Source: Oscillospiraceae bacterium (GTDB lineage Bacteria; Bacillota; Clostridia; Oscillospirales; Ruminococcaceae). From it: a stretch of 64,000 nucleotides of DNA. Numbering within the stretch: the first letter of the stretch is position 1; every line of letters begins with the position of its first letter. The notes beneath the pieces are model-generated. The model was not told where the DNA came from. It saw nothing but the letters and a program-made list of their open reading frames with translations, and made no database searches. The translations under genes were made by a program, and so were the position numbers. The DNA lies in the NCBI GenBank assembly GCA_017427265.1, contig JAFRTG010000033.1, positions 1 to 64,000 on the forward strand. Reading direction: 5' to 3'. Positions 1 through 64,000 of this stretch are shown piece by piece.

Positions 1-87
1 GGAATAGTCGAACTCGCATGCTTGACCGATGATGATCGGACCGGATCCGATTATCATCACTTTGTTGATATCATTTCTTTTTGGCAT
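1..87 (-). CDS. carB: carbamoyl-phosphate synthase large subunit, N-terminal tip (partial)
   Basis: Only the first 29 codons are in the window; the gene runs off the left edge on the minus strand. The translation begins [20 protein letters not shown] and continues GQACEFDYS, the very conserved N-terminus of CarB, which makes carbamoyl phosphate from bicarbonate, glutamine-derived ammonia and two ATP for pyrimidine and arginine synthesis. The stretch [10 protein letters not shown] is the start of the first ATP-grasp half. The ATG at 87 is preceded by a GAGGTG ribosome-binding site around 98-104 and by a promoter at 115-144. Identity rests on this short but diagnostic segment. Confidence 0.9.
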
Positions 88-114
88 ATTGCGAACACCT
101 CACTTCAACTACAC

Positions 115-144
115 ATTATATCATAAATCCCATACAGATTGCAA
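115..144 (-). promoter_or_regulatory. sigma-A promoter of carB
   Basis: Reading the minus strand, TTGCAA (139-144) and TATAAT (115-120) are separated by 18 bases and lie about 30 bases ahead of the carB ribosome-binding site. Confidence 0.65.
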
Positions 145-265
145 GTGTTTTTCTGGATTTTTTCAAAATTCACATTTCGGCGTAAATTCCCCCCGATTTG
201 GCACTTTGTTTGGTTTGATTTGACAGTGCGGCGATGCGTGTGATATGCATATAGAAGAAATAATG

Positions 266-314
266 CGCCGCCGTATTTCTGCTTGCAGGTCAGAAATACG
301 ACGGCGTTTCTTTT
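266..314. terminator. hairpin terminator in the carB/CPBP gap
   Basis: A 15-bp stem (266-280 with 292-306, one mismatch that becomes G-U on the minus strand) encloses an 11-base loop. On the plus strand it is followed by TTTCTTTT; on the minus strand by a weaker T-rich run, so it could end the TetR-CPBP transcript 150 bases beyond its stop codon. The rest of 145-454 shows nothing recognisable. Confidence 0.5.
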
Positions 315-454
315 GATTGATACTATATAATGCCGTGCTGCATATTGTTGCTGACATAAATCGGAACGGGGGTGACAACCAAAGGGGACAGGGGAAAGCG
401 GAATTGCATGTTTGCGGAATAAACTCTGCTGCTTTCTCATCGGAATGCTTCAGA

Positions 455-1225
455 TCAATCCCTGCGGGCGGTGCCGCCTTCTTCGTCCGGATACGGCGCA
501 GACGTCAGCGGACAGGTCTCCCGGTGCGCATGGAGCAGATATGCACCGTATGCCAGATCAATCACGCATACCGGAAGATAATACCAGACCTGCTCTTTCT
601 CCGTTGCACCGATAAAGCCCAGCGAATTGTGCATGATATGAAGCAGAACGCCGGGGAGCAGGCTTTTTCCGGTATAGAGCAGGGCACCCGTGCAAATTCC
701 GAAGCAGCAGGCAAATCCGACCTGTATCAGCGTATCCGGAACCGAAGCACCGTAGGCAATGTTCACCAGGTGCCCGATTCCGAAGCTCAGTGCAGCAATC
801 CAGAAGCCGCGCCGCGTATTCGTCCGGGCGACGGCACGGAACAGGATACTCCGGAGAATCAGCTCCTCAAGGAACGGTCCCAGCACACCGATCGCCAGAA
901 CTCCGAGCAGATTCGCCGCAGCGGTCCGTTCCCGCATTCCGAAGCCGCTCCAGATATTTACCGCGGCGGCAAGCAGCGGCGGCAGCAGATACAGAAACCG
1001 CTTCGGTTCCCCGCGGAACCTGCACAGCCCGAAATGTTCAGCGAGTCCGTTCTTCCGGATAAACCCCAGCAGCACGCCGCAGATGATCAGCCCGGCAGCT
1101 GTCTGCAAAGCATAATTGAGCGCGGCATTTTCCGTCTGGATGCCGGCCGACCCGAATCCGACAACATAAATCACAATCCAGATCACCGCGAACAGAACAG
1201 GCTTCTTCTCAAAAAGTTTTTTCAT
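455..1225 (-). CDS. CPBP-family intramembrane metalloprotease (CAAX/Abi type)
   Basis: A 256-residue polytopic membrane protein. The family signature is visible in order: a di-glutamate motif FLEELILRS near residue 120, a second motif around GIGHLVN with its histidine, and HIMHNSLG near the C-terminal third (HxxxN). These residues are the presumed metal and catalytic site of the CPBP (CAAX protease and bacteriocin-processing) family. Members process prenylated or peptide substrates in the membrane or give bacteriocin self-immunity; the substrate here is unknown. Its start (ATG at 1225, GGGAG 7 bases upstream) overlaps the end of the upstream TetR gene by 17 bases, so the two are translationally coupled and the regulator probably controls it. 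Confidence 0.8.
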   Translation of the reverse strand: MKKLFEKKPVLFAVIWIVIYVVGFGSAGIQTENAALNYALQTAAGLIICGVLLGFIRKNGLAEHFGLCRFRGEPKRFLYLLPPLLAAAVNIWSGFGMRERTAAANLLGVLAIGVLGPFLEELILRSILFRAVARTNTRRGFWIAALSFGIGHLVNIAYGASVPDTLIQVGFACCFGICTGALLYTGKSLLPGVLLHIMHNSLGFIGATEKEQVWYYLPVCVIDLAYGAYLLHAHRETCPLTSAPYPDEEGGTARRD

Positions 1226-1787
1226 CAGCTTCTCCCTTCACAGCTGCAGCCGCTCCGGAAAGGCTCCGTGCCAGCAGCTTTTCACAGTAGGCCGCGTCAT
1301 ATTCCATTGCCTGATTGGCCAGCAGACTCGCGCAGCCGTGGACAGTCATGAACAGCAGCGTAAAGACATCCTGTGCCTGCTGTTCCGTCAGACCGGTTTC
1401 CGCCGCGACCGCCGCAATGAACGGCGCCGTATCCGGCGAGGCGGTCACAAGCCGGAGCGGCGTATCCCGCATCATGCCGGACTGAAACAGAAACCGGAAC
1501 AGATTGCGTTCCTCCGAGGCAAAGCGGATATACCGCAGACCGATGCTCAGCAGCGGGTTCTCCGCCTCCGGCTGCATCAGATAGGCTGTATGCAGCGCGT
1601 CGGCCTGTGCATAAACCGCTTCCTTCAGTGCCGCAACCGTCGGATAATGATACATAACCGGCTGCGTGGAACAGCCGAGCTGCTTTGCGGTATTGCGGAC
1701 ATTGAGCGCCTGCAGACCCTCTGCGCGGATCAGCTCCGTACCGGCCTGTGCAATCATTTCCGCTGTGATTTTCGCCTTCGGCGGCAT
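1209..1787 (-). CDS. TetR/AcrR-family transcriptional repressor
   Basis: 192 residues. The N-terminal third fits a TetR helix-turn-helix: KITAEMIAQAGTELIRAEG, then an LNVRNTAKQLGCS recognition region and the QPVMYHYP segment that is typical of the end of the DNA-binding domain. The C-terminal two thirds are helical and less conserved, as expected for the ligand-binding and dimerisation part. It is the first gene of a two-gene minus-strand unit with the CPBP protease. A perfect ATAACA-AA-TGTTAT palindrome lies between its promoter and its ribosome-binding site, which points to autoregulation. The ligand cannot be told from the sequence. Confidence 0.85.
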   Translation of the reverse strand: MPPKAKITAEMIAQAGTELIRAEGLQALNVRNTAKQLGCSTQPVMYHYPTVAALKEAVYAQADALHTAYLMQPEAENPLLSIGLRYIRFASEERNLFRFLFQSGMMRDTPLRLVTASPDTAPFIAAVAAETGLTEQQAQDVFTLLFMTVHGCASLLANQAMEYDAAYCEKLLARSLSGAAAAVKGEADEKTF

Positions 1788-1802
1788 AAAATCCCTTCTT
1801 TC

Positions 1803-1816
1803 ATAACAAATGTTAT
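1803..1816. promoter_or_regulatory. candidate TetR operator palindrome
   Basis: ATAACA and TGTTAT arms are separated by two bases, directly downstream of the promoter start point and just upstream of the AAGGG ribosome-binding site of the TetR gene. A further TGTTAT half-site occurs at 1825-1830. Confidence 0.55.
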
Positions 1817-1828
1817 ATAATGCTTGTT

Positions 1829-1857
1829 ATTATATCGCATCCGAATCTGTTTGTCAA
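1829..1857 (-). promoter_or_regulatory. sigma-A promoter of the TetR-CPBP operon
   Basis: On the minus strand TTGACA (1852-1857) and TATAAT (1829-1834) are exactly 17 bases apart, a consensus match. Confidence 0.75.
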
Positions 1858-2034
1858 GATTACCCAAACAGATTCGGTGTTTTTACTAAAAAGCAGCCCC
1901 CCCGATTGTGCAGATGCACAAAACGCCGAAATTGGTTTTCTTTCACAAAAAGTTCACAGATTTATGGTATACTCGCCCATAATCCGGGATTTACGGGTAT
2001 CCCGGAAGGATACTGTTAGAAAGGTTGTGATTCT

Positions 2035-5000
2035 TTGCTCGGACTGAAAGGCATCACCAAGAATTACCTCTCCGGTGATTCTGAGGTACACGCACTCCGC
2101 GGCATTGACATCCAGTTCCGGCAGAATGAGTTTGTGGCGGTGCTCGGTCCGTCCGGCTGCGGCAAGACCACACTGCTCAACATCGTCGGCGGACTGGACA
2201 GGTACACAGAGGGCGATCTGACAATCGCAGACAAATCCACCAAGGAATACAAGGACAGGGACTGGGATCATTACCGCAATCACACGATCGGTTTTGTGTT
2301 CCAGACCTACAATCTCATTCCGCACCAGACGGTGCTTTCCAATGTCGAGCTGGCACTGACGCTCTCCGGCATCTCCAAGTCCGAACGCCGCGAGCGCGCC
2401 AAAAAAATGCTTGAACGGGTCGGCCTCGGCGATCAGCTGCACAAAAAGCCGAACCAGATGTCCGGCGGTCAGATGCAGCGCGTCGCCATTGCGCGTGCAC
2501 TCATCAACGATCCGGAGATTCTGCTGGCCGACGAACCGACCGGCGCGCTGGATACCGAAACCAGCGTGCAGATCATGGAGCTGCTCAAGGAGATTGCAAA
2601 GGACCGGCTGGTCATTATGGTCACGCACAATCCCGATCTCGCGGAGCAGTATGCCACGCGCATCATCCGCCTGCTCGACGGCAAGGTGCAGAGCGATACC
2701 ATGCCGTACTCCGAGGAGCAGGCCGCTGCCGACCGCAAGGCCGTCCTTGAACAGAAGGAAAAGGCTGACGCGGAAAAGCCGAAAAAGGGCAAAAAGGTTT
2801 CCATGAGCACGGTGACGGCCTTTTCCCTTTCGCTGAACAATCTGCTGACGAAAAAAGGCCGCACGATCCTGACCGCATTTGCGGGCAGCATCGGCATCAT
2901 CGGCATCTCGCTGATTCTCTCGCTTTCGGACGGCTTCCAGACCTATATCAATGAGGTACAGGAGAACACGCTCTCCTCGTATCCGCTCACGATTCTTTCG
3001 CAGTCTGTTGATCTTTCCAGCATTGTGGAAAACCTCACCGGGCAGGCCGAAAGCCGCAGCGAGCATCCGCTTGACAAGGTCTATGCCAGCGGACAGGAGG
3101 CCGAAATGCTCAATGCGATGGTTTCCGAGGTCAAGCAGAACGACATGAAGGAATTCAAGCATTATCTGGAAGATCACGCCGATGAGCTCGATGCCTACAC
3201 CATTTCATACAATTATAATCTGCAGCCGCATGTGTTCCTTGCAGATACCGCTGACAAGGTTACGGAGGTCAACCCGAATCCGCTCGTCGATGCGTATTAT
3301 TCCATGCTCGGCTACGATATGAACGGCATGTCCTCCAATTATTCCCAGATGATGCAGATGAGCACCGGCTCCATGGATATCTGGACGCTGCTCTACGGCG
3401 ACCGCGAGCTGCTTGACAATCAGTATGATGTCGTCAGCGGTCACTGGCCGGAAAACATGAATGAAGTCGTCCTCGTTGTCGATGAGCACAACGAGATCAA
3501 CGGCATGACGATGTACGGCCTCGGCCTGCGCGATGCTTCGGGCATCTCCGAAATGTTTGAAAAGCTCATGGCCGGCGAAGCGATTGAGGTGGACAGCGAC
3601 AGCTTCTCCTATGACGAGCTGATGAACATGCAGTTCAGCGTCATCCTCAATACCGATTCCTATGAGTTCGACAAGACGGAAAACTGCTGGAAGGACCGCA
3701 GCCGCAATGACGAATATATGGCGAAAAAGGTCGATGACGGCCTGCTGGTGCATATCTCCGGCATTGTGCGGAAAAAGGAAGGCTCCGTCGCCGGTGCCCT
3801 GATGCCCGGCACAATCTGCTATACGCAGGAGCTTGTCGATTATCTGATGGATCAGAATGCAGAGGCGGAGATCGTCAGGGCACAGCAGGACGATCCGGAA
3901 ATTGACGTCTTTACCGGCTACGAGTTCGAGGATCACGAGGATGTGACCATCGACGATGTGTATGACTATCTTGACAAAATGAGCGATGCGGAATTCGCAC
4001 AGCTCCAGATGATGTTCTCCAATATGTACGGCAATTCCATCAAACCGGAGGACGTCATTGCCAGCCTGAATTCCATGAGCGATGACGAGCTTGTTGCAGC
4101 CGTTGCGCCCGGTATGCTCGAAAACGTGACGGCCGAGGACGCAAAGCTGTTCGCCGCGACCGATCAGGGCAAAGCGGCTCTTGCTGCCGTACTCGCAGAG
4201 CAGACCGGCACACAGCCCGATCCTGCACAGCTGAAGGCGCTCGACGACGAAACGCTGCTGCAGCTCTATACCGGCATGATGCAGTCGCAGATCACCGCGG
4301 ACGATATCCGCAAAAAGATCGGTGCCATGAGCGAGGATGAGGTCAGCGCACTGGCACAGTCCCTCAACCCGGCCAAGGATCGTGAAAGCATGAAGGCCGC
4401 TCTCAAGACGATGGACGAGGATATGCTGCTCAAGGTCTTTAAGGAGCAGATTCTTGCGCAGTCCACGGACAACACCTATGACGGCAATCTGCAGAAGCTC
4501 GGCCTGCGCGATCCCGAAAATCCGTTTTCGATTCAGATCTACTCCGAGAGCTTCGAGGCGAAGGAGCAGTTTGAGGATTTCGTCACGCGCTACAACGATA
4601 TGCAGAAGGCGGACGGCAATGAGGATGCTGCCATCGAATATACGGATTATATCGGCATTCTGCTCTCGTCCGTCACAAAGATCATCAATATGGTCTCCTA
4701 CGTGCTGATCGGCTTTGTCTCGATCTCGCTGGTCGTTTCCTCGATCATGATCGGCATCATCACCTATATCTCCGTGCTGGAGCGCACCAAGGAAATCGGT
4801 ATTCTCCGTTCGATCGGCGCCTCCAAGCGGGATGTCAGCCATGTGTTCAATGCAGAGACATTTATCGTCGGACTGGTCGCCGGTCTGATCGGCGTTGCAG
4901 CCACCGTGCTGCTGGATATCCCGATCAATATGGTGATTGAAAAGGCTGCCGGTGCGGCACATGTCGCATTTCTGCGCCCGGTCTATGCAGCGATTCTTGT

Positions 5001-5094
5001 GGCAATCTCCGTGCTGCTGACGCTGATCGCGGGCATCATTCCCGCAAGGCTCGCCGCAAAGAAGGATCCGGTCATCGCACTGCGAACCGAATAA
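2035..5094 (+). CDS. fused ABC exporter, ATPase plus FtsX-type permease (MacB-like)
   Basis: 1019 residues with the ATPase at the N-terminus and the permease at the C-terminus of one chain. ATPase: Walker A GPSGCGKTT (residues 38-46), signature MSGGQMQR (about 142), Walker B ILLADEPT (about 162) and a VTHNP switch. A first membrane helix at about 276-300 is followed by some 570 extracytoplasmic residues, then three helices at about 880-905, 940-965 and 983-1003 with the ERTKEIGILRSIGAS segment of FtsX/MacB permeases. Such proteins use ATP to drive mechanical work outside the membrane rather than transport through a pore. The start is TTG at 2035, fixed by AAAGG at 2020-2024; no in-frame ATG fits. 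The extracytoplasmic domain holds five copies of an M-S-D-x-E-L-like motif between residues 649 and 800. Substrate unknown; no partner gene adjoins. Confidence 0.85.
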   Translation: MLGLKGITKNYLSGDSEVHALRGIDIQFRQNEFVAVLGPSGCGKTTLLNIVGGLDRYTEGDLTIADKSTKEYKDRDWDHYRNHTIGFVFQTYNLIPHQTVLSNVELALTLSGISKSERRERAKKMLERVGLGDQLHKKPNQMSGGQMQRVAIARALINDPEILLADEPTGALDTETSVQIMELLKEIAKDRLVIMVTHNPDLAEQYATRIIRLLDGKVQSDTMPYSEEQAAADRKAVLEQKEKADAEKPKKGKKVSMSTVTAFSLSLNNLLTKKGRTILTAFAGSIGIIGISLILSLSDGFQTYINEVQENTLSSYPLTILSQSVDLSSIVENLTGQAESRSEHPLDKVYASGQEAEMLNAMVSEVKQNDMKEFKHYLEDHADELDAYTISYNYNLQPHVFLADTADKVTEVNPNPLVDAYYSMLGYDMNGMSSNYSQMMQMSTGSMDIWTLLYGDRELLDNQYDVVSGHWPENMNEVVLVVDEHNEINGMTMYGLGLRDASGISEMFEKLMAGEAIEVDSDSFSYDELMNMQFSVILNTDSYEFDKTENCWKDRSRNDEYMAKKVDDGLLVHISGIVRKKEGSVAGALMPGTICYTQELVDYLMDQNAEAEIVRAQQDDPEIDVFTGYEFEDHEDVTIDDVYDYLDKMSDAEFAQLQMMFSNMYGNSIKPEDVIASLNSMSDDELVAAVAPGMLENVTAEDAKLFAATDQGKAALAAVLAEQTGTQPDPAQLKALDDETLLQLYTGMMQSQITADDIRKKIGAMSEDEVSALAQSLNPAKDRESMKAALKTMDEDMLLKVFKEQILAQSTDNTYDGNLQKLGLRDPENPFSIQIYSESFEAKEQFEDFVTRYNDMQKADGNEDAAIEYTDYIGILLSSVTKIINMVSYVLIGFVSISLVVSSIMIGIITYISVLERTKEIGILRSIGASKRDVSHVFNAETFIVGLVAGLIGVAATVLLDIPINMVIEKAAGAAHVAFLRPVYAAILVAISVLLTLIAGIIPARLAAKKDPVIALRTE

Positions 5095-5115
5095 CCGGAC
5101 GGCATATAACAGTTT

Positions 5116-5151
5116 TGCCCCGAAGCGTTCAAAAGCGCGTCGGGGCATTGT
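5116..5151 (+). terminator. hairpin after the ABC exporter
   Basis: TGCCCCGA (5116-5123) pairs with TCGGGGCA (5140-5147), then TTGTATT. The T-run is weak. Confidence 0.5.
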
Positions 5152-5297
5152 ATTGCCTCAGCGGTTTCCGGATCTATAGTCACGATACAGATAAAAACGC
5201 CGGTGCATTGCCCATATACTTCATAATACTTCTGGCCGTGCATCAGAGATCCGCCGGCTGAAAACTGCTGTATGGGCGCAATCCTTTATACGGGCGC

Positions 5298-5326
5298 TTG
5301 CAATTCTTCCGGAATCGTGGTATAAT
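5298..5326 (+). promoter_or_regulatory. sigma-A promoter of the B6 kinase operon
   Basis: TTGCAA (5298-5303) and TATAAT (5321-5326), spacing 17. Confidence 0.65.
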
Positions 5327-5367
5327 GCTGAGAGAAACCGAAACCCCGAAAAGGAGGAATGCAGCCA

Positions 5368-6219
5368 ATGCGAACAGTACCGCGCGTTGCCTGTATCAAT
5401 GATTTGTCCGGATTCGGCAGGTGCTCCCTGACGACGGCGCTGCCCGTGCTCTCCGTGATGGGCGTGCAGGCCTGTCCCGCGCCGACAGCAGTGCTCTCCA
5501 AGCACACCGGATTTCCGCAGTATACATTTACCGATCTGACCGATACGCTGCCGGCCTATTTTGAAAGCTGGTCGGACCTTGATTTCGACTGGATCTACAG
5601 CGGCTTTCTCGGCTCGCTGGGGCAGATCAGGATTGTGAAGCAGTTTTTCCGGGCGCAGAAGGCGAAGAATCCCGGCTGCCGGATTCTGCTTGATCCCGTC
5701 ATGGGCGACGACGGCAAGCGCTACAGCACTTATACCGAGGCGCTCTGCAATGCCATGAAGGAGCTTGTTTCGGAGGCGGATATCATCACGCCGAACATTA
5801 CCGAAGCCTGCCTGCTGACCGGAACCGAATACCGCGGCGAATGCCTGACCGCGGCGGAGGCTGAGCAGCTTGCGCGCAGTCTGACGGCGCTGGGCTGCGG
5901 TGCGGTTGTCCTGACCGGCATTGTGCAGGAGAATCAGATCGGCAACCTGACCTGTCAGAACGGTGCGGTGCAGTACTCTGCCGTGCACCGGACGGAATGC
6001 CTGTTCTCCGGAACGGGCGACCTGTTTGCATCCGTGCTCTGCGGTGCGCTGGCGAACGGCGCAGCGCTTGCGGAGGCCGTCTCTGCGGCGGGTGCGTTTT
6101 TATCCGAGGTTACGCAGGATACGCTGCGGCAGAACACGCCGGCAGCGGAGGGAATCCTGCTGGAACCGCTGCTTTACCGTCTGGGAGGAATGCGATTTGG
6201 CACCGAACAAGGAAAATGA
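5368..6219 (+). CDS. pyridoxal/pyridoxamine kinase (PdxY-like)
   Basis: 283 residues of the ribokinase fold. It phosphorylates B6 vitamers (pyridoxal, pyridoxamine or pyridoxine) to the 5'-phosphates in salvage. Family features: INDLSGFGRCSL at the N-terminus (substrate pocket), DPVMGDDGKRY near residue 110, ITPNITEA around 140, and the anion-hole/catalytic-base motif SGTGDLFAS near residue 215. An ATG at 5359 is only one base from the AGGAGG at 5352-5357, so the ATG at 5368, ten bases away, is the likely start. Its 3' end overlaps the next gene, an ECF substrate-binding subunit, by 23 bases, arguing that transport and phosphorylation of the same vitamin are coupled. Confidence 0.85.
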   Translation: MRTVPRVACINDLSGFGRCSLTTALPVLSVMGVQACPAPTAVLSKHTGFPQYTFTDLTDTLPAYFESWSDLDFDWIYSGFLGSLGQIRIVKQFFRAQKAKNPGCRILLDPVMGDDGKRYSTYTEALCNAMKELVSEADIITPNITEACLLTGTEYRGECLTAAEAEQLARSLTALGCGAVVLTGIVQENQIGNLTCQNGAVQYSAVHRTECLFSGTGDLFASVLCGALANGAALAEAVSAAGAFLSEVTQDTLRQNTPAAEGILLEPLLYRLGGMRFGTEQGK

Positions 6220-6715
6220 AAAGCTGCTGCATATCGTATTTGCAGGGCTGTTTGCCGCACTGACCGCGCTGCTGACGGCGGCGCTGCATATTCCGGTCGG
6301 GAACGGCTATATTCACTGCGGCGATGCGGTGATCTTTCTTGCGGCGGCGGTGCTGCCGCTGCCCTATGCAGCCGGTTCGGCGGCGGTCGGCGGAATGCTG
6401 GCCGATCTGCTCTCCGGCTATCCGGCCTACGCGCTGCCGACATTTATCATCAAGGGGCTGCTGGCGCTGACGTTCTCGGCGGCGGGCGGCACGCGGAGAA
6501 TTGACAGAAAATGCGTGGCTGCATTGCTTTTGTGCGGGCTTGTTTCTGTCGTCGGATACTGGATTACAGCGGTCATCCTCTACGGCGGATGGCAGGCGCA
6601 GTTCATTGAGACGGTGCCCGGCAACTGCATTCAGGCGGCGGCCTCCGGCATTGTGTATGCGGTGGTTGCGGCGGCACTGGAACGGATGCACACACCCGGA
6701 TTGAAGATGCTGTAA
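6197..6715 (+). CDS. ECF transporter substrate-binding (S) component, probable vitamin B6 type
   Basis: 172 residues, almost entirely hydrophobic, with five to six membrane helices and the short GNGYIHCGDAVIFLAA segment seen in S components of energy-coupling-factor importers (the family sometimes listed as TIGR04002). S components bind one vitamin and work with shared EcfT/EcfA subunits. The open frame extends upstream, but the start is fixed as TTG at 6197 by GGGAGG at 6183-6188; this lies inside the end of the B6 kinase gene. Specificity for pyridoxine or pyridoxal is inferred only from the tight overlap with that kinase. The EcfT/EcfA genes at 44-46.6 kb could serve it as shared energisers. 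Confidence 0.75.
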   Translation: MAPNKENEKLLHIVFAGLFAALTALLTAALHIPVGNGYIHCGDAVIFLAAAVLPLPYAAGSAAVGGMLADLLSGYPAYALPTFIIKGLLALTFSAAGGTRRIDRKCVAALLLCGLVSVVGYWITAVILYGGWQAQFIETVPGNCIQAAASGIVYAVVAAALERMHTPGLKML

Positions 6716-6720
6716 TATAG

Positions 6721-6752
6721 TCCCGGTTTGCTTCGGCGAGCCGGGATTTTTT
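6721..6752 (+). terminator. strong terminator with UUCG loop
   Basis: An 11-bp stem (6721-6731 with 6736-6746) closes a TTCG tetraloop and is followed by TTTTTT. Confidence 0.85.
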
Positions 6753-6753
6753 C

Positions 6754-6782
6754 TTGCAATTTTGTTCGTTATGTGTTATAAT
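6754..6782 (+). promoter_or_regulatory. sigma-A promoter of the LRR-dockerin gene
   Basis: TTGCAA (6754-6759) and TATAAT (6777-6782), spacing 17, directly after the preceding terminator. Confidence 0.65.
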
Positions 6783-6832
6783 AAATACGCTACACTGCAC
6801 GGCAGCACATTCATATCTGAAAGGAAGTAATC

Positions 6833-8617
6833 ATGATGAAGAAACTACGAAAACTGGCTGTATTACAGGCTGCCTGTCTGCTGGCGACCGGCGGAGCGAC
6901 GCTGCTCCCTGCGGCGCCGGAGCTTTCGATTACGGCATCTGCCTACAGTGAGGAAAAGGCAGGGGACTTTACAATCCGGAAGTATGAGACCTATGTGGAG
7001 ATCGTAAAGTACAACGGCGAAGAGACCGAAGTGACGATTCCGGGTACGATCGACGGGCTGCCGGTGCTGAGTATTTGTGATTGTTCAATTTATTCTTCTG
7101 ACGCTTCTATGTTTGCTTCTTCACTGAAAGCAAAAATAACTTCTGTTTCTCTGCCGGATTCACTGTTGAATATCGGAAGTGCAGCATTTAACGGGTGTAC
7201 TTCGCTGAAATCTATTGTGATTCCGGAGTCTGCTACTGTTATCAAAAGCTATGCTTTCAGCGGCTGTTCATCGTTGGAAAAGATACAGCTGCCGAAAAAA
7301 CTGCAATCTATTCCGGCGTACTGCTTTGATGGATGCAAAAGTTTAGATGAGATTCAGGTTCCGAAAACGGTTTCGGCGATTGAAACATATGCTTTTCATA
7401 ATTGCAATTCACTGGAATTATTCAAGGTGCCGGAGAAAGTCACTTCAATTTCAAACTATTCGTTTTCCGGTTGTACCAGTCTGACAAGCATTTCATTTCC
7501 GGACAATTTGAAAAGTATTGGAATGGAGGCGTTTTGGGGTTGTAAGAGCCTGAAGGAAATCGGAATTCCGGAAGGAGTTACTTCAATCGGCAGTTCTGCT
7601 TTTCAGGGGTGTACAAATATAAAAGAGGTTGTTATTCCTTCAACCATGAATTCTTTAGGAGCAGGGGCGTTTAAGAACTGTGAACGTCTGGAAAAGATCT
7701 CGTTTTTGAACCCTCGGTGTAGTTTTGCTTTGTGTACTGCAAATGCAATCTGCAACTATATTCTGAACAATTATTGTTATTATAACGGCGTCATCTGCGG
7801 TTATGACGGTTCGACCGCAGAAGAATTCGCAAACAAATACAGCACCTATGAATTTGAATCGCTCGGTCCGGCCTCTGCCGCAACAACCACGGCCAAGGTG
7901 ACAACGACTGCCGTCCCCGCAACGACTGTCACCACGCAGACCACCGCTCTGCCGACAACGTCAGCTGCAAAGGTCTCCGCATCCAGAGTGACAACAACCG
8001 CCACGCAGGCCGTCAGCACGAAAACCGGCACCACGGCAAAGGTTTCCGCGACCAGATTGACAACAACCGCCACACAGGCTGTCAGCACGAAAACCGGCAC
8101 CACGGCAAAAGTCTCCGCGACCAGATTGACAACGACTGCCACACAGGCTGTCAGCACGAAAACCGGCACCACGGCAAAGGTCTCCGCGACAAAAGTGACA
8201 ACAACTGCCACACAGGCTGTCAGCACAAAGACCGGTACCACGGCAAAAGTCTCCGCGACAAAAGCGACAACAACCGGAACACAAATCCGGACAACCGCCC
8301 GTGCGACTGAGACCGCGATCGTCACAACCACAGCCGTTCCCGCAGACCAGCCACTTGAAACCGGCGACCTCACAGGCGACGACAAAGTCAATCTCCGGGA
8401 CGTCCGCGAGGCGCTGAAGGAGTACACCTATACCTTCATTGATTTGCCAAGCATCCTGAACGAATCGCAGAAAAAGGCTGCGGATATCGACGGCGACAGC
8501 AAAATCACGCTGAAGGACGTCCGCATGATCCTGAAATACTACACGTATAACAGTGTCTCCAAGCTGAGTGTCACATGGGAGGATATCAAAACCGGAAAGA
8601 AACCGGAGGAAGAATAA
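6833..8617 (+). CDS. secreted BspA-type leucine-rich-repeat protein with C-terminal dockerin
   Basis: 594 residues. A lysine-rich N-terminus and hydrophobic stretch (about 1-38, ending near ITASAYS) form a signal peptide. Residues about 104-293 hold eight to nine LRR_5 repeats of the pattern L-P-x-x-(L/V)-x-x-I-x-x-x-A-F-x-G-C-x-S-L. Residues about 345-500 are a Thr/Ala linker with a 23-residue tandem repeat. Residues about 505-575 form a type I dockerin with two calcium loops, DLTGDDKVNLRD and DIDGDSKITLKD. The protein is therefore exported and can dock onto a cohesin, as in ruminococcal cellulosome-like systems; the LRR part suggests binding to protein or host surfaces. The ATG at 6836 is an equally good start. 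The LRR segment is visibly richer in A/T than the linker and dockerin, suggesting a module of separate origin. Confidence 0.88.
   Translation: MMKKLRKLAVLQAACLLATGGATLLPAAPELSITASAYSEEKAGDFTIRKYETYVEIVKYNGEETEVTIPGTIDGLPVLSICDCSIYSSDASMFASSLKAKITSVSLPDSLLNIGSAAFNGCTSLKSIVIPESATVIKSYAFSGCSSLEKIQLPKKLQSIPAYCFDGCKSLDEIQVPKTVSAIETYAFHNCNSLELFKVPEKVTSISNYSFSGCTSLTSISFPDNLKSIGMEAFWGCKSLKEIGIPEGVTSIGSSAFQGCTNIKEVVIPSTMNSLGAGAFKNCERLEKISFLNPRCSFALCTANAICNYILNNYCYYNGVICGYDGSTAEEFANKYSTYEFESLGPASAATTTAKVTTTAVPATTVTTQTTALPTTSAAKVSASRVTTTATQAVSTKTGTTAKVSATRLTTTATQAVSTKTGTTAKVSATRLTTTATQAVSTKTGTTAKVSATKVTTTATQAVSTKTGTTAKVSATKATTTGTQIRTTARATETAIVTTTAVPADQPLETGDLTGDDKVNLRDVREALKEYTYTFIDLPSILNESQKKAADIDGDSKITLKDVRMILKYYTYNSVSKLSVTWEDIKTGKKPEEE
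7967..8284 (+). repeat. 69-bp in-frame tandem repeat (about 4.6 copies)
   Basis: Four full units start at 7967, 8036, 8105 and 8174, and a partial fifth starts at 8243. Each encodes 23 residues beginning AKVSA and ending TKTGTT, making the threonine-rich linker between the LRR and dockerin modules. Copies differ mainly at synonymous positions and at the residue pair RV/RL/KV/KA. Confidence 0.9.
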
Positions 8618-8630
8618 GACCGGCAAACCG

Positions 8631-8675
8631 GCGCCGCCGTGCAGAGAAGATCTGTGCGGCGGCGCTTTTTGTTTT
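8631..8675 (+). terminator. strong terminator after the LRR-dockerin gene
   Basis: A 15-bp stem starting GCGCCGCCG (8631-8645 with 8651-8665) is followed by TTTTTGTTTT. Confidence 0.85.
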
Positions 8676-8677
8676 GC

Positions 8678-8707
8678 TTGACAATGCCGCCGGCCCTGTG
8701 GTATAAT
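8678..8707 (+). promoter_or_regulatory. sigma-A promoter of the Stn-like operon
   Basis: TTGACA (8678-8683) and TATAAT (8702-8707), spacing 18. Confidence 0.75.
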
Positions 8708-8716
8708 GAATCCATA

Positions 8717-8752
8717 CCGTAATATTGCGTAGATTTATACGGAATATTACGG
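8717..8752. promoter_or_regulatory. 10-bp inverted repeat just after the start of transcription
   Basis: CCGTAATATT (8717-8726) and AATATTACGG (8743-8752) are perfect inverted repeats with a 16-base spacer, lying at about +4 to +39 of the operon transcript. It fits an operator or a leader hairpin. It does not resemble the known Rex site. Confidence 0.5.
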
Positions 8753-8827
8753 ATTATGATGGGATTTTTCGGCATCCGCCCGCCGGAAGGGCGGCGCACT
8801 GGCTGCAGTGCGGAAAAGGAGTATCAC

Positions 8828-9328
8828 ATGGAATGTGCGTGCACAAAGCAAAAAAGCGATCTCTCGCTGCTGGCGCCTGTGCTTGCGGAATATGCTTCCG
8901 TCCGGGGGAGTCTGATTACGATTTTGCAGAAGGCGCAGGAAATTTACGGCTGGCTGCCTGTTGATGTGATCTATCACATCGCGGAGCAGACCGGTACAAC
9001 GCCTGCCCGCGTGCTCGGCGTTGCAACTTTTTATACGCAGTTCCGGTTTCAGCCGGTCGGCAAGTATCTGATTATGCTCTGTGACGGAACGGCCTGCCAT
9101 GTCAACGGCAGCGCTGCGATTGCCGCTGCCCTGCGGGAATATCTGCATGTGGAAAACGGCGGCACCACCGCGGACGGTCTGTTTTCGCTCAGCATTGTTG
9201 CATGTCTCGGCTGCTGCTCGCTCTCACCGGTCATGATGGTCAATGAAGATACCTACGGTTCCCTGACGCCGCAGTCGGCGCTGGCGATTATGAAGGATAT
9301 TCAGGCAAAGGAGGCGGCACAGGCATGA
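8828..9328 (+). CDS. NuoE-like [2Fe-2S] thioredoxin-fold subunit (StnA/HydC/HndA type)
   Basis: 166 residues. The helical N-terminal half (ending GWLPVDVIYHIAE) and thioredoxin-like C-terminal half match the 24-kDa NADH dehydrogenase subunit. The four cluster ligands are visible as C-x4-C in LCDGTACHVNG and C-x3-C in ACLGCCS. It carries one [2Fe-2S] cluster in soluble flavin complexes. The open frame starts earlier, but ATG 8828 has GGAG six bases upstream. The stop overlaps the next start by four bases (ATGA), as expected for subunits of one complex. Confidence 0.85.
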   Translation: MECACTKQKSDLSLLAPVLAEYASVRGSLITILQKAQEIYGWLPVDVIYHIAEQTGTTPARVLGVATFYTQFRFQPVGKYLIMLCDGTACHVNGSAAIAAALREYLHVENGGTTADGLFSLSIVACLGCCSLSPVMMVNEDTYGSLTPQSALAIMKDIQAKEAAQA

Positions 9329-11082
9329 GAATTGCAGTCGGACAGGGAAGCTGCGGCATCGCAGCCGGAGCAGCAAAGGTCTGTGCGGCGCTGCAGGAGC
9401 AGCTTCCGCCGAACGTAAAGCTCGGAACAGTCGGCTGCATCGGCATGTGCTGGCTGGAACCGATCGTGGATATTTATGACGATGACAATACGCTGCTGCA
9501 CCGTCTGGTGCGTGTCAGACCGGAGGATGCGGCGCGCATTCTCAAATGGACGCAGGACGGGGAAGATTTCAATATCATGGATCTGATAATCGGGAAAGAC
9601 GATGCGCAGTTCCTCACACAGCAGACGCGCATCGCACTGCGCAACTGCGGTTTGATTGATCCGGAGTCGATTGAAAGTGCATTGGCAGCCGGCGGTTATT
9701 CTGCTGTCGGAAGGATTCTTTCTGCCGACAGCGGCATGACCCCGGAAGAAGTGATTGAATGCATCAAAGTATCCGGCCTTGCGGGCAGAGGCGGCGCGGG
9801 CTTTCCGACATGGTTCAAGTGGAACGCTGCGCGGCAGTCGCCCGGAAATGAGAAATATCTGATCTGCAATGCGGACGAGGGCGACCCCGGCGCATTCATG
9901 GACAGAGCGGTCATCGAATCCGACCCGCATACGCTGATTGAAGGTATGCTGATCGGCGCCTACGCGATCGGTGCGCAGGAAGCGATCGTCTATGTCCGTG
10001 CGGAATATCCGCTGGCAATCAGACGGCTGGAACACGCGATCGAAGAAGCGCGTGCCGCCGGTTATATCGGCAAAAACATCATGGGCTCGGATTTCTCCTG
10101 CGAATTCCGCATCAAGGCGGGCGCAGGTGCGTTCGTCTGCGGTGAGGAGACGGCGCTGATCGAATCGCTGCAGGGACAGCGCGGCATGCCGCGTCTGAAG
10201 CCGCCGTTTCCGGCGGAAGCGGGCTACTGGAATCAGCCGTCCAACATCAACAATGTGGAGACCTTTGCCAATGTTGCATGGATTATCAACAACGGCGGCG
10301 AGGCGTTTGCGGCCATGGGCACTGCGGATTCCAAGGGTACAAAGGTTTTTGCGCTGACCGGAAAAATCCGGCGCGGCGGACTGGTTGAAATCCCGATGGG
10401 CATGACGCTGCGGCAGGTGATTTTTGACATCGGCGGCGGCATCCGGGACGGCAAGGCGTTCAAGGCCGTGCAGATGGGCGGCCCGTCCGGCGGCTGTATT
10501 CCCGCGGAGCTGCTTGACACTGTGATTGACTATAAAAAGCTCGCGGCGACCGGTGCGATCATGGGCTCCGGCGGCATGGTCGTCATGGATGCGGACACCT
10601 GCATGGTCAGCATGGCGAAATTCTTCCTCGATTTCACAGCAAAGGAATCCTGCGGAAAATGCGTGCACTGCCGCATCGGCACAAAGCGTCTGCAGGAGAT
10701 TCTGACGCGGATTGTCGAAGGAAACGGCCGTGCGGGCGATATCGAGCTGCTGGAAGAGCTCTGCCTTGCCGTGCGCGACGGTGCGCTCTGCGGCCTCGGC
10801 CAGACGGCGCCGAATCCGGTGCTTTCGACGCTGCGGTATTTCCGGGACGAATTCGAGGCGCATATTCGTGATAAGCAATGTCCCGCTCATAGCTGCACCG
10901 CGCTGCTGCGTTACGGAATCGACGCGGACACATGCAGGGGCTGTACGCTCTGCGCGAAGAAATGTCCAGTTTCCGCGATTTCCGGCACCGCGAAGAACGC
11001 GCACCGCATCGACCCGGACATCTGCGTCCGCTGCGGCGCCTGCTATGCGGTATGCAAATTCGGCGCGGTCAGAAAGCTGTGA
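9325..11082 (+). CDS. NuoF-like FMN/NADH-binding subunit with C-terminal ferredoxin domain (StnB/HydB type)
   Basis: 585 residues. Order of domains: thioredoxin-like [2Fe-2S] segment at the N-terminus (GCIGMCW near residue 38); FMN/NAD(H) Rossmann-like core with GLAGRGGAGFPTWFKW (about 152) and CNADEGDPGAFMDR (about 180); SLBB segment; NuoF C-terminal [4Fe-4S] site ESCGKCVHCRIGT (about 440); then a two-cluster ferredoxin domain with CRGCTLCAKKCP and CVRCGACYAVCK. This extended architecture is that of the flavin subunit in electron-bifurcating HydABC, HndABCD and Stn complexes, where NADH is oxidised or reduced at the FMN. It lies between the NuoE-like and GltD-like genes; no hydrogenase catalytic subunit is present. 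Confidence 0.9.
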   Translation: MRIAVGQGSCGIAAGAAKVCAALQEQLPPNVKLGTVGCIGMCWLEPIVDIYDDDNTLLHRLVRVRPEDAARILKWTQDGEDFNIMDLIIGKDDAQFLTQQTRIALRNCGLIDPESIESALAAGGYSAVGRILSADSGMTPEEVIECIKVSGLAGRGGAGFPTWFKWNAARQSPGNEKYLICNADEGDPGAFMDRAVIESDPHTLIEGMLIGAYAIGAQEAIVYVRAEYPLAIRRLEHAIEEARAAGYIGKNIMGSDFSCEFRIKAGAGAFVCGEETALIESLQGQRGMPRLKPPFPAEAGYWNQPSNINNVETFANVAWIINNGGEAFAAMGTADSKGTKVFALTGKIRRGGLVEIPMGMTLRQVIFDIGGGIRDGKAFKAVQMGGPSGGCIPAELLDTVIDYKKLAATGAIMGSGGMVVMDADTCMVSMAKFFLDFTAKESCGKCVHCRIGTKRLQEILTRIVEGNGRAGDIELLEELCLAVRDGALCGLGQTAPNPVLSTLRYFRDEFEAHIRDKQCPAHSCTALLRYGIDADTCRGCTLCAKKCPVSAISGTAKNAHRIDPDICVRCGACYAVCKFGAVRKL

Positions 11083-11094
11083 GGGGGGATTTCC

Positions 11095-13152
11095 ATGAGT
11101 CAGATACATTTTACAATCAACGGCAAGCCCTGCGTCTGCGAGGCGGGAACGTCGATTCTGCAGGCAGCCAAGCTGAACGGCATCGGGATTCCGAACCTCT
11201 GCAATGATGAGAGCGTGCGTGTATACGGCGCCTGCGGTCTGTGTGCGGTCGAGGTGCTGGATGACGGCAGAGGCCGTCCGGTGCCGAAGCTGCTGCGGGC
11301 GTGCTCGGCCAAGGCGATGGAAGGCTATGCCGTGCGGTTTGATACCGAACGTGTCAATCAGGCGCGCAGAATTGCGCTGGAGCTGCTGATGAGCGATCAT
11401 ACCGGCGACTGCCGCGGCCCGTGTCAGCTGCACTGTCCGGCAGGCACCGACTGTCAGGGCTATGTGAAGAAAATTGCACAGGGCGATTTCCGCGGCGCTG
11501 TGGAGATCATCAAGGAGAAGATTCCGCTGCCTGCTTCGATCGGCAGAGTGTGTCCGCATCCCTGTGAACAGAACTGCCGCAGGGGCATGGTCGAGGCGCC
11601 GCTTTCGATTGCGCTCCTGAAAGCACATGCGGCCGACCGTGATCTTGCAGGCGACACCTACCGTCCCGTCCCGGCTGCGGATACCGGCAAGCGGGTCGCG
11701 GTGATCGGCGGCGGCCCTGCGGGTCTGACGGCAGCTTATTATCTGAGACAGAAGGGGCACGGCGTCACGGTTTACGATGCCGCTGCGAAAATGGGCGGTA
11801 TGCTGCGCTATGGCATTCCGGCCTACCGTCTGCCGAAAGACCTGCTCGACCGCGAGATTGCAGAGATCGAGCGGCTCGGCATCACCATGAAAAACAATGT
11901 CCGGCTCGGCAGCGATATCACGCTGGAGCAGCTGCGGCAGGAATATGACGCGGTGATTCTTGCGACCGGCGCATGGAGCAGCATGAATATGCGCGTGCCG
12001 GGCGAGACGCTTGACGGCGTAACCGGCGGCATTCAGTTTTTGCATGATATCAGCTCCGGAGAGGGCGCTGTGCCCGATCTGACCGGCAAGCGGGTCGCGG
12101 TCTGCGGCGGCGGCAATACGGCAATGGATGCCTGCCGGACGGCGGTTCGCTGCGGTGCGGACAAGGTCTATGTGATCTACCGCAGAACGCGCAGCGAGAT
12201 GCCCGCGGAGGAAATCGAGATTGCGGAAGCCGCGGAAGAGGGCGTGATCTATCAATTCCTGACGAATCCCGCGGAAATCATCGGAGAAAACGGGCATGTG
12301 AAGCAGCTTAAACTGCAAATCATGGAGCTCGGCGAACCCGATGCGTCCGGACGGCGTTCGCCGGTGCCGGTCGAGGGCAAATTTGAATATCTGGACGTCG
12401 ATCTTGTTATTATGGCTATCGGCCAGAAGCCGGATGCTGCCGGTCTGGACGGCATTCAGCTGACGAAAAAAGGTACTGTCGAAGCGGATGAATCAACCTT
12501 CCTGACAAATCTGCCGGATGTGTATGCAATCGGTGATGCAACGAACCGCGGCGCATCCATTGCGGTTGAGGCGATCGGCGAGGCGGGACGCTGTGCGGCT
12601 GTCGTCGATTCGGCACTGCGCGGAGAGATGCAGCCTTACCGTGCGCCGTTCTATTCCCGGAAGCAGGTCACGGCGGAGGATCTTGCCGACCGTGAAAAGC
12701 AGCCGCGCTGTCAGATGCCGGTGCGTCCGGCGGCGGAACGGCGTCAGGATTTTGCGCCGGTCAGTCCCGGTATCACCGATGAAACAGCGGTGCGGGAGGC
12801 GAAGCGCTGCCTCGAATGCGGCTGCCATGATTATGCGGAATGCAGGCTGATCCGCTATGCGCAGCAGCAGGAGATTCATCCGGAGCGACTGGACGGTGTG
12901 AAGAATCCGTCCGAAAAAGAACGCAGACTCGTCTGTATTGAACGCGACAACGGCAAATGTATCCTCTGCGGGCTCTGCGTGCGCATCTGCGATGAGGCTG
13001 CAAAGCAGGGCATTCTCGGTCTTGTCGGCCGCGGCTTTGAAACGGCAGTCAAGCCGGAATTTCAGAATCCCGCTGCGGTTGAGATTTGCAGAACATGCAA
13101 AAAATGTGCGATTGCCTGTCCGACCGGTGCGCTGAAAATCCTTACGGAATAA
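11095..13152 (+). CDS. GltD/NfnB-like FAD and NAD(P)H oxidoreductase with N- and C-terminal iron-sulfur domains (StnC type)
   Basis: 685 residues. Residues 1-75 are a plant-type [2Fe-2S] ferredoxin (Cys36, 47, 50, 70). Next comes the GltD-type cluster region (CRGPCQLHCPAGTDC), an FAD Rossmann fold (VIGGGPAG near 202) and an NAD(P)H fold (VCGGGNTAMDA near 335). The C-terminus adds CLECGCHDYAEC and a two-cluster ferredoxin with CILCGLCVRIC and CRTCKKCAIACP. The core is homologous to NfnB and the small subunit of glutamate synthase. In the same transcript as NuoE/NuoF-like subunits, it most resembles StnC of the Sporomusa-type transhydrogenase, which couples NADH, NADPH and ferredoxin pools. A stand-alone oxidoreductase is the alternative. 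The RBS is GGGGGG, nine bases before the ATG. Confidence 0.82.
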   Translation: MSQIHFTINGKPCVCEAGTSILQAAKLNGIGIPNLCNDESVRVYGACGLCAVEVLDDGRGRPVPKLLRACSAKAMEGYAVRFDTERVNQARRIALELLMSDHTGDCRGPCQLHCPAGTDCQGYVKKIAQGDFRGAVEIIKEKIPLPASIGRVCPHPCEQNCRRGMVEAPLSIALLKAHAADRDLAGDTYRPVPAADTGKRVAVIGGGPAGLTAAYYLRQKGHGVTVYDAAAKMGGMLRYGIPAYRLPKDLLDREIAEIERLGITMKNNVRLGSDITLEQLRQEYDAVILATGAWSSMNMRVPGETLDGVTGGIQFLHDISSGEGAVPDLTGKRVAVCGGGNTAMDACRTAVRCGADKVYVIYRRTRSEMPAEEIEIAEAAEEGVIYQFLTNPAEIIGENGHVKQLKLQIMELGEPDASGRRSPVPVEGKFEYLDVDLVIMAIGQKPDAAGLDGIQLTKKGTVEADESTFLTNLPDVYAIGDATNRGASIAVEAIGEAGRCAAVVDSALRGEMQPYRAPFYSRKQVTAEDLADREKQPRCQMPVRPAAERRQDFAPVSPGITDETAVREAKRCLECGCHDYAECRLIRYAQQQEIHPERLDGVKNPSEKERRLVCIERDNGKCILCGLCVRICDEAAKQGILGLVGRGFETAVKPEFQNPAAVEICRTCKKCAIACPTGALKILTE

Positions 13153-13160
13153 AAATTTGC

Positions 13161-13179
13161 CGCATGATTTCGTCATGCG
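13161..13179. other. short hairpin after the Stn-like operon
   Basis: CGCATGA and TCATGCG surround a five-base loop. The T-tract lies on the minus-strand side only, so its role as terminator for the plus-strand operon is doubtful. Confidence 0.3.
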
Positions 13180-13190
13180 CGCTGTGCCGC

Positions 13191-13220
13191 TTGACAAAAG
13201 CAGACCGGTGCGGCTATAAT
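13191..13220 (+). promoter_or_regulatory. sigma-A promoter of the nitroreductase gene
   Basis: TTGACA (13191-13196) and TATAAT (13215-13220), spacing 18. Confidence 0.7.
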
Positions 13221-13267
13221 AAAGCTGACCGGTCTGACCGGATCATCGGATTGAATGAGGTGTTCCT

Positions 13268-13804
13268 ATGAATGAGATTTTTGAGCGGCACAGCTACCGC
13301 GGCGCTTATCTGCCGGAGCCTGTTCCGCGTGCCGACCTGACGAAGATTATGGAGGCAGGCCTTGCGGCGCCTTCCGGCTGCAACAAGCAGACGACCTCGC
13401 TGATTGCCGTGGACGACCCTGCGCTGCTGGCGGAGATTTTTGCAATTATGGAGCTTTCGTTCTGCAAATCGGCGCCCGCGGTGATCTGCGTGCTGACAAA
13501 GCGCATCGTGGCCTACCGCGACGGCTGGGGCAAAGAACGCTGGTACGGCGTGCAGGATTATGCGGCGGCGATCGAGAACATGCTGCTCGAAGCAGTCTCG
13601 CTCGGCTATCAGAGCTGCTGGCTCGAAGGGCATGTCACCGATGCCGATGAGCAGGGAAAGCGGATCGCGGCGCTGCTCGGTGTGCCGGAAGAATATCAGC
13701 TGGTCTGCGTGCTGCCGCTCGGCAAGGCGGCGGAACCGCTGAAAACAGCGAAAAAGCGGCCGTTCGCGGAGCGCGCATGGTTCAACCGCTTCGGTCAGGA
13801 CTGA
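13268..13804 (+). CDS. nitroreductase-family flavoprotein
   Basis: 178 residues, the usual size for a single-domain FMN-dependent nitroreductase. The N-terminus ERHSYRGAYLPEPVP is the R-x-S-x-R phosphate-binding motif of the family, followed by AGLAAPSGCNKQTTSLIAV (FMN/substrate region) and, near residue 115, LGYQSCWLEG, which packs on the flavin. These enzymes use NAD(P)H to reduce nitro compounds, quinones or flavins; the physiological substrate is unknown. It has its own promoter and GAGG ribosome-binding site (13257-13260), so it is separate from the upstream redox operon. Confidence 0.85.
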   Translation: MNEIFERHSYRGAYLPEPVPRADLTKIMEAGLAAPSGCNKQTTSLIAVDDPALLAEIFAIMELSFCKSAPAVICVLTKRIVAYRDGWGKERWYGVQDYAAAIENMLLEAVSLGYQSCWLEGHVTDADEQGKRIAALLGVPEEYQLVCVLPLGKAAEPLKTAKKRPFAERAWFNRFGQD

Positions 13805-13816
13805 CATATATTACGC

Positions 13817-14005
13817 AAAAAGGTATCGCTGCGCAGTGATCTGATGATCTGTAGATGAGGATGTATCCCCGGAATTTTTTTTTGTAAAACAACGCAGCTA
13901 CAAATATTTCATCAAAGCAGGATTTTCAAAGAATTCTATTCCTCTGGCGTGACTTGGTTGCGCTTGCTCGCAAACTGACTGCGAAGCGGGCGAGAGACCT
14001 CATTA
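13817..14005 (+). repeat. dispersed intergenic repeat, family 2 (copy at 13.8 kb)
   Basis: It starts with AAAGGTATCGCTGCGC and ends with GCGAAGCGGGCGAGAGACC. Both ends, and much of the 13916-14005 part, recur at 56391-56605. Shorter pieces with GGTATCGC(T/G)GCGC occur at 29741, 58729-58762 (inverted) and 25077-25100 (inverted). No open frame is conserved, so it looks non-coding. Confidence 0.6.
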
Positions 14006-14045
14006 TAAATTCATCGGAGATACTTCTTAAAATTGACAGACTGTG

Positions 14046-14080
14046 CGCTTCTTCGGCACCGAGCCGGAGAAGCGTTTTTT
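14046..14080 (+). terminator. strong terminator upstream of the feo promoter
   Basis: CGCTTCTTCGG (14046-14056) pairs with CCGGAGAAGCG (14064-14074), then TTTTTT. It shields the feo operon from upstream transcripts. Confidence 0.8.
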
Positions 14081-14158
14081 GCGGTTCGGTAAAACGTACA
14101 AACTGTTTGACGGCTCTTTTTTTGATTTTGGCGTTCTGTCAAATTTTCGGAGGGCGTC

Positions 14159-14187
14159 TTGACAAATGATATGCTGCAGGCTATAAT
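14159..14187 (+). promoter_or_regulatory. sigma-A promoter of the feo operon
   Basis: TTGACA (14159-14164) and TATAAT (14182-14187), spacing 17. Confidence 0.8.
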
Positions 14188-14195
14188 AAAGATGA

Positions 14196-14213
14196 GGTTA
14201 GGTGAAACTAACC
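14196..14213. promoter_or_regulatory. DtxR/IdeR-like iron box 1
   Basis: GGTTAG-N6-CTAACC, a perfect inverted repeat at the transcription start of feoA. It resembles the TTAGGTTAGnCTAACCTAA-type operator of DtxR/IdeR iron repressors in the half-site but has a six-base centre. A second copy lies 70 bases downstream. Confidence 0.55.
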
Positions 14214-14265
14214 CGATGCAGAACAGGACGGGTCGAAAATGACCGGCCTTTGTATTTGGTATATA

Positions 14266-14283
14266 GGTTAGCAAATTCTAACT
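14266..14283. promoter_or_regulatory. DtxR/IdeR-like iron box 2
   Basis: GGTTAG-N6-CTAACT, same half-sites and spacing as box 1, inside the feo leader. Confidence 0.5.
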
Positions 14284-14376
14284 TATTGCATTCGGAGCAG
14301 CTGGCATGCTGTCCGGATACGAAACGTGCACAGCTCCGGTGTCAGCAGACATCCGGGCAGAGGGCGGAGGATGGTT

Positions 14377-14601
14377 ATGATGCGAACACTGAAGGATACG
14401 CCGATCGGCGCAACGGTTAAGGTGAAGAAGCTGCACGGCGAAGGCGCGATCAAGCGCAGAATCATGGATATGGGCGTGACAAAGGGCACTGCGGTGACCG
14501 TGAGAAAGGTTGCACCGCTCGGAGATCCGCTGGAGCTGACGCTGCGCGGCTACGAGCTGAGCCTGCGCAAGGCGGATGCGGAAATGATCGAGGTCGAATA
14601 A
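14377..14601 (+). CDS. feoA: ferrous iron transport protein A
   Basis: 74 residues, a small SH3-like domain. The sequence MMRTLKDTPIGATVKVKKL, the central RRIMDMGVTKGTAVTVRKVAPLGDPLEL and the ending IEVE match FeoA, the cytoplasmic regulator or assembly partner of FeoB. Three ATGs (14371, 14377, 14380) cluster behind GGAGG at 14366-14370; 14377 gives the best spacing (six bases). It precedes feoB by 90 bases, behind the iron-box promoter. Confidence 0.9.
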   Translation: MMRTLKDTPIGATVKVKKLHGEGAIKRRIMDMGVTKGTAVTVRKVAPLGDPLELTLRGYELSLRKADAEMIEVE

Positions 14602-14691
14602 CAGGTTTTTATATCTTACGTCGCATTGTACAGCGTATGATAAACCGCGGCGGACGCATGGCCGCGGACAGCAGGAAAGGACCGTTTGACA

Positions 14692-17208
14692 ATGGCAGAT
14701 CTGCGCATTGCCCTCGCGGGCAATCCGAACAGCGGAAAGACGACGCTGTTCAATGTGCTGACCGGTTCCAATCAGTATGTCGGAAACTGGCCGGGCGTGA
14801 CAGTCGAAAAAAAAGAGGGCAAGCTGAAAAAGCATGACGGTGTGACCGTGACGGATCTGCCGGGCATTTATTCGCTTTCGCCGTATACGCTGGAGGAGGT
14901 CGTCGCGCGGAATTATCTGATCGGCGAGCGTCCGGACGTCATCCTCAATATCGTGGACGGCACGAATCTGGAGCGCAATCTTTATCTCACCACGCAGCTG
15001 ATTGAGCTGGGCATTCCGGTCGTCGTGGCAATCAATATGATGGATATTGTGCGGAAAAAGGGCGATGAGATCCACATTCCGCAGCTCGCCAAGGCGCTCG
15101 GCTGCCGGATTGTCGAGATTTCCGCGCTGAAAAGCGACGGCATCGAGGAAGCCGCAGAGGCCGCAATCGAAGCGGCAAAGGCGGGTAAAACCGTCCCGAT
15201 GCACTCCTTCAGCGGCCCGGTCGAGCACGCAATCGCGCACATTGAAGAGGCGGCCGTGCACGATCTGCCGGAGGAGCAGCAGCGCTGGTATGCGATCAAG
15301 GTGTTTGAGCGCGACGAAAAGGTCATCAAGCAGCTTGGGCTTTCTGAGGATGTTCTCGCGCATATTGAGAAGGATATTCAGGCGGCGGAACGCGAGATGG
15401 ACGACGAAGCGGAAGCCGTCATTACAAATGAACGCTATAACCGCATTACGCAGGTGATTGCGTCCGCCTATATCAGAAAAAATGCAGGCGCTCCTTCCGT
15501 ATCTGACCGGATTGACAGTGTGGTCACAAGCCGCTGGCTCGGACTGCCGGTTTTTGTGCTGATTATGTTTCTTGTGTATTATGTCTCCATGGTGACGGTC
15601 GGCGCCTCGGCAACGGAATGGGCGAACAACGGCCTGTTCGGCGAGGGCTTTCACCTGTTCGGTGTCGGTTCCGCGCAGACCGAAGAGGCCGAAGCGGAAT
15701 ACGGCGATACCGACGCAATCATTCGCGGAATGCTTGCAAAAGCCGCTGCGGACGGTATCGACACGGCTGCGGCGGAGACTGCGCTTGATGCGGCATCCGA
15801 TTCGACCGGCAGCAGTGCTGCGGTGCGGGCGCTGAACGAAATCGCCGCACAGTACCCGGATGAAGGCACGGCTTTCTCATATGAAATTGAAAACGCGGAG
15901 ACACTTGCTGTCTCTGAGAAAACAGCAACGGTCGGCGATTTCCGCAGTGCCGTGACGCTGTATGAAAAATACGACGGCGGTGTGGATCCCGCGCAATACG
16001 GCAGATGGGTGCCGGGCATTCCGGTGCTGATCGGCAGGCTGCTCGACAAAGCCGGCTGTGCGGAATGGCTCCGCGGTCTGATTCTGGACGGCATTGTCAG
16101 CGGCGTCGGCGCGGTTCTGGGCTTTGTCCCGCAGATGTTCGTGCTGTTCTTTATGCTGTCGTTTCTGGAGGCCTGCGGCTATATGTCCCGCATTGCGTTT
16201 GTCATGGACCGGCTGTTCCGCAAGATCGGCCTTTCCGGCAAATCGTTCATTCCGATTCTGGTCGGAACGGGCTGCGGCGTACCGGGCATTATGGCCTCGC
16301 GGACAATCGAGAATGTGCGCGACCGCCGCATGACGGTCATGACGACGACCTTTATTCCCTGCGGCGCCAAGGTTCCGCTGATTGCCATGATTGCGGGCGC
16401 GGTATTCGGCGGCTCCGCATGGGTTACAACCTCTGCATATTTCCTCGGCATGGCGGCGATTGTCATTTCCGGCGTCATTCTGAAAAAGACGAAGCTGTTT
16501 GCCGGCGATCCGGCACCGTTTGTCATGGAGCTGCCGGCTTACCATATGCCGACGCTGAGCAATCTGCTCCGGATTGTCTGGGACCGCGGCTGGTCGTTTA
16601 TCAAAAAGGCCGGCACGATCATTCTGCTCTGCACGGTTATTCTCTGGTTCCTGTCGCACTTCGGAACGGTCAGCGGTTCGTTCACTCTGCTTTCGGAAAA
16701 CCAGATGGATCGCTCGGTTCTGGCTGCGGTCGGCAAGGCTATTGCATGGATGTTTGCGCCGCTCGGCTGGGGAACATGGCAGGCGGCTGTCGCATCGCTG
16801 ACGGGACTCGTCGCAAAGGAGAACATCGTCAGCACAATGGGCGTGCTGTACGGCGGCGGAGACGGTTCGGTCTATTCGGCGCTCGGCGGTGTGTTCGGCG
16901 CGGCTGAGGGCTATTCGTTCCTCGCGTTCAATCTGCTCTGCGCACCGTGCTTTGCCGCGATCGGCGCGATCCGCCGCGAGATGAACAGTGCCAAATGGAC
17001 ATGGTTTGCAATCGCATATCAGTGCGGCTTTGCGTATCTGACCGCATTTGTCATCCGACAGATCGGCACGCTGCTGACCGCGGATGCGTCTGTCAGTGCC
17101 GCGGGTCTTGCTGTGGCTGCGGTGATCCTCGTGTTCGCGTGCTGTATGCTGTTCCGAAAAGACCCGAATACAAACCGGACGCCGAAAAAAAACGGCGCTT
17201 CCGGCTGA
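14692..17208 (+). CDS. feoB: ferrous iron transporter B
   Basis: 838 residues. The N-terminal GTPase has G1 GNPNSGKTT (residues 10-18), G3 DLPG (about 54) and G4 NMMD (about 115), followed by the helical GDI domain and a polytopic FeoB core with two gate repeats (for example VGTGCGVPGIMASRTI and NLLCAPCFAAIGAIRRE). It moves Fe2+ across the cytoplasmic membrane. Between the first two membrane helices is an extracytoplasmic insertion of about 130 residues, rich in Ala/Glu. A TTG at 14686 is also in frame, but ATG 14692 is the more usual start given AGGAAAGG at 14673-14680. It is followed by two small Cys-rich genes in the same direction. Confidence 0.93.
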   Translation: MADLRIALAGNPNSGKTTLFNVLTGSNQYVGNWPGVTVEKKEGKLKKHDGVTVTDLPGIYSLSPYTLEEVVARNYLIGERPDVILNIVDGTNLERNLYLTTQLIELGIPVVVAINMMDIVRKKGDEIHIPQLAKALGCRIVEISALKSDGIEEAAEAAIEAAKAGKTVPMHSFSGPVEHAIAHIEEAAVHDLPEEQQRWYAIKVFERDEKVIKQLGLSEDVLAHIEKDIQAAEREMDDEAEAVITNERYNRITQVIASAYIRKNAGAPSVSDRIDSVVTSRWLGLPVFVLIMFLVYYVSMVTVGASATEWANNGLFGEGFHLFGVGSAQTEEAEAEYGDTDAIIRGMLAKAAADGIDTAAAETALDAASDSTGSSAAVRALNEIAAQYPDEGTAFSYEIENAETLAVSEKTATVGDFRSAVTLYEKYDGGVDPAQYGRWVPGIPVLIGRLLDKAGCAEWLRGLILDGIVSGVGAVLGFVPQMFVLFFMLSFLEACGYMSRIAFVMDRLFRKIGLSGKSFIPILVGTGCGVPGIMASRTIENVRDRRMTVMTTTFIPCGAKVPLIAMIAGAVFGGSAWVTTSAYFLGMAAIVISGVILKKTKLFAGDPAPFVMELPAYHMPTLSNLLRIVWDRGWSFIKKAGTIILLCTVILWFLSHFGTVSGSFTLLSENQMDRSVLAAVGKAIAWMFAPLGWGTWQAAVASLTGLVAKENIVSTMGVLYGGGDGSVYSALGGVFGAAEGYSFLAFNLLCAPCFAAIGAIRREMNSAKWTWFAIAYQCGFAYLTAFVIRQIGTLLTADASVSAAGLAVAAVILVFACCMLFRKDPNTNRTPKKNGASG

Positions 17209-17229
17209 GGACGGAAAGGGGAGAACGGT

Positions 17230-17430
17230 ATGCTGACATGGCTCCGGGAGAATCTCGGAACACTGATTGTTCTGGCGGTGCTTGCAGCAATCATTGCTGC
17301 AATTATCGCGTATCTGATCCGGGAAAAGCGCAGCGGCAGATCATCCTGCGGGGGATGCTGCCGGAACTGCGCCATGCACGGGAGCTGTCACGGCGACCGC
17401 AATCAAAAAACTATGCAATGTAAGAAATGA
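17230..17430 (+). CDS. FeoB-associated Cys-rich membrane protein
   Basis: 66 residues: one membrane helix (about 8-29) followed by a basic, Cys-rich tail with SCGGCCRNCAMHGSC. This layout is the FeoB-associated Cys-rich family, thought to sit with FeoB in the membrane in place of the enterobacterial FeoC; the Cys cluster may bind Fe2+ or a cluster. GGGGAG lies ten bases before the ATG, 21 bases after the feoB stop. Confidence 0.85.
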   Translation: MLTWLRENLGTLIVLAVLAAIIAAIIAYLIREKRSGRSSCGGCCRNCAMHGSCHGDRNQKTMQCKK

Positions 17431-17475
17431 TCAACCGGATGATAAAATACAATGCAGAAAATTGAAGGTGAAAAA

Positions 17476-17919
17476 ATGGAACGTACAGAGATTGCCAAGA
17501 ATTATTTTACACAGAAGTGTCACTGCTCGCAGGCGGTGCTTGCCTCCTTTGCGGATGTGCTCGGCATTACGGAGGAAACGGCGCTGAAATTTGGCTCCTG
17601 CTTCGGCGGCGGCATGCGGAAGGGCGAGGTCTGCGGCGCATGCACCGGTGCGCTGATGGCACTCGGCATGAAATTCGGTATGTCCGAGGTCGGTGATACG
17701 GAAAACCAGCAGATTGCGGACGGATATGCAAGACGCTTTCTCGACGAATTTGCAAGACAGAACGGCTCCTATCTCTGCCGCGATCTGCTGAAACGCAATC
17801 TTGCAAGCGACGAAGAGCGGCAGAAGGCGCGCGAGGAGGGGCTGTTCGCATCGGTCTGTCCGAAGATGATAGAAAGCGCCGTCCGCATCTCAGAGCAGAT
17901 GATGCAGGAAAAAGCGTGA
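17476..17919 (+). CDS. C_GCAxxG_C_C-family redox-type protein
   Basis: 147 residues. It carries the family motif VCGACTGALMALG (C-G-A-C-x-G) near residue 55, an upstream CHCSQAVL pair and downstream single cysteines (YLCRDL, SVCPKM). The family is often found beside metal transporters and redox enzymes; its activity is not established. An ATG at 17452 lacks a ribosome-binding site, while ATG 17476 has GAAGGTG five bases upstream. Its place 45 bases after the Cys-rich peptide suggests it is the last gene of the iron-uptake operon. Confidence 0.8.
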   Translation: MERTEIAKNYFTQKCHCSQAVLASFADVLGITEETALKFGSCFGGGMRKGEVCGACTGALMALGMKFGMSEVGDTENQQIADGYARRFLDEFARQNGSYLCRDLLKRNLASDEERQKAREEGLFASVCPKMIESAVRISEQMMQEKA

Positions 17920-18097
17920 AGTTCAAAAAAACAAAGAAGCGTTCAGCGGCCATTCTATAGAAGTAAGCGATACTGCAAAGGAACCTGCCAAAGCTCAAAT
18001 AGCCGGCTGATAAATTCAGATTGATCGCAATAAGCTGACGGAAACAAATACGCTGAAAACTGTGCACAGCGCTTCCGGAATGCTTTAGATCAATGGA

Positions 18098-18118
18098 GGC
18101 GGGCACTGCCCGCCTTTT
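18098..18118 (+). terminator. GC-rich hairpin with T-run
   Basis: GGCGGG-CACTG-CCCGCC followed by TTTT. The same GCGGGCACTGCCCGC core recurs at 42863-42877, where it ends the cobalamin operon on the other strand. Confidence 0.6.
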
Positions 18119-18318
18119 GTCTGTCCGAAAGCAAGCGGAAAGGTCGCTTTTGCTGCGGATGCACTGCGCGGTTCGGTATGCCTGACACGGGCGCATTTGG
18201 ACGGAATATCCGGAGAAATCCGGCTGCGGTCTGTTTCCGGAGTCGGATTTTTACTATCAAATGCGATTCGTGAACCCGGAAAAGATTTCATGCAATGTTA
18301 CAAAAATCAGAATGCTGA

Positions 18319-18347
18319 TTGACTTTCAGATGGATTTATGATATACT
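18319..18347 (+). promoter_or_regulatory. sigma-A promoter of ppa
   Basis: TTGACT (18319-18324) and TATACT (18342-18347), spacing 17. Confidence 0.65.
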
Positions 18348-18400
18348 GAAAATGTCAAGTGCATCTCAATCGCCGAAATCATGAGGGAAAGGTTGATTTT

Positions 18401-18931
18401 ATGAATATATGGCACAAAATTAACCCGAAACGCATTACTCCGGACGACTTTGTTGCAGTTGTCGAAATCCCAAAGGGCAGTAAAAATAAATATGAGCTGG
18501 ACAAGGAGACAGGTCTGCTTCAGCTGGACCGCATTTTATATACCTCGACGCATTATCCCGCGAATTACGGGCTGATTCCGCGTACCTATGCGGATGACAA
18601 CGACCCGCTGGATGTGCTCGTGCTGTGCTCCGAGACGCTCTTTCCTATGACGCTGGTTCGCTGTTATCCGATCGGCGTCATTCGTATGCTTGACCAGGGG
18701 CACAGGGACGATAAGATTATTGCGATTCCGTTTGAAGATCCGATGTATAACACATACCGCGATATTGCAGAGCTCCCCAAGCATATTGTTGAGGAAATGG
18801 TGCATTTCTTCTCGGTTTACAAGGAACTGGAGCACAAATCCACAGCCGTGGACGAGTTCGGTGACGCCGATGCGGCACGGGAGATCATCCGTGCGGATAT
18901 TGACCGCTACGTGGAATGCTTCTGCAAGTGA
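18401..18931 (+). CDS. ppa: inorganic pyrophosphatase (family I)
   Basis: 176 residues, normal for soluble family I enzymes. Active-site features are visible: IPKGSKNKYELDKETG near the N-terminus, YPANYGLIPRTYADDNDPLDVLVL with the D-x-D-P-x-D metal-binding motif (about 60-72), and DDKIIAIPFEDP. It hydrolyses pyrophosphate to drive biosynthetic reactions. The frame extends upstream, but ATG 18401 has GGGAAAGG eight bases before it. The downstream gene makes PRPP, releasing AMP rather than pyrophosphate; many PRPP-using reactions then release pyrophosphate, so the pairing is sensible. Confidence 0.93.
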   Translation: MNIWHKINPKRITPDDFVAVVEIPKGSKNKYELDKETGLLQLDRILYTSTHYPANYGLIPRTYADDNDPLDVLVLCSETLFPMTLVRCYPIGVIRMLDQGHRDDKIIAIPFEDPMYNTYRDIAELPKHIVEEMVHFFSVYKELEHKSTAVDEFGDADAAREIIRADIDRYVECFCK

Positions 18932-19002
18932 TTTGAGGTTGTAAACAGCCGCCGGACCGGGTCGGCTGTGAAATAATGGAATGGGAAAGGAAGTAACGGA
19001 TT

Positions 19003-20157
19003 ATGTCTGCTGCTGCTGCTACTGATGAGCTTTACCACAACAAAAAGAGCGTTGCGCCGCTCGGTATCATTGCGATGCCCGGCGCGGAACAGCTCGCCGA
19101 AAAGGTGAACAGCTACCTTGTCGGATGGGCGAACGAAAACGGTTTCCCGGACAAAAGCTATCTGATTGAATGTGAATGCCCCCGCTTTGCATCCGGCGAC
19201 GGAAAGGGACTCATCAAGTCCACGATCCGCGGTCTGGATCTGTTCATTGTCATTGATGTGGGCAATTACAGCATTCAGTACAAGATGTTTGACAAGGTCA
19301 ACTGCATGTCTCCCGATGACCATTATCAGGACCTCAAGCGTATCATTCAGGCTGCATCCGGCAAGGCGCACCGCCTGAATATCATTATGCCGCTGCTTTA
19401 CGGCGGCAGACAGCACCGCAGAAATTACCGTGAATCACTCGACTGCGCATGTGCTCTGCAGGAGCTGCAGGCAATGGGCGTCGATAACATCATCACCTTT
19501 GATGCACATGACCCGCGTGTCAACAACGCGGTTCCGCTCATGGGCATCGACAACGTGATTCCGTCCTATCAGGTGCTCAAGACCATGCTCAAGACCTTCC
19601 CGGATCTGGATATGTCGCCGGAAAAGTTCATGGTCATCAGCCCGGACGAGGGCGCACTCGGCAGAAACATGTACTATGCCACCATGCTGGGCGTCAACCT
19701 CGGCATGTTCTATAAGCGCAGAGATTATTCCCGCGTGGTGGACGGCAAAAACCCGATCGTCGCACATGAGTATCTCGGCAATCCGGTGGACGGCAAGACC
19801 GTCTTTGTTGCGGATGACATCATCGCATCCGGCGGCTCAATGCTCGATCTCGCGGAGAATCTCAAAAACCGCGGCGCATCCCGCACCATTGCCTATGCAA
19901 CCTACGGCCTGTTCACACACGGCCTTGAGAAATTTGATGAGGCATATGAAAACGGTGTGCTCGATGCGGTCTTCGGTACCAATCTGACCTACCGGATGCC
20001 GGCGCTTCTGGAGCGTCCGTGGTTCCATGAGGTCGATGTTTCCAAATATGCAGCATATTTCATTGCAGCGATTAACCATGATGTGTCCATTACGACAGTC
20101 ATCAATCCGCACGACAAGATTCAGGCTTTGCTGGAAAAGCAGCGTGCGGCAAAATAA
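19003..20157 (+). CDS. prs: ribose-phosphate pyrophosphokinase, long form
   Basis: 384 residues, some 70 more than the usual 315. It makes PRPP from ribose 5-phosphate and ATP for nucleotide, histidine and tryptophan synthesis. Recognisable parts: LNIIMPLLYGGRQHRR (ATP-binding flexible loop), TFDAHDPRV (divalent metal and ATP site) and the PRPP loop VFVADDIIASGGSML around residue 270. The extra length lies at both ends, typical of a divergent Firmicute type. It follows ppa by 71 bases with its own GGAAAGGAAG ribosome-binding site and no clear promoter, so it is probably cotranscribed. Confidence 0.88.
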   Translation: MSAAAATDELYHNKKSVAPLGIIAMPGAEQLAEKVNSYLVGWANENGFPDKSYLIECECPRFASGDGKGLIKSTIRGLDLFIVIDVGNYSIQYKMFDKVNCMSPDDHYQDLKRIIQAASGKAHRLNIIMPLLYGGRQHRRNYRESLDCACALQELQAMGVDNIITFDAHDPRVNNAVPLMGIDNVIPSYQVLKTMLKTFPDLDMSPEKFMVISPDEGALGRNMYYATMLGVNLGMFYKRRDYSRVVDGKNPIVAHEYLGNPVDGKTVFVADDIIASGGSMLDLAENLKNRGASRTIAYATYGLFTHGLEKFDEAYENGVLDAVFGTNLTYRMPALLERPWFHEVDVSKYAAYFIAAINHDVSITTVINPHDKIQALLEKQRAAK

Positions 20158-20167
20158 GCACATTGCG

Positions 20168-20207
20168 CATCCGGCAGGGCAGCAGCTTTGCCGGATGATT
20201 TTTATTC
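20168..20207 (+). terminator. terminator after prs
   Basis: CATCCGGCA (20168-20176) pairs with TGCCGGATG (20189-20197), followed by ATTTTTATT. Confidence 0.8.
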
Positions 20208-20402
20208 GTTGGGGAGCGAATGAAAATCAAGATAATACGACGGAAAACAGGAAAAGAGAGAATCGGTTAACAGCATTTGATAATTTGTTTATTTATCTTT
20301 CAGTTACGTTTAAGGTTGCTGTGTCATGATTAAGCTACAGGAAAGGACATAATACAGCAATGTTAAGTAATGTCTGAATGTATTACGAGGGGGTATCCGA
20401 AA

Positions 20403-22904
20403 ATGCAAAGCAAACACATTCATCGCGCTGCGGCAGCAGGAATCAGCCTTCTGCTTGCGGCCGGCAGTCTCGCAGCACTTCCGTCCGTTTCCGTTCTGGC
20501 GGCGGGTAATCTGGTGATCAACGAGGTCTGCACCAAGAACACGACAAAGGCTGCATCGGACGGTCAGTTCTATGACTACGTCGAGCTGTACAATCCGACC
20601 GGATCGGCTGTCTCGGTCGGCGGCTTCGGCCTTTCCGATGACAGCGCACAGCCGATGCGCTACACGATTCCGGCGGGCACTTCTGTCCCGGCAAACGGCT
20701 ATCTGGTCATTTACTGCGGCATTTCCGAGGAGAGCGGTGTCCAGGGCGCAGATTTCGGTCTTTCCAAGAGCGGTGAGACCATCCTGCTTTCCAATGCATC
20801 CGGTTCTCTGGTGGAATCCATGGATGTTCCGGCGCTTGCGGATGATACCGCATTCGGCCGCGTCCCGGACGGCAGCGAGACCACTGCGATCCTGAACGCA
20901 CTGACGCCGGGCAGCAGCAATTCTGCTGGCGCGATCGACAAGATCGTGGTGCCGGAGCCTGCATTCTCCCAGGAGAGCGGCTTCTATTCCGACGGCTTCC
21001 AGCTTTCGCTGAGCGGCCAGAGCGGCGCAACAATCTACTACACGCTGGACGGCAGCGATCCGTCCACAAGCTCCGAGCGCTATTCCGGCCCGATCCGCGT
21101 CTACGACAAATCCTCCGAGGAGAATGTCTACTCCGCGATTACGGATATCGCAGACAACTATAAGGCACCGGCCAATCCGGTTGACAAGGCCATGATCGTC
21201 CGTGCAATCGCCGTGGACGGCAGCGGTAATGTCAGCAGCATCGCCACAAAGACCTATTTCATCGGCTATACGCAGGGCGATTATGCGATGAATATGCGCG
21301 TGATTTCACTGGTTTCCGATCCGGACAACCTCTTTGACGACGAGAAGGGCATTTACGTCAAGGGCAAGATCTACAGAGAAAACGGCGGCGGCATGGCCAT
21401 GATGGGCGGCGTACACCCGGCCAACTATACGCAGGAAGGCCGCGAGTGGGAGCGTCCCGCACACATCACCGTGTTTGAAAAGGGCAAGGCAACCTATTCT
21501 GCAGGCGTCGGCATCCGGATGCACGGTGCGTGGACGCGCTCTGCGGCACAGAAGAGCTTTAACCTCTATGCGCGTGCAGATTACGGCACATCCAAGCTGG
21601 AATACGATTTCTTCAACGGCCAGTTGAAGAATGTCAACGACAAGGTCATTGATTCCTTTGACAAGATCACGCTCCGCAACGGCGGAAACGATGAAAAAAC
21701 CAAGATCCGTGACCGTCTGAATCAGGAAATGGTGCAGAACCGTGCATACGGCACACAGGCGCAGACCGAGTGCGTCGTGTTCCTGGACGGCGAGTTCTGG
21801 GGCACCTACAACATCGTTGAGAAGATCGGCAAGGAGTACATCTCCGATCATTACAAGGTCAAGAAGGGCAGCGTCTGCATGATCAAGACCGACGAGCTCT
21901 CTGACGGCACCGATCAGGGCAAGGCGGATTACGAGCAGCTGAAGCAGCTTGCACAGTCCGCAAATTATACCGACCCTAGCGTCTATGCTCAGTTCAGCGA
22001 TCTGATTGATATGCAGAGCTTTGCAGACTACATGGCAACAGAGCTGATCGTCGGCAACTCCGACTTCGGCAACAACAACTACGCACTCTGGAAAACAGAG
22101 GTCGTGGATCCGGATAAGCAGTATGCAGACGGCAAGTGGCGCTTCATCCTGTTTGATACGGAATACGGCGCAGGCCTTTACGGTCAGAGCAATGCCAATA
22201 CCAACGCGATCAATGCACTGCGTCAGAAGAATACATGGCTGACCAAGCTGTTCTTCGGTCTGCTGGACAACAACGCAGAGTTCCGCACGCTGTTCACGAC
22301 CTGCTATAACGAGCAGTGCGACAACAACTACAAGGCCTCGACGGTCACCTCCCGCCTGAGCCAGCTGGAATCCGCATACAAAGCCTCGATGGTTGCAACA
22401 CTGGAGCGCTTCTCTATGACCGCTGATATGGGCGGCTTCAACATCGGCGACTGGGATCCCGGTCAATGGCAGATGCCGGGTCAGGGTGATCCCGGTCAGG
22501 GTGATCCGGGACAGTGGCAGATGCCCGGTCAGGGCGATCCCGGCCAGTGGCAGATGCCCGGCCAGGGCGATCCGGGTCAGTGGCAGATGCCCGGTCAGCA
22601 GGAAACCGGACCGACGGATTACAACGAACTTTACACCAAGGAGATCAATACGATCAGCACGTTCTGGAGTAGCCGCGCTGAGACTGCGAAATCGCAGATG
22701 GAAACCTATCTGAACGGCAAGCCGATTTCCGATCAGCCGCAGCCCGGCGATACGCTTTCCAAGGCTGATGTACAGCGCCTCGTGAACTATCTGATGAAGA
22801 AGGGTACACTGACGGAGCAGTACGCAGCAAAGTATGATCTGGACGGCAACCGCATTCTCGATGCAAGAGATGTGGCAAGCCTCAAGAGAAAGATCAGTGC
22901 ATAA
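20403..22904 (+). CDS. secreted CotH-kinase-like protein with lamin-tail, chitobiase-type and dockerin modules
   Basis: 833 residues. A signal peptide (about 1-34, ending SVLAAG) is followed by a lamin-tail domain (about 36-150, starting NLVINEVCTKN and including YVELYNPTGSAV), a chitobiase/beta-hexosaminidase C-terminal module (about 183-290, YYTLDGSDPSTSS), and a CotH domain (about 295-690) with GVGIRMHGAWTR, ELIVGNSDFGNNNYALWK and FILFDTEYG. CotH proteins are atypical kinases known from spore coats and ruminococcal cellulosomal proteins. Residues 684-732 are GDPGQWQMPGQ repeats that interrupt the CotH C-terminus. The last 50 residues are a dockerin with one canonical calcium loop (DLDGNRILDARD) and one degenerate one. 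ATG 20403 is chosen because AGGGGG lies nine bases upstream. Confidence 0.88.
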   Translation: MQSKHIHRAAAAGISLLLAAGSLAALPSVSVLAAGNLVINEVCTKNTTKAASDGQFYDYVELYNPTGSAVSVGGFGLSDDSAQPMRYTIPAGTSVPANGYLVIYCGISEESGVQGADFGLSKSGETILLSNASGSLVESMDVPALADDTAFGRVPDGSETTAILNALTPGSSNSAGAIDKIVVPEPAFSQESGFYSDGFQLSLSGQSGATIYYTLDGSDPSTSSERYSGPIRVYDKSSEENVYSAITDIADNYKAPANPVDKAMIVRAIAVDGSGNVSSIATKTYFIGYTQGDYAMNMRVISLVSDPDNLFDDEKGIYVKGKIYRENGGGMAMMGGVHPANYTQEGREWERPAHITVFEKGKATYSAGVGIRMHGAWTRSAAQKSFNLYARADYGTSKLEYDFFNGQLKNVNDKVIDSFDKITLRNGGNDEKTKIRDRLNQEMVQNRAYGTQAQTECVVFLDGEFWGTYNIVEKIGKEYISDHYKVKKGSVCMIKTDELSDGTDQGKADYEQLKQLAQSANYTDPSVYAQFSDLIDMQSFADYMATELIVGNSDFGNNNYALWKTEVVDPDKQYADGKWRFILFDTEYGAGLYGQSNANTNAINALRQKNTWLTKLFFGLLDNNAEFRTLFTTCYNEQCDNNYKASTVTSRLSQLESAYKASMVATLERFSMTADMGGFNIGDWDPGQWQMPGQGDPGQGDPGQWQMPGQGDPGQWQMPGQGDPGQWQMPGQQETGPTDYNELYTKEINTISTFWSSRAETAKSQMETYLNGKPISDQPQPGDTLSKADVQRLVNYLMKKGTLTEQYAAKYDLDGNRILDARDVASLKRKISA
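22455..22598 (+). repeat. 33-bp in-frame tandem repeat in the CotH gene
   Basis: Four full units encode GDPGQWQMPGQ, with one shortened GDPGQ unit after the first. The region forms a flexible Gly/Pro/Gln segment between the CotH core and its last helices. Confidence 0.85.
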
Positions 22905-22914
22905 AATCAGTAAA

Positions 22915-22953
22915 ACCGGAGCGCAGCAGATGCTGTGCTCCGGTTCGTTTTTT
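22915..22953. terminator. bidirectional terminator between convergent genes
   Basis: ACCGGAGC (22915-22922) pairs with GCTCCGGT (22937-22944). A run of six Ts follows on the plus strand and TTTTAC on the minus strand, serving the CotH gene and the convergent M50 gene. Confidence 0.8.
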
Positions 22954-24043
22954 ATGCAGTTTCGGCGGTGCCGCACTGCCGGATATATTCGATCAGTGCG
23001 TATTCAGATTTCAGCTCTCCGGCACTCGGATAGGTATGCTTCATGGCCTGTGCCGCATGATATTCCTTTTGTGCGGCTTCGGGATTCCGTTTGAATATCA
23101 GGTAATAGGCATACATCAGACGCCGTTTGGAAATCTGTGTTTTCTCCGCACCTGCGATGAAATCCTGTAGTGTTTTGCCGTAGACGGAACGGATTTCGTC
23201 CTCCGATGCGCGGTTCATGATCTTGCAGAACAGGATTTCACACATGCATTCGTTTTCGTAATAGCCGGGCAGCCTGCCGCTTTGTGCGGCAGCCTCGAGG
23301 AGTGCCTCAGCAGCAGGGAAATCATGCTGCTCTATGAGCAGCGAGGCATGTATCATATCCCCGAAGCCGGTTCCGTCCCCGATCGTAAACAGCGTTTCCG
23401 GCATCTCTGAGAGCGTCAGGCCGCGGTATAAAAGGCCGTTGACTCTGAGATTCTGATAGAGCGTGATGCGCTGCTCGCGGCTGCGCCGGAACATCATCAT
23501 ATTGTAACCGTCATTCGGCAGCTGCAGATTCATCGGAACCAGATTGAAAATGGCCAGATACAGCGAGATGAGTCCGGTAATCAGAAACGGCTGCGCGGCA
23601 TAGCTGTTTTTTATGCATGCGGCCAGCGGCAGGCAGATCAGCGCTGTCAGGAGATTGAACAGACCGCCGCCTGCAAAATAAAGCAAAAACGGATTGTTTT
23701 CCGGTGTATCGGTTTCCGGCGGCATCATGATGCACTGTCCGCCGGAGCCTGCGAGCTCCAGTTTTTTCCGTTCGATGCCGTTGTCCGTTTTGACCCATGC
23801 GGCTGAACCGATGCGGAAGGAGAGAAACTCATAGCCGGAGAGCAGCCCCGTGACAAGATGCCCCGTCTCATGAATGATGATGCAGAGATAATAGGCGAGG
23901 ACGATCCAGATTGCGCCGCAGAATACCAGCGCTGCGGGCTTCCCCTGTCTGTGCAGATGCTGTGCGAATAAAGCGGCGGCAATCAGGCAGAGCAGAACCA
24001 GAATGATTTTCGGGATCAGTTTTTTTCTTTGTGCGTTATTCAT
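22952..24043 (-). CDS. M50-family (site-2-protease-like) membrane metalloprotease
   Basis: 363 residues. The first half is polytopic with IIHETGH (residues 58-62, HExxH zinc motif, flanked by hydrophobic helix) and FNLVPMNLQLPNDGYN (about 166-180), the NxxP and third zinc-ligand Asp178 of M50 proteases. The second half is a soluble helical domain without membrane segments, perhaps TPR-like. M50 enzymes cleave membrane-bound substrates such as anti-sigma factors; the substrate here is unknown. The gene starts 35 bases after the stop of an AraC-type regulator on the same strand and is probably cotranscribed with it. Confidence 0.82.
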   Translation of the reverse strand: MNNAQRKKLIPKIILVLLCLIAAALFAQHLHRQGKPAALVFCGAIWIVLAYYLCIIIHETGHLVTGLLSGYEFLSFRIGSAAWVKTDNGIERKKLELAGSGGQCIMMPPETDTPENNPFLLYFAGGGLFNLLTALICLPLAACIKNSYAAQPFLITGLISLYLAIFNLVPMNLQLPNDGYNMMMFRRSREQRITLYQNLRVNGLLYRGLTLSEMPETLFTIGDGTGFGDMIHASLLIEQHDFPAAEALLEAAAQSGRLPGYYENECMCEILFCKIMNRASEDEIRSVYGKTLQDFIAGAEKTQISKRRLMYAYYLIFKRNPEAAQKEYHAAQAMKHTYPSAGELKSEYALIEYIRQCGTAETA

Positions 24044-24078
24044 TTTTTCACCTGAGCATATCTTTTCTGAACGGTGTG

Positions 24079-24870
24079 TCAGCTGCCGTGCAGACGCCGG
24101 AAGGCCGTCGGCGTGACGCCGTTGTTCTTTTTGAACTGCCGCATGAAGTGCTCCTCGTTTTCATAGCCGCACAGCTGTGCGATATGCGAGACGGTGTAGC
24201 TTGTGGAGGTGAGCAGATCGCGGGCAAGGTTCATTTTGCAGTTGATGACATCTGCGATGCAGGTCATCCCGAAGGTTTCGCGGTAGACCAGCTGGAAGTA
24301 GCTGCGGCTCATGCTGACCTCGGAGCAGAGCATTTCAACTGTCCATTTTTCCTGCGGATTCGCGTAGATTTTCTCGCGCAGACGAACGAGTGCAGCGTAG
24401 TGCGGATCGGAGTGTTCTGCGGCAGTATGGCTCGCCACGGGGCCGCCGGTCTCGGCCATGCGGATCAGCAGTGCCTTGAGCAGATAGTCGATCATGTCGC
24501 TGCGTTTGGCATTGGCAGCGTAATATTCCGCACAGAGCTGTTCCAGCAGCACTCGGAGAAAACCGGTATCCCCGAATCGCAGGAGCGTGTTTTCCGGGAT
24601 CTGCAGCGACTGATAAAAGCTGCGGTCGCCGCCGCTGCGGAACATGACCCAGTGATAGAACAGGTCACGCTCTGCGGGCGCAAACGAAAGCGGGGTTTCC
24701 GGCGCGATGACAGCAGCGTCATTCGGTTCCGCGAGCAGTTGTGTCCGGCCGAGGGTGATGCGCATCGGTGCGTCGGGCAGCAGGAGCAGATGTCCCTCCG
24801 GGCCGTCCGGGAGCGAAAAGGCCGAATCCAGCATCAGAACGGATCGGATACCGATTTCAAGAATCTGCAT
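24079..24870 (-). CDS. AraC-family transcriptional regulator
   Basis: 263 residues. The N-terminal half is a cupin-like sensing domain, with DGPEGHLLLLPDAP and the LFYHWVMFRSGG segment. The C-terminal 100 residues are a double helix-turn-helix: EMLCSEVSMSRSYFQLVYRETFGMT, then DLLTSTSYTVSHIAQLCGYENEEHFMRQFKKNNGVTPTAFRR, a very clear AraC signature. The inducer cannot be seen. It is the first gene of a minus-strand pair with the M50 protease and has a promoter at 24930-24958. Confidence 0.9.
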   Translation of the reverse strand: MQILEIGIRSVLMLDSAFSLPDGPEGHLLLLPDAPMRITLGRTQLLAEPNDAAVIAPETPLSFAPAERDLFYHWVMFRSGGDRSFYQSLQIPENTLLRFGDTGFLRVLLEQLCAEYYAANAKRSDMIDYLLKALLIRMAETGGPVASHTAAEHSDPHYAALVRLREKIYANPQEKWTVEMLCSEVSMSRSYFQLVYRETFGMTCIADVINCKMNLARDLLTSTSYTVSHIAQLCGYENEEHFMRQFKKNNGVTPTAFRRLHGS

Positions 24871-24929
24871 GATGCGGCTCCTTTCGGGCGTATTTCGGAT
24901 GCTTCCGTGCAGATCGGAAGCTACTTTTT

Positions 24930-24958
24930 ATCATATCATATTATGAAATGAAAGTCAA
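24930..24958 (-). promoter_or_regulatory. sigma-A promoter of the AraC-M50 operon
   Basis: On the minus strand TTGACT (24953-24958) and TATGAT (24930-24935), spacing 17. Confidence 0.65.
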
Positions 24959-24999
24959 GGCGGAAATGCTTTTTCTGATTTTCCGAAGCGGCTGATTCG

Positions 25000-25100
25000 C
25001 GGGATTTCAGAGCGCGAAATTCTCCCGCCTTCAGGTGTCCGCGGGATTGGTGATGAGAGACAACCATTCCTTACAGCATCCGTGCAGCGATACCTCTTTA
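25000..25100 (-). repeat. degenerate pieces of the dispersed repeats
   Basis: The stretch at about 25000-25050 resembles the GAGCGAAA...TCAGGCGCACCG part of the family 1 repeat. The stretch at 25077-25100, read on the minus strand, contains GAGGTATCGCTGCACGG of family 2. Both are short and eroded. The rest of the 24871-25227 gap holds only the two promoters. Confidence 0.35.
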
Positions 25101-25125
25101 TATAGCTCCCTGATTTGGGCAGCAG

Positions 25126-25154
25126 TTGACTTTTCAGGCTGTTTATGGTATGAT
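25126..25154 (+). promoter_or_regulatory. sigma-A promoter of the histidine phosphatase gene
   Basis: TTGACT (25126-25131) and TATGAT (25149-25154), spacing 17. Confidence 0.65.
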
Positions 25155-25227
25155 ATAAGATACGGATTATGCATTTCATGCATCTGAATCCGATCTGACA
25201 GCAGATCACCGCTGAGAGGAATATAGT

Positions 25228-25956
25228 ATGAAATTGATTTTTGTGCGTCACGGCGATCCGGATTATGAGCATGATACGCTCACGGAGACCGGCCGTATTG
25301 AGGCGAAGCTCGCGGCGGAACGCCTGAAGGCCTATGACTTTGCAGCCTGCTATGTGTCCCCGCTCGGCAGGGCACAGGATACGGCGCGGTATACGCTGGA
25401 GGCCTGCGGCATGACGGCAGAAACGATGCCGTGGCTGCGGGAATTCCATGCGCCGATTCTGCATCCCGATACCGGAGATGTGCGCGTGCCGTGGGACTGG
25501 CTTCCGGCTGTGTGGACCACGGATCCGCGCTATTATGATAAGGATCACTGGGCCGATTCCGATGTGATGCAGGAATACCGTGTCGGTGAGGAGGCTAAGC
25601 GCGTGCAGCAGGGGCTGGATGCACTGCTGGAACGGCACGGCTATGTCCGTGACGGCATGTTCTACCGCGTCACCCGTGCGAATACCGATACGCTGCTGTT
25701 TTTCTGTCATTTCGGTGTCGAGGCACTGATGCTTGCGCATCTGACAGGTGCTTCCCCGATGGTTTACTGGCATGGCTTCTGTGCTGCGCCGACTGCAATG
25801 ACGGTCGTGACGACAGAGGAGCGGCGTGCGGGTATCGCATCGTTCCGGATCAATACATTCGGGGATACCGGTCATTTGCTTGCAGGAGGAAGAGAGCCTT
25901 CCTTTTCCGGCCGCTTCTGCGAAACATGGGCGCAGGCAGAACAGCGGCATGACTGA
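25228..25956 (+). CDS. histidine phosphatase (phosphoglycerate-mutase superfamily)
   Basis: 242 residues. The catalytic RHG motif is at the extreme N-terminus (KLIFVRHGDPDY), followed by LTETGRIEAKLAAERL and VSPLGRAQDTARYT (second active-site Arg), and the later FFCHFGVEALMLAHL with the distal His. Members remove phosphate from small metabolites or proteins; AlphaRibazole-P phosphatase and fructose bisphosphatase types exist and the substrate here is open. A region of about 70 residues rich in Trp (WDWLPAVWTTDPRYYDKDHW) replaces the usual substrate-binding insert. RBS GAGAGGAA is nine bases from the ATG. Confidence 0.82.
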   Translation: MKLIFVRHGDPDYEHDTLTETGRIEAKLAAERLKAYDFAACYVSPLGRAQDTARYTLEACGMTAETMPWLREFHAPILHPDTGDVRVPWDWLPAVWTTDPRYYDKDHWADSDVMQEYRVGEEAKRVQQGLDALLERHGYVRDGMFYRVTRANTDTLLFFCHFGVEALMLAHLTGASPMVYWHGFCAAPTAMTVVTTEERRAGIASFRINTFGDTGHLLAGGREPSFSGRFCETWAQAEQRHD

Positions 25957-25999
25957 ACAGTACCGCGGAACCATGCGGTGTTTGGAGGGAATATAAGCA

Positions 26000-27358
26000 T
26001 TGAATATTATCATTGTTGGCTGCGGCAAGGTCGGCAGGGTGCTGGCCGAGCAGCTGAATGAGGCGGATAACAATATCACGGTTGTCGATATCAACGGCGC
26101 AAGAGTTGCAGAGGTGACCGATCATTATGATGTCATGGGCGTGATCGGAAACGGTGCGACACATGCTGTTCTGCAGGAGGCCGGTATCGGAAAAGCGGAT
26201 CTTCTGATTGCCGTGACGGGCTCGGACGAGCGCAATCTGCTTTGCTGCCTGATTGCAAAAAAAGCGGGCGTCAAATGTCAGACCATCGCCCGTGTCCGCA
26301 GTCCGCAGTACAATGCCGAGGCGCCCTATCTGAAGGAGGAGCTCGGCCTTGCAATGGTGATCAATCCGGAGCTTGCGGCGGCCGAGGAAATCGCGCGCGT
26401 GCTGCGGTTCCCGTCTGCAATCAAAATAGATACCTTCGTCAAGGGCAAGATCGAGCTGCTGAAGTTCAAGCTGCCGGAGGATTCTCCGCTTTGCGGCATG
26501 ACGGTCCGCGAAATCGGTGCATCGCTGCACTGTGATTTGCTGGTCTGCACGATCGAGCGCGGCGATGAGGCTTATATTGCTTCCGGTGATTTCCGCTTTG
26601 AAGCAAAGGATATCATCTCGATCATTGCAGAACCGAAAACTGCTTATGTATTCTTCCGGAAAATTCACTATAAGGCCAAGCCTGTCAAGGATGTGCTCAT
26701 TGCCGGCGGCGGCGATATTACACATTATCTCTGTGAGCTGCTTGATAAATCCGGCATTGCCGTCACGGTGATTGAAAAGGACGCGGAGCGCTCTGTCATG
26801 CTGGCCGATTCGCTGAAAACGGTCAATGTGATTTCCGCCGATGCAATCGACCAGGATGTTCTGATGCAGGAGCATATTGAGAAGGTGGAAGCCTTTGTTT
26901 CGCTGACGAATCTCGATGAGGAGAATATTCTGCTTTCTCTTTTTGCAAAATCAGTCAGCGACGGCAAGATTGTTACAAAGATCAATCGGATCGACTTTGA
27001 CAGTGTGATTGAGCATCTGGATCTGGATACCGTTGTCTATCCGAAAAATCTGACCTCGGATCACATTGTCCGCTATGTCCGTGCCATGACAAAGACCATC
27101 GGCACGGGACTTGAGACACTTTATCAGGTTATCAAGGGCAAGGTCGAGGCGGCTGAATTCATTGTGACCGATGAATCGGCACTGACGGCTGCGCCGCTGA
27201 TGCAGCTGCGGCTCAAGGACGGCGTGCTGGTCGCGGCGGTGTTCCGTGAAGGCCGGGTGCTGATCCCGCGCGGCAGTGACCAGCTCCAGATCGGCGATTC
27301 TGTTGTGGTTGTCACGAATCATCTGGGATTGCGTGACATGCATGACCTGCTGCAGTGA
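26000..27358 (+). CDS. trkA: Trk potassium uptake regulatory subunit
   Basis: 452 residues, a full double-RCK TrkA. First nucleotide-binding Rossmann fold: MNIIIVGCGKVGRVLAEQL and VVDINGARV (acidic end of strand 2, NAD(H)); the second begins near residue 232 with VLIAGGGDITHYLCELL. Each is followed by a TrkA_C ligand-binding domain (for example KFKLPEDSPLCGMTVREIGA). It gates the TrkH channel according to NAD(H)/ATP. The start is TTG 26000, with GGAGGG ten bases upstream. trkH follows after 15 bases. Confidence 0.92.
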   Translation: MNIIIVGCGKVGRVLAEQLNEADNNITVVDINGARVAEVTDHYDVMGVIGNGATHAVLQEAGIGKADLLIAVTGSDERNLLCCLIAKKAGVKCQTIARVRSPQYNAEAPYLKEELGLAMVINPELAAAEEIARVLRFPSAIKIDTFVKGKIELLKFKLPEDSPLCGMTVREIGASLHCDLLVCTIERGDEAYIASGDFRFEAKDIISIIAEPKTAYVFFRKIHYKAKPVKDVLIAGGGDITHYLCELLDKSGIAVTVIEKDAERSVMLADSLKTVNVISADAIDQDVLMQEHIEKVEAFVSLTNLDEENILLSLFAKSVSDGKIVTKINRIDFDSVIEHLDLDTVVYPKNLTSDHIVRYVRAMTKTIGTGLETLYQVIKGKVEAAEFIVTDESALTAAPLMQLRLKDGVLVAAVFREGRVLIPRGSDQLQIGDSVVVVTNHLGLRDMHDLLQ

Positions 27359-27373
27359 CGGGGGACTCGGATC

Positions 27374-28810
27374 ATGAATTTACGTATGACGGGATATATC
27401 ATCGGCCTGCTGCTCGCATTTGAGGGCGCGTTCATGGCAGTGCCGACGCTGACAGCCGCAATTTACCGGGAGCCGCAGTTATTCCTGTTTGCGCTGACGG
27501 CGCTGCTCTGTCTGCTGGCAGGCTTTCTGATTACGCGCTTCAAGCCGCAGAATAAAACGCTCTTTGCACGCGACGGCTTCTTCATTGTTGCACTGAGCTG
27601 GATTGTTCTGAGTGTTGTCGGTGCACTGCCGTTCTGGATTTCCGGCTGCATTCCGCGCTTTGTGGATGCGCTGTTTGAATCGGTCTCCGGCTTTACGACA
27701 ACGGGTGCGAGTATTCTGCACACGCTGGAGGGCATGCCGAAGTGTATGCTGATGTGGCGCAGCTTTACGCACTGGGTCGGCGGTATGGGCGTGCTGGTGT
27801 TCATCATGGCGCTGCTGCCGGTTGCAGGCGGTCAGAATATGTATCTGATGAAGGCGGAAAGCCCCGGCCCTTCGGTCAGCAAGTTGGTGCCGCGTGTCAA
27901 AAAGACCGCGATGCTGCTCTATGTCATCTACTTTGTGATGACGGTCGCAGAGCTGGTTTTGCTGCTGATTGGCGGGATGCCGCTGTTTGATGCAATCAAC
28001 ATTGCGGTTGCAACTGCCGGAACGGGCGGCTTTTCCTGCAATCCGGCAGGTATGCCGTATTCGCCGTTCTGCATCAATGTGATTACGGTGTTCATGTTCC
28101 TGTTCGGCGTCAATTTCTCCTGCTACTATCTGATGCTGCACCGCCGGTTCAAGGAATCCTTTACGGCGGAATTGAAGGTGTACCTCGGCATCATTGCGTT
28201 TGCAATCATCACGATTACGCTGAATGTCCGGCATCTGCCGATGTTCCGCGGAACGGGCGAGGCGCTGATGCACAGCTCCTTTACGATCGGCTCGCTGCTG
28301 TCCTCAACGGGCTTTGCAACGGTCGATTTCAACCAGTGGCCGGAGTATTCGCGGACGCTGCTTGTCATGCTGATGTTCGTCGGCGCCTGCGCGGGCAGTA
28401 CGGGCGGCGGCATCAAGGTTTCCCGCATTATCATTCTGTTCAAGAACATGCACAACGAGCTGCGGATCATGACGCACCCGCGGCAGGTGAAAACGCTGAA
28501 AATGGACGGCCATCCGGTCGATCAGGAGATCATCCGCTCGGTCAATGTCTATCTTGCGTGTTTCTTCCTGATCTATGCGGTGAATATGCTGGTGCTCTCG
28601 TTCGATCAGCTTGACCTGACGACCAACTTTACGGCAACGGTTGCGACACTCAATAATATCGGCCCGGGTCTGAACATGGTCGGGCCGACCTCGAATTTTG
28701 ATGTTTATTCGACAGCATCGAAATGTATGCTGATCTTCAATATGCTGGCGGGTAGACTGGAGCTTTTCCCAATCGTTCTGCTGTTCTCGCCGGCAACATG
28801 GAAAAAATAA
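27374..28810 (+). CDS. trkH: Trk potassium transporter membrane subunit
   Basis: 478 residues, polytopic. The four pore-loop repeats of the SKT superfamily are visible with their filter glycines: FTTTGAS (about 110), TAGTGGFS (about 217), LSSTGFAT (about 314) and NNIGPG (about 430). GSTGGGIKVSR near residue 345 is the gating-loop region. It takes up K+ together with TrkA, encoded immediately upstream. The ATG lies 9-10 bases after a GGGGG stretch that overlaps the end of trkA. Confidence 0.92.
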   Translation: MNLRMTGYIIGLLLAFEGAFMAVPTLTAAIYREPQLFLFALTALLCLLAGFLITRFKPQNKTLFARDGFFIVALSWIVLSVVGALPFWISGCIPRFVDALFESVSGFTTTGASILHTLEGMPKCMLMWRSFTHWVGGMGVLVFIMALLPVAGGQNMYLMKAESPGPSVSKLVPRVKKTAMLLYVIYFVMTVAELVLLLIGGMPLFDAINIAVATAGTGGFSCNPAGMPYSPFCINVITVFMFLFGVNFSCYYLMLHRRFKESFTAELKVYLGIIAFAIITITLNVRHLPMFRGTGEALMHSSFTIGSLLSSTGFATVDFNQWPEYSRTLLVMLMFVGACAGSTGGGIKVSRIIILFKNMHNELRIMTHPRQVKTLKMDGHPVDQEIIRSVNVYLACFFLIYAVNMLVLSFDQLDLTTNFTATVATLNNIGPGLNMVGPTSNFDVYSTASKCMLIFNMLAGRLELFPIVLLFSPATWKK

Positions 28811-28872
28811 TGAACGGAAGCAAGGATGCAGCACCGGACGCAGACAATGCAATATCAAACGGAGGTCAAAAT

Positions 28873-29730
28873 ATGAATCGGAAAACAGGACTTGTTATGG
28901 AAGGCGGTGCAATGCGCGGACTGTTCACTTCCGGCGTGATTGACGTTTTTCTGGAAAACGATATCCGCACGGACGGTGCAATCGGCGTGTCGGCCGGGTC
29001 TACATTCGGCTGCAATTTTCTGACAAAGCAAAAGGGCAGACCGCTGCGCTACTGTATCCGGTTCTGCCGGGACCCGCGTTTTTGCAGCATTCCCTCGCTG
29101 CTGCTGACCGGCGATATGTACGGTGCACAGTTCTGCTATCACACGATTCCGGAGAAGCTCGACCCGATCGACAACGACGCCTATATCAAGGGCGGCGTGC
29201 CGTTTTACATTGTCTGCACGGATGTTAACACGGGCAAAGCGGTTTACCATCAGTGCCGCGATCTTTGCAGCCCGGATGAGCTGGAGTGGATGCGTGCAGG
29301 CGCTTCCATGCCGCTTGTTTCGCAGATCGTGCGGGCAGGCGGCTATGAGCTGCTGGACGGCGGTGTGGCGGATTCCGTCCCGCTGAAATATTTTGAGTAC
29401 AAGGGCTATCAGCGGAACATTGTGATTCTGACACAGCCTGCGGGTTACCGCAAGGAGCCGAATCCCACAATGCCGCTGGTACGGACGATGTATTGGCGCT
29501 ACCCGAATCTGATTCGTGCGATGGAGCGGCGGCATCTGGTCTATAACAAGCGGCTCGACTATATTGCCGAGGCGGAGCAGAAGGGGACAGCATTTGTGAT
29601 CCGGCCGCCCGAAAAGCTGCCGGTCAGCCATATGTCGCATGATCCGGATGTGCTGCGTGAGGTTTATGCAATCGGCCGGCAGACCGGTATGCAGATTCTC
29701 CCCGCTCTGCGTGAATTTCTTGCAAAGTGA
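28873..29730 (+). CDS. patatin-like phospholipase
   Basis: 285 residues. All three signatures of the patatin fold are present: oxyanion-hole loop EGGAMRGLFTSGV near the N-terminus, nucleophile elbow GVSAGSTFG (Ser about 43) and the dyad aspartate in LLDGGVADSVP (about 165). It is a predicted cytoplasmic lipid acyl hydrolase of the RssA/YjjU type. The frame runs further upstream, but ATG 28873 is preceded by GGAGGTC at 28860-28866. It sits 62 bases after trkH and may be cotranscribed. Confidence 0.87.
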   Translation: MNRKTGLVMEGGAMRGLFTSGVIDVFLENDIRTDGAIGVSAGSTFGCNFLTKQKGRPLRYCIRFCRDPRFCSIPSLLLTGDMYGAQFCYHTIPEKLDPIDNDAYIKGGVPFYIVCTDVNTGKAVYHQCRDLCSPDELEWMRAGASMPLVSQIVRAGGYELLDGGVADSVPLKYFEYKGYQRNIVILTQPAGYRKEPNPTMPLVRTMYWRYPNLIRAMERRHLVYNKRLDYIAEAEQKGTAFVIRPPEKLPVSHMSHDPDVLREVYAIGRQTGMQILPALREFLAK

Positions 29731-29737
29731 GCTTCAT

Positions 29738-29770
29738 AGTAGGTATCGCGGCGCGATGATCTGTGATGAG
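29738..29770 (+). repeat. family 2 repeat fragment
   Basis: TAGGTATCGCGGCGCGATGATC (29739 onward, in two parts TAGGTATCGCGGCGC and GATGATC) matches the start of the repeat at 13817 and 56391, here directly next to a family 1 copy. Confidence 0.5.
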
Positions 29771-29782
29771 GGTATTGCCCGC

Positions 29783-30070
29783 TGCTAAAGTCCGCCGCAA
29801 GAACGCTCAATCGCCCCAAACTAAAGTTTTTGATCGACCTTTTTTCAAAAAGGTCGCGGGTTCTTAGGGCAGAGCCCTACGTCGCGCTCCGCAGAGTGCG
29901 AAACTCCTTAGCGTCAGGCGCACCGCAAGGGGGAATTTCAAAAACGATCCGCAGCGCGCAGAAAGCGCAGCGCCGACGAAGTCGCCGCGTAGCTTTCTAC
30001 GAATCCGGGTTCACAGGGCGGGAGCCCTGTGTGATCGTTCAAGCAGGTTCCAAAGGGCGGCAGCCCTTTT
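29783..30070 (+). repeat. dispersed hairpin-rich repeat, family 1, copy A
   Basis: About 288 bases made of successive small hairpins (for example GACCTTTTTTCAAAAAGGTC, CACAGGGC-GGGA-GCCCTGTG and AAAGGGC-GGCA-GCCCTTT). The same order of elements, in the opposite orientation, occurs at 42403-42740. Shared blocks include AAACTAAAGTTTTTG, GTCAGGCGCACCGCAAGGGG, CGCCGACGAAGTCGCCGCG and CGATCGTTCAAGCAGG-like sequence. No frame is conserved, so it is probably a non-coding dispersed element. Confidence 0.75.
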
Positions 30071-30101
30071 CTGCGGTGATTCCGGCAGCCTTATAAACTC
30101 A

Positions 30102-30145
30102 TAAAAAATCAACCCCGCGCACCGATTGAATCCGTGCGCGGGGTT
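30102..30145 (-). terminator. terminator of the lipoprotein gene
   Basis: A 15-bp stem AACCCCGCGCAC... (30111-30145) is followed on the minus strand by ATTTTTTAT. Confidence 0.85.
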
Positions 30146-30163
30146 CTGTTTACGATTTACAGA

Positions 30164-31081
30164 TCAGTCATCGTCAAGGGTGTTGGTGGTCAGCTGTGCG
30201 AGATCGCCGAGCTCCTCGCCGGCTGCAGCATCCACGATGCTCATAATCTTGCTGTCATAGTGCATACGGATGACGAATGCAACGATACCGGGGTTGTTGT
30301 CGATCTTCAGATTCATGCGGACGGTATCGCCGGGCGCTGCGGAGACAGTCTCCGGCGTCAGCGCAAACTTGGTGCCTTTCTTCTCCTCTGCCGGCTGAGT
30401 CTTGTTGATGCAGATATAACCGGTGTTCATCACAGCGTCCTTGATGGAAACTGCGTCATAATTGGAGAAGTCTGCGTGATAGACTTCAACCGGATAAACG
30501 CCGTCCGGAGCATCGTCAGCGATCTTGACCTCGAATTCCAGCAGGTTGCCGTCAAAGACATAGTCCTTGCGCTGGGAAATATCGAGCCAGAATGCCTGAT
30601 AGCTGCGGATTTCCGGCGTGTAGTTGAGCGGATAATCTCTCTTGCCCGGATCCTTGTAGACCTCGGTCTGTGTCTGACCGTTGTTGTCAACAGCCGTTTT
30701 GCCGTTGATATCGGTCTTGGGCACATAATACTGACCGTCCTGACCGCGGAACGGTGCGACGACCGGCGTATTGTCGTTGAAGTCAGAGCTGAATGTCAGC
30801 TTCTGGTTGCGCTGACCGTTCTCGTCGATGACGACATTCTGGTCAACCAGAGAAGCCTCTTCCTTGCTCTCCTCGACATAACCGTCCGGATTGACGTCAG
30901 CCTGTCCGGGGTTGTCCGGGGCTGCATCCTCGGATGTCGGATCTCCCTCCTGATTACCGGTATTCAGATCGGCAACGGACTGATCGTTTCCGCTGTTCTC
31001 GATCTTCTGACCGCATGCAAATGCAGGCAGCGTAACCATTGCTGCAAGCAGAACTGCAGTCAGCTTTTTCATGCTGTTCAT
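30164..31081 (-). CDS. lipoprotein with cohesin-like halves in permuted order
   Basis: 305 residues. The N-terminus MNSMKKLTAVLLAAMVTLPAFACGQ is a lipoprotein signal with the lipobox Cys at residue 23, followed by an acidic, Asn/Asp-rich linker. Residues about 180-222 (LEFEVKIADDAPDGVYPVEV ... GYICIN) look like the C-terminal half of a cohesin. Residues about 238-295 (FALTPETVSAAPGDTVRMNL, then NNPGIVAFVIRMHYDSKIMS) look like the N-terminal half. The halves are therefore swapped relative to normal cohesins, suggesting a circular permutation or two partial domains. A terminator right after the stop shows that the C-terminus is not frameshifted. ATG 31081 has AAAGGAG nine bases upstream. A surface anchor for the dockerin proteins in this window is an attractive but unproven role. 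Confidence 0.65.
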   Translation of the reverse strand: MNSMKKLTAVLLAAMVTLPAFACGQKIENSGNDQSVADLNTGNQEGDPTSEDAAPDNPGQADVNPDGYVEESKEEASLVDQNVVIDENGQRNQKLTFSSDFNDNTPVVAPFRGQDGQYYVPKTDINGKTAVDNNGQTQTEVYKDPGKRDYPLNYTPEIRSYQAFWLDISQRKDYVFDGNLLEFEVKIADDAPDGVYPVEVYHADFSNYDAVSIKDAVMNTGYICINKTQPAEEKKGTKFALTPETVSAAPGDTVRMNLKIDNNPGIVAFVIRMHYDSKIMSIVDAAAGEELGDLAQLTTNTLDDD

Positions 31082-31162
31082 AGCCTTCGGCTCCTTTCAG
31101 AACATTTCTGTGATTTTATCCAATCCTTCCATAGACACGGTATTCTACCCGTTCTGCATCTC

Positions 31163-31191
31163 ATTATACACAATTTCGTGAAAAAAGTCAA
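31163..31191 (-). promoter_or_regulatory. sigma-A promoter of the lipoprotein gene
   Basis: On the minus strand TTGACT (31186-31191) and TATAAT (31163-31168), spacing 17. Confidence 0.7.
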
Positions 31192-31255
31192 GTGAAATTC
31201 TGGTGACAGTCCGGTATCAGGAATGTAACAGGATTTCGGCCGCGCGGAAAACGGC

Positions 31256-31975
31256 TCAGAGCGCTGAGAATACCGCGCCGATTTTCTCATGCAGAACGAG
31301 GTCTGCACGCGCGTCCAGCGGGGTCGCATCCCGGTTGACGAGCGCCAGCGTATCGCCGCGGAAGTAGTGAATCAGGCCTGCCGCGGGATAAACGGCCAGA
31401 GAGGTTCCGCCGATAATCATCATATCCGCCTCGCGGATGCAGCGGACGGCTTCTTCCATGACATTGTCGTCCAGCGCTTCCTCATAGAGCACGACATCGG
31501 GCTTGAGCATACCGCCGCAGTCGGGGCAGCGCGGAACGCCTTCTGAATTCCGGATGACGGAAACATCGGCAAATCTGCCGCACTTCATGCAGTGATTGCG
31601 CAGAACGCTGCCGTGCAGCTCCAGCACTTTTTTGCTGCCCGCTGCCTGATGCAGGCCGTCAATGTTCTGCGTGACGACGGCGTTCAGCTTGCCCTGCTGT
31701 TCCCATTCCGCCAGCTTGAGATGCGCGGCATTCGGCTTTGCATCGTGGCAGAGCATTTTGTCGCGGTAGAAGCGGTAGAACTCCTCCGGATGCCGCATGA
31801 AGAATGTGTGGCTCAGAATGGTTTCCGGCGGGTAGTCATACTTCTGATTGTACAGGCCGTCCACACTCCGGAAATCGGGGATGCCGCTTTCGGTGGAGAC
31901 GCCTGCGCCGCCGAAAAACACGATGGTCTTTGCCTTTTCGACTGCTTCGCGCAGCTGTTCGATGGTTGCTGTCAT
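31256..31975 (-). CDS. Sir2-family NAD-dependent protein deacylase
   Basis: 239 residues. NAD-binding motif GGAGVSTESGIPDFRS (about 22-37), TQNIDGLHQ (about 103), catalytic HG in LELHGSV (His about 120), and a zinc site of four Cys (NHCMKCG and RCPDCGG). The later GTSLAVYPAAGL and VNRDATPLD complete the Rossmann fold. It removes acyl groups from lysines using NAD+. Its start lies only 18 bases after addA on the same strand, with AGGAGG eight bases before the ATG, so it is probably the third gene of an addB-addA transcript. Confidence 0.92.
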   Translation of the reverse strand: MTATIEQLREAVEKAKTIVFFGGAGVSTESGIPDFRSVDGLYNQKYDYPPETILSHTFFMRHPEEFYRFYRDKMLCHDAKPNAAHLKLAEWEQQGKLNAVVTQNIDGLHQAAGSKKVLELHGSVLRNHCMKCGRFADVSVIRNSEGVPRCPDCGGMLKPDVVLYEEALDDNVMEEAVRCIREADMMIIGGTSLAVYPAAGLIHYFRGDTLALVNRDATPLDARADLVLHEKIGAVFSAL

Positions 31976-31993
31976 GGATAAAACCTCCTTTGA

Positions 31994-34900
31994 TTACAAT
32001 GTGACCGGAACGGTCTTATTGAGCGTAACGGAATACAGATAACAGGCGGTGACCGGCTTTTCCTTCAGCAGATGCAGCGCTTCTGCATAGAGCCGGATCT
32101 GCTCTGTATACTGTTCGAGCAATGCTTCCGCATTCGGGACGCGGTCTGTTTTGTAGTCTACCAGCACGATGCCGTCTGCAGTTTCAAACACGAGATCCAT
32201 GATGCCGATGAGCATACCGTCTGTGCCGGCATAAGCGTCGCCGAGTGCTTTCAGCGGGCCGGCAAGCTCCAGATCGCTCAGCCGGACTGTGAATTTCTGT
32301 TCGCGCCAGACTTGCTTTGCCTGCCGGATCTGTGCATAGAGCTCCGATGTGAAGAAGCGGCCGATCGTGCTTTTCCGGACGGCCTGCGCCTGCCGGGCGG
32401 TCAGTCTGCCGAGCGTTTCAAGGCGGTCTGCCTCTGCGGAAACATCGGCCGCGGCCTTTTCAAAGTCTGCATACTGCATGAACGTATGCACGGCGGTACC
32501 GCGTTCCGCGCCGGAAAGACCGTGCTGCTCGCGGACGAACAGCGGTCTGCGCAGCGGTGCGGAGAAATCCTCCGCCTTTGCAAGCTCAGAAACGCCGTAT
32601 TTTGCGGTGAGCCCGGCCAGTCTGCTTTGATATTCCCATGTGCACTGCTGCTGCAGCGCCGCAAGAAGCTGCGGGTCAGCTGTGTCGCGGGTGCTGTCAT
32701 GTCCGGGATCGGCAGCCGCGCCCGGTTCCGCAGACGGCGCATCCAGAATGACCGCAGGCAGAAAGATCTGCTTGGGGTCGCTGCTGCATTCCACGCCGAG
32801 CGTGCGCCGCAGCTGCTCGCAGGCCGGATTGCGCACGGTTGTCATGAACAGCCATGCAGAGAAGCTGTTTGCAGTCCGGGTCAGACTGTCTGTCTGCCCG
32901 CCGAATGCGGTCTGCTCTGCGGCGATTGCCGTCAGATTCGCGCCGGTTTTATTGTTATATGGCAGCGGCAGAATCAGATATTCCCGTGCGCGTGTCAGTG
33001 CGACATAGAGCAGCCGGAGCTCCTCGCTGCGCGTTTCTCTGCGGTTCTGCTCATAGATCAGCACCCACGGCAGCGATTTGCCCGCGCTGTGTGTTTCCGG
33101 GTCATGCAGCTGGAAGCCGATGCCAGTTCCGCTGTGATGCTGATACAGCCTTTTGGCATCCTCAGAGGAGAAGCGGTGTGCGCTGTCCGCCAGAATGACA
33201 AACGGCGCTTCCAGTCCCTTGGAGCCGTGTACGGTCATCAGCCGCACGACATTTTCAGTGCCCGCGGGAATGCCGCCGCCCTTGAGGTCGCCGCCGCGCT
33301 CTGTGATTGCGTCGAGATAGCGCAGGAATGCGGAGAGCCCGCCGCCGCGGTTTTCCTCGAAGCTGTGCGCATAGGTAATCAGTGCACGCAGATTCGCTTT
33401 TTTCCGGGCGCCGCCCTCAGTCATCTGCATCAGACCGAGAAAATCGGTTTGCAGATAAATGCGGCGGATCAGCTGTTCCGGCGTGTCCATCGCCGAATAC
33501 AGCCGCATGGATTCCAGAAAATCAAGGAACGCGCAGATTTTCTGCATGAGCGGCGTATCGGCATCGGCCTCGCCGGATTCGGCGGCCTTCCGCATCGCGT
33601 TCATGGTGCGGAACAGATTGCCCTTGCGCTCGTTGAGGCGGATTTCGACAAGCTCGTCGAGCGTAAAGCCGATCATCGGGGAGAGCATGGCCGCTGCGAC
33701 CGGGATTTCGAGCAGGGGATTGTCTACTGCACGCAGAATATCCAGCAGCAGCATGATTTCCGGAGACTGCAGATAGCCGGTCTGCTCCAGCGAGCAGACC
33801 GGGATGCCTGCTGCGGTCAGCGCTGCTGCATAGTCTGCAAAGTGTGTCGAAGCACGCATGAGGATCAGAAAATCCTTCGGCTCGCACGGACGCAGTTCAC
33901 CGTCTGTGCCGCGGACAGGGGTTTTCATCGCAAGATGCTGCCGGATTCTTTCCGCGACAGCAGCCGCTTCATCCGGCGCTTCGAGATCGTTCTGCGGGAT
34001 CAGCAGGATTTCCGCCGGACGCCGCGCATCGGGATATTCCGCGCCGCGCACGAGCTTCTGCGTATCGTCGTAGCGGATCTCGCCGACCTGTTCGGTCATC
34101 AGCATACCGAACACATGGTTGACGACATCGACGACCTCCTGCGCGCTGCGGAAATTGCGGTTCAGGTGAATGCAGGTGTTTTCGGTCAGCTGCGGGGTGC
34201 GGTAGGGCGCGCCGGCGCGCATGGCGTGATAAAAGTTTTCGGGGTTTGCATTGCGGAAGCGGTAAATGCACTGCTTGCTGTCGCCGACAAGGAACAGATT
34301 GTCGCCGTATTTTGACGCATCTCCGCCGCGGGAGAGCATCCGGAAGATCAGATCCTGCTGGTTGTCCGAATCCTGAAATTCGTCGATCATGATGCAGGCG
34401 TACTGCTGCGAGAGCTGCTCTGCCAGCGGCGTTTTGACGATACTGCCGTCCGGCTTCCGCTCGGCGAGCAGTGAGAGCGTCATGGTCATCGCGTCCCCGA
34501 AGCCGAGCGCATTGCGTTCCCGCTTGCGTGCGCGCAGTTCCGCAGAAAATGCCCGGACAAGGCCGGAAAGCGTCCGCAGAATCTGTGCATGACGCGGCAG
34601 ATCCTCCGGCGCATACTGCAGCGGTATCGCCCATGTATCCCGCAGATGATCGAACAATTCCTTTCCGCGGGCACGGAGTGCCTTGATGCAGGCGACCTCC
34701 TGCTGGTGATCTTTTCGCGGCAGACTGCGCAGCGCACCGCCCTTGAATGCAGTCAGGAGCTTGCTGACCGCGGCAAAATCGCCGGACGGAACGGCATCGC
34801 GCACCCGTTCGATCTGCGTGATCTCGTCCTGCAGCGTGATGACGGTTTTCTCAGAGTCAATCTCTGCGGCATATTCCGCCGCCTTGCCGTAGAGCATGAG

Positions 34901-35563
34901 AATCTCCGCAAGGGATTCCGAAAGCGCCGCGCAGGCCTGCTGCCGGACGGTATCCGATTCGTATGCCGCCGCCGCATCCTCCAGCAGATATTCTCCGAAC
35001 GGCGTGTTGTCCGTCAGCTCATAGAGCGAGAGAATCAGCTGTTCGAGCGGCTTGTCGTCACCGGAGCAGAAGGCATCGAACAGCAGCTTCTGCTCGGCTT
35101 TCACGGTATCATCCTGTTCGGCGCGGCTGCTGAAATCCTCCAGCACCGCCGAGACCGCCGCCGCCCGCAGATCGGGCTCCTCGGTCTCATCCATCAGCCG
35201 GAAGCCCGCGGAGATATCCAATGCCGCGAACTGCTCGCGCATCAGCGCAAAGCAAAAGCTGTGAATTGTCGAGATGTGCGCACTTTGCAGCATGGTATAC
35301 TGCCGCCGCAGCCATTCGTTTTCCGGGTCCGAGAGGATGCGCTCGCTCAGCTTGCGGTTGAGGCGCGTCCGCACCTCGCCGGCGGCGTCATTTGTAAAGG
35401 TCACGACGACCATTTTTTCGGCGGGATAATCCCGGTCGGCCAGCAGCTCCGCGACACGCTCCGTCAGCACGGAGGTCTTGCCGCTGCCCGCTGCCGCACT
35501 GACGACGACGGATGCGCCGCGCGCGATGATCGCAGCCTCCTGTTCAGGTGTCCATCTGCTCAT
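31994..35563 (-). CDS. addA: ATP-dependent helicase/nuclease subunit A
   Basis: 1189 residues. UvrD-type helicase motifs: motif I VVSAAAGSGKTSVLTERV (about 20-37), motif II MIDEFQDSDNQQ (about 395), motif III GDSKQCIYRFRNA, motif V/VI LMTVHGSKGLEAPFVIL and LLYVALTRAREYL. The C-terminal RecB-type nuclease carries GIMDLVFETADGIVLVDYKTDRV (about 1130). With AddB it processes double-strand breaks to 3' tails at Chi-like sites for RecA. It overlaps addB by 20 bases, with GGAGGCGGAGG just before the ATG. Confidence 0.95.
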   Translation of the reverse strand: MSRWTPEQEAAIIARGASVVVSAAAGSGKTSVLTERVAELLADRDYPAEKMVVVTFTNDAAGEVRTRLNRKLSERILSDPENEWLRRQYTMLQSAHISTIHSFCFALMREQFAALDISAGFRLMDETEEPDLRAAAVSAVLEDFSSRAEQDDTVKAEQKLLFDAFCSGDDKPLEQLILSLYELTDNTPFGEYLLEDAAAAYESDTVRQQACAALSESLAEILMLYGKAAEYAAEIDSEKTVITLQDEITQIERVRDAVPSGDFAAVSKLLTAFKGGALRSLPRKDHQQEVACIKALRARGKELFDHLRDTWAIPLQYAPEDLPRHAQILRTLSGLVRAFSAELRARKRERNALGFGDAMTMTLSLLAERKPDGSIVKTPLAEQLSQQYACIMIDEFQDSDNQQDLIFRMLSRGGDASKYGDNLFLVGDSKQCIYRFRNANPENFYHAMRAGAPYRTPQLTENTCIHLNRNFRSAQEVVDVVNHVFGMLMTEQVGEIRYDDTQKLVRGAEYPDARRPAEILLIPQNDLEAPDEAAAVAERIRQHLAMKTPVRGTDGELRPCEPKDFLILMRASTHFADYAAALTAAGIPVCSLEQTGYLQSPEIMLLLDILRAVDNPLLEIPVAAAMLSPMIGFTLDELVEIRLNERKGNLFRTMNAMRKAAESGEADADTPLMQKICAFLDFLESMRLYSAMDTPEQLIRRIYLQTDFLGLMQMTEGGARKKANLRALITYAHSFEENRGGGLSAFLRYLDAITERGGDLKGGGIPAGTENVVRLMTVHGSKGLEAPFVILADSAHRFSSEDAKRLYQHHSGTGIGFQLHDPETHSAGKSLPWVLIYEQNRRETRSEELRLLYVALTRAREYLILPLPYNNKTGANLTAIAAEQTAFGGQTDSLTRTANSFSAWLFMTTVRNPACEQLRRTLGVECSSDPKQIFLPAVILDAPSAEPGAAADPGHDSTRDTADPQLLAALQQQCTWEYQSRLAGLTAKYGVSELAKAEDFSAPLRRPLFVREQHGLSGAERGTAVHTFMQYADFEKAAADVSAEADRLETLGRLTARQAQAVRKSTIGRFFTSELYAQIRQAKQVWREQKFTVRLSDLELAGPLKALGDAYAGTDGMLIGIMDLVFETADGIVLVDYKTDRVPNAEALLEQYTEQIRLYAEALHLLKEKPVTACYLYSVTLNKTVPVTL

Positions 35564-38500
35564 TCGCCTCCGCCTCCTCTCCGTTCATAACTGCGAGCAT
35601 GGCCGATTCAGCCTGCTTTTTCGGGATTGCCTTGCGCATCCGTTCGGTATCGGCATCGGTAACGCCGCAGATGCTCCGGTAGCCGCAGTAGGCGCAGGCA
35701 TCGGCGTAGTATTCGCTGCTGCCGCCGCGCATGGGATGCGGCGCGACATTGCCCTCTGCATACTGCATGGCGCAGTCCCGCACGACGTCCTCCACATACT
35801 GCCGCAGCCGCTGCAGCTGCTCGCCGGTAAAGACCTGTGATTCCTTGGTCAGCTTCGGCGCGCCGGTTCCGTCGTCCTCGTCGGCCGCCTTGACGGGGAT
35901 ATACACACCCGCAAGATTCTCTTCCATTTTAGTCAGAATGCCGCGGTCGAGCAGCACAGTACCGCTCATGCGGAAATAATTGCTGAAATATTCTGCGACC
36001 GGCTTCAGATCGGCACGGTCCTGTACGCCCGGTGTTCCGGAGGGCATATAGAGCACACCGGCGGGCTGTGCATCCGGATATTCCTGCGGATCGTCCAGCA
36101 GCGCGAACAAATACAGCAGCATCTGCAGATTCAGGCCGTAATAAATATCTCCGAGGAAAAACTTCTTTTTGCCTGTTTTATAATCCACGATGCGCAGATA
36201 GCGGCGGCCGTCCTGCTCCGTGATGTCCACGCGGTCGATTTTGCCGTTCAGGCAGAGCACGGTGCCGTCCGGCAGTTCGAGACGGAACGGCGCAGTGCCG
36301 CTCTCGTCCTGCACGGTGCCGATAACCAGCTCGCAGGCATCCGGAACAAACTGCGACTGCCGCATTTCCTCCTGTGTATGGAGCAGCAGTGCAACAATCC
36401 GGCGAGTCATCCGGTCGTACTGCTGCATGACGCGGCTGGATTTGCCCTCTCTGCCGCCGAGCTGTTCCGAGAGAAAATCCGCAGCGCAGCGTATCGCATG
36501 GTTCTGTAAATCCTGCGCAGTCATGGCGAGAAAATCGTCGCGTTCCGGATGCTCCTTGAACAGCCGCTCCATGCAGTAATGCACCAGATTGCCGGCGGAA
36601 AGCGGGTTCAGATTGTTCTTCTGCCGCTGATAGAGCTTCAGGCCGTTTGCGCAGAAGCCCATGAACGGGCACTTGATCGTATTCTCGATTTGTGTGGCGG
36701 AGGCGCGGAGCTCTTTTCCGGTCAGCTTCTGCATCAGTCTGCGGTCGCGGACGCGCAGCCGGTCCGGATCGGATGTCCGCCGCAGCCGTTCGAGTCTTGC
36801 GGCCTCGTCAGGCATTTCGGCAAGCAGCGTGCGGACAGTTTCGCGTTCGGCGGGCGATATGCGGTAATCCTGCACAAAGCTGTAGTATGCAGCCGCCTTT
36901 GTGGAAACATAAAATGCAGCGCCCATCTCGTCTGCCCGCTGAAAATACGGCGGAATCTGTACGGCCGGGAGCAGCTTGCGCACCTCCTCCAGCAGCGCGG
37001 AGGGGACCTTCCGGCTTCCGTTTTCGGCGGCAGTCGGATAGCAGAGCCAGAGCCTTTCCGAAGCTGCGGAGAGTGTTTTATAGACAATCAGCCGCTCATC
37101 AGCGCAGAGGTCGCGCACGGAACGGGAGAGCTCAACGTCATGGGTTTTCAGCAAAGCGCGCTCTTGCTCGGAGAAGAAGCCGCCGGCCTGAATATCTGCC
37201 GGGAATTCGCCCTCTGTGACGCCGAGCACAAATACGACCTTCGGCGCATCGTAGCGCGCAGCCGCGGCGCTCTGCACAGTCACGGCATCGAGCGTCTGCG
37301 GTGGAACCGGAATCTGATTGTTCCGCAGAACGGCCGTCAGCAGCTCCGAAAGCTGCTGCGGTGTGACCGGCGTATCCGCCAGTGCATCGTGCATCGCGTC
37401 CAGCAGCTCCGTAAAGCGGTTCCAGAGCCGGCGCAGTGCGCGTCCGCCTTCGACATTGCCGTCCTGATACATATGCGCGGCCAGACCGCCGACACGGTTC
37501 GGAATCTCCATTTCGTCCATGCAGCGGTAGAGCGCCTCGCAGAGCACGGCGCCGGATGCCGGTTCACCGTCTTTGTTCTTCGCGGCGCGGCGCATTTTCA
37601 GGATCGGCGGAATCAGCTTTTGCCGCGCAGTTTCGCAGCGGCCGTCGCGGTCGTCCTCCGGCCGGAATGGCTTTTCCCACTGGAATCCTTCGATATCCCA
37701 TGTATATGCGTAGTTTTCAAGATCAGCAGCCTCCGCCGGATGCAGCGGGCTGAGCTGTGTTTTCAGCAGCAGCAAAATCTGATCTGTCGTGGTGCGGTGC
37801 ATAAGACCGAGCAGCGCCTCCGGCAGCTTCATGACGGCTGTATGCAGAACGCTGCGCCGCAGATCCATGAAATACGGGATCTGATAGCGCTGAAATGCGG
37901 CCTCCAGCAGCGAACCGTAGGCGGAAAGATCGTGCATGACGACCATGATATCCGCGCAGCGCACCTCGCCGCGCATCAGCAGCTGACGGATCTGTGCTGC
38001 CGTGTATTCGGCTTCGAGTGTCTGGTCGCCGGCCTCGCAGATTGTGACGGCCGGGGCGCCCCCGAAGGCCGGTGCCTCCGTATCGAACAGATAACGGCTG
38101 AGATGCGCAAGCGATGCGTCCTTGAAGCGGTACTGCGTTTCCAGCAGCCGGATATCCGCAGCGGTGTTCTGTTCGGCGGCAAGTCTGCGGAGTCTGCGTG
38201 CCGTTTCGTTGACGGCGTCGAAGCGGGTATAATCCGGCGCGTCGATGCAGTCTGTGCGCAAAGCGATCCAGACCTCTGCTGCGTCGCGCAGCATGATTTC
38301 GAGCATCCGGTACTGGTCGCCGGTAAACGATTCAAATTCATCCAGAAAGATATGCATTCCGCGCAGACAGGCAGTGCCGTCCGCGGCGGCTGCGGCTGCG
38401 GTCAGGTCGCTGAGTACATCGCGCAGGCCGAGCGCTTCCAGCTCGGAAAGATAATCTGCGTAAATGCGTGCAATATCAAATAGCTTCTCTGAGAGCACGC

Positions 38501-38948
38501 CGTTCTGCGCCGCGGTATCGGCAGCGGTCTGCATCAGCTGTTCCGGCGTATGGCCGGACTGAATCAGTTCGGTCAGCTGCGCCTGCATTTCCGGGAGAAA
38601 GGCGGGCTTTTCGGCCTGTCTGCCGTAGAAGCGCAGAGCCTTTGCTTTGGAGAGCTTTCGCAGAAGCCGGTGCAGAATGACCGTTTTTGCGACGTCATCG
38701 GCGGCGTCACGCGGCGCAGCGGCAATCTCACTGAGGATTTCTGCGGTCAGACTGCGGAAGCTGCCTGTCCGGATGCGGTTGAAATCAGCGGCGCCCATCC
38801 GGTCATAGAGCCGCTTGTCATATGTATAGGAAAACGGTTCCGGAACGAGTGTCAGCACATCTGCGCCGGATGCAGCGGCAGCGCGAATCTCCGCAATCAG
38901 CGCTTCGGATTTTCCGCAGCCCGCACCGCCTGTAATCATATGCAGCAT
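35544..38948 (-). CDS. addB: ATP-dependent helicase/nuclease subunit B
   Basis: 1134 residues. N-terminal Walker A MITGGAGCGKSEALIAEI (residues 4-21) and the nuclease motif GKIDRVDITEQDG ... LRIVDYKTGKKKF near residue 925. The four cysteines of the AddB iron-sulfur staple are visible as CPFMGF (about 765) and the C-terminal YCGYRSIC with CAYC. The frame extends ten codons upstream, but ATG 38948 has GGGGGG five bases before it. It heads the addB-addA-sir2 set and is divergent from the sigma-factor gene. Confidence 0.93.
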   Translation of the reverse strand: MLHMITGGAGCGKSEALIAEIRAAAASGADVLTLVPEPFSYTYDKRLYDRMGAADFNRIRTGSFRSLTAEILSEIAAAPRDAADDVAKTVILHRLLRKLSKAKALRFYGRQAEKPAFLPEMQAQLTELIQSGHTPEQLMQTAADTAAQNGVLSEKLFDIARIYADYLSELEALGLRDVLSDLTAAAAAADGTACLRGMHIFLDEFESFTGDQYRMLEIMLRDAAEVWIALRTDCIDAPDYTRFDAVNETARRLRRLAAEQNTAADIRLLETQYRFKDASLAHLSRYLFDTEAPAFGGAPAVTICEAGDQTLEAEYTAAQIRQLLMRGEVRCADIMVVMHDLSAYGSLLEAAFQRYQIPYFMDLRRSVLHTAVMKLPEALLGLMHRTTTDQILLLLKTQLSPLHPAEAADLENYAYTWDIEGFQWEKPFRPEDDRDGRCETARQKLIPPILKMRRAAKNKDGEPASGAVLCEALYRCMDEMEIPNRVGGLAAHMYQDGNVEGGRALRRLWNRFTELLDAMHDALADTPVTPQQLSELLTAVLRNNQIPVPPQTLDAVTVQSAAAARYDAPKVVFVLGVTEGEFPADIQAGGFFSEQERALLKTHDVELSRSVRDLCADERLIVYKTLSAASERLWLCYPTAAENGSRKVPSALLEEVRKLLPAVQIPPYFQRADEMGAAFYVSTKAAAYYSFVQDYRISPAERETVRTLLAEMPDEAARLERLRRTSDPDRLRVRDRRLMQKLTGKELRASATQIENTIKCPFMGFCANGLKLYQRQKNNLNPLSAGNLVHYCMERLFKEHPERDDFLAMTAQDLQNHAIRCAADFLSEQLGGREGKSSRVMQQYDRMTRRIVALLLHTQEEMRQSQFVPDACELVIGTVQDESGTAPFRLELPDGTVLCLNGKIDRVDITEQDGRRYLRIVDYKTGKKKFFLGDIYYGLNLQMLLYLFALLDDPQEYPDAQPAGVLYMPSGTPGVQDRADLKPVAEYFSNYFRMSGTVLLDRGILTKMEENLAGVYIPVKAADEDDGTGAPKLTKESQVFTGEQLQRLRQYVEDVVRDCAMQYAEGNVAPHPMRGGSSEYYADACAYCGYRSICGVTDADTERMRKAIPKKQAESAMLAVMNGEEAEANEQMDT

Positions 38949-38985
38949 AGAAGCCCCCCTTTTTGGAATCATATACATTTATTAT

Positions 38986-39014
38986 ATTATATCACGCAGA
39001 GCACGAAAAAGCAA
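38986..39014 (-). promoter_or_regulatory. sigma-A promoter of addBA
   Basis: On the minus strand TTGCTT (39009-39014) and TATAAT (38986-38991), spacing 17. Confidence 0.6.
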
Positions 39015-39030
39015 CCGTTTCCGCAGGGTA

Positions 39031-39059
39031 TTGCATTCCGGCAGAAGATGTGGTATAAT
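39031..39059 (+). promoter_or_regulatory. sigma-A promoter of the ECF sigma operon
   Basis: TTGCAT (39031-39036) and TATAAT (39054-39059), spacing 17, followed by a run of eight Ts. Confidence 0.6.
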
Positions 39060-39148
39060 TTTTTTTCGGAGAATGTAATCATGGGCAGATGAACCCTGTC
39101 TGTCTTAGTGAAGCGCTTCAAAACAGAAACCGGAGGGAGGGATCGCAC

Positions 39149-39703
39149 ATGGACGATCAGAATCTGATCGCGCTTTATTTTGCGCGGGATGAGAAGGCTT
39201 CAGCAGAAACCTACCGGCGGTTCGGAGGATACTGTTTCAAGATCGCACACAATATTCTCGGAAACCGTGAGGATGCTGAAGAATGCGTCAACGATGTGCT
39301 GATTCGGCTCTGGAACCGTATTCCGCCGTCAAAACCCGATAATCTTTACGGATTCATAGCGACTGTGACACGCAATCTTGCGCGGAACCGCCGGGAATCC
39401 GAACGGGCGCTCAAGCGCGGCGGCGGAGAAACGACGCTCGTTCTTGATGAGCTGCGCGACTGCACGGGCCCTGACACCGTGGAGCAGCAAATCGACCGGA
39501 ATGAGCTTGCAGAGACTCTCGACGGTTTTCTCGGCACACTGAAGCCGGATCACCGAAAGATTTTTCTGCAGCGGTACTGGTATTTCTGTCCCGTGGATGA
39601 GATCGCAGAGAATCTCGGTCTTACACGGTCAAAGGTGACGGTCACGCTGATGCGGACCAGAAAAAAACTTCGGAATTATCTGGAAGAGGAGGGATTCTTA
39701 TGA
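39149..39703 (+). CDS. ECF-type RNA polymerase sigma factor
   Basis: 184 residues. Region 2: YRRFGGYCFKIAHNILGNREDAEECVNDVLIRLWNRIP, continuing with YGFIATVTRNLARNRRES; region 4: LDGFLGTLKPDHRKIFLQRYWYFCPVDEIAENLGLTRSKVTVTLMRTRKKLRNYLEEE. This is a complete two-domain ECF sigma factor that would direct polymerase to an alternative promoter. ATG 39149 is chosen because GGAGGGAGGG ends seven bases upstream. The stop overlaps the next start by four bases; that gene encodes a membrane protein with a cytoplasmic N-terminus, the usual place for an anti-sigma factor. Confidence 0.9.
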   Translation: MDDQNLIALYFARDEKASAETYRRFGGYCFKIAHNILGNREDAEECVNDVLIRLWNRIPPSKPDNLYGFIATVTRNLARNRRESERALKRGGGETTLVLDELRDCTGPDTVEQQIDRNELAETLDGFLGTLKPDHRKIFLQRYWYFCPVDEIAENLGLTRSKVTVTLMRTRKKLRNYLEEEGFL

Positions 39704-42309
39704 GACCGGACGATCTGCTGGATGCAATGGAAAAAATATCACAGGATTATATTGCTGAAGCGAAGCCGTTTTCCGATGATGCAGCGGAATCCCAAACCGA
39801 AAAGCGCTTCTCCGCAGAGGGTCATGCATCGCAGGAGATTGTGATGCACGGCAGAAAATCTGCGGACAGCAGAAATGGAAAGGGCAGCTTCATGAAAAAG
39901 CATTCTTTGATACAGCGTATGACAGCAGGTGCTGCGGCAGTTGCAGCATGTGCAGTTTGTGTAGGCGGCGGCTGGTACGTACTGAACCAGCTTGAGCAGC
40001 AAAAGGCCGAGGAGAATTCCTCTGAAATCGTCTCTGAAATTGTGGAGGACAGCGAAACCGAACCGCAGATCGCAGCGACAAACTTCCTCGGCGGACAGGG
40101 TGAGATCCGCGTACTGAACAACTACTCGGACAACTTCAGAAAGATGATCCTCTGTGACGATACCCGCTGGTATTTCCAGAACGGTACCAAATATGCGGAC
40201 CGCAGTGATGCTGAGGTCAGCGAATATTATCCGGTCTCCGCTGAAGCGGGTGCGATCGCGGAAAACCTGCTTCACGACGGCAGCAGATTCTATGTTGCAG
40301 ACGGCATGCAGATTTATCAGCTTGAGCAGGACGGCAGCCGTTCTGAGACACCGTTCTTCACTATGGACACCGCTCTGCTTCCGGAGCAGCTGACAGAGGA
40401 TAAACTGTGTTTCAGCAGAATCCTGAAGCTCGATGATAACACGTTTATCATTTCAGTGCAGCGGGGAGAAGAGCAGAATACGCCTGTTCGGGCTTATGCG
40501 CAGTGGATGTATTACAGAACGGTCTACAGCTATATTTACTATGCGGACAGCGGAAAAACAGATCCGATAGATGAGAGCAACGGCCGCAAGTTCCTGCCCT
40601 GCGGTGACGGCAGCTTCCTGGCAATCCATACGGCGACGAACGCAGACGGCACGACTAGCGATGACAGCATCATCCGCATCTGGCCGGACGGCTCACATGA
40701 GCAGGAAGAGTGTACGCATTTTGACGGCCCGCGGAACAGTGTCTTAGACTGGGAACTGAATGGTGAAACGCTGTATATTTGCCTGCAGTATGACAAGGGC
40801 GAATACGATATGCAGACTGATCTCAGTGCACTGGATCTGCAAAGCAAGGATCTCCGCATCCTACAGAGCAATGTCGTAAATGAGCAGGAGAACATGCAGT
40901 CATGCTTCTGTGTCGGTGATGAAATGTTCGTTCTGAAGCAAAGCTATCTTGCCCTTACCGAAGAAGAGAAAGAAACTGCCCGCTGCGGTATTTATCGCGC
41001 GGATGCTGATCTGAACCTGCAGGATCCGGTGTTTATGCTGGATCCGGAGGCGCAGTATCCGGAAGATGTCCGCAAACGACTCGAGCATTCTTACAGTATG
41101 ATATCAATCGGGAACATTTCAGCGGACGACCACTATTTCATGATGCAGATCGGCGGCAATCAGTTCGCACTCTTAGACCGCGAAACCGGTAATGTGCAGT
41201 ATTTCCTGGTGCGTTCCGTTCCGGAAGAGAACGTGACGGAAGCTGCATCGCTGAGTGTCGATGAAAGCCGCTATACAGTGCTTGATCCCGGCTTTACCGG
41301 CACAAACTTCCTCGGCGGAACCGGTTCGCTGCATATTCCGAAAAACGGCAGTGAATTGTATTGGTTTGACGATGACAATTACTATCTCGGCAGCAGCTAT
41401 TTCCCGCGCAGCGGCAATCAGGAAGAAAATCTGATTCCGACATACGTGGAGGAACCGATCAACGCGAAGGAGCAGTATGTTGTCGGCCGGATCATGAATG
41501 ACGGCGAGCGTCTTTACGTGCAGCAGAACGGCGCGATCAATCTGATCGACAGCAGCGGTGAGCTGACCCCGATCTTCCAGCTTGAGGATGTCGGCCTGAA
41601 CAGAAACCGGAGGGTTTCGAGTGTGTTCCATATCGGCGATGCATACTGCTTCTGCGGCAGTGAGACTGTGAAGGAGGATCCGAATCCGGATCACTGGGAT
41701 ATCTATTCATTCTATGTCTGGACAGACCGTGACGGCAAATACCTCGGCGGTCAGACGAATATGCCGTATATCGGACAGTTCTTCGGCAGCTATTCGGGCG
41801 ATACATGCACAAGTGTCTATTATTTCTCGTATGAAAGCGGAACCAATTTGTGGCTGACGCCTCCGGATTCCGGTGACGAATCCGAAATGAAAATTTCGCT
41901 CCCGAATCTGGAATTTACCTGGAGTTGCCGGTGCTATGATGATAAGGTCTATTATAGCGATAAAGACGGAAATTACGTTTGCTATGATCCGGTGAGCAGT
42001 GAAGAAAAAGTTCTGATGGATGCGGCAACGCTCAAACAGAAGGGCATTGATATTGATCTCGGAGGCGGCCTCAGCGAAGACAAATATTTTTACTGCATGT
42101 CAGTGGAGAAGTTCGACGGCGGAAGAAAGATGGCCTGCATCAACCGGATTGATTTTGAAACCGGTTCAACCGAGCGGCTCCTGACGATAGATGCGGCTGC
42201 AGTCCTTGACAATATGATCGGAATGGATCACGGAAAGATCATCATTGATCTGATTGACTGCAGGGGAATTTTTGATCCGCAGACAAGGGAATTGTTCCGG
42301 CTGGATTAA
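39700..42309 (+). CDS. membrane-anchored sigma partner (putative anti-sigma) with duplicated extracytoplasmic domain
   Basis: 869 residues. Residues 1-70 are hydrophilic and cytoplasmic, 73-97 form a single membrane helix (MTAGAAAVAACAVCVGGGWY), and the remaining 770 residues lie outside. The extracytoplasmic part is all-beta in appearance, with many W/Y/F-G and DG turns, and begins twice with the same signature: TNFLGGQGEIRVLNN at about 127 and TNFLGGTGSLHIPKN at about 534, marking an internal duplication. It may form one or two propellers. The ATGA overlap with the ECF sigma gene and the topology fit an anti-sigma sensor; a zinc-binding anti-sigma motif is not visible, so this role is inferred. 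Confidence 0.65.
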   Translation: MRPDDLLDAMEKISQDYIAEAKPFSDDAAESQTEKRFSAEGHASQEIVMHGRKSADSRNGKGSFMKKHSLIQRMTAGAAAVAACAVCVGGGWYVLNQLEQQKAEENSSEIVSEIVEDSETEPQIAATNFLGGQGEIRVLNNYSDNFRKMILCDDTRWYFQNGTKYADRSDAEVSEYYPVSAEAGAIAENLLHDGSRFYVADGMQIYQLEQDGSRSETPFFTMDTALLPEQLTEDKLCFSRILKLDDNTFIISVQRGEEQNTPVRAYAQWMYYRTVYSYIYYADSGKTDPIDESNGRKFLPCGDGSFLAIHTATNADGTTSDDSIIRIWPDGSHEQEECTHFDGPRNSVLDWELNGETLYICLQYDKGEYDMQTDLSALDLQSKDLRILQSNVVNEQENMQSCFCVGDEMFVLKQSYLALTEEEKETARCGIYRADADLNLQDPVFMLDPEAQYPEDVRKRLEHSYSMISIGNISADDHYFMMQIGGNQFALLDRETGNVQYFLVRSVPEENVTEAASLSVDESRYTVLDPGFTGTNFLGGTGSLHIPKNGSELYWFDDDNYYLGSSYFPRSGNQEENLIPTYVEEPINAKEQYVVGRIMNDGERLYVQQNGAINLIDSSGELTPIFQLEDVGLNRNRRVSSVFHIGDAYCFCGSETVKEDPNPDHWDIYSFYVWTDRDGKYLGGQTNMPYIGQFFGSYSGDTCTSVYYFSYESGTNLWLTPPDSGDESEMKISLPNLEFTWSCRCYDDKVYYSDKDGNYVCYDPVSSEEKVLMDAATLKQKGIDIDLGGGLSEDKYFYCMSVEKFDGGRKMACINRIDFETGSTERLLTIDAAAVLDNMIGMDHGKIIIDLIDCRGIFDPQTRELFRLD

Positions 42310-42329
42310 GTTTTCCGATATGATACCGA

Positions 42330-42367
42330 AACCGGCGCTGATTTTGAAATCAGCGCCGGTTCGTTTT
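42330..42367 (+). terminator. strong terminator of the sigma operon
   Basis: A perfect 15-bp stem starting AACCGGCGCTGATTT with a two-base loop, followed by TCGTTTTG. Confidence 0.8.
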
Positions 42368-42402
42368 GGTTGTGCTTTTTTTGGTGTGATACTGCGCGGA
42401 AT

Positions 42403-42740
42403 CCAAAGGGGCTGCCCCCCTTTAGAACCTGCTTGAACGATCGCACAGGGCTTCCGCCCTGTGAACCCGGAGGCGCAGAAAGCTACGCGGCGACTTCGTC
42501 GGCGCTGTGCTTTCTGCGCGCTGCGGATTGCTCTGCAATCCGCTTGGGGGCGCCCTCTCTTACAGGGCTCCCCCCTTCTCCAAACGATCCCCCGGATCGT
42601 TTGGGGAATTCCCCCTTGCGGTGCGCCTGACGATAAGGGTATTTCGCTCTCTGCGGAGAGCGACAAGGGCGCTGCCCTTGACCTGCCAGCTTTTTGGAAA
42701 AAGCTGGACCAAAAACTTTAGTTTGTGGCGGGCTTTAGCA
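42403..42740 (-). repeat. dispersed hairpin-rich repeat, family 1, copy B (inverted)
   Basis: Inverted relative to the copy at 29783-30070 and about 50 bases longer. Read on the minus strand, both share the order AAACTAAAGTTTTTG, CTCCGCAGAG, GTCAGGCGCACCGCAAGGGG, CGCCGACGAAGTCGCCGCG, CACAGGGC...GCCCTGTG. Copy B has extra blocks around the paired motif AAACGATC...GATCGTTT (about 42580-42605), absent from copy A. It is flanked by the sigma-operon terminator and the end of the cobalamin operon. Confidence 0.75.
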
Positions 42741-42862
42741 TGGGGAGAAGTTACGTCACAGAAGCCGCGACAGCGGCGTGTGATTGCCAGATTGGGGGAG
42801 CTCCGCTGCCGGCGCCCGAAGGAAAATGCCCGCGGGGGCTCCCCGCCCGAAGGAAAATGGAA

Positions 42863-42877
42863 GCGGGCACTGCCCGC
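42863..42877 (-). terminator. short hairpin at the end of the cobalamin operon
   Basis: On the minus strand GCGGGC-AGT-GCCCGC starts immediately at the stop codon and is followed by TTCCATTTTCC. Confidence 0.45.
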
Positions 42878-43564
42878 CTAGAGACCGTATTTTTTTTCGA
42901 TTCGGGCGAGCTTGTCGCCGATCGGTTTGGCAAGCAGCATCAGAAAAATCAGATTCGACAGCGCATAAATCACCGGATACGGCATGGAGCTGACAACCGC
43001 TGCCAGATACTGCGCTGCCGTGAATTCGCCGTATGTCCAGACCGTCGTCCAGATGTCCAGCAGCATCGAATAACCAAGCCCCGAAATCAGCCCGTATCCA
43101 TACAGCAGCAGCCGTGAGCCCCGCAGCGGCTTTGCGAACAATCCCGCAAACAGGCCGATCAGCCCCCACGCAAGCATCTGAAACGGCGTCCACGGCCCCT
43201 GTCCCATGATAAAATTCGAGAGCACCGCAGAGAGCGCTCCGACCAGAAAGCCCGATTCCGGCCCGAGATACATCGCCGAAAGCACCGTGATCGCCGTGAT
43301 CGGCTTCATCAGCGGCAGCATTCGTCCGAGTACCGAAAGTGCCGTCATAACCGAGACCAGAATCATGCGCCGCGTGCCGAGCTCCCGACGCTCAAATCCT
43401 GCAAGAAACAGCAGCAGCGCCATCAGCGTCATCGCAAAGCTGACAAGCGCATAATACTGCGACTGTGCACGCTTCGGCATCAGCAGAACAATCGCCGGCA
43501 TGATCGCAAAGGGCAGCGCGATGCGCAGAATTCTGCGGATTTTCTCCGATTTGATGACAAGCAC
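42878..43564 (-). CDS. ECF transporter S component, probable cobalamin-specific
   Basis: 228 residues with six to seven predicted membrane helices. The TRRMILVSVMTALSVLGRMLP segment and the GPESGFLVGALSAVLSNFIMGQGPWTPFQML segment are typical of larger ECF S components (the cobalt/cobalamin-related group). It would bind the vitamin at the outer face and couple to EcfT and EcfA encoded upstream in the same operon. The start is GTG at 43564, because GGGAGGG ends six bases before it; the longer open frame to 43627 has no ribosome-binding site. Cobalamin specificity is inferred from the operon's riboswitch and DUF4430 proteins, not from the S component itself. Confidence 0.75.
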   Translation of the reverse strand: MLVIKSEKIRRILRIALPFAIMPAIVLLMPKRAQSQYYALVSFAMTLMALLLFLAGFERRELGTRRMILVSVMTALSVLGRMLPLMKPITAITVLSAMYLGPESGFLVGALSAVLSNFIMGQGPWTPFQMLAWGLIGLFAGLFAKPLRGSRLLLYGYGLISGLGYSMLLDIWTTVWTYGEFTAAQYLAAVVSSMPYPVIYALSNLIFLMLLAKPIGDKLARIEKKYGL

Positions 43565-43581
43565 CGCAAGCCCTCCCTTCG

Positions 43582-44109
43582 TCAGGTCTGTTCCATTCGC
43601 ACGACCGTTTCTCCTGCCGGAATGCATTCGGCATACCGGCGGTTCCAGATGAATTCGTTGTAGTAACGGTAGGTTTGTTCCGCCGTCAGATGCGGATTAT
43701 CCAGCGTTGTATTGGCATAGGCCGGAACGATCATCCGGAATCCGTGCTCAAAGCCGCATTTGACCGCCGCATCCACACAGTATTCCGTTTGAAGGCCGGT
43801 GACAATCAGCTCTGTTTCCCCGCATGTCCGCAGATATTGCAGCAGGCCGGACGACCGGAACGGGCTGTTGACCGTTTTATCAAAGACCCGTTCGCCCTTT
43901 TCCGGCGCAAACGGTGCAGCGATTGCAAAGCCGGGATGTCCGGGCGAAAGCGGCGCTCCGGTTCCGTCATTGTGCCGCAGATACAGCACCTCCGTACCGG
44001 TTTGACGCGCTGTCTCCAGAAGTATCTTCAGCGTTTCGGTGAATACATGGTAATGAAAAAGCTCCGGCGTATAGATCGCCGTCTGGACATCAATCACAAG
44101 CAACTTCAT
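43582..44109 (-). CDS. isochorismatase-like cysteine hydrolase
   Basis: 175 residues. The three catalytic residues of the family are visible: Asp in LLVIDVQTAI (residue 7), Lys in RVFDKTVNSPF (about 79) and Cys in VTGLQTEYCVDAAVKCG (about 112), with the cis-peptide context before the nucleophile. Members hydrolyse small amides or vinyl ethers (nicotinamide, N-carbamoylsarcosine, isochorismate). It lies inside the cobalamin-transport operon, overlapping the ATPase gene by 20 bases, but no link of this activity with cobalamin is known to me; an amide side-chain substrate is a speculation. Confidence 0.82.
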   Translation of the reverse strand: MKLLVIDVQTAIYTPELFHYHVFTETLKILLETARQTGTEVLYLRHNDGTGAPLSPGHPGFAIAAPFAPEKGERVFDKTVNSPFRSSGLLQYLRTCGETELIVTGLQTEYCVDAAVKCGFEHGFRMIVPAYANTTLDNPHLTAEQTYRYYNEFIWNRRYAECIPAGETVVRMEQT

Positions 44110-45745
44110 GCAAGCCTCCGTTCTCCTGCACCAGCCGGACGATCTGCCCGACGGTTACAGTCTGCTGATAAAATCCGCGGGAAATGCGGCTCGCGGCAGT
44201 CGTATAAAACGCATTCTCCGCAAAAAAACGCTGCGGTACATCCGCCGAGATCAGCGCCCCGCGGGACAAAAATCCGCAGCGATCCGCATGACAGGCGGCA
44301 AATTCAATGTCATGCGTGACCATGAGCACCGTCACGCCCTGCGCCTGAAGTCCGTGCAGCACCTCTGCAAGCCGCAGCTTCGACTGCGCGTCCAGACCCT
44401 TGGTCGGCTCATCGAGCAGCAGCAGCCTTGGCCGCGTCAGCATGACTTTTGCAAGCGCCAGAAGCTGCTGCTCACCGCCGCTGAGATCATAGGGATGCTG
44501 CCCGTACAGCGGGCTCAGATCAAACGGGAAATCCGCGAGCGCGGTCTCATAGTTCCGGTCGATCTCCGCAAGCTCCTCTGCAGCGGTATTGCACAGAAAC
44601 ACCGTCTGGACATCCTGCGGCAGAAGCGTCACGCACTGCTGATGCAGACTGCGCTGCTTATAATCCCGGATCGGCTTGCCGAAGATCTCGATTTTGCCCG
44701 CATAGCACTTCCGGATGCCCGAAAGCACCGCAAGCATGGTCGATTTGCCAGCGCCGTTTCCGCCGATCATGCAGTAGAATTCGCCGGTCTGCACGGAAAA
44801 GCTCAGACCGTTCAGAATATCCCGGCCGCTGCGTTCGTAGCGGAAAAATGCATCCCTGACCGTCAGGGCAGGGGACGTCTGCGGACGCGGCTCCGGCTCC
44901 GGCAGCGAACGGATATTTACCGGCAGCCGCGGCATCAGATCATTCCGCGCATCGCTGACCGAAAGCGGACATTCGCCCTGCATTCCCAGCGCATGATACA
45001 GCCGCACCGCTGCGGGCATACCGGCCGTCACGGGTGAATCCGCCGGAAGCTGCCGGAGCAGTCTGCGCGGCGCATCCTGCATGACGACTTTGCCGCGTTC
45101 CATGAGCAGCAGCTGCGTACAGACCGGAATCACATCCTCAAGCCGGTGCTCGGCCAGCAGAATTGTGATGGAAAAATCCCGGTTGAGCCGCTGCAGCGTC
45201 GTCAGAAAATCCGCAGCAGCGATCGGGTCGAGCTGCGCCGTCGGCTCATCGAGCAGCAGCAGCCGCGGCTGCATAATCATCACGCTTGCCAGATTGAGCA
45301 GCTGCTTCTGTCCGCCGGAAAGCGAAGCGGGGTCACGGTCGAGCCATTCCTCCATCCCGAAGTAGGATGCGATTTCCGCAATGCGCCGCCGCATGATCTC
45401 CGGCGGTGTGCCGAGGTTTTCGAGCCCGAACGCCAGCTCATGCCAGACGCGGTCGGTCACGATCTGCTGCTCCGGATGCTGCATCACAAAGCCGATCTGT
45501 GAGGCCGCCGTGCGGTCATCGTAATCCGCAAGCAGTCTGCCGTCGAACAGCACACTGCCGCTCTGCGTGCAGCGCGGAATCAGCTCGCGCTTGCACATCC
45601 GCAAAAGCGTCGTTTTGCCGCAGCCGGTCGCGCCGCAGATCACCGCAAAATCACCCGGCTCCAGCGAAAAGGAAACATCCGACAAAACCGGCGTACTGCA
45701 TTCCGGGAACCGCACCGTCAGATGCTCTGCCGCAAGCAATGCCAT
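44090..45745 (-). CDS. energy-coupling factor ATPase, two fused domains (EcfA-EcfA')
   Basis: 551 residues with two ABC ATPase domains in one chain. Domain 1: Walker A ICGATGCGKTT (about 36), signature LSGGQKQ (about 140), Walker B LLLLDEPTAQLDP (about 160), H-loop LLAEHR. Domain 2: Walker A IGGNGAGKST (about 328), signature LSGGEQQ (about 425), Walker B LLLLDEPTKGLD (about 445), H-loop VTHDIE. Separate EcfA1/EcfA2 genes are commoner; fused forms are known. It energises the S component through EcfT. It overlaps ecfT by 28 bases and the following hydrolase gene by 20. Confidence 0.92.
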   Translation of the reverse strand: MALLAAEHLTVRFPECSTPVLSDVSFSLEPGDFAVICGATGCGKTTLLRMCKRELIPRCTQSGSVLFDGRLLADYDDRTAASQIGFVMQHPEQQIVTDRVWHELAFGLENLGTPPEIMRRRIAEIASYFGMEEWLDRDPASLSGGQKQLLNLASVMIMQPRLLLLDEPTAQLDPIAAADFLTTLQRLNRDFSITILLAEHRLEDVIPVCTQLLLMERGKVVMQDAPRRLLRQLPADSPVTAGMPAAVRLYHALGMQGECPLSVSDARNDLMPRLPVNIRSLPEPEPRPQTSPALTVRDAFFRYERSGRDILNGLSFSVQTGEFYCMIGGNGAGKSTMLAVLSGIRKCYAGKIEIFGKPIRDYKQRSLHQQCVTLLPQDVQTVFLCNTAAEELAEIDRNYETALADFPFDLSPLYGQHPYDLSGGEQQLLALAKVMLTRPRLLLLDEPTKGLDAQSKLRLAEVLHGLQAQGVTVLMVTHDIEFAACHADRCGFLSRGALISADVPQRFFAENAFYTTAASRISRGFYQQTVTVGQIVRLVQENGGLHEVACD

Positions 45746-46596
45746 GTCAGCGCCTCCTTTCCCTCACAAAGCACCGGCAGCAGCGCCAGCAGCGCATAGG
45801 CTGCCGCCGTACCCGCATACGGCAGACTGAACGCCGGTGCAATCCGCTGCGGATAATACTGCCAGTCAAGTCTGCCGGACATGATCCCGCAGACCGTCAG
45901 CGCGGTCAGAAGCAGTACCGCTCCGACCAGTATTGCATCCGCCTTTCCGAATCGGAAATACGTGAAGCTGCTGCGCTTTCCCGTTCCGTATCCGCGTGCG
46001 GCCATACTGTTTGCGGTGATGATGCCGTTTTCCAGCGCCCATGTTACCAGAATCGAAAAGACCCGCAGGCCGCCGCGCACATCGTCAAGCAGATGCCCCT
46101 CGCGGTAGAGTCCGAGTCCGCGCTGCGCCGTCTGGATTCGGTGCATCTGCTCGCGGAACAGCGTCAGATTGCGCACCGCCATACAGAAAATCAGCGCCAG
46201 CTTCGGGGAAAACCCGCGGAACAGATAAAACAGCTTTTCACTCGTCATCAGATCGGAGAAATTGCGGAACCAGTAAAGCACAGCCGCAAGCCGCAGACCG
46301 GTCACGGCACCGTAAAAGAGCGCTTCTTCCGTATACGCCCGCTGATTGATGACGAACAAAACCGTCGTGCCGTGCTGATTCCAGAGGGGATTCAGCAGCG
46401 CGAACAGCAGCGGAAGCCCGATTGCTGCAATATGAAAGCCGATGTGCTTTCTGCCGCTGCGCATTATAAAAAATGCCATTGCGCAGAGCAGCGAGATCAG
46501 CAACAGCACCGGTTCCAGACAGAAAACCGTGATGCAGGCCGTCAGCAAAATCTGTGCCGTAACCGCCGCAGGGTTCATTGCGTCAAAAGCGCGCAT
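45718..46596 (-). CDS. ecfT: energy-coupling factor transmembrane subunit EcfT
   Basis: 292 residues. Membrane helices alternate with two long cytoplasmic coupling helices. The conserved Ala-Arg-Gly signature appears as MHRIQTAQRGLG (about 150) and NSMAARGYGTG (about 205), the two motifs that insert into the EcfA grooves. It links the ATPases to an S component. GGAGGGG lies just before ATG 46596, 24 bases after the upstream gene's stop, within a continuous minus-strand operon. Confidence 0.9.
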   Translation of the reverse strand: MRAFDAMNPAAVTAQILLTACITVFCLEPVLLLISLLCAMAFFIMRSGRKHIGFHIAAIGLPLLFALLNPLWNQHGTTVLFVINQRAYTEEALFYGAVTGLRLAAVLYWFRNFSDLMTSEKLFYLFRGFSPKLALIFCMAVRNLTLFREQMHRIQTAQRGLGLYREGHLLDDVRGGLRVFSILVTWALENGIITANSMAARGYGTGKRSSFTYFRFGKADAILVGAVLLLTALTVCGIMSGRLDWQYYPQRIAPAFSLPYAGTAAAYALLALLPVLCEGKEALTWHCLRQSI

Positions 46597-46620
46597 CTGC
46601 CGCCCCTCCTTCCGTTCCGA

Positions 46621-48414
46621 TTACAGGCTGACCGTATACGCCCAGACCACGCGGTCGCCGTCATGCAGCGGAAAGCCGCCGCAGCCGACCGACGGCCGTT
46701 CGCCGTTGACGGTATAGGTCCAGCCGGACAAATCGCCGAAATCAAATTCATAGAGTGATTCAATTCCGCGTACATACGCCGTTTCGCCGCTGCCGTCCAC
46801 CTCTGTTTGCAGCGTATAGACCTTTACTGCATCATAGAGCAGATCGAGCGCGGTTTCCTCCGGCGCGATTGAAAATTCAGTCAGCGGCATCAGAACACCG
46901 TCGGCAGGATATTTTTCACTGCCCTCCATGCCGAGAATCACATCGCAGCGGATTTCCATTGTGACAGTTCCGCCGCCGGTTTTCATTTCGCTCTGATAAT
47001 ACTGCGCCGGCGATTCGATCTTCACAAACCAGATCAGCGCCGTGACGATCAGCAGCCCGCCGCCGAGTGTCAGATATGTCTTAGGGCTGCGCTTTTTCCG
47101 CAGCAGACAGATCACTGCGGCCGCACCGAATATCGCAATCGCAGCGATTATCAGCGGAAGCCGGTAAGGATATTTTTCGGCATCGCTCCGCAGATCGGCA
47201 GGCGGCGCCGTTGTCAGAATGACCTCCGGAACCGTCTCCTGCAGCGCCGTTGTCTGTGTGACAGCAGATGCGGCAGCAGATTCCGATGCAGTGCCGGAAA
47301 CAGCAGTTGTGGTATGGCCTGAAACAGTTGCCGCAGTTGTCTGCGTCACTGCGGATGCGGTTCCGGAGACCGTCTGCGTTGTTTCGGCAGGCTGCTTCTG
47401 TGCCGGCGCTGCGGTTTGCTGCGGTGTTTCCGGATTTACAGCCGGCTGCAGCGGCTCTGATGCAAAGTCCCGGAACTGCAGCAGTGCGCCTTCTCCGTTG
47501 TGCTGCATCTCCGCGGCTGTCAGCGCCAGAAAGACCTGCATCGCTGCAATCTGATTGGCACCGCCGCCCGCCGTATGGGAATAAGCGCCCTCCGATACGC
47601 GGAACTGCAGAATGCCGTCCAGCAGTGAATGGCCGTCCCGGATGAAGCGGCTGTCCGCAAGCGGATCCGTCCCCAGTGCGCAGAGCGCGATCCAGACCTG
47701 TGCCGTGCTCTCCGGATTCTCCGTGCCGAAGCTCTGATATGCGCCGCTTGGGAGCTGCTGCGCCGAAAGATAATCCACGCCGCGCGCGACTGCATCCGCA
47801 GCGGTGCTGTCATCGCGGTACGGGGCAAGCGCCTGCAGCGTCATGGCCGTTACGTCCGGGTCACCGAATTCGCCGGTCAGCGACCAGCCGCCGTCCGGTG
47901 CCTGCAGGGAGACAAGCGCTGTCACGAGATCCGAGCGGCTGTACGTTCCGGACGGAACGCCGTTATTGAGCAGATGCAGTGCAAAGATCCGGCTCATGAT
48001 GCCCAGCCCTTCCGCACTGCTGTCAAGGATCTCCGTGCAGACTGCAGGCGGCTCCGGTGTACAGGCCGTCAGCGTGAGCGCGAGCCGTTCGCGTGAAACA
48101 GGAGAGGGTTCGTCATTTGCGGCAAGATACTGCTGCAGTGCCGCGCCGTAGGCGGACATGTCATAGCCGTAATGCGCAGAAAGCGCCATCGTATACCAGT
48201 CAGATGCGCTTCGCCCGACCTCTGCCGGCAGTGTATTCTGTGCCCAGCCGCCCGGATCTCCGCCGCTCACTGCATTGAGAATCTCCGCTGCATAATCTCC
48301 GCAGCGTCCGTCATAGCCGGATGCACACAGCGGCAAAAGCAGCCGGAGGCCGCTCAGGCACAAAACCAGAGCACAGCATCCGGCTGCAAGCATCCGTTTC
48401 AGATTTTTACTCAT
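46621..48414 (-). CDS. membrane protein with alpha/alpha-barrel and DUF4430 domains (intrinsic-factor/transcobalamin-like)
   Basis: 597 residues. An N-terminal signal anchor (about 5-30) is followed by an all-helical domain (about 35-330) with prenyltransferase/squalene-cyclase-type repeats: SLQAPDGGWSLTGEFG, YLSAQQLPSGAYQSFG and FRVSEGAYSHTAGGG. Then come a Thr/Ala/Val linker, two membrane helices (about 417-440 and 447-468) and a C-terminal DUF4430 domain (about 476-597) ending SGWTYTVNGERPSVGCGG and HDGDRVVWAYTVSL. An alpha6-alpha6 barrel plus DUF4430-like beta domain is exactly the two-domain make-up of human intrinsic factor and transcobalamin. With the upstream cobalamin riboswitch and the ECF genes, it is probably a surface cobalamin-capturing protein. 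The start shares ATGA with the previous gene. Confidence 0.75.
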   Translation of the reverse strand: MSKNLKRMLAAGCCALVLCLSGLRLLLPLCASGYDGRCGDYAAEILNAVSGGDPGGWAQNTLPAEVGRSASDWYTMALSAHYGYDMSAYGAALQQYLAANDEPSPVSRERLALTLTACTPEPPAVCTEILDSSAEGLGIMSRIFALHLLNNGVPSGTYSRSDLVTALVSLQAPDGGWSLTGEFGDPDVTAMTLQALAPYRDDSTAADAVARGVDYLSAQQLPSGAYQSFGTENPESTAQVWIALCALGTDPLADSRFIRDGHSLLDGILQFRVSEGAYSHTAGGGANQIAAMQVFLALTAAEMQHNGEGALLQFRDFASEPLQPAVNPETPQQTAAPAQKQPAETTQTVSGTASAVTQTTAATVSGHTTTAVSGTASESAAASAVTQTTALQETVPEVILTTAPPADLRSDAEKYPYRLPLIIAAIAIFGAAAVICLLRKKRSPKTYLTLGGGLLIVTALIWFVKIESPAQYYQSEMKTGGGTVTMEIRCDVILGMEGSEKYPADGVLMPLTEFSIAPEETALDLLYDAVKVYTLQTEVDGSGETAYVRGIESLYEFDFGDLSGWTYTVNGERPSVGCGGFPLHDGDRVVWAYTVSL

Positions 48415-49349
48415 TCTTCTCTGCGGCGGCGGAACGCAAAGGCCGTACCGCAGGCTGTCAGCGCTGCGATGATGACGGCAGGCATTGCGCCGGTATCACC
48501 GGTTTTCGGCGCACTGTCCTTGTTGCCGGAAGCAGTTGTCTGCGCCTTGGTTGTCGTTGCAGCGGCTGTGGTATTGGAAGCCGTTGTTGCTGCCGTCGTA
48601 ACAGTTGTATCAGCAGCCGTTGTTGTGGTCGCTGCAGGAACGGTTACCGTAGTCTCAGCCGGTGCTGCATGGACACGCAACGCAAGCGGTACCAGATTCT
48701 GCTCCGACTTGATGCCGAGAATCATATCACCGCTGCGGTCCAGCGTGACCTGCACCGAGCCGTTTGCATCGGTCTTGAAGGCGGTCTCCTCACCGTCTAC
48801 GGTGATGACCGCATCCGGAACCGCAGAAGTCTCGATCTGCGCGCCGACATACTGGAGCTTTTTGAGATTCAGCGTCAGCGTATCACCCTGCTTTGCGTCC
48901 GGTACGGCTTTGACATCAAAATAGCAATAGGCATCCGAATAGCCGGCTGCATCCTTCATAGCATATGCGCTGAGATAATCGCCGTTCTTCACCGGGTCGG
49001 AAAGTCCCATCGCAAACTCATCGTTGACTGTATAGCCGAAGCTGCCGTTATTGGTCAGACCCCAGAGCTTCTTGATGCTCAGACCCCAGTCGCTTTCCGC
49101 AGAGGTGTAGCCTGCAGCCGCACCGCCCTCATAGTACAGATCGTGTACGGCGTAGAGCGCCTCGTCAATGGTAAAGACGCCGTCGCCGTCGCGGTCCTTG
49201 ACGGCAACATCCTCACATGGAACGGCAAGCTCGCCGGCCGCACCGATCGTGATGTGCACCGTGATTTCATCGTCCGCTGCAAATGCGGAGAATGCCGCAG
49301 CCTGTACTGCAACAGCTGCTGTGAGAATGATCGCTCCGAGTTTTTTCAT
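48411..49349 (-). CDS. cell-wall-anchored DUF4430-type protein
   Basis: 312 residues. Signal peptide about 1-25 (MKKLGAIILTAAVAVQAAAF ... AFA). Residues about 27-150 form a DUF4430-like beta domain with NNGSFGYTVNDEFAMGLSDP and KNGDYLSAYAM; an EF-hand-like loop DRDGDGVFTIDE sits inside it. A second beta domain (about 150-225) is followed by a Thr/Ala linker and a sorting signal: APKTGD, a hydrophobic stretch and RRRREE, an LPxTG variant. It is thus exported and probably sortase-linked to the wall. It is the first gene after the cobalamin riboswitch. ATG 49349 is chosen over 49367 because GGAGGT lies between them, seven bases upstream. Confidence 0.78.
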   Translation of the reverse strand: MKKLGAIILTAAVAVQAAAFSAFAADDEITVHITIGAAGELAVPCEDVAVKDRDGDGVFTIDEALYAVHDLYYEGGAAAGYTSAESDWGLSIKKLWGLTNNGSFGYTVNDEFAMGLSDPVKNGDYLSAYAMKDAAGYSDAYCYFDVKAVPDAKQGDTLTLNLKKLQYVGAQIETSAVPDAVITVDGEETAFKTDANGSVQVTLDRSGDMILGIKSEQNLVPLALRVHAAPAETTVTVPAATTTTAADTTVTTAATTASNTTAAATTTKAQTTASGNKDSAPKTGDTGAMPAVIIAALTACGTAFAFRRRREE

Positions 49350-49375
49350 TTTTTCTACCTCCGGCATTATTTTTC

Positions 49376-49413
49376 GGATCCGGCGTGCATGAAAAATGCG
49401 CTTTTCCGGATCC
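49376..49413 (-). other. leader hairpin of the cobalamin operon
   Basis: GGATCCGG and CCGGATCC arms enclose a 22-base loop 20-60 bases ahead of the first gene's ATG. It may be part of the riboswitch expression platform; no T-run follows, so control of translation or a switch in folding is more likely than simple termination. Confidence 0.4.
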
Positions 49414-49496
49414 GGTCAAGCGCAGCATCAATGCACCCGCTGGCAGAGCATCTGCCGGGGCGTTTTGACGGCCGCACTTTTCTTACCCAAAAATGT

Positions 49497-49634
49497 GAGC
49501 ATCTGCGCTGATTTGCGCATGCTCCGTCCGTACTGTGCACAGTGAGCGATCCGACTGTAACGGTAGTGGCAGCTGCGGCGGATTTGCACCGCACTTCTCT
49601 CAGGAGCCATGCCTTCGGCATGGTACTGTGCACC
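49497..49634 (-). ncRNA. cobalamin riboswitch, compact (class II-like)
   Basis: On the minus strand the conserved core reads GGTGCAAATCCG (49579-49590), then CGCAGCTGCCACTACCG (49561-49577; the GCCACT junction) and TTACAGTCGGATCGC, as in cobalamin aptamers. A perfect 9-bp P1 (GTGCACAGT at 49625-49633 with ACTGTGCAC at 49535-49543) closes a 99-base aptamer. A separate hairpin (GAGCATgCGC...GCGcagATGCTC, 49497-49524) could supply the kissing-loop partner. The classical long peripheral arms and B12 box are missing, which fits the smaller class. It is placed directly after a consensus promoter and ahead of the DUF4430/ECF operon. Confidence 0.8.
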
Positions 49635-49652
49635 ATATTTTGTTATAAAAAT

Positions 49653-49681
49653 ATTATAGCACGCAGACTGCTGTTTGTCAA
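49653..49681 (-). promoter_or_regulatory. sigma-A promoter of the cobalamin operon
   Basis: On the minus strand TTGACA (49676-49681) and TATAAT (49653-49658), spacing 17; the start point falls about 12 bases before riboswitch stem P1. Confidence 0.8.
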
Positions 49682-49714
49682 GCAGAATCTGCAAGATTTC
49701 CTGCATAGAAAGAC

Positions 49715-49743
49715 TTTACAAACCGGCGGATTTGTGGTATGAT
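49715..49743 (+). promoter_or_regulatory. sigma-A promoter of the GNAT-DHHW operon
   Basis: TTTACA (49715-49720) and TATGAT (49738-49743), spacing 17; divergent from the cobalamin promoter. Confidence 0.6.
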
Positions 49744-49835
49744 AAAGAGGAATGCAATTCCGGAGCTTCCGGGACAGAACCGCAGTGTACTGCTGCGGAA
49801 GATTCCGGGCTCTGACCTGTCAGCGGAGGAACAAT

Positions 49836-50279
49836 ATGCTGAGATTTCGGAAACTGAAAAAAAACGATCTTGCTGAGACAGACTGGGAACACGCTGCTCT
49901 GACAGCGCTGCTTCCTGCCCCCTCATACTGGGCGGATGCGTTGGATGCGGGCGCTGCACTCTTTGTCATTTTTGACGGCGAAAAGCCGGTCGGAATGCTG
50001 GAAATGGACGCGAACCCGACGGAAAGCCGTCCTGCCTGTGCAAAAGTGAACCGCGTTCTGATTCTGCCGGAGCTGCGGCGGCACGGTCTCGGCCGGATGC
50101 TGATGGCGCTGGCCGCCGGAGAAGCCGTCGAACGGAAGCTGTGGTTCATTGCGGGCGCTGTTCCGGATACGGAAGAAGCACAGGGCTTTGCGGCCGGGAT
50201 TCATCTGCGGAGAAGCGAGTGGTTTGACGATCTGTTCGTGCTCGATCTCTCCGATGTTGAGGGACTGCGGCATGGCTGA
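49836..50279 (+). CDS. GNAT-family N-acetyltransferase
   Basis: 147 residues. The acetyl-CoA-binding signature is RVLILPELRRHGLGRMLMALA (about 68-88; R/Q-x-x-G-x-G/A type), preceded by GEKPVGMLEMDANP (strand 4). Substrate unknown. The open frame extends upstream, but ATG 49836 has GGAGGA six bases before it. The 3' end overlaps the next gene by eight bases, so the pair is cotranscribed. Confidence 0.8.
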   Translation: MLRFRKLKKNDLAETDWEHAALTALLPAPSYWADALDAGAALFVIFDGEKPVGMLEMDANPTESRPACAKVNRVLILPELRRHGLGRMLMALAAGEAVERKLWFIAGAVPDTEEAQGFAAGIHLRRSEWFDDLFVLDLSDVEGLRHG

Positions 50280-51360
50280 ACCGCAAAAGCCCCGGAAACG
50301 GATCGCTTCCGCGGTCATTTTGTTCTCTCTGACCGCACTGGTGATACTCGGCTCCTTTGCGGGCGCAGCCGGCGTACATGCTGCCGGAAATCCGCTCTGG
50401 CAGCCGGTTCTGCAGGCGCATGACCGTTTTCTGCTTGCACTCGGCCAGAACCGGATCGGGGATGTCTGCATTACCAAGGAAAGACTGCTGCAGATTCTGC
50501 CGCAGCCCGCGCAGGATGCAGCATCGAAAGCTGCCCAGGCGATCAATACATTTGCCGCACAGACAGATGTCCCTGTTTATCTGCTGGCTGTTCCGACCTC
50601 GGCCGGCATTTACAGCGACACGCTGCCGGAATCGGCGCCGCTCGTCAATGAGCACACATTTTTGCAGGGCGCAGAGGGACTTGCCAATCTGCTCAGCGAT
50701 CAGGTGCACTGGATTGAGGCGGAAAGCTGGCTTGCCTCGGAAAAGGATCAGTACATCTATTACCGCACGGATCCCTGCTGGACCAGCTTCGGCGCCTACT
50801 GCGCGTACCGGTCCGCAATCCGGAAGCTGGGGTTCACGGCAGTCGGCTATGACCGGTTTTCCGTGACGCATTTTTCATCGGATTATTACGGCAGACTCGC
50901 CGATGAGATCTGTTATTACGAAACGCAGCCGGATCTGGTTGATCTGTATACATGCAGCGACGGCCCGCAGGAGATCACCGTGACCGTGCGGCGTCCGGAT
51001 GGGAGAGAGCAGTTCGATTCCTACTACCGCACAGATGCCGCGGATGCTGCCAAGCATCCGGAAAATGTCTATTTTGCAGCGTCAGAGCCGGTTCTCCGCA
51101 TCGAGACTGCATATCAGAACAGCAAGGATCTGCTGCTGCTCTGCGATGATTTCGGCGCTGCCATGATTCCGTTTCTGCTGCAGCATTATCATATTGTCGA
51201 TACCGTCAATCTGGAGCTTGCAGGCGATATTGACTGGCGCAGCATGACAAACGGCACTTATTCGCAGATCCTGATTCTCTGCGGTGCAGATACCGTCATA
51301 GCAGAGGACGGCCTTGCCACGATGCTGGCCGTACCGGAACAGATTACGCAGGAATCATAA
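50272..51360 (+). CDS. DHHW-family (SGNH/AlgX-like) protein with altered motif
   Basis: 362 residues. An N-terminal signal anchor (about 10-38) is followed by an extracytoplasmic domain resembling the DHHW family: DVCITKERLLQ near the start (tyrosine-less form of the usual YIGKDGYLL-type segment), VPVYLLAVPTSAGIYSDTLP, and YYRTDPCWTSFGAYCAYRSAI. The last normally reads T-D-H-H-W-T; here the two histidines are Pro-Cys, so the catalytic dyad of the related acetyltransferases is probably lost. ATG 50272 is selected because it follows GAGGGA and overlaps the GNAT gene end. Function likely in the cell envelope. Confidence 0.65.
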   Translation: MAEPQKPRKRIASAVILFSLTALVILGSFAGAAGVHAAGNPLWQPVLQAHDRFLLALGQNRIGDVCITKERLLQILPQPAQDAASKAAQAINTFAAQTDVPVYLLAVPTSAGIYSDTLPESAPLVNEHTFLQGAEGLANLLSDQVHWIEAESWLASEKDQYIYYRTDPCWTSFGAYCAYRSAIRKLGFTAVGYDRFSVTHFSSDYYGRLADEICYYETQPDLVDLYTCSDGPQEITVTVRRPDGREQFDSYYRTDAADAAKHPENVYFAASEPVLRIETAYQNSKDLLLLCDDFGAAMIPFLLQHYHIVDTVNLELAGDIDWRSMTNGTYSQILILCGADTVIAEDGLATMLAVPEQITQES

Positions 51361-51393
51361 ACCGGAACAAAGGGAAAGGATTATATTCAGAAT

Positions 51394-52899
51394 ATGAGCA
51401 AGAGTTCGCAAAAAAAACAGAATACTGCCAAGCAGAATCAATATGCTGAGATCAAAGCGCGGGATGCTGAGAAGAAAGCGCAGGAGGCTGCCCGCAAAAA
51501 GGAAGCTAAAAAGAAAAAGCTGCGTCTCGCTGCCATGTGCGGCGGAGCGGCAGCGGTACTGGTGCTCGGCTTTTTCGGCATCCGCCTGCTGACATTGAAC
51601 AGCGGCAGCGCCATGCGGAAAAAGGTCGTTGCGGAAACAGAGCATTTTCAGGTGACTGCCGCCATGCTTGCCTGCTACTTCCAGCAGTGCAGCGACAGCT
51701 ATCTCGCTTATGCCGCCGGAGACAGCGAGATTGCAGTCTTTGATAAAAATATTTCGCTGCGGGATCAGGAATACAAGGAAGGAACCACATGGTTTGACAT
51801 GTTCATGAACAATACGGTCAAATCCATGCAGAACAACCTGCAGCTTTGCGAGGCTGCCTATCAGGCCGGCTATTCGCTGGATGAGGCCGAAAAGGAACGC
51901 TGCCGCACGATCGCGCAGCAGGCCGAGATTGAAAACTATCCGAAGGGCGTCACGCGGGAGGATCTTGAGGCGGCAACTGAACTGAATATTCTCGCAGATA
52001 ACTATCAGCAATCCGTCCGGAATAACATTCTGATTACTGACGAGCAGATTCAGTCGTATTACGACGCGCATCAGGAGGAGTATCTCAATGTCAGCACGCT
52101 CGGTTTCACGTTCCAGTGGGATCAGAAGGGCATTGTCGAAGGCGATCTTGCTGAACACGATGCGGCAGTTGCGGCTGCAAACGAGCTCGCTGCCTGCAAA
52201 TCGCAGCAGGAGTATTCCGAATTCGTGTTCAGATACATGACCGAAAAAAAAGATGCCGAGCGCAGCGATGCCGAACAGATTGCCGGTGATCTGGTCATCT
52301 CCAAGCTCATCCGGGAATATCCGGAGGAGCTGCAGGAATGGATCTGCGGCGGCGCAAAGCCGGGTGAGTGTACCATGCTGCTGCACGAAGATCAGTGCAA
52401 TGCACAGGTTTATATGCTGCGTGAGGAGCCTGCACCGGACGACTCCAAGACCGTTGATATCCGCGTGCTGTATCTGTCCGCGGCAGACTATGACGGCAGC
52501 GACAAGGCGGCCGCCTTTGCAGAGGAGCTCCGCGATCAGGTCGCGGAATCTGAGAATCCGTCCGGCACCTTCGCAGAGCTCGCCTATGAGTATTCCGAGG
52601 ACGCCGCAACCTATCCGAACGGCGGCCTCATCAACGGTTACTCCGCACAGCGCACTACCTACGGCGACGAAATCTCCGCATGGGCATTTGACCGTGAACG
52701 CCAGTCCGGCGACATGACGATTGTGCAGCGTACAGGCGCTGTTCTGCTTGCTTATTTTGAGGGCGGCAATACCGAAAGCGGCTGGAAAAATTCCGTCCGC
52801 AATGACCTGTATAATCAGGAGCTTTCCGCATTCAAACAGAAGTATCAGTCCAATGCGGTCACACTGAACGAAAAGAACTATAAGTATATCCGCGTGTAA
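51394..52899 (+). CDS. membrane-anchored parvulin-like peptidyl-prolyl isomerase/foldase (PrsA/SurA-type)
   Basis: 501 residues. A Lys/Gln/Ala-rich cytoplasmic coiled-coil tail (1-46) is followed by one membrane helix (about 47-66, LAAMCGGAAAVLVLGFFGI). The external N-terminal helical domain resembles SurA/PrsA chaperone lobes, and residues about 354-460 are parvulin-like: VDIRVLYLSAAD, FAELAYEYSEDAATYPNGGLINGY and an ending QRTGAVLLAYFEGG. Such proteins help exported proteins fold. It follows the DHHW gene by 33 bases. The unusually long charged cytoplasmic tail is an oddity. Confidence 0.75.
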   Translation: MSKSSQKKQNTAKQNQYAEIKARDAEKKAQEAARKKEAKKKKLRLAAMCGGAAAVLVLGFFGIRLLTLNSGSAMRKKVVAETEHFQVTAAMLACYFQQCSDSYLAYAAGDSEIAVFDKNISLRDQEYKEGTTWFDMFMNNTVKSMQNNLQLCEAAYQAGYSLDEAEKERCRTIAQQAEIENYPKGVTREDLEAATELNILADNYQQSVRNNILITDEQIQSYYDAHQEEYLNVSTLGFTFQWDQKGIVEGDLAEHDAAVAAANELAACKSQQEYSEFVFRYMTEKKDAERSDAEQIAGDLVISKLIREYPEELQEWICGGAKPGECTMLLHEDQCNAQVYMLREEPAPDDSKTVDIRVLYLSAADYDGSDKAAAFAEELRDQVAESENPSGTFAELAYEYSEDAATYPNGGLINGYSAQRTTYGDEISAWAFDRERQSGDMTIVQRTGAVLLAYFEGGNTESGWKNSVRNDLYNQELSAFKQKYQSNAVTLNEKNYKYIRV

Positions 52900-52920
52900 G
52901 GAAGCAGCGTAAAACGAATG

Positions 52921-52950
52921 AAAGGCGCCGGTTTGGATACCGGCGCCTTT
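52921..52950. terminator. hairpin between convergent foldase and cytidine deaminase genes
   Basis: AAAGGCGCCGGT (52921-52932) pairs perfectly with ACCGGCGCCTTT (52939-52950). T-tails on both sides are short. Confidence 0.6.
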
Positions 52951-53006
52951 CAGTTCATTATCGTTGCCGGATTTGGGCAGCGACTGCCGCCGCTCCTGCG
53001 GCGAAA

Positions 53007-53402
53007 TTACTTGATCCACCACTCCGGGGTGATTTCACCGAGGCGGATTGTCCGGCCCTCGGCATAATCAAGCAAAATCTCAATATCGTGATATTTTCCC
53101 GGCATCAGCTGCACCATCAGCTCGCGGCACGCACCGCATGGCGCACCGGAGGAGCCGTCCGGCAGAATGCTGAGCACCTTGTCGATCTCCTGCTCGCCGT
53201 TTGTCAGCATATTGAAGATTGCATTGCGTTCAGCGCAGATGCCGAGCGTCGAGCAGGTATCAATGCAGATTCCCGTATAAATCCGTCCGGATTTGGAACG
53301 GACCGCTGCCGCCACCTCGCCGCAGGTCACATATTCCGAAACTCTGCGCGCATGCAGCACGGCCTTTGCCGCTTCATACATTTCTTTCCAGATCTGATCC
53401 AT
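53007..53402 (-). CDS. cytidine deaminase-family protein
   Basis: 131 residues, the size of a homotetrameric zinc cytidine deaminase. Zinc and catalytic residues: TLGICAERNAIFNML (C-A-E) and APCGACRELM (PCxxC). The sequence is atypical for a standard Cdd at its termini and might belong to the blasticidin-S-deaminase-like subgroup. It deaminates cytidine/deoxycytidine or a related base. It stands alone on the minus strand after rubrerythrin. Confidence 0.82.
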   Translation of the reverse strand: MDQIWKEMYEAAKAVLHARRVSEYVTCGEVAAAVRSKSGRIYTGICIDTCSTLGICAERNAIFNMLTNGEQEIDKVLSILPDGSSGAPCGACRELMVQLMPGKYHDIEILLDYAEGRTIRLGEITPEWWIK

Positions 53403-53500
53403 TATGTATTTCTCCTTACAGTTTTACCGGACGGACAAGGGCCGGCATCCTCATGCTTCAAGCAGGCACTTGCAGTTTTTTGTATCACCTTGCAGCAATG

Positions 53501-53543
53501 CAAAAAAAGAAAAGCAGCAGGATCTTTTCCGGAAGCCTGCTGC
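53501..53543 (-). terminator. terminator of rubrerythrin
   Basis: On the minus strand GCAGCAGG (53536-53543) pairs with CCTGCTGC (53514-53521), followed by TTTTCTTTTTTTG. Confidence 0.8.
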
Positions 53544-53556
53544 TTTCCGCAGATCA

Positions 53557-54096
53557 TCAATAGTTTTCTGCACGGAGCTTGAAGAACGACTGCGGATGTG
53601 CGCAGACCGGACATACCTTCGGCGCATTCTTGCCGATCACGATATGACCGCAGTTGATGCATTCCCAGATCATATCGCCGTCGCGGGAGAACACCAGACC
53701 GCCCTCGATATTGGCAATCAGCTTGCGGTAGCGCTCCTCGTGTGCCTTCTCGATCTTGCCGACCATCTCAAACAGTGCGGCAATGCGGGTGAAGCCCTCT
53801 TCCTTTGCGACCTTCGCAAATTCCGCGTACATATCCGTCCACTCGAAGTTTTCGCCGTCGGCAGCAGCCTTCAGGTTTTCAACCGTATCCGGAATATCAC
53901 CGCCGTGCAGCTCCTTGAACCACAGCTTTGCGTGTTCCTTTTCGTTATTAGCGGTCTCCTCAAAGATTTCCGCAATCTGCACATAGCCTTCCTTGCGTGC
54001 CTTTGATGCAAAATACGTGTACTTATTTCTTGCCTGCGATTCGCCTGCAAATGCTGCCTGCAGATTCGCTTCCGTTCTGGATCCTTTCAGTTCCAT
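53557..54096 (-). CDS. rbr: rubrerythrin
   Basis: 179 residues. The N-terminal ferritin-like four-helix bundle carries the di-iron ligands in [32 protein letters not shown] and the later [14 protein letters not shown]. The C-terminal rubredoxin domain has [10 protein letters not shown] and CPVCAHP around Fe(SCys)4. It reduces hydrogen peroxide with electrons from NAD(P)H via rubredoxin or flavoproteins, protecting strict anaerobes. It is monocistronic, with a consensus promoter and a strong terminator, and divergent from aspS. Confidence 0.95.
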
Positions 54097-54161
54097 TGCT
54101 ATAACCTCCTTGTTTCGGCGTCAGAAATACAGATGTTATCCAGTACAACATCCTGCCTTTT

Positions 54162-54190
54162 ATTATACCTAATAATCGAAAGAATGTCAA
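54162..54190 (-). promoter_or_regulatory. sigma-A promoter of rbr
   Basis: On the minus strand TTGACA (54185-54190) and TATAAT (54162-54167), spacing 17. Confidence 0.8.
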
Positions 54191-54239
54191 TATCGTTTTT
54201 GTGAAAATCGGAAAAATTACCGAAGCGGCGGCGCTGCGC

Positions 54240-54268
54240 TTGACAAATCGCGGAAAATCGAATACAAT
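54240..54268 (+). promoter_or_regulatory. sigma-A promoter of the aspS T-box leader
   Basis: TTGACA (54240-54245) and TACAAT (54263-54268), spacing 17. Confidence 0.75.
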
Positions 54269-54274
54269 AAAATG

Positions 54275-54540
54275 CAGAGACCCGATGCCCCACAGAAATC
54301 CGGTCAGAGAGACGGCTGCCGCTGGCTGAAAGCGCCGTCACGGAGAGTACCGGCACCGGCAACACTCGCATATATGCGCTGTCAGCGGATATATGGCACT
54401 TAATGTGCACCGAAATGCCCCATAAAAAGTGAACCGTGCGCAAGGCGCGGTTAAATCGGGTGGCACCGCGGGTTTTCAGTATGAAATGCTCGTCCCGAAG
54501 TAATCTGCATGTCGGATTGCTTTGGGGCGTTTTTGTTTTC
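54275..54540 (+). ncRNA. T-box riboswitch controlling aspS
   Basis: The T-box sequence GGGTGGCACCGCGGG lies at 54458-54472. Its TGGC would pair with a tRNA ending GCCA, the form of tRNA-Asp (and Asn), consistent with the downstream gene. The upstream 180 bases contain the stem I AGAGA-type motif (about 54306) and several hairpins; I could not assign the specifier codon with certainty. A terminator hairpin at 54491-54530 (CGTCCC... with ...GGGGCG) followed by TTTTTGTTTT gives the switch. Uncharged tRNA-Asp would favour readthrough into aspS. Confidence 0.93.
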
Positions 54541-54587
54541 CTTGCTCTCCGCCGCAGGAGAGACATAATTTTTGAGGAGGAAATTAT

Positions 54588-56333
54588 ATGTACCGTACAG
54601 TTATGTGCAATGCGCTGCGCAAAGAGAACATCGGTCAGACCGTTTCCCTTGCCGGCTGGGTGGATACCATCCGCGACCACGGCGGCGTTCTGTTCCTTGC
54701 GCTCCGCGATGAGACCGGCATTACGCAGGTCGTTTTCCACGATGATTCCATGCTCAAAGGCATCGGCCGTGAGTGCGTCATCTCTGTCACCGGCAAGGTT
54801 GTGGAGCGTGACGCCGAGACCGTTGACCCCAAGCTGGAAACCGGCTATGTCGAGGTTCTGGTTGAGCAGATGGAGCTGCTCGGACCGTCCAAGTCCATGC
54901 TGCCGTTCATTCCGGCGGAGTCGATGGACACCCGTGAAGAGGTGCGTCTCAAGTACCGCTATCTCGACCTGAGAAACCCGAAGATCCACGAGAACATCAT
55001 CCTGCGCTCGAAGGTTATTACCTATCTGCGCCGCAAGATGGAGGATCTCGGCTTCCTCGATATCCAGACGCCGATTTTGACCGCTTCTTCTCCGGAGGGT
55101 GCGCGTGACTTCCTTGTTCCGAGCAGAAAGCACAAGGGCAAGTTCTATGCACTGCCGCAGGCGCCGCAGCAGTTCAAGCAGCTGCTGATGGTCTCCGGCT
55201 TCAACAAGTATTATCAGATTGCACCGTGCTTCCGTGATGAGGATGCCCGTCAGGACAGATCGCCCGGCGAGTTCTATCAGCTGGACTTTGAAATGGCCTT
55301 TGCAACGCAGGATGAAGTCCTCGCCGTCTGCGAAAAGGTCATCTCCGAGACCTTCAAGGAATTCAAGCCGGATGCCGTCATCTCCGATGCACCGTTCGAG
55401 CGCATTACCTACCGCGATGCAATGCTGAAATACGGCTCTGACAAGCCGGATCTCCGCAACCCGCTCGAAATCATCGACCTCACGGACTTCTTTGCCAATG
55501 TTGACTTCCCGATCTTCAAGGGCAAGCCGGTGCGCGGCATCGTCGCGGACTGCGCAGCCTGCTCCAAGAAGTTCTTTGAGGATTCGCTGAAGTTTGCAAC
55601 GTCCATCGGCATGAAGGGTCTGGGCTATCTGACTGCTGTCGAGGGTCAGGCGAACTTCAAGGGCCCGATCGACAAGTTCCTCTCCGATGAACAGCGCGAT
55701 GAGATCCGCAAGCTGTCCGGCATCAAGGACGGCGAGACCGTGTTCTTCATCTCCGACAAGAAGGGCACCGTCGATCTGTACGCGGGACAGATCCGCAACT
55801 GGCTCGGCGAGCGTCTTGACCTGCTCGAAAAGAATGCATTCCGCTTCTGCTTTGTTGTTGACTTCCCGATGTACGAAATCAACGAGGAAACGCACAAGCT
55901 GGACTTCACGCACAATCCGTTCTCGATGCCGCAGGGCGGTCTGGATGCGCTGGAAAACCAGGATCCGCTGGAAATTCTCGCATATCAGTATGACCTTGTC
56001 TGCAACGGCATTGAGCTTGCTTCCGGTGCTGTCAGAAACCACAGCGTCGATATCATGAAGAAGGCCTTTGCGCTTGCGGGCTACACCGAGGAAGAGCTTG
56101 CAGCTCGGTTCTCCGCGCTGTATACGGCATTCCAGTACGGTGCACCGCCGCACGCCGGTATGGCGCCCGGCATCGACCGCATGATTATGCTGCTGGCCGA
56201 TACCGAGACAATCCGCAACGTCATTGCGTTCCCGCTGAACGGCAATGCACAGGATCTTCTGCTCGGCGCACCGTCGCAGGTCACGGAGCAGCAGCTGCGT
56301 GAGGCAAACATCCAGATCCGCGAGGAAGCGTAA
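54588..56333 (+). CDS. aspS: aspartyl-tRNA synthetase
   Basis: 581 residues, normal for the bacterial type. N-terminal OB-fold anticodon domain (VSLAGWVDTIRDHGGVLFLALRD), class II motifs: YRYLDLR with P at motif 1, CFRDEDARQDRSPGEFYQLDFEMAF (motif 2) and GIDRMIMLLADTETIRNVIAFP (motif 3), and the bacterial GAD insert domain in the middle. It charges tRNA-Asp. GAGGAGGAAA precedes the ATG by six bases, after a T-box leader. Confidence 0.96.
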   Translation: MYRTVMCNALRKENIGQTVSLAGWVDTIRDHGGVLFLALRDETGITQVVFHDDSMLKGIGRECVISVTGKVVERDAETVDPKLETGYVEVLVEQMELLGPSKSMLPFIPAESMDTREEVRLKYRYLDLRNPKIHENIILRSKVITYLRRKMEDLGFLDIQTPILTASSPEGARDFLVPSRKHKGKFYALPQAPQQFKQLLMVSGFNKYYQIAPCFRDEDARQDRSPGEFYQLDFEMAFATQDEVLAVCEKVISETFKEFKPDAVISDAPFERITYRDAMLKYGSDKPDLRNPLEIIDLTDFFANVDFPIFKGKPVRGIVADCAACSKKFFEDSLKFATSIGMKGLGYLTAVEGQANFKGPIDKFLSDEQRDEIRKLSGIKDGETVFFISDKKGTVDLYAGQIRNWLGERLDLLEKNAFRFCFVVDFPMYEINEETHKLDFTHNPFSMPQGGLDALENQDPLEILAYQYDLVCNGIELASGAVRNHSVDIMKKAFALAGYTEEELAARFSALYTAFQYGAPPHAGMAPGIDRMIMLLADTETIRNVIAFPLNGNAQDLLLGAPSQVTEQQLREANIQIREEA

Positions 56334-56352
56334 AAAGATTTCTGCAATCAAA

Positions 56353-56380
56353 AAGGCGCTGATGCAACAGTCAGCGCCTT
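56353..56380. terminator. hairpin after aspS
   Basis: AAGGCGCTGA pairs with TCAGCGCCTT around an eight-base loop. The T-tract is on the minus side; plus-strand termination would be weak. A near copy occurs at 58525-58555. Confidence 0.45.
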
Positions 56381-56390
56381 AACTTGTCGG

Positions 56391-56605
56391 AAAAGATATC
56401 GCTGCGCGATGATTCATAATGGACTCCGCCCAAATCTGTCAAAGGGACAGTGCCCCTTTGGAATCCCTTTATGATAAAAGTGATGTATTTTCTAAACTTT
56501 CCTATATTGCAGGATTTCAAAGGATTACGAAACTTTGACGGGGCTTGGATGCGTTTGCCTGCGAACGCACAGCAAAGCGGGCGGGAGATCCCATTCTGTC
56601 AGAAA
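56391..56605 (+). repeat. dispersed intergenic repeat, family 2 (copy at 56.4 kb)
   Basis: It begins AAAAGATATCGCTGCGCGATG and contains CAAAGGG-ACAGTG-CCCCTTTGG. Positions 56511-56600 (GCAGGATTTCAAAGGATT ... GCAAAGCGGGCGGGAGATC) align with 13916-14005. The rest of the gap, 56606-56859, holds the promoter of the next gene and nothing else recognised. Confidence 0.6.
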
Positions 56606-56751
56606 CAGTTCAGCACGGAAAAATCGGCTTTGCCGAAGGCTTCATGAAGGGCTGCACGGGCGATGCGCAGCGTGTCTGTCATACATCTCGTGAGGCGAAT
56701 GAGCCGATGGATACCGCAGCCGGACAAATTGCTTTTTCTTTCCGTTTTTGC

Positions 56752-56780
56752 TTGACAATGAAAGTGTTTTCAGATATAAT
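56752..56780 (+). promoter_or_regulatory. sigma-A promoter of the sigma-like/PepSY gene
   Basis: TTGACA (56752-56757) and TATAAT (56775-56780), spacing 17. Confidence 0.75.
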
Positions 56781-56859
56781 AAAAATGGACAGTGAGGTCC
56801 GGAAAATGCAATTTATCTGTATGCCTGAACGGCGGCAGTGAAAAGGGGAGGGGTGCGGA

Positions 56860-58491
56860 ATGACAGCACAGGAATCTGCGCGTGCAGAAGAAGCCAGACG
56901 GCTGTTTCCCTTTGCGGCTCTCTATCTCGGTTCGCTTTCAGACGGTGCTGCCGCACTGGCCGAAGCTGCTGCGGCGGCTGTCCGGAAGGCACCGGATGAC
57001 TTTGACAGCGAGTTCCTGCGTCAGCTGATGCGCATCTGCCGCGCTGCTGCACCCGAACGTGCTGCCGGAGAAGGCTTCCCGGACGATGATGCATTTGAAT
57101 CGCTGCTGGTCGTGCTGAAGCTGCCGCCGGGGAGCCGGTGCAATCTTGCGATGCAGCTTTGCGGAATATCTGCAGAGGATGTTGCGCGTGCAAGAGGAAT
57201 TTCTGCGGATGAGTATGCGCAGAAAACAGAAAAAGCTCTTCGGCAGCTGATATTTCTTGCAGCAGGTGATACGCCGGTTCTCGAAGAAATGACTGCTGCT
57301 GCTGCGCGGCTTCCGTGGAATCCGGCATGGTCGGAGTCGCTGGAGAAGGCTGTGCAGGCTCAGGCAGCACAGCCCGAACCGGAATCGGAGCCGATTGCCG
57401 GCGAGATCCGGAAAATCACGCGGGCGGATTCTGCGCACAAAACTGTCACGGTTCCGCTGTGGGGGGCTGTCTGCGGCGGCATCTGCCTGCTGATGGTGAT
57501 CGGCGGACTGGTGTTTTTCTCGCTCCGCAAACCCGCGCGTCCGGAGCAGGAGCAGGAAATCCCTGCGCATGTTGATTTTGCACCCGATGAGATCCGGCCG
57601 TTTCAGGAGTATCTCACGCTTTCGGATATTCAGAAAAAGACTGCGGAATATGCGGAAATGCCCGAATCGGAGATCCGCTTTGTCAGTACCAAGCTCAAGC
57701 CCGATGCGGAACCGCCTTGCTATGAGCTGACTGTGCTCGGCAGGGATGCGCTGCTGCGTGAATTTGTACTGGATGCGAAAACCGGCGGGCTGCTTTCGCA
57801 GAAGGAAACCGACAAATCGCTTGTTCTGCACTGTGCTGCATGGAAGCCTGCGGAGGAGATGCGCGAGGCTGCCCTGCGCTGTGCGGCGCTGAAGGATGCG
57901 CTGTTCCTCAAGGAAAAATGCGGCGATGACGGCGATTCCGGCTACTATAAATACGAGCTGCTGGACGGAAACGGTGTGATTTACGACATGCAGTTTGATG
58001 CGGTGAGCGGAATGCTGATGAAGTATGAAGCGGAGACACCCGAACAGGAGGCCTCTGCTGCGGTGATCTCTCCGGAGGCGGCAAAGCACGCTGCGCTGGT
58101 GCGTGCGGGCAATCCCGATCCGTCACAGGTGATTTTTACCAAGGTGAAGCAGGACAGCGGCGTGTATCTGATCGCATTCACGCTCGATGACGGAACGCAG
58201 TACATGATCGAGCTGAACGCTGTAACCGGGGCGGTCAATACGGTGGATGTGATTCCGGTTTCTGCGGATGTGACCGGTGCGATCGGCATGGTTGCCGCGA
58301 AGGAACGCGCCCTTGCAATGGCCGGTGTGCAGAAAGCGCCGGTTCCTGCGGAATTCACCAAGGCCAAGATCGAGCGCGGCAACGGCGCATATGTCTACGA
58401 GCTGGAATTCGAGACGCCGGAGTATGAATTTGAGGTTACGCTCAATACCGTGACCGGCGCCGTTCTGAAATACCGCGCAAGAGCGCAGTAA
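56860..58491 (+). CDS. sigma-like domain fused to membrane helix and PepSY repeats
   Basis: 543 residues. Residues 1-150 resemble a shortened ECF sigma factor: an acid-rich helical segment with LYLGSLSDGAAALAEAAAAA (region 2-like) and LPPGSRCNLAMQLCGISAED with VARARGISADEYAQKTEKALRQL (region 4-like helix-turn-helix). A single membrane helix (about 198-222) leads to an external part with four PepSY-like units, each about 60-75 residues ending in a sequence such as LNAVTGAV or LNTVTGAVLKY. PepSY domains are thought to inhibit proteases or sense envelope state. A sigma-type reader tethered to a surface sensor would be a one-protein signalling device, but the sigma match is weak. GGGGAGGGG precedes the ATG by six bases. 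Confidence 0.6.
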   Translation: MTAQESARAEEARRLFPFAALYLGSLSDGAAALAEAAAAAVRKAPDDFDSEFLRQLMRICRAAAPERAAGEGFPDDDAFESLLVVLKLPPGSRCNLAMQLCGISAEDVARARGISADEYAQKTEKALRQLIFLAAGDTPVLEEMTAAAARLPWNPAWSESLEKAVQAQAAQPEPESEPIAGEIRKITRADSAHKTVTVPLWGAVCGGICLLMVIGGLVFFSLRKPARPEQEQEIPAHVDFAPDEIRPFQEYLTLSDIQKKTAEYAEMPESEIRFVSTKLKPDAEPPCYELTVLGRDALLREFVLDAKTGGLLSQKETDKSLVLHCAAWKPAEEMREAALRCAALKDALFLKEKCGDDGDSGYYKYELLDGNGVIYDMQFDAVSGMLMKYEAETPEQEASAAVISPEAAKHAALVRAGNPDPSQVIFTKVKQDSGVYLIAFTLDDGTQYMIELNAVTGAVNTVDVIPVSADVTGAIGMVAAKERALAMAGVQKAPVPAEFTKAKIERGNGAYVYELEFETPEYEFEVTLNTVTGAVLKYRARAQ

Positions 58492-58524
58492 ACGTATATT
58501 ACGGTACATTCTGAATAAGTAAAA

Positions 58525-58555
58525 AAAGGCGCTGATTCTTGCAATCAGCGCCTTT
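58525..58555. terminator. hairpin after the PepSY gene
   Basis: AAAGGCGCTGATT pairs with AATCAGCGCCTTT around a five-base loop; both sides have only short T-tails. Confidence 0.5.
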
Positions 58556-58579
58556 CAGTCTGTAGAAAAAGTGCCGCCG

Positions 58580-58762
58580 GCGGAGCTATAATTGGGCGAT
58601 GCCCCAATCCCCGCCAAAGGATCGTAACCCTTTGGAATCCCATTTTTATGACATATTTGTAACTGCATCCTTTTATACAAAATGTGGTCTGGGGATACGT
58701 CCCCAGTCGGAGTTTGAGGGCAAAGCCCTCATTACAGATCATTGCGCAGCGATACCTTTTTT
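58580..58762 (-). repeat. dispersed repeat fragments (inverted) before DUF3795
   Basis: It ends, read on the minus strand, with AAAAGGTATCGCTGCGC (58745-58762 region), the hallmark of family 2. It also contains small hairpins GGGGATACGTCCCC and GAGGGCAAAGCCCTC, and CCCTTTGGAATCCC, which recurs at about 56454. Confidence 0.5.
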
Positions 58763-59159
58763 ATTGTTTTCCGGTTTTGATAAAACAGATCAGCGATTCC
58801 ATGTCGTCAAAGTCGTCGTAGTCGCCCATGATGCCTTCGCGGTGATAGATGATGCCGGCCTGTTCATTGCGTCCGAGGCAGTCGAGCAGTTCTTCTATGC
58901 CGTATCGTTTTGCGAATTCTGCAAATGCGCGCGCCTTGATCTTTTCTGCATACAAGCCCTTCCGGCAGTTTGCAGGTTCGCATTCAAAACAGCCGCTGAG
59001 GTTCTTTTCTATGACGCATTTCCGGTTTTCGCACCATTGTGCATCCTTGCACCAGGAAAGCTCCAGAAAGCCGTCCTTTTTGCAGCCCTTGCATTCTTTG
59101 TTTTCAGAGCATAAGCAGCAGGCCAGTCCGCAGCGTGCAATCCCAAGTTCTCTTTTCAT
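58761..59159 (-). CDS. DUF3795 Cys-rich protein
   Basis: 132 residues. Eleven cysteines are concentrated in the first 65 residues (IARCGLACCLCSENKECKGC, then CKDAQWCENRKC and GCFECEPANC), the pattern of DUF3795, a probable metal-binding family of unknown function. The C-terminal half is helical and acidic (GDYDDFDDMESL). It is the last gene of the minus-strand block that holds the polysaccharide genes but may be independent of them. Confidence 0.8.
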   Translation of the reverse strand: MKRELGIARCGLACCLCSENKECKGCKKDGFLELSWCKDAQWCENRKCVIEKNLSGCFECEPANCRKGLYAEKIKARAFAEFAKRYGIEELLDCLGRNEQAGIIYHREGIMGDYDDFDDMESLICFIKTGKQ

Positions 59160-59183
59160 ATCTGCTTCCTCAGCTGGCTTTGT

Positions 59184-61565
59184 TCAGTCCGGAACGGGAA
59201 TTGCAGCGGCCGTCCATGTCATCGGCTCGGCGCGGTATTCCGCGGGCAGGGAATAAAGTCCCTGTCCGACCGGTACCAGCGCGGCCAGCCGGAAGCCGTT
59301 GTCCGCAAGTTCCTTTTCGATCGCATTGCGTGTCCAGAAAACATCATAGATATGATATTTTCCCCATCCGTTCTTCTGACGGTGCGGCACTTCAAACCGG
59401 ACATTCGGCACATCGAACAGGAGCACGCCGTCCGTGCGGAGTGCGCGCCGGAGCCGTCCCCACAGTTTGCGGCGGACGCTGTATTCATAATGCCGGATGA
59501 ACCGGAAGAGCGTGATTGCGTCGAAGGTACCGTCAATCTCGCCGGAGAGCAGGTCGATTTCGCGGATATTCATGTCCTTGCCGTTGAATCTTGCGCGCAG
59601 TGCGTTGAGCATCGCCGGAGAGGCATCGCCCGCAGTGCAGCTGCCGAACGGAAGCAGCTCCTGCAAAATCCGGCCGTTTCCGCTTGCAAGGTCGAGCAGT
59701 TCAGCGAAGGGTTTTCCATTGAGGAAGTGCTCTAGCAGAACGGAGACCGTTTTCCGTTCCATCAGATCAAAGCAGTTCTGCGGATAAACCGCAAAGCGTT
59801 CCTCGGTATAATTTGCGGCAACATCCTGCCGCTGATAGTAAGCCTTCAGTGCAGCATGGCCTTTGACCAGATGCTTGTTTTCGAGCTTCAGCTGGCGATC
59901 CCAGTCCTGCAGCATCTGTACGCCGTCCGGCACTGCATCGGCAATGCATTCCTCTGCATAGCGGATAAACGAACGGCCGGAGAGCAGTGCGTGTAGCTTA
60001 TCCGTGCGCCAGCCCTCCTGAAATGCAGGATAATAGGCGGGCAGCTTCCGCAGTGCAGCCGTGAGGGCATTTGCATCGGTGCCCTCTGCAATCAGACCGA
60101 TGCCGCATGCACTGACGAGCTCCGAAATGCCGGATTCCGGCGTCGTGACGACCGGCAGATTCATCAGCATACCCTCCAGCGCGGAGAGCGGGCAGGCGTG
60201 ATTATAGTTTTCGTCTGTATACGGAATCAGCACGCAGTCGATTTCGCTGTAAAAATCTGCCATATCGACCTTGCCGGTGCGGATTTCGCAGTTTTCCGCG
60301 CTGCGCAGCTCGTCAGGAACCTGAATAAACGTCTCATCGCGCCAGAGCACAACAAAATGCATCTCCGGATTCTGCCGGACGACCTCGCAGAGCACCGGAA
60401 TGCCGCGGGAAACCGCCTGTTCCGGCTGCATCGGCGAGGATGCAAAGCCGACGGTCAGATGCGCTGCATCAAAGGCACGCGGTTTGCGGGCGAACAGCTG
60501 CTTTTCGGTGTCGATATAGGGATAAATGACCGTCGGGCGGCGGAAGCCGTGTCCTTCCAGAATATCGGCTGCATGACGGGACGCTGTGCAGTAATGCTGG
60601 ATGCCGGCATCACAAAGATGCAGCAGCTCCTGCATTTTACTGCCGCCGAGTGTCTGTGCGGGATTCTGTCCGCTTGTCCGGACGATGGCGTTCCGCAGCA
60701 GCATACACTGATTGCCTGCCGTGAGAATTTCGGTTGTACTTTCGCAGAAGATCAGCAGGGCGGGGTCATGCTCCCGCATCCATGCGGCCAGCTGCGAATC
60801 CGGTACATAGTGCACATCTCCGCTGCGGCCTGCTGCGGAGCCGTCCGGCTCCACGGAGACGATGCACGCGGGATAGCGGCTGCCGCGCCGCAGCAGACGG
60901 TAGAGGTCCCAGACCTCGTTGCGGATGGCCTCCATACCGGCGCCGCTGCCGAACGAGGTGCAGACCAGTGCAATCGGCTTGGTCAGTTCCGGTGCAGTCA
61001 GCTTCTGCACCGACTCTGCGAGCATATTGCGGTAATTTTCGCCGAGCTGTTCCAGTGCCTTTTCGGTACCGTCAGTGTTGGCTGCATTCTGCACGGAATG
61101 GAACTCCTGAAACAGCGTTTCGGTTCCGATGACCGGCAGCTCCGTGAGCGGTTCGCGGCCGGCATCGCTTCTGCATTCCGGTGCAGAGATCGTCAGGCTT
61201 TTGTCGATCCGGTCGGCCAGTGCCTGCAGCGCTTCCTGCTGCTCGGCACGGGTTCTTGCGATTGAGGAACGCTGTGACTGCCGCAGCTCGGTCAGACGCT
61301 TTTCGGTGATGGAGGTCAGCGCCGAAAAATGGGACTGCAGCGCCCCGACGCTTTCGTTCAGCGCTTCCAGCATATCGGTCACTGCTTCGTTATAGGCATT
61401 TTGTTTTCCGCCGAACGGCTGCACATACCAGAACGTCAGCTTTCTGCCCAGCCGTTTGACCAGCTTGAACTTTCCGGCAGGTGCCGGTACGACCGAAAAG
61501 GTTACCTGCGCCTTCTGGACAGCCCGCAGGCGTTTATCTCTTTCTTCCTGATCCATTTTCTTCAT
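59184..61565 (-). CDS. glycosyltransferase-methyltransferase fusion with N-terminal coiled coil
   Basis: 793 residues. Residues about 60-130 are coiled coil (VTDMLEALNESVGALQSHFS ... RTRAEQQEALQALAD). A GT-B type glycosyltransferase follows (about 195-545), with IALVCTSFGSG and the nucleotide-sugar-binding end YNHACPLSALEGMLMNLPVVTTPESG (family 4-like E-x7-E region). The C-terminal 180 residues are a class I SAM methyltransferase with motif I LLDLASGNGRILQELLP (about 625). It probably adds and methylates a sugar on a surface polysaccharide, as the next upstream gene is a Wzt-type ABC ATPase. Non-reducing-end methylation that stops chain growth is one model. Confidence 0.8.
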   Translation of the reverse strand: MKKMDQEERDKRLRAVQKAQVTFSVVPAPAGKFKLVKRLGRKLTFWYVQPFGGKQNAYNEAVTDMLEALNESVGALQSHFSALTSITEKRLTELRQSQRSSIARTRAEQQEALQALADRIDKSLTISAPECRSDAGREPLTELPVIGTETLFQEFHSVQNAANTDGTEKALEQLGENYRNMLAESVQKLTAPELTKPIALVCTSFGSGAGMEAIRNEVWDLYRLLRRGSRYPACIVSVEPDGSAAGRSGDVHYVPDSQLAAWMREHDPALLIFCESTTEILTAGNQCMLLRNAIVRTSGQNPAQTLGGSKMQELLHLCDAGIQHYCTASRHAADILEGHGFRRPTVIYPYIDTEKQLFARKPRAFDAAHLTVGFASSPMQPEQAVSRGIPVLCEVVRQNPEMHFVVLWRDETFIQVPDELRSAENCEIRTGKVDMADFYSEIDCVLIPYTDENYNHACPLSALEGMLMNLPVVTTPESGISELVSACGIGLIAEGTDANALTAALRKLPAYYPAFQEGWRTDKLHALLSGRSFIRYAEECIADAVPDGVQMLQDWDRQLKLENKHLVKGHAALKAYYQRQDVAANYTEERFAVYPQNCFDLMERKTVSVLLEHFLNGKPFAELLDLASGNGRILQELLPFGSCTAGDASPAMLNALRARFNGKDMNIREIDLLSGEIDGTFDAITLFRFIRHYEYSVRRKLWGRLRRALRTDGVLLFDVPNVRFEVPHRQKNGWGKYHIYDVFWTRNAIEKELADNGFRLAALVPVGQGLYSLPAEYRAEPMTWTAAAIPVPD

Positions 61566-61592
61566 CCTTTCGCGCCGTCTTGGGATGCGGCA

Positions 61593-62807
61593 TCATTCCG
61601 CATCTATCTGCCATTCATGCACGAGCCGTGAAACGCCGGTTTCGTCAATGGTATTATAGACGGTGAAACGCACGGCATGTGCGGCGTAATCATATGCAAA
61701 CATATCCATCCTGCGCAGCGCCACGTCAAACCAGTAGCTGCCTGCAATCAGATTCATCGGGGAGAACACGCAGCGGATGACGCCTTTCTTCTTCAGCTTC
61801 AGCGGTTTCATGCGTTCGCGCTGCGTATTGGTGCCGTAGCAGAGTGCGTTGTCTGCGCGGTAGAGCGCCAGTCCGATCAGCGCCTCCTCGGCATTTTCGG
61901 GGTCTGCCTCGTAGGTCAGCTGTAATGTCACGGTGTCGCCGGTGCGGAAGGTCGAGATGCGCTCGCCCGCCTGATTCAGCAGGCAGATGTCCGTCCAGTG
62001 TGCCGGCGTTTCGGTTTTTTCTTCCTTTTCCGCGGCTTCCTTTGCAGGCGCCGCTGCAGCGGGTGTGCTGTGATGCCGCTGCTGTCCCATAAAGTCAAGA
62101 TATTCCGGATGCACGGTATTCGGCGGCCCTTCCATGCGGATTTTGCCGTTTTCGATCCAGACAGTGCGGTCGCAGATCTGTTCGAGCTGTGCAAGGCTGT
62201 GCGACACGATCACGATTGTCGTGCCGGCAGCCTTGATCTCCATGAGCCGCTCGAAGCACTTGGCCTGGAACGCCGCGTCACCGACTGCGAGAATCTCGTC
62301 AATCAGCAGGATATCCGCGCCGACATGAATCGCAACGGAAAATGCAAGCCGCATATACATGCCGGAGGAATACGTCCGGACGGGGTTGTCGATGAACTCC
62401 TCCATCTCGGAGAATGCGATGATTTCATCGAGCTGCGCTTCGATTTCCTTGTGCGTCAGCCCGAAGATCGAAGCGTTCGTGAAGATGTTTTCGCGCCCGG
62501 TCATGTCCGGATGGAAGCCGGCACCGAGCTCAATCAGCGAGGAAACGCGCCCTTTGAGCTTGACGCTTCCGCTTTCCGGATAGAGAATGCGGCTCATCAG
62601 CTTCAGCAGCGTCGATTTGCCGCAGCCGTTTTTGCCGACCAGACCGATGGCCTCGCCCTGCCTGACGTTCAGCGAAAAGTCGTCCAGCACGGTGCGCTCG
62701 TCATATTTCCGCCGTTTCCCTGAGAGCATTTTCTCTTTGAGCGAATGCCCCTGATCGGCATAGATCCGGAATTTTTTTGTCAGATTTTGTATCTCAATGG
62801 CATACAA
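61593..62807 (-). CDS. polysaccharide export ABC ATPase with carbohydrate-binding C-terminal domain (Wzt-like)
   Basis: 404 residues. ATPase: Walker A GLVGKNGCGKST (about 54-65), the insert SSLIELGAGFHPDMTGRENI typical of Wzt/TagH, signature YSSGMYMRLAF (about 145), Walker B ILLIDEILAVGD. After a Pro/Ala/Glu linker (about 245-265), residues 270-404 form a beta-sandwich like Wzt-C, which recognises the finished polysaccharide. The start is TTG at 62807: GGAGGG ends seven bases before it, while the nearby ATG at 62803 is out of frame. Its permease partner is not in the window and is expected beyond the right edge. Confidence 0.88.
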   Translation of the reverse strand: MYAIEIQNLTKKFRIYADQGHSLKEKMLSGKRRKYDERTVLDDFSLNVRQGEAIGLVGKNGCGKSTLLKLMSRILYPESGSVKLKGRVSSLIELGAGFHPDMTGRENIFTNASIFGLTHKEIEAQLDEIIAFSEMEEFIDNPVRTYSSGMYMRLAFSVAIHVGADILLIDEILAVGDAAFQAKCFERLMEIKAAGTTIVIVSHSLAQLEQICDRTVWIENGKIRMEGPPNTVHPEYLDFMGQQRHHSTPAAAAPAKEAAEKEEKTETPAHWTDICLLNQAGERISTFRTGDTVTLQLTYEADPENAEEALIGLALYRADNALCYGTNTQRERMKPLKLKKKGVIRCVFSPMNLIAGSYWFDVALRRMDMFAYDYAAHAVRFTVYNTIDETGVSRLVHEWQIDAE

Positions 62808-62844
62808 GCCGATGCCCTCCGTTTCAGAAGATCATATTGCAGAT

Positions 62845-63528
62845 TCATTTTCCCCTGCGTATTCCGTAAAAGCCCGCCTGCTGACCGGATACCCAGAGAA
62901 CCTCCGGCTGTTCAAAGCCGCAGCGCTGCAGCATCGTCAGATGCTCCTGAATGGTCATCGGATAGCAGCTGCTGCGATAGCGGGCAAGGTGCCGGGCGAG
63001 CATATCGTCCGTTTTGCCCATGCGCTTCTGGTATTCCCGCCAGAGCTGCATGGAAACGGCTTCGCCTTCCTGCGAGTTTTTTGCGATGTTTTCAAAGGTG
63101 AAGAACATGCCGTTCGCTGTCAGCATATCGCGGCAGCGGCGGATTGCGCGCACCTTTTCCTCCGGCTTCAGGAAGTGGAAAACCTGAACGGCCGTGATGA
63201 TGTCAAAGCGTTCGGAAAGCTGCAGCTCCGCAAAATCCTGATTCAGAAAAACAGTCTGCTCTGCGTTGAGCCGTTTCCGTGCTGTTTCCAGCAATTCTGC
63301 AGAGGGCTCACAGCAGTACATGCACCGGACGGGCAGGGTACGGAATGCGCGTGCTGCGAGTGTTCCCGTCCCGCTGCCGAGGTCGAGCCAGCTGACCGGC
63401 TCTGTATAGTGTACGCGGACGGTCTCAAGAATCTGCCGGTGAAATTCATCAAAGAACGGATATGTCTGCCGGATGCCGGCTTCATAGTCCGCTGCGCTGA
63501 ATACGCTGTAGCTTTCGTTCTCCATCAT
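62845..63528 (-). CDS. class I SAM-dependent methyltransferase
   Basis: 227 residues. Motif I WLDLGSGTGTLAARAF (about 47-62), acidic loop CCEPSAELLETARKR, motif II QDFAELQLSERFDIITAVQVFHFL and a later post-motif MLTANGMFFTFEN. The substrate is unknown; being in the polysaccharide block, it may modify a sugar or carrier. Its start lies two bases after the stop of the upstream partial gene, so they are coupled. ATG 63525 is an equally plausible start. Confidence 0.82.
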   Translation of the reverse strand: MMENESYSVFSAADYEAGIRQTYPFFDEFHRQILETVRVHYTEPVSWLDLGSGTGTLAARAFRTLPVRCMYCCEPSAELLETARKRLNAEQTVFLNQDFAELQLSERFDIITAVQVFHFLKPEEKVRAIRRCRDMLTANGMFFTFENIAKNSQEGEAVSMQLWREYQKRMGKTDDMLARHLARYRSSCYPMTIQEHLTMLQRCGFEQPEVLWVSGQQAGFYGIRRGK

Positions 63529-63530
63529 CG

Positions 63531-64000
63531 TCAGTTTTCCTCCGCAAGTTTTTCACCTGCATTCATATCAAAGAGCGTTCCCGCAGGCGCGTTCAGTATA
63601 TCTCCGTCATGCACCTGCTCAAAAACGAGGTCGTTGCCTGCTGTATCCTTCAGAATGACCTGAAATACGTCCCGGACTGCCGAATAGGCCGTGACTGTGT
63701 CTGCATGGAACTGCGCATCCGTCTCTCCGGCCAGAATATAGTCATGTTCTGCTGTTGTGCGCATACAGAGAATGCGCTTGTCCGGCAGAATGTCCTTTTC
63801 CGCGTTGATAAACTCGATTTGTGCCGGGTTGTGAATCTGCAGATAATCCTCGGTATATTGATCGAAGCGGTGGATGCCCTCATAATCCGGCGCATAGAGC
63901 TGCCAGCTTTCGTCGCAGTCCGTGAATGATGCCGAGGAGACCGCACGGTCAAAATTGTAGTATTTTTCGACCAGCTGCATATAAGCGGGCTTCCACATAT
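63531..64000 (-). CDS. unrecognised protein, C-terminal part (runs off the right edge)
   Basis: About 155 residues of the C-terminus are visible; an ATG at 63998 could be internal or the true start. No known motif was recognised. It is soluble and acidic, with a Trp/Tyr-rich start (WKPAYMQLVEKYYNFD) and probable beta strands toward the end (VFQVILKDTAGNDLVFEQVHDGDIL). It ends two bases before the methyltransferase, so it belongs to the same polysaccharide-related transcript. Confidence 0.6.
   Translation of the reverse strand, partial: MWKPAYMQLVEKYYNFDRAVSSASFTDCDESWQLYAPDYEGIHRFDQYTEDYLQIHNPAQIEFINAEKDILPDKRILCMRTTAEHDYILAGETDAQFHADTVTAYSAVRDVFQVILKDTAGNDLVFEQVHDGDILNAPAGTLFDMNAGEKLAEEN

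What the first reader, a model, noticed from the sequence alone, without database searches (positions are those of the whole stretch)
42863..49681. Riboswitch-controlled cobalamin operon with intrinsic-factor-like surface proteins
Seen: on the minus strand, a consensus promoter, a cobalamin aptamer, a sortase-type DUF4430 protein, a membrane protein with alpha/alpha-barrel and DUF4430 domains, EcfT, a fused EcfA pair, an isochorismatase-like hydrolase and an S component, mostly with overlaps. Known: human intrinsic factor and transcobalamin consist of an alpha6-alpha6 barrel plus a beta domain to which DUF4430 is related, and ECF transporters import cobalamin in some Firmicutes. Inference: the two exported proteins capture cobalamin at the wall and membrane and pass it to the S component, a Gram-positive counterpart of host cobalamin carriers.
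Basis: partly seen in the sequence, partly recalled or inferred. Interest (0 to 1): 0.88.

Follow-up and report, generated by a model that had tools for sequence, protein, structure and literature searches.

The report
Gut bacterium's vitamin B12 capture operon
A Ruminococcus-like gut bacterium carries a B12-switched set of genes for two surface proteins that look like the proteins that carry vitamin B12 in our own bodies, next to the genes of a probable B12 pump; such operons were foreseen in 2007, and we found no bench test of them.

Summary

Burroughs et al. (2007) already predicted such Gram-positive operons as B12 scavengers, so this is a well-supported new member of a predicted kind. Riboswitch, CbrT-type S component, unrecognised beta-domain protein and a minimal lipoprotein version go beyond the parts of that paper that I read. 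Binding and hand-over are untested.

The parts
49653..49681 (-). sigma-70 type promoter, TTGACA-17 nt-TATAAT
   Evidence: 12 of 12 consensus match
49537..49612 (-). cobalamin riboswitch aptamer core (AdoCbl-II, RF01689)
   Evidence: 35.2 bits, E 1.8e-6 locally; only match in the genome at E<=1, E 2.1e-6; leader model R1 matches 49463-49627 at 127 bits, the window being one of its 18 training sequences
49497..49524 (-). hairpin between aptamer and expression platform
   Evidence: -15 kcal/mol, z -2.6 for 49480-49530; stem letters change together in relatives (by eye)
49475..49497 (-). conserved hairpin CACAUUUUU...GAAAAGUG, proposed anti-antiterminator
   Evidence: in the RNAalifold consensus of 18 leaders
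49392..49424 (-). terminator-like hairpin (UGCGCUU...AAGCGCA, then UUUUU)
   Evidence: about -15 kcal/mol; a hairpin of -9 kcal/mol or better before a U-run in 51 of 52 leaders (no shuffle control); its 5' arm can pair with the 3' arm of the hairpin above (swap test)
48411..49349 (-). P0001: exported protein with LPXTG-type anchor, a transcobalamin/haptocorrin-type beta domain (residues 33-144, numbered from the upstream start at 49367) and a second beta-sandwich domain
   Evidence: LPXTG model; AlphaFold model, ten-residue blocks 31-240 at mean pLDDT 90-98; pdb_via ranks 1-11
46621..48414 (-). P0002: signal sequence, alpha/alpha-toroid-like half (about 36-330), Thr/Ser-rich linker, two-helix membrane hairpin (419-437, 448-466), DUF4430 domain (520-594)
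   Evidence: Pfam; profile versus PDB; hydropathy and loop charge
45718..46596 (-). P0003: EcfT (CbiQ family)
   Evidence: PF02361 28.7 bits, cut-off 25
44090..45745 (-). P0004: fused EcfA-EcfA' ATPase
   Evidence: two ABC_tran stretches; ECF ATPase model 9.6e-92, 307 bits against a cut-off of 315
43582..44109 (-). P0005: isochorismatase-like hydrolase, accessory
   Evidence: PF00857 3.2e-23; homologue in 8 of 80 related loci
42878..43564 (-). P0006: S component, CbrT-like (likely GTG start at 43564; longer ORF begins at 43627)
   Evidence: phmmer to 6fnp_A 2.6e-10; family profile 2.2e-14, next chain 0.0038

Best explanation
This is a corrinoid (vitamin B12) capture and import operon, repressed by its own cargo. 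When cytoplasmic cobalamin is high the riboswitch lets a terminator form before the first gene; when it is low an antiterminator forms and the operon is transcribed. P0001, anchored in the cell wall or membrane, and P0002, held on the outer face of the membrane by a two-helix hairpin, bind corrinoid with transcobalamin-type domains. P0002 carries both halves of a carrier (toroid and beta domain) on one chain and probably clasps the ligand between them. The ligand is then taken by the CbrT-like S component and pumped in by EcfT-EcfAA'. Shown by computation here: the riboswitch match and its conserved place, gene content and order, the predicted fold of P0001, the DUF4430 domain and predicted topology of P0002, and the CbrT relation. 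Inferred: direction of switching, ligand binding by P0001 and P0002, the clasp, and hand-over.
Against: The window's own aptamer is below Rfam's cut-off, and its leader does not fold better than shuffles to a striking degree (z -1.4, 13 of 200 shuffles as good). The genome also has CbiD and what look by eye like further B12-synthesis and BtuFCD-type genes with another cobalamin riboswitch, so scavenging is not its only likely source. The 11 of 80 loci without a P0001 homologue show no cobalamin riboswitch (permissive scan of 5 of them; one, L118, has no upstream DNA), and 9 of the 69 others show none either (3 of these have under 500 bases upstream). The Latilactobacillus relative has none. 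So the link is not universal. No sequence-level match to intrinsic factor or transcobalamin. Single-leader antiterminator tests reach 5% in only 16 of 52. A shared fold does not show binding.
Confidence: 0.8

Rival explanations
1. The ECF transporter imports B12, but the two surface proteins bind something else, for example a B12-carrying protein, cell-wall glycan, or a corrinoid precursor or other cobamide that the S component does not prefer.
For: Burroughs et al. concede under review a wider range of ligands for the superfamily (PMC1796856, section 10). The genome has CbiD and apparent B12-synthesis genes, which would fit salvage of incomplete or foreign corrinoids. CbrT itself also binds cobinamide (PMC5997447 passages).
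Against: Co-control by a cobalamin-clan riboswitch and the specific fold match of P0001 to the beta domains of cobalamin carriers.
Confidence: 0.25
2. P0002's N-terminal half is an enzyme of the terpene-cyclase type rather than a binding toroid.
For: The best sequence matches of the toroid are squalene-hopene cyclases (3.4e-10).
Against: The cyclase DxDD motif (recalled) occurs in the first 400 residues of only 2 of 62 homologues, and P0002 reads D-x-D-V at the place aligned to it. The protein is predicted to be exported, has a single toroid-sized half, and is fused to DUF4430.
Confidence: 0.03
3. A cobalt or nickel ECF transporter whose surface proteins are unrelated to B12.
For: EcfT scores with the CbiQ cobalt-transport family, and cobalamin riboswitches also control cobalt uptake (recalled).
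Against: The S component is CbrT-like, with no cobalt/nickel S-component family among its Pfam (E<=1) or NCBIfam (E<=0.1) hits. The EcfT score is far below TIGR02454's cobalt cut-off (19.9 versus 111.8), while another gene of the genome is a strong CbiQ match (154 bits).
Confidence: 0.05

Closest known systems
[quoted passage not shown]
   Same: Exported SLBB proteins, some with a Gram-positive anchor; fusion to an alpha/alpha toroid; a second exported SLBB protein in the operon; CbiO-like ATPase and CbiQ-like membrane protein; predicted B12 scavenging
   Different: The parts I read (abstract, passages, sections 7 and 10) do not mention a riboswitch, a CbrT S component or the two-helix hairpin; they say that such bacteria usually lacked key B12-synthesis enzymes, whereas this genome has CbiD
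ECF-CbrT of Lactobacillus delbrueckii (PDB 6FNP; PMC5997447, passages)
   Same: S component related by sequence (2.2e-14 to the family profile), ECF module
   Different: There CbrT sits in an nrdJ-cbrS-cbrT-pduO cluster and is predicted to share one ECF module with other S components; here EcfT, EcfAA' and two surface proteins are in the same operon
Human haptocorrin, transcobalamin, intrinsic factor
   Same: P0001's model has the haptocorrin/transcobalamin beta-domain fold; P0002 combines a toroid-like half and DUF4430, which transcobalamins also carry (PMC4350170, one passage)
   Different: In P0002 a long linker and two membrane helices lie between the halves; P0001 has a beta domain but no toroid; no detectable sequence match
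BtuG/BtuB surface capture of B12 in Bacteroides (PMC10404256, search listing and start of abstract only)
   Same: A surface protein works with the B12 transporter
   Different: Outer-membrane lipoprotein and TonB-dependent transporter, a different machine

Membership tests
Cobalamin riboswitch, AdoCbl-II (RF01689) | score at or above the gathering cut-off | tested here: not met
   35.2 versus 36.5 bits for the window's copy; copies in eight relatives pass
Cobalamin riboswitch, AdoCbl-II (RF01689) | significant match to the covariance model, in conserved position before the same genes | tested here: met
   E 2.1e-6 genome-wide; cobalamin-clan riboswitch at 60 of 80 related loci
Cobalamin riboswitch, AdoCbl-II (RF01689) | binds cobalamin and changes expression | not testable with these tools
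   needs binding and reporter assays
SLBB transcobalamin clade (DUF4430), P0002 | Pfam PF14478 match above cut-off | tested here: met
   59.2 bits, cut-off 23.8
SLBB transcobalamin clade, P0001 | Pfam PF14478 match | tested here: not met
   0 of 54 family members at E<=0.1 among the 25 families shown; no hhalign match to P0002's DUF4430
SLBB transcobalamin clade, P0001 | beta-grasp fold with a beta-hairpin inserted after the helix | tested here: met
   on a predicted model: strands 34-43, 46-57, helix 67-78, hairpin 87-92/95-101, strands 110-114, 131-136, 146-150; haptocorrin and transcobalamin fill ten of the first eleven matches
Intrinsic factor/transcobalamin family | Pfam PF01122 or sequence match to intrinsic factor, transcobalamin or haptocorrin | tested here: not met
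   no PF01122 among P0002 hits at E<=1; none in PDB sequence searches with P0002 or its profiles or with P0001's
Intrinsic factor/transcobalamin family | toroid and beta domain clasp one cobalamin | not testable with these tools
ECF transporter with CbrT-type S component | S component related to CbrT, with EcfT and two ATPase domains in the operon | tested here: met
ECF transporter with CbrT-type S component | transports B12 | not testable with these tools
   needs uptake assay

The most novel reading that the evidence does not exclude
A two-stage extracellular B12 relay of Gram-positive bacteria: a surface-anchored lone beta domain, then a membrane-hairpin carrier whose toroid and beta domain close on the ligand as transcobalamin does, handing it to a dedicated CbrT. 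With the minimal lipoprotein-plus-membrane-protein version, it would represent the bacterial stock from which animal intrinsic factor and transcobalamin were drawn (an origin proposed by Burroughs et al. 2007).
Probability: 0.4. Interest if true: 0.82.

Novelty: new member of a known kind. Interest (0 to 1): 0.6.

Why it matters
How Gram-positive gut bacteria catch scarce B12 outside the cell is, to my knowledge, poorly known compared with the TonB/BtuG route of Bacteroides. Riboswitch control ties these transcobalamin-like surface proteins to corrinoids more firmly than gene neighbourhood alone, and hundreds of genomes (453 relatives found; many of the 80 named loci come from animal guts by their titles) would share a testable B12 capture system. 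If the proteins bind B12, they also offer a living bacterial counterpart for studying the origin of the animal carriers.

Tried and rejected
Sequence-level link of P0001 to DUF4430: Pfam on 54 members, hhalign on whole and part alignments and a PDB profile search all failed; only the fold comparison succeeded. Sequence-level link of P0002 to intrinsic factor or transcobalamin failed. The first genome-contig scan with P0002 alone found no relative; the alignment scan found 453, of which the best 80 were kept. The consensus terminator scan missed the terminator (its single hit, against 0.7 expected, lies upstream of the promoter); it was found by eye and then by script. In one search the lowest-energy hairpin of several leaders (for instance L086, L097, L131, L135, L141, L149) is the longer antiterminator-like pairing rather than a plain terminator, and no shuffle control was run for the hairpins. 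In one search only 34 of 52 leaders could be parsed and a few of the parsed arms look wrong. Cyclase and thioester roles for the toroid were considered and rejected (no GCGEQ in 62 of 62, few DxDD; motifs recalled). The membrane protein of the minimal version matched no PDB chain (one of five searched). Literature: ten searches in an open-licence library found the 2007 prediction but, in what I saw, no experimental test and no mention of the riboswitch link; subscription papers such as Rodionov 2009 are not held, so this absence is weak.
Full report
WHAT IS THERE. On the minus strand of the window, a 12-of-12 sigma-70 promoter (49681-49653) is followed by a cobalamin-clan riboswitch and six genes. 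The Rfam scan of the whole window at gathering thresholds lists nothing. A scan of 49200-50000 with E-values gives AdoCbl-II (RF01689) at 49537-49612, 35.2 bits against a cut-off of 36.5, E 1.8e-6. A search of the whole 3.8 Mb genome finds this one RF01689 match at E<=1, E 2.1e-6. The near-miss is therefore a matter of the cut-off, not of chance. The leader's own fold is not remarkable (z -1.4); the case rests on the covariance model and on comparison. The genes are an exported LPXTG-type protein (P0001), a membrane protein with an N-terminal half of alpha/alpha-toroid type and a C-terminal DUF4430 domain (P0002), EcfT, a fused EcfA pair, an isochorismatase-like hydrolase and an S component.

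CONSERVATION. P0002 has relatives at E<=1e-10 in 47 of 100 genomes examined (own included). An alignment-based scan of GTDB genomes found 453 relatives, of which the tool kept the best 80. Their titles name Ruminococcus, Ruminococcus flavefaciens (FD-1 and ND2009 among them), Oscillospiraceae, Lachnospiraceae and other Clostridia, many from ruminant and other animal gut samples. They are not all independent; some are near-twins (L100/L101, L133/L139/L151). Of these 80 loci, 69 carry a P0001 homologue, 71 an EcfT and 67 an S homologue; 50 show the homologues in the order P0001-P0002-EcfT-EcfAA'-S, and 8 have the isochorismatase gene (blastp labels). Several of the rest are cut by contig ends. 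In L152 the P0001 gene lies 3.8 kb before the toroid gene.

RIBOSWITCH ASSOCIATION. A covariance model built from 18 leaders (window plus 17 relatives) finds 56 matches at E<=0.1 in the window and the 80 loci (1.3 Mb), each on the coding strand, in 51 of 80 loci. All 29 loci left over were scanned with Rfam at gathering, and 9 more have a Cobalamin or AdoCbl riboswitch, making 60 of 80. All 60 are among the 69 loci with a P0001 homologue. Of the 9 misses there, 3 (L087, L093, L123) have under 500 bases upstream. None of the 11 loci without a P0001 homologue has one (recount; one of them, L118, has no upstream DNA), and a permissive scan of 5 of the 11 also found none. Looking the other way, without using proteins: of the 32 RF01689 sites at E<=0.01 in 100 genomes (most below the cut-off, which 8 pass), 21 lie before P0002-type operons (positions compared). 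Five more, in G012, G070, G076, G084 and G085, lie before a small lipoprotein-like gene with DUF4430 (E 1.1e-9 to 6.6e-6, five of five) followed by a 176-197 aa membrane protein for which no Pfam or NCBIfam model passes its cut-off; one of these five was searched against PDB sequences, without a match. I looked at one of the remaining six sites (G035: tetrapyrrole genes by eye) and not at the other five. The window's genome has only one DUF4430 protein, so 26 of 32 is a strong link; I did not count DUF4430 genes in the other genomes. The gathering scan of L172-L176 did not list the five sites, which score 27-31 bits.

SWITCH MECHANISM. The leaders of relatives share, after the aptamer, a hairpin CACAUUUUU...GAAAAGUG and then a G+C-rich hairpin followed by U's before the first gene. 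The consensus fold of 18 leaders has 19 pairs, 7 with at least one sequence changed on both sides. A script found a hairpin of -9 kcal/mol or better before a U-run in 51 of 52 leaders, without a shuffle control; the antiterminator pairing passed a per-leader shuffle test at 5% in only 16 of 52. In a swap test on the 34 of 52 leaders that could be parsed, each arm pairs better with its own partner (mean -9.98 kcal/mol) than with partners from other loci (-8.52, sd 0.35; 0 of 500 permutations), which relatedness may inflate. I infer an OFF switch by transcription termination; the direction is not shown.

P0002. DUF4430 is clear, and transcobalamins themselves carry a C-terminal DUF4430 (PMC4350170, one passage). 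The toroid relation rests on squalene-hopene cyclase matches and is to the fold class, not to intrinsic factor in particular. In 62 of 62 aligned proteins (P0002 and 61 of the 69 relatives that picked) two hydrophobic segments separated by a loop of net charge +3 to +6 lie before DUF4430, so toroid and DUF4430 should both face outward. The structure could not be predicted.

TRANSPORTER. P0006 matches 6fnp_A, the CbrT complex of L. delbrueckii (6FNP per PMC5997447), at 2.6e-10; the family profile gives 2.2e-14, with the next chain at 0.0038. CbrT binds cobalamin at about 9 nM and cobinamide at 36 nM (PMC5997447, passages). The genome has three other CbiQ-family genes. A Latilactobacillus curvatus plasmid has LPXTG-DUF4430-EcfT-EcfA-S in the same order, S 34% identical to P0006 and also nearest to 6fnp_A (3.3e-14), but no toroid hit in the two surface proteins at E<=0.01 and no Rfam riboswitch at E<=1.

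HOST METABOLISM. The genome has two B12-binding-domain proteins (790-aa and 482-aa reading frames), CbiD, another cobalamin riboswitch on C33 and, by eye, CbiK-, BtuF-, BtuC- and BtuD-like genes behind it. In the same-genus genomes G000-G018, of varying completeness, CbiD is found in 10 of 19 and P0002 in 16 of 19; both in 8, P0002 without CbiD in 8. So the operon seems to serve both makers and non-makers of B12. This departs from the 2007 remark that such bacteria usually lacked key B12 biosynthetic enzymes.

PRIOR ART. Burroughs et al. 2007 (PMC1796856; abstract, passages, sections 7 and 10 read) describe exported SLBB proteins of Gram-positives, often fused to an alpha/alpha toroid, often with a second SLBB protein, in operons with CbiO-like ATPases and CbiQ-like membrane proteins. 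Riboswitch control, the CbrT-type S component, the P0001 fold, the outward topology and the minimal version are additions here. Ten searches of an open-licence library showed me no experimental test; of most papers listed I saw only the listing.

VERDICT. A real, widely conserved B12-controlled capture-and-import operon, and a new member of a kind predicted in 2007. Cargo import is likely; ligand binding by the surface proteins is probable; the relay is a hypothesis.

Noticed in passing
L172 1202-2204, L173 454-1518, L174 2508-3462, L175 2214-3168, L176 915-1884: Minimal version behind an AdoCbl-II-like site: a small DUF4430 lipoprotein-like gene plus a membrane protein of 176-197 aa that looks like an ECF S component by eye only (no Pfam or NCBIfam family over cut-off).
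   Followed up: partly
L083 6839-7150, L086 7800-8093, L115 4305-4526, L157 7721-8014 and other long-leader loci: A 74-134 aa reading frame with a shared RSDF...IKA.LGPWPRALEAAGLK-type stretch lies between the riboswitch and the LPXTG gene in at least 12 of 16 long leaders looked at; the four scanned match PF18780, homing-endonuclease-associated repeat, below cut-off. The window's short leader lacks it.
   Followed up: partly
L131 10531-10677, L135 10640-10790, L141 10634-10780: A second match to the leader model (cobalamin riboswitch type) lies between the toroid gene and EcfT.
   Followed up: no
L079, L084: The EcfT-EcfAA'-isochorismatase-S block is turned around relative to the two surface-protein genes.
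   Followed up: no
L076 (G000:C33) 4628-12503: B12-synthesis and BtuFCD-like genes of the same genome around another cobalamin riboswitch at C33:10117-10329 (most labels by eye).
   Followed up: partly
L036 (G025:C15) 4002-4265: A stretch 82% identical to the end of P0002, with one stop inside, follows the toroid gene: apparently a duplicated DUF4430 remnant.
   Followed up: no
P0001 residues 58-69 and alignments A3, A8: An EF-hand-like DxDxDG loop is kept in nearly all P0001 homologues, hinting at calcium binding near the beta domain.
   Followed up: no
window 49715-49743, plus strand: A 10-of-12 promoter-like site faces away from the operon toward an acetyltransferase-like gene at 49752 (label by eye).
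   Followed up: no
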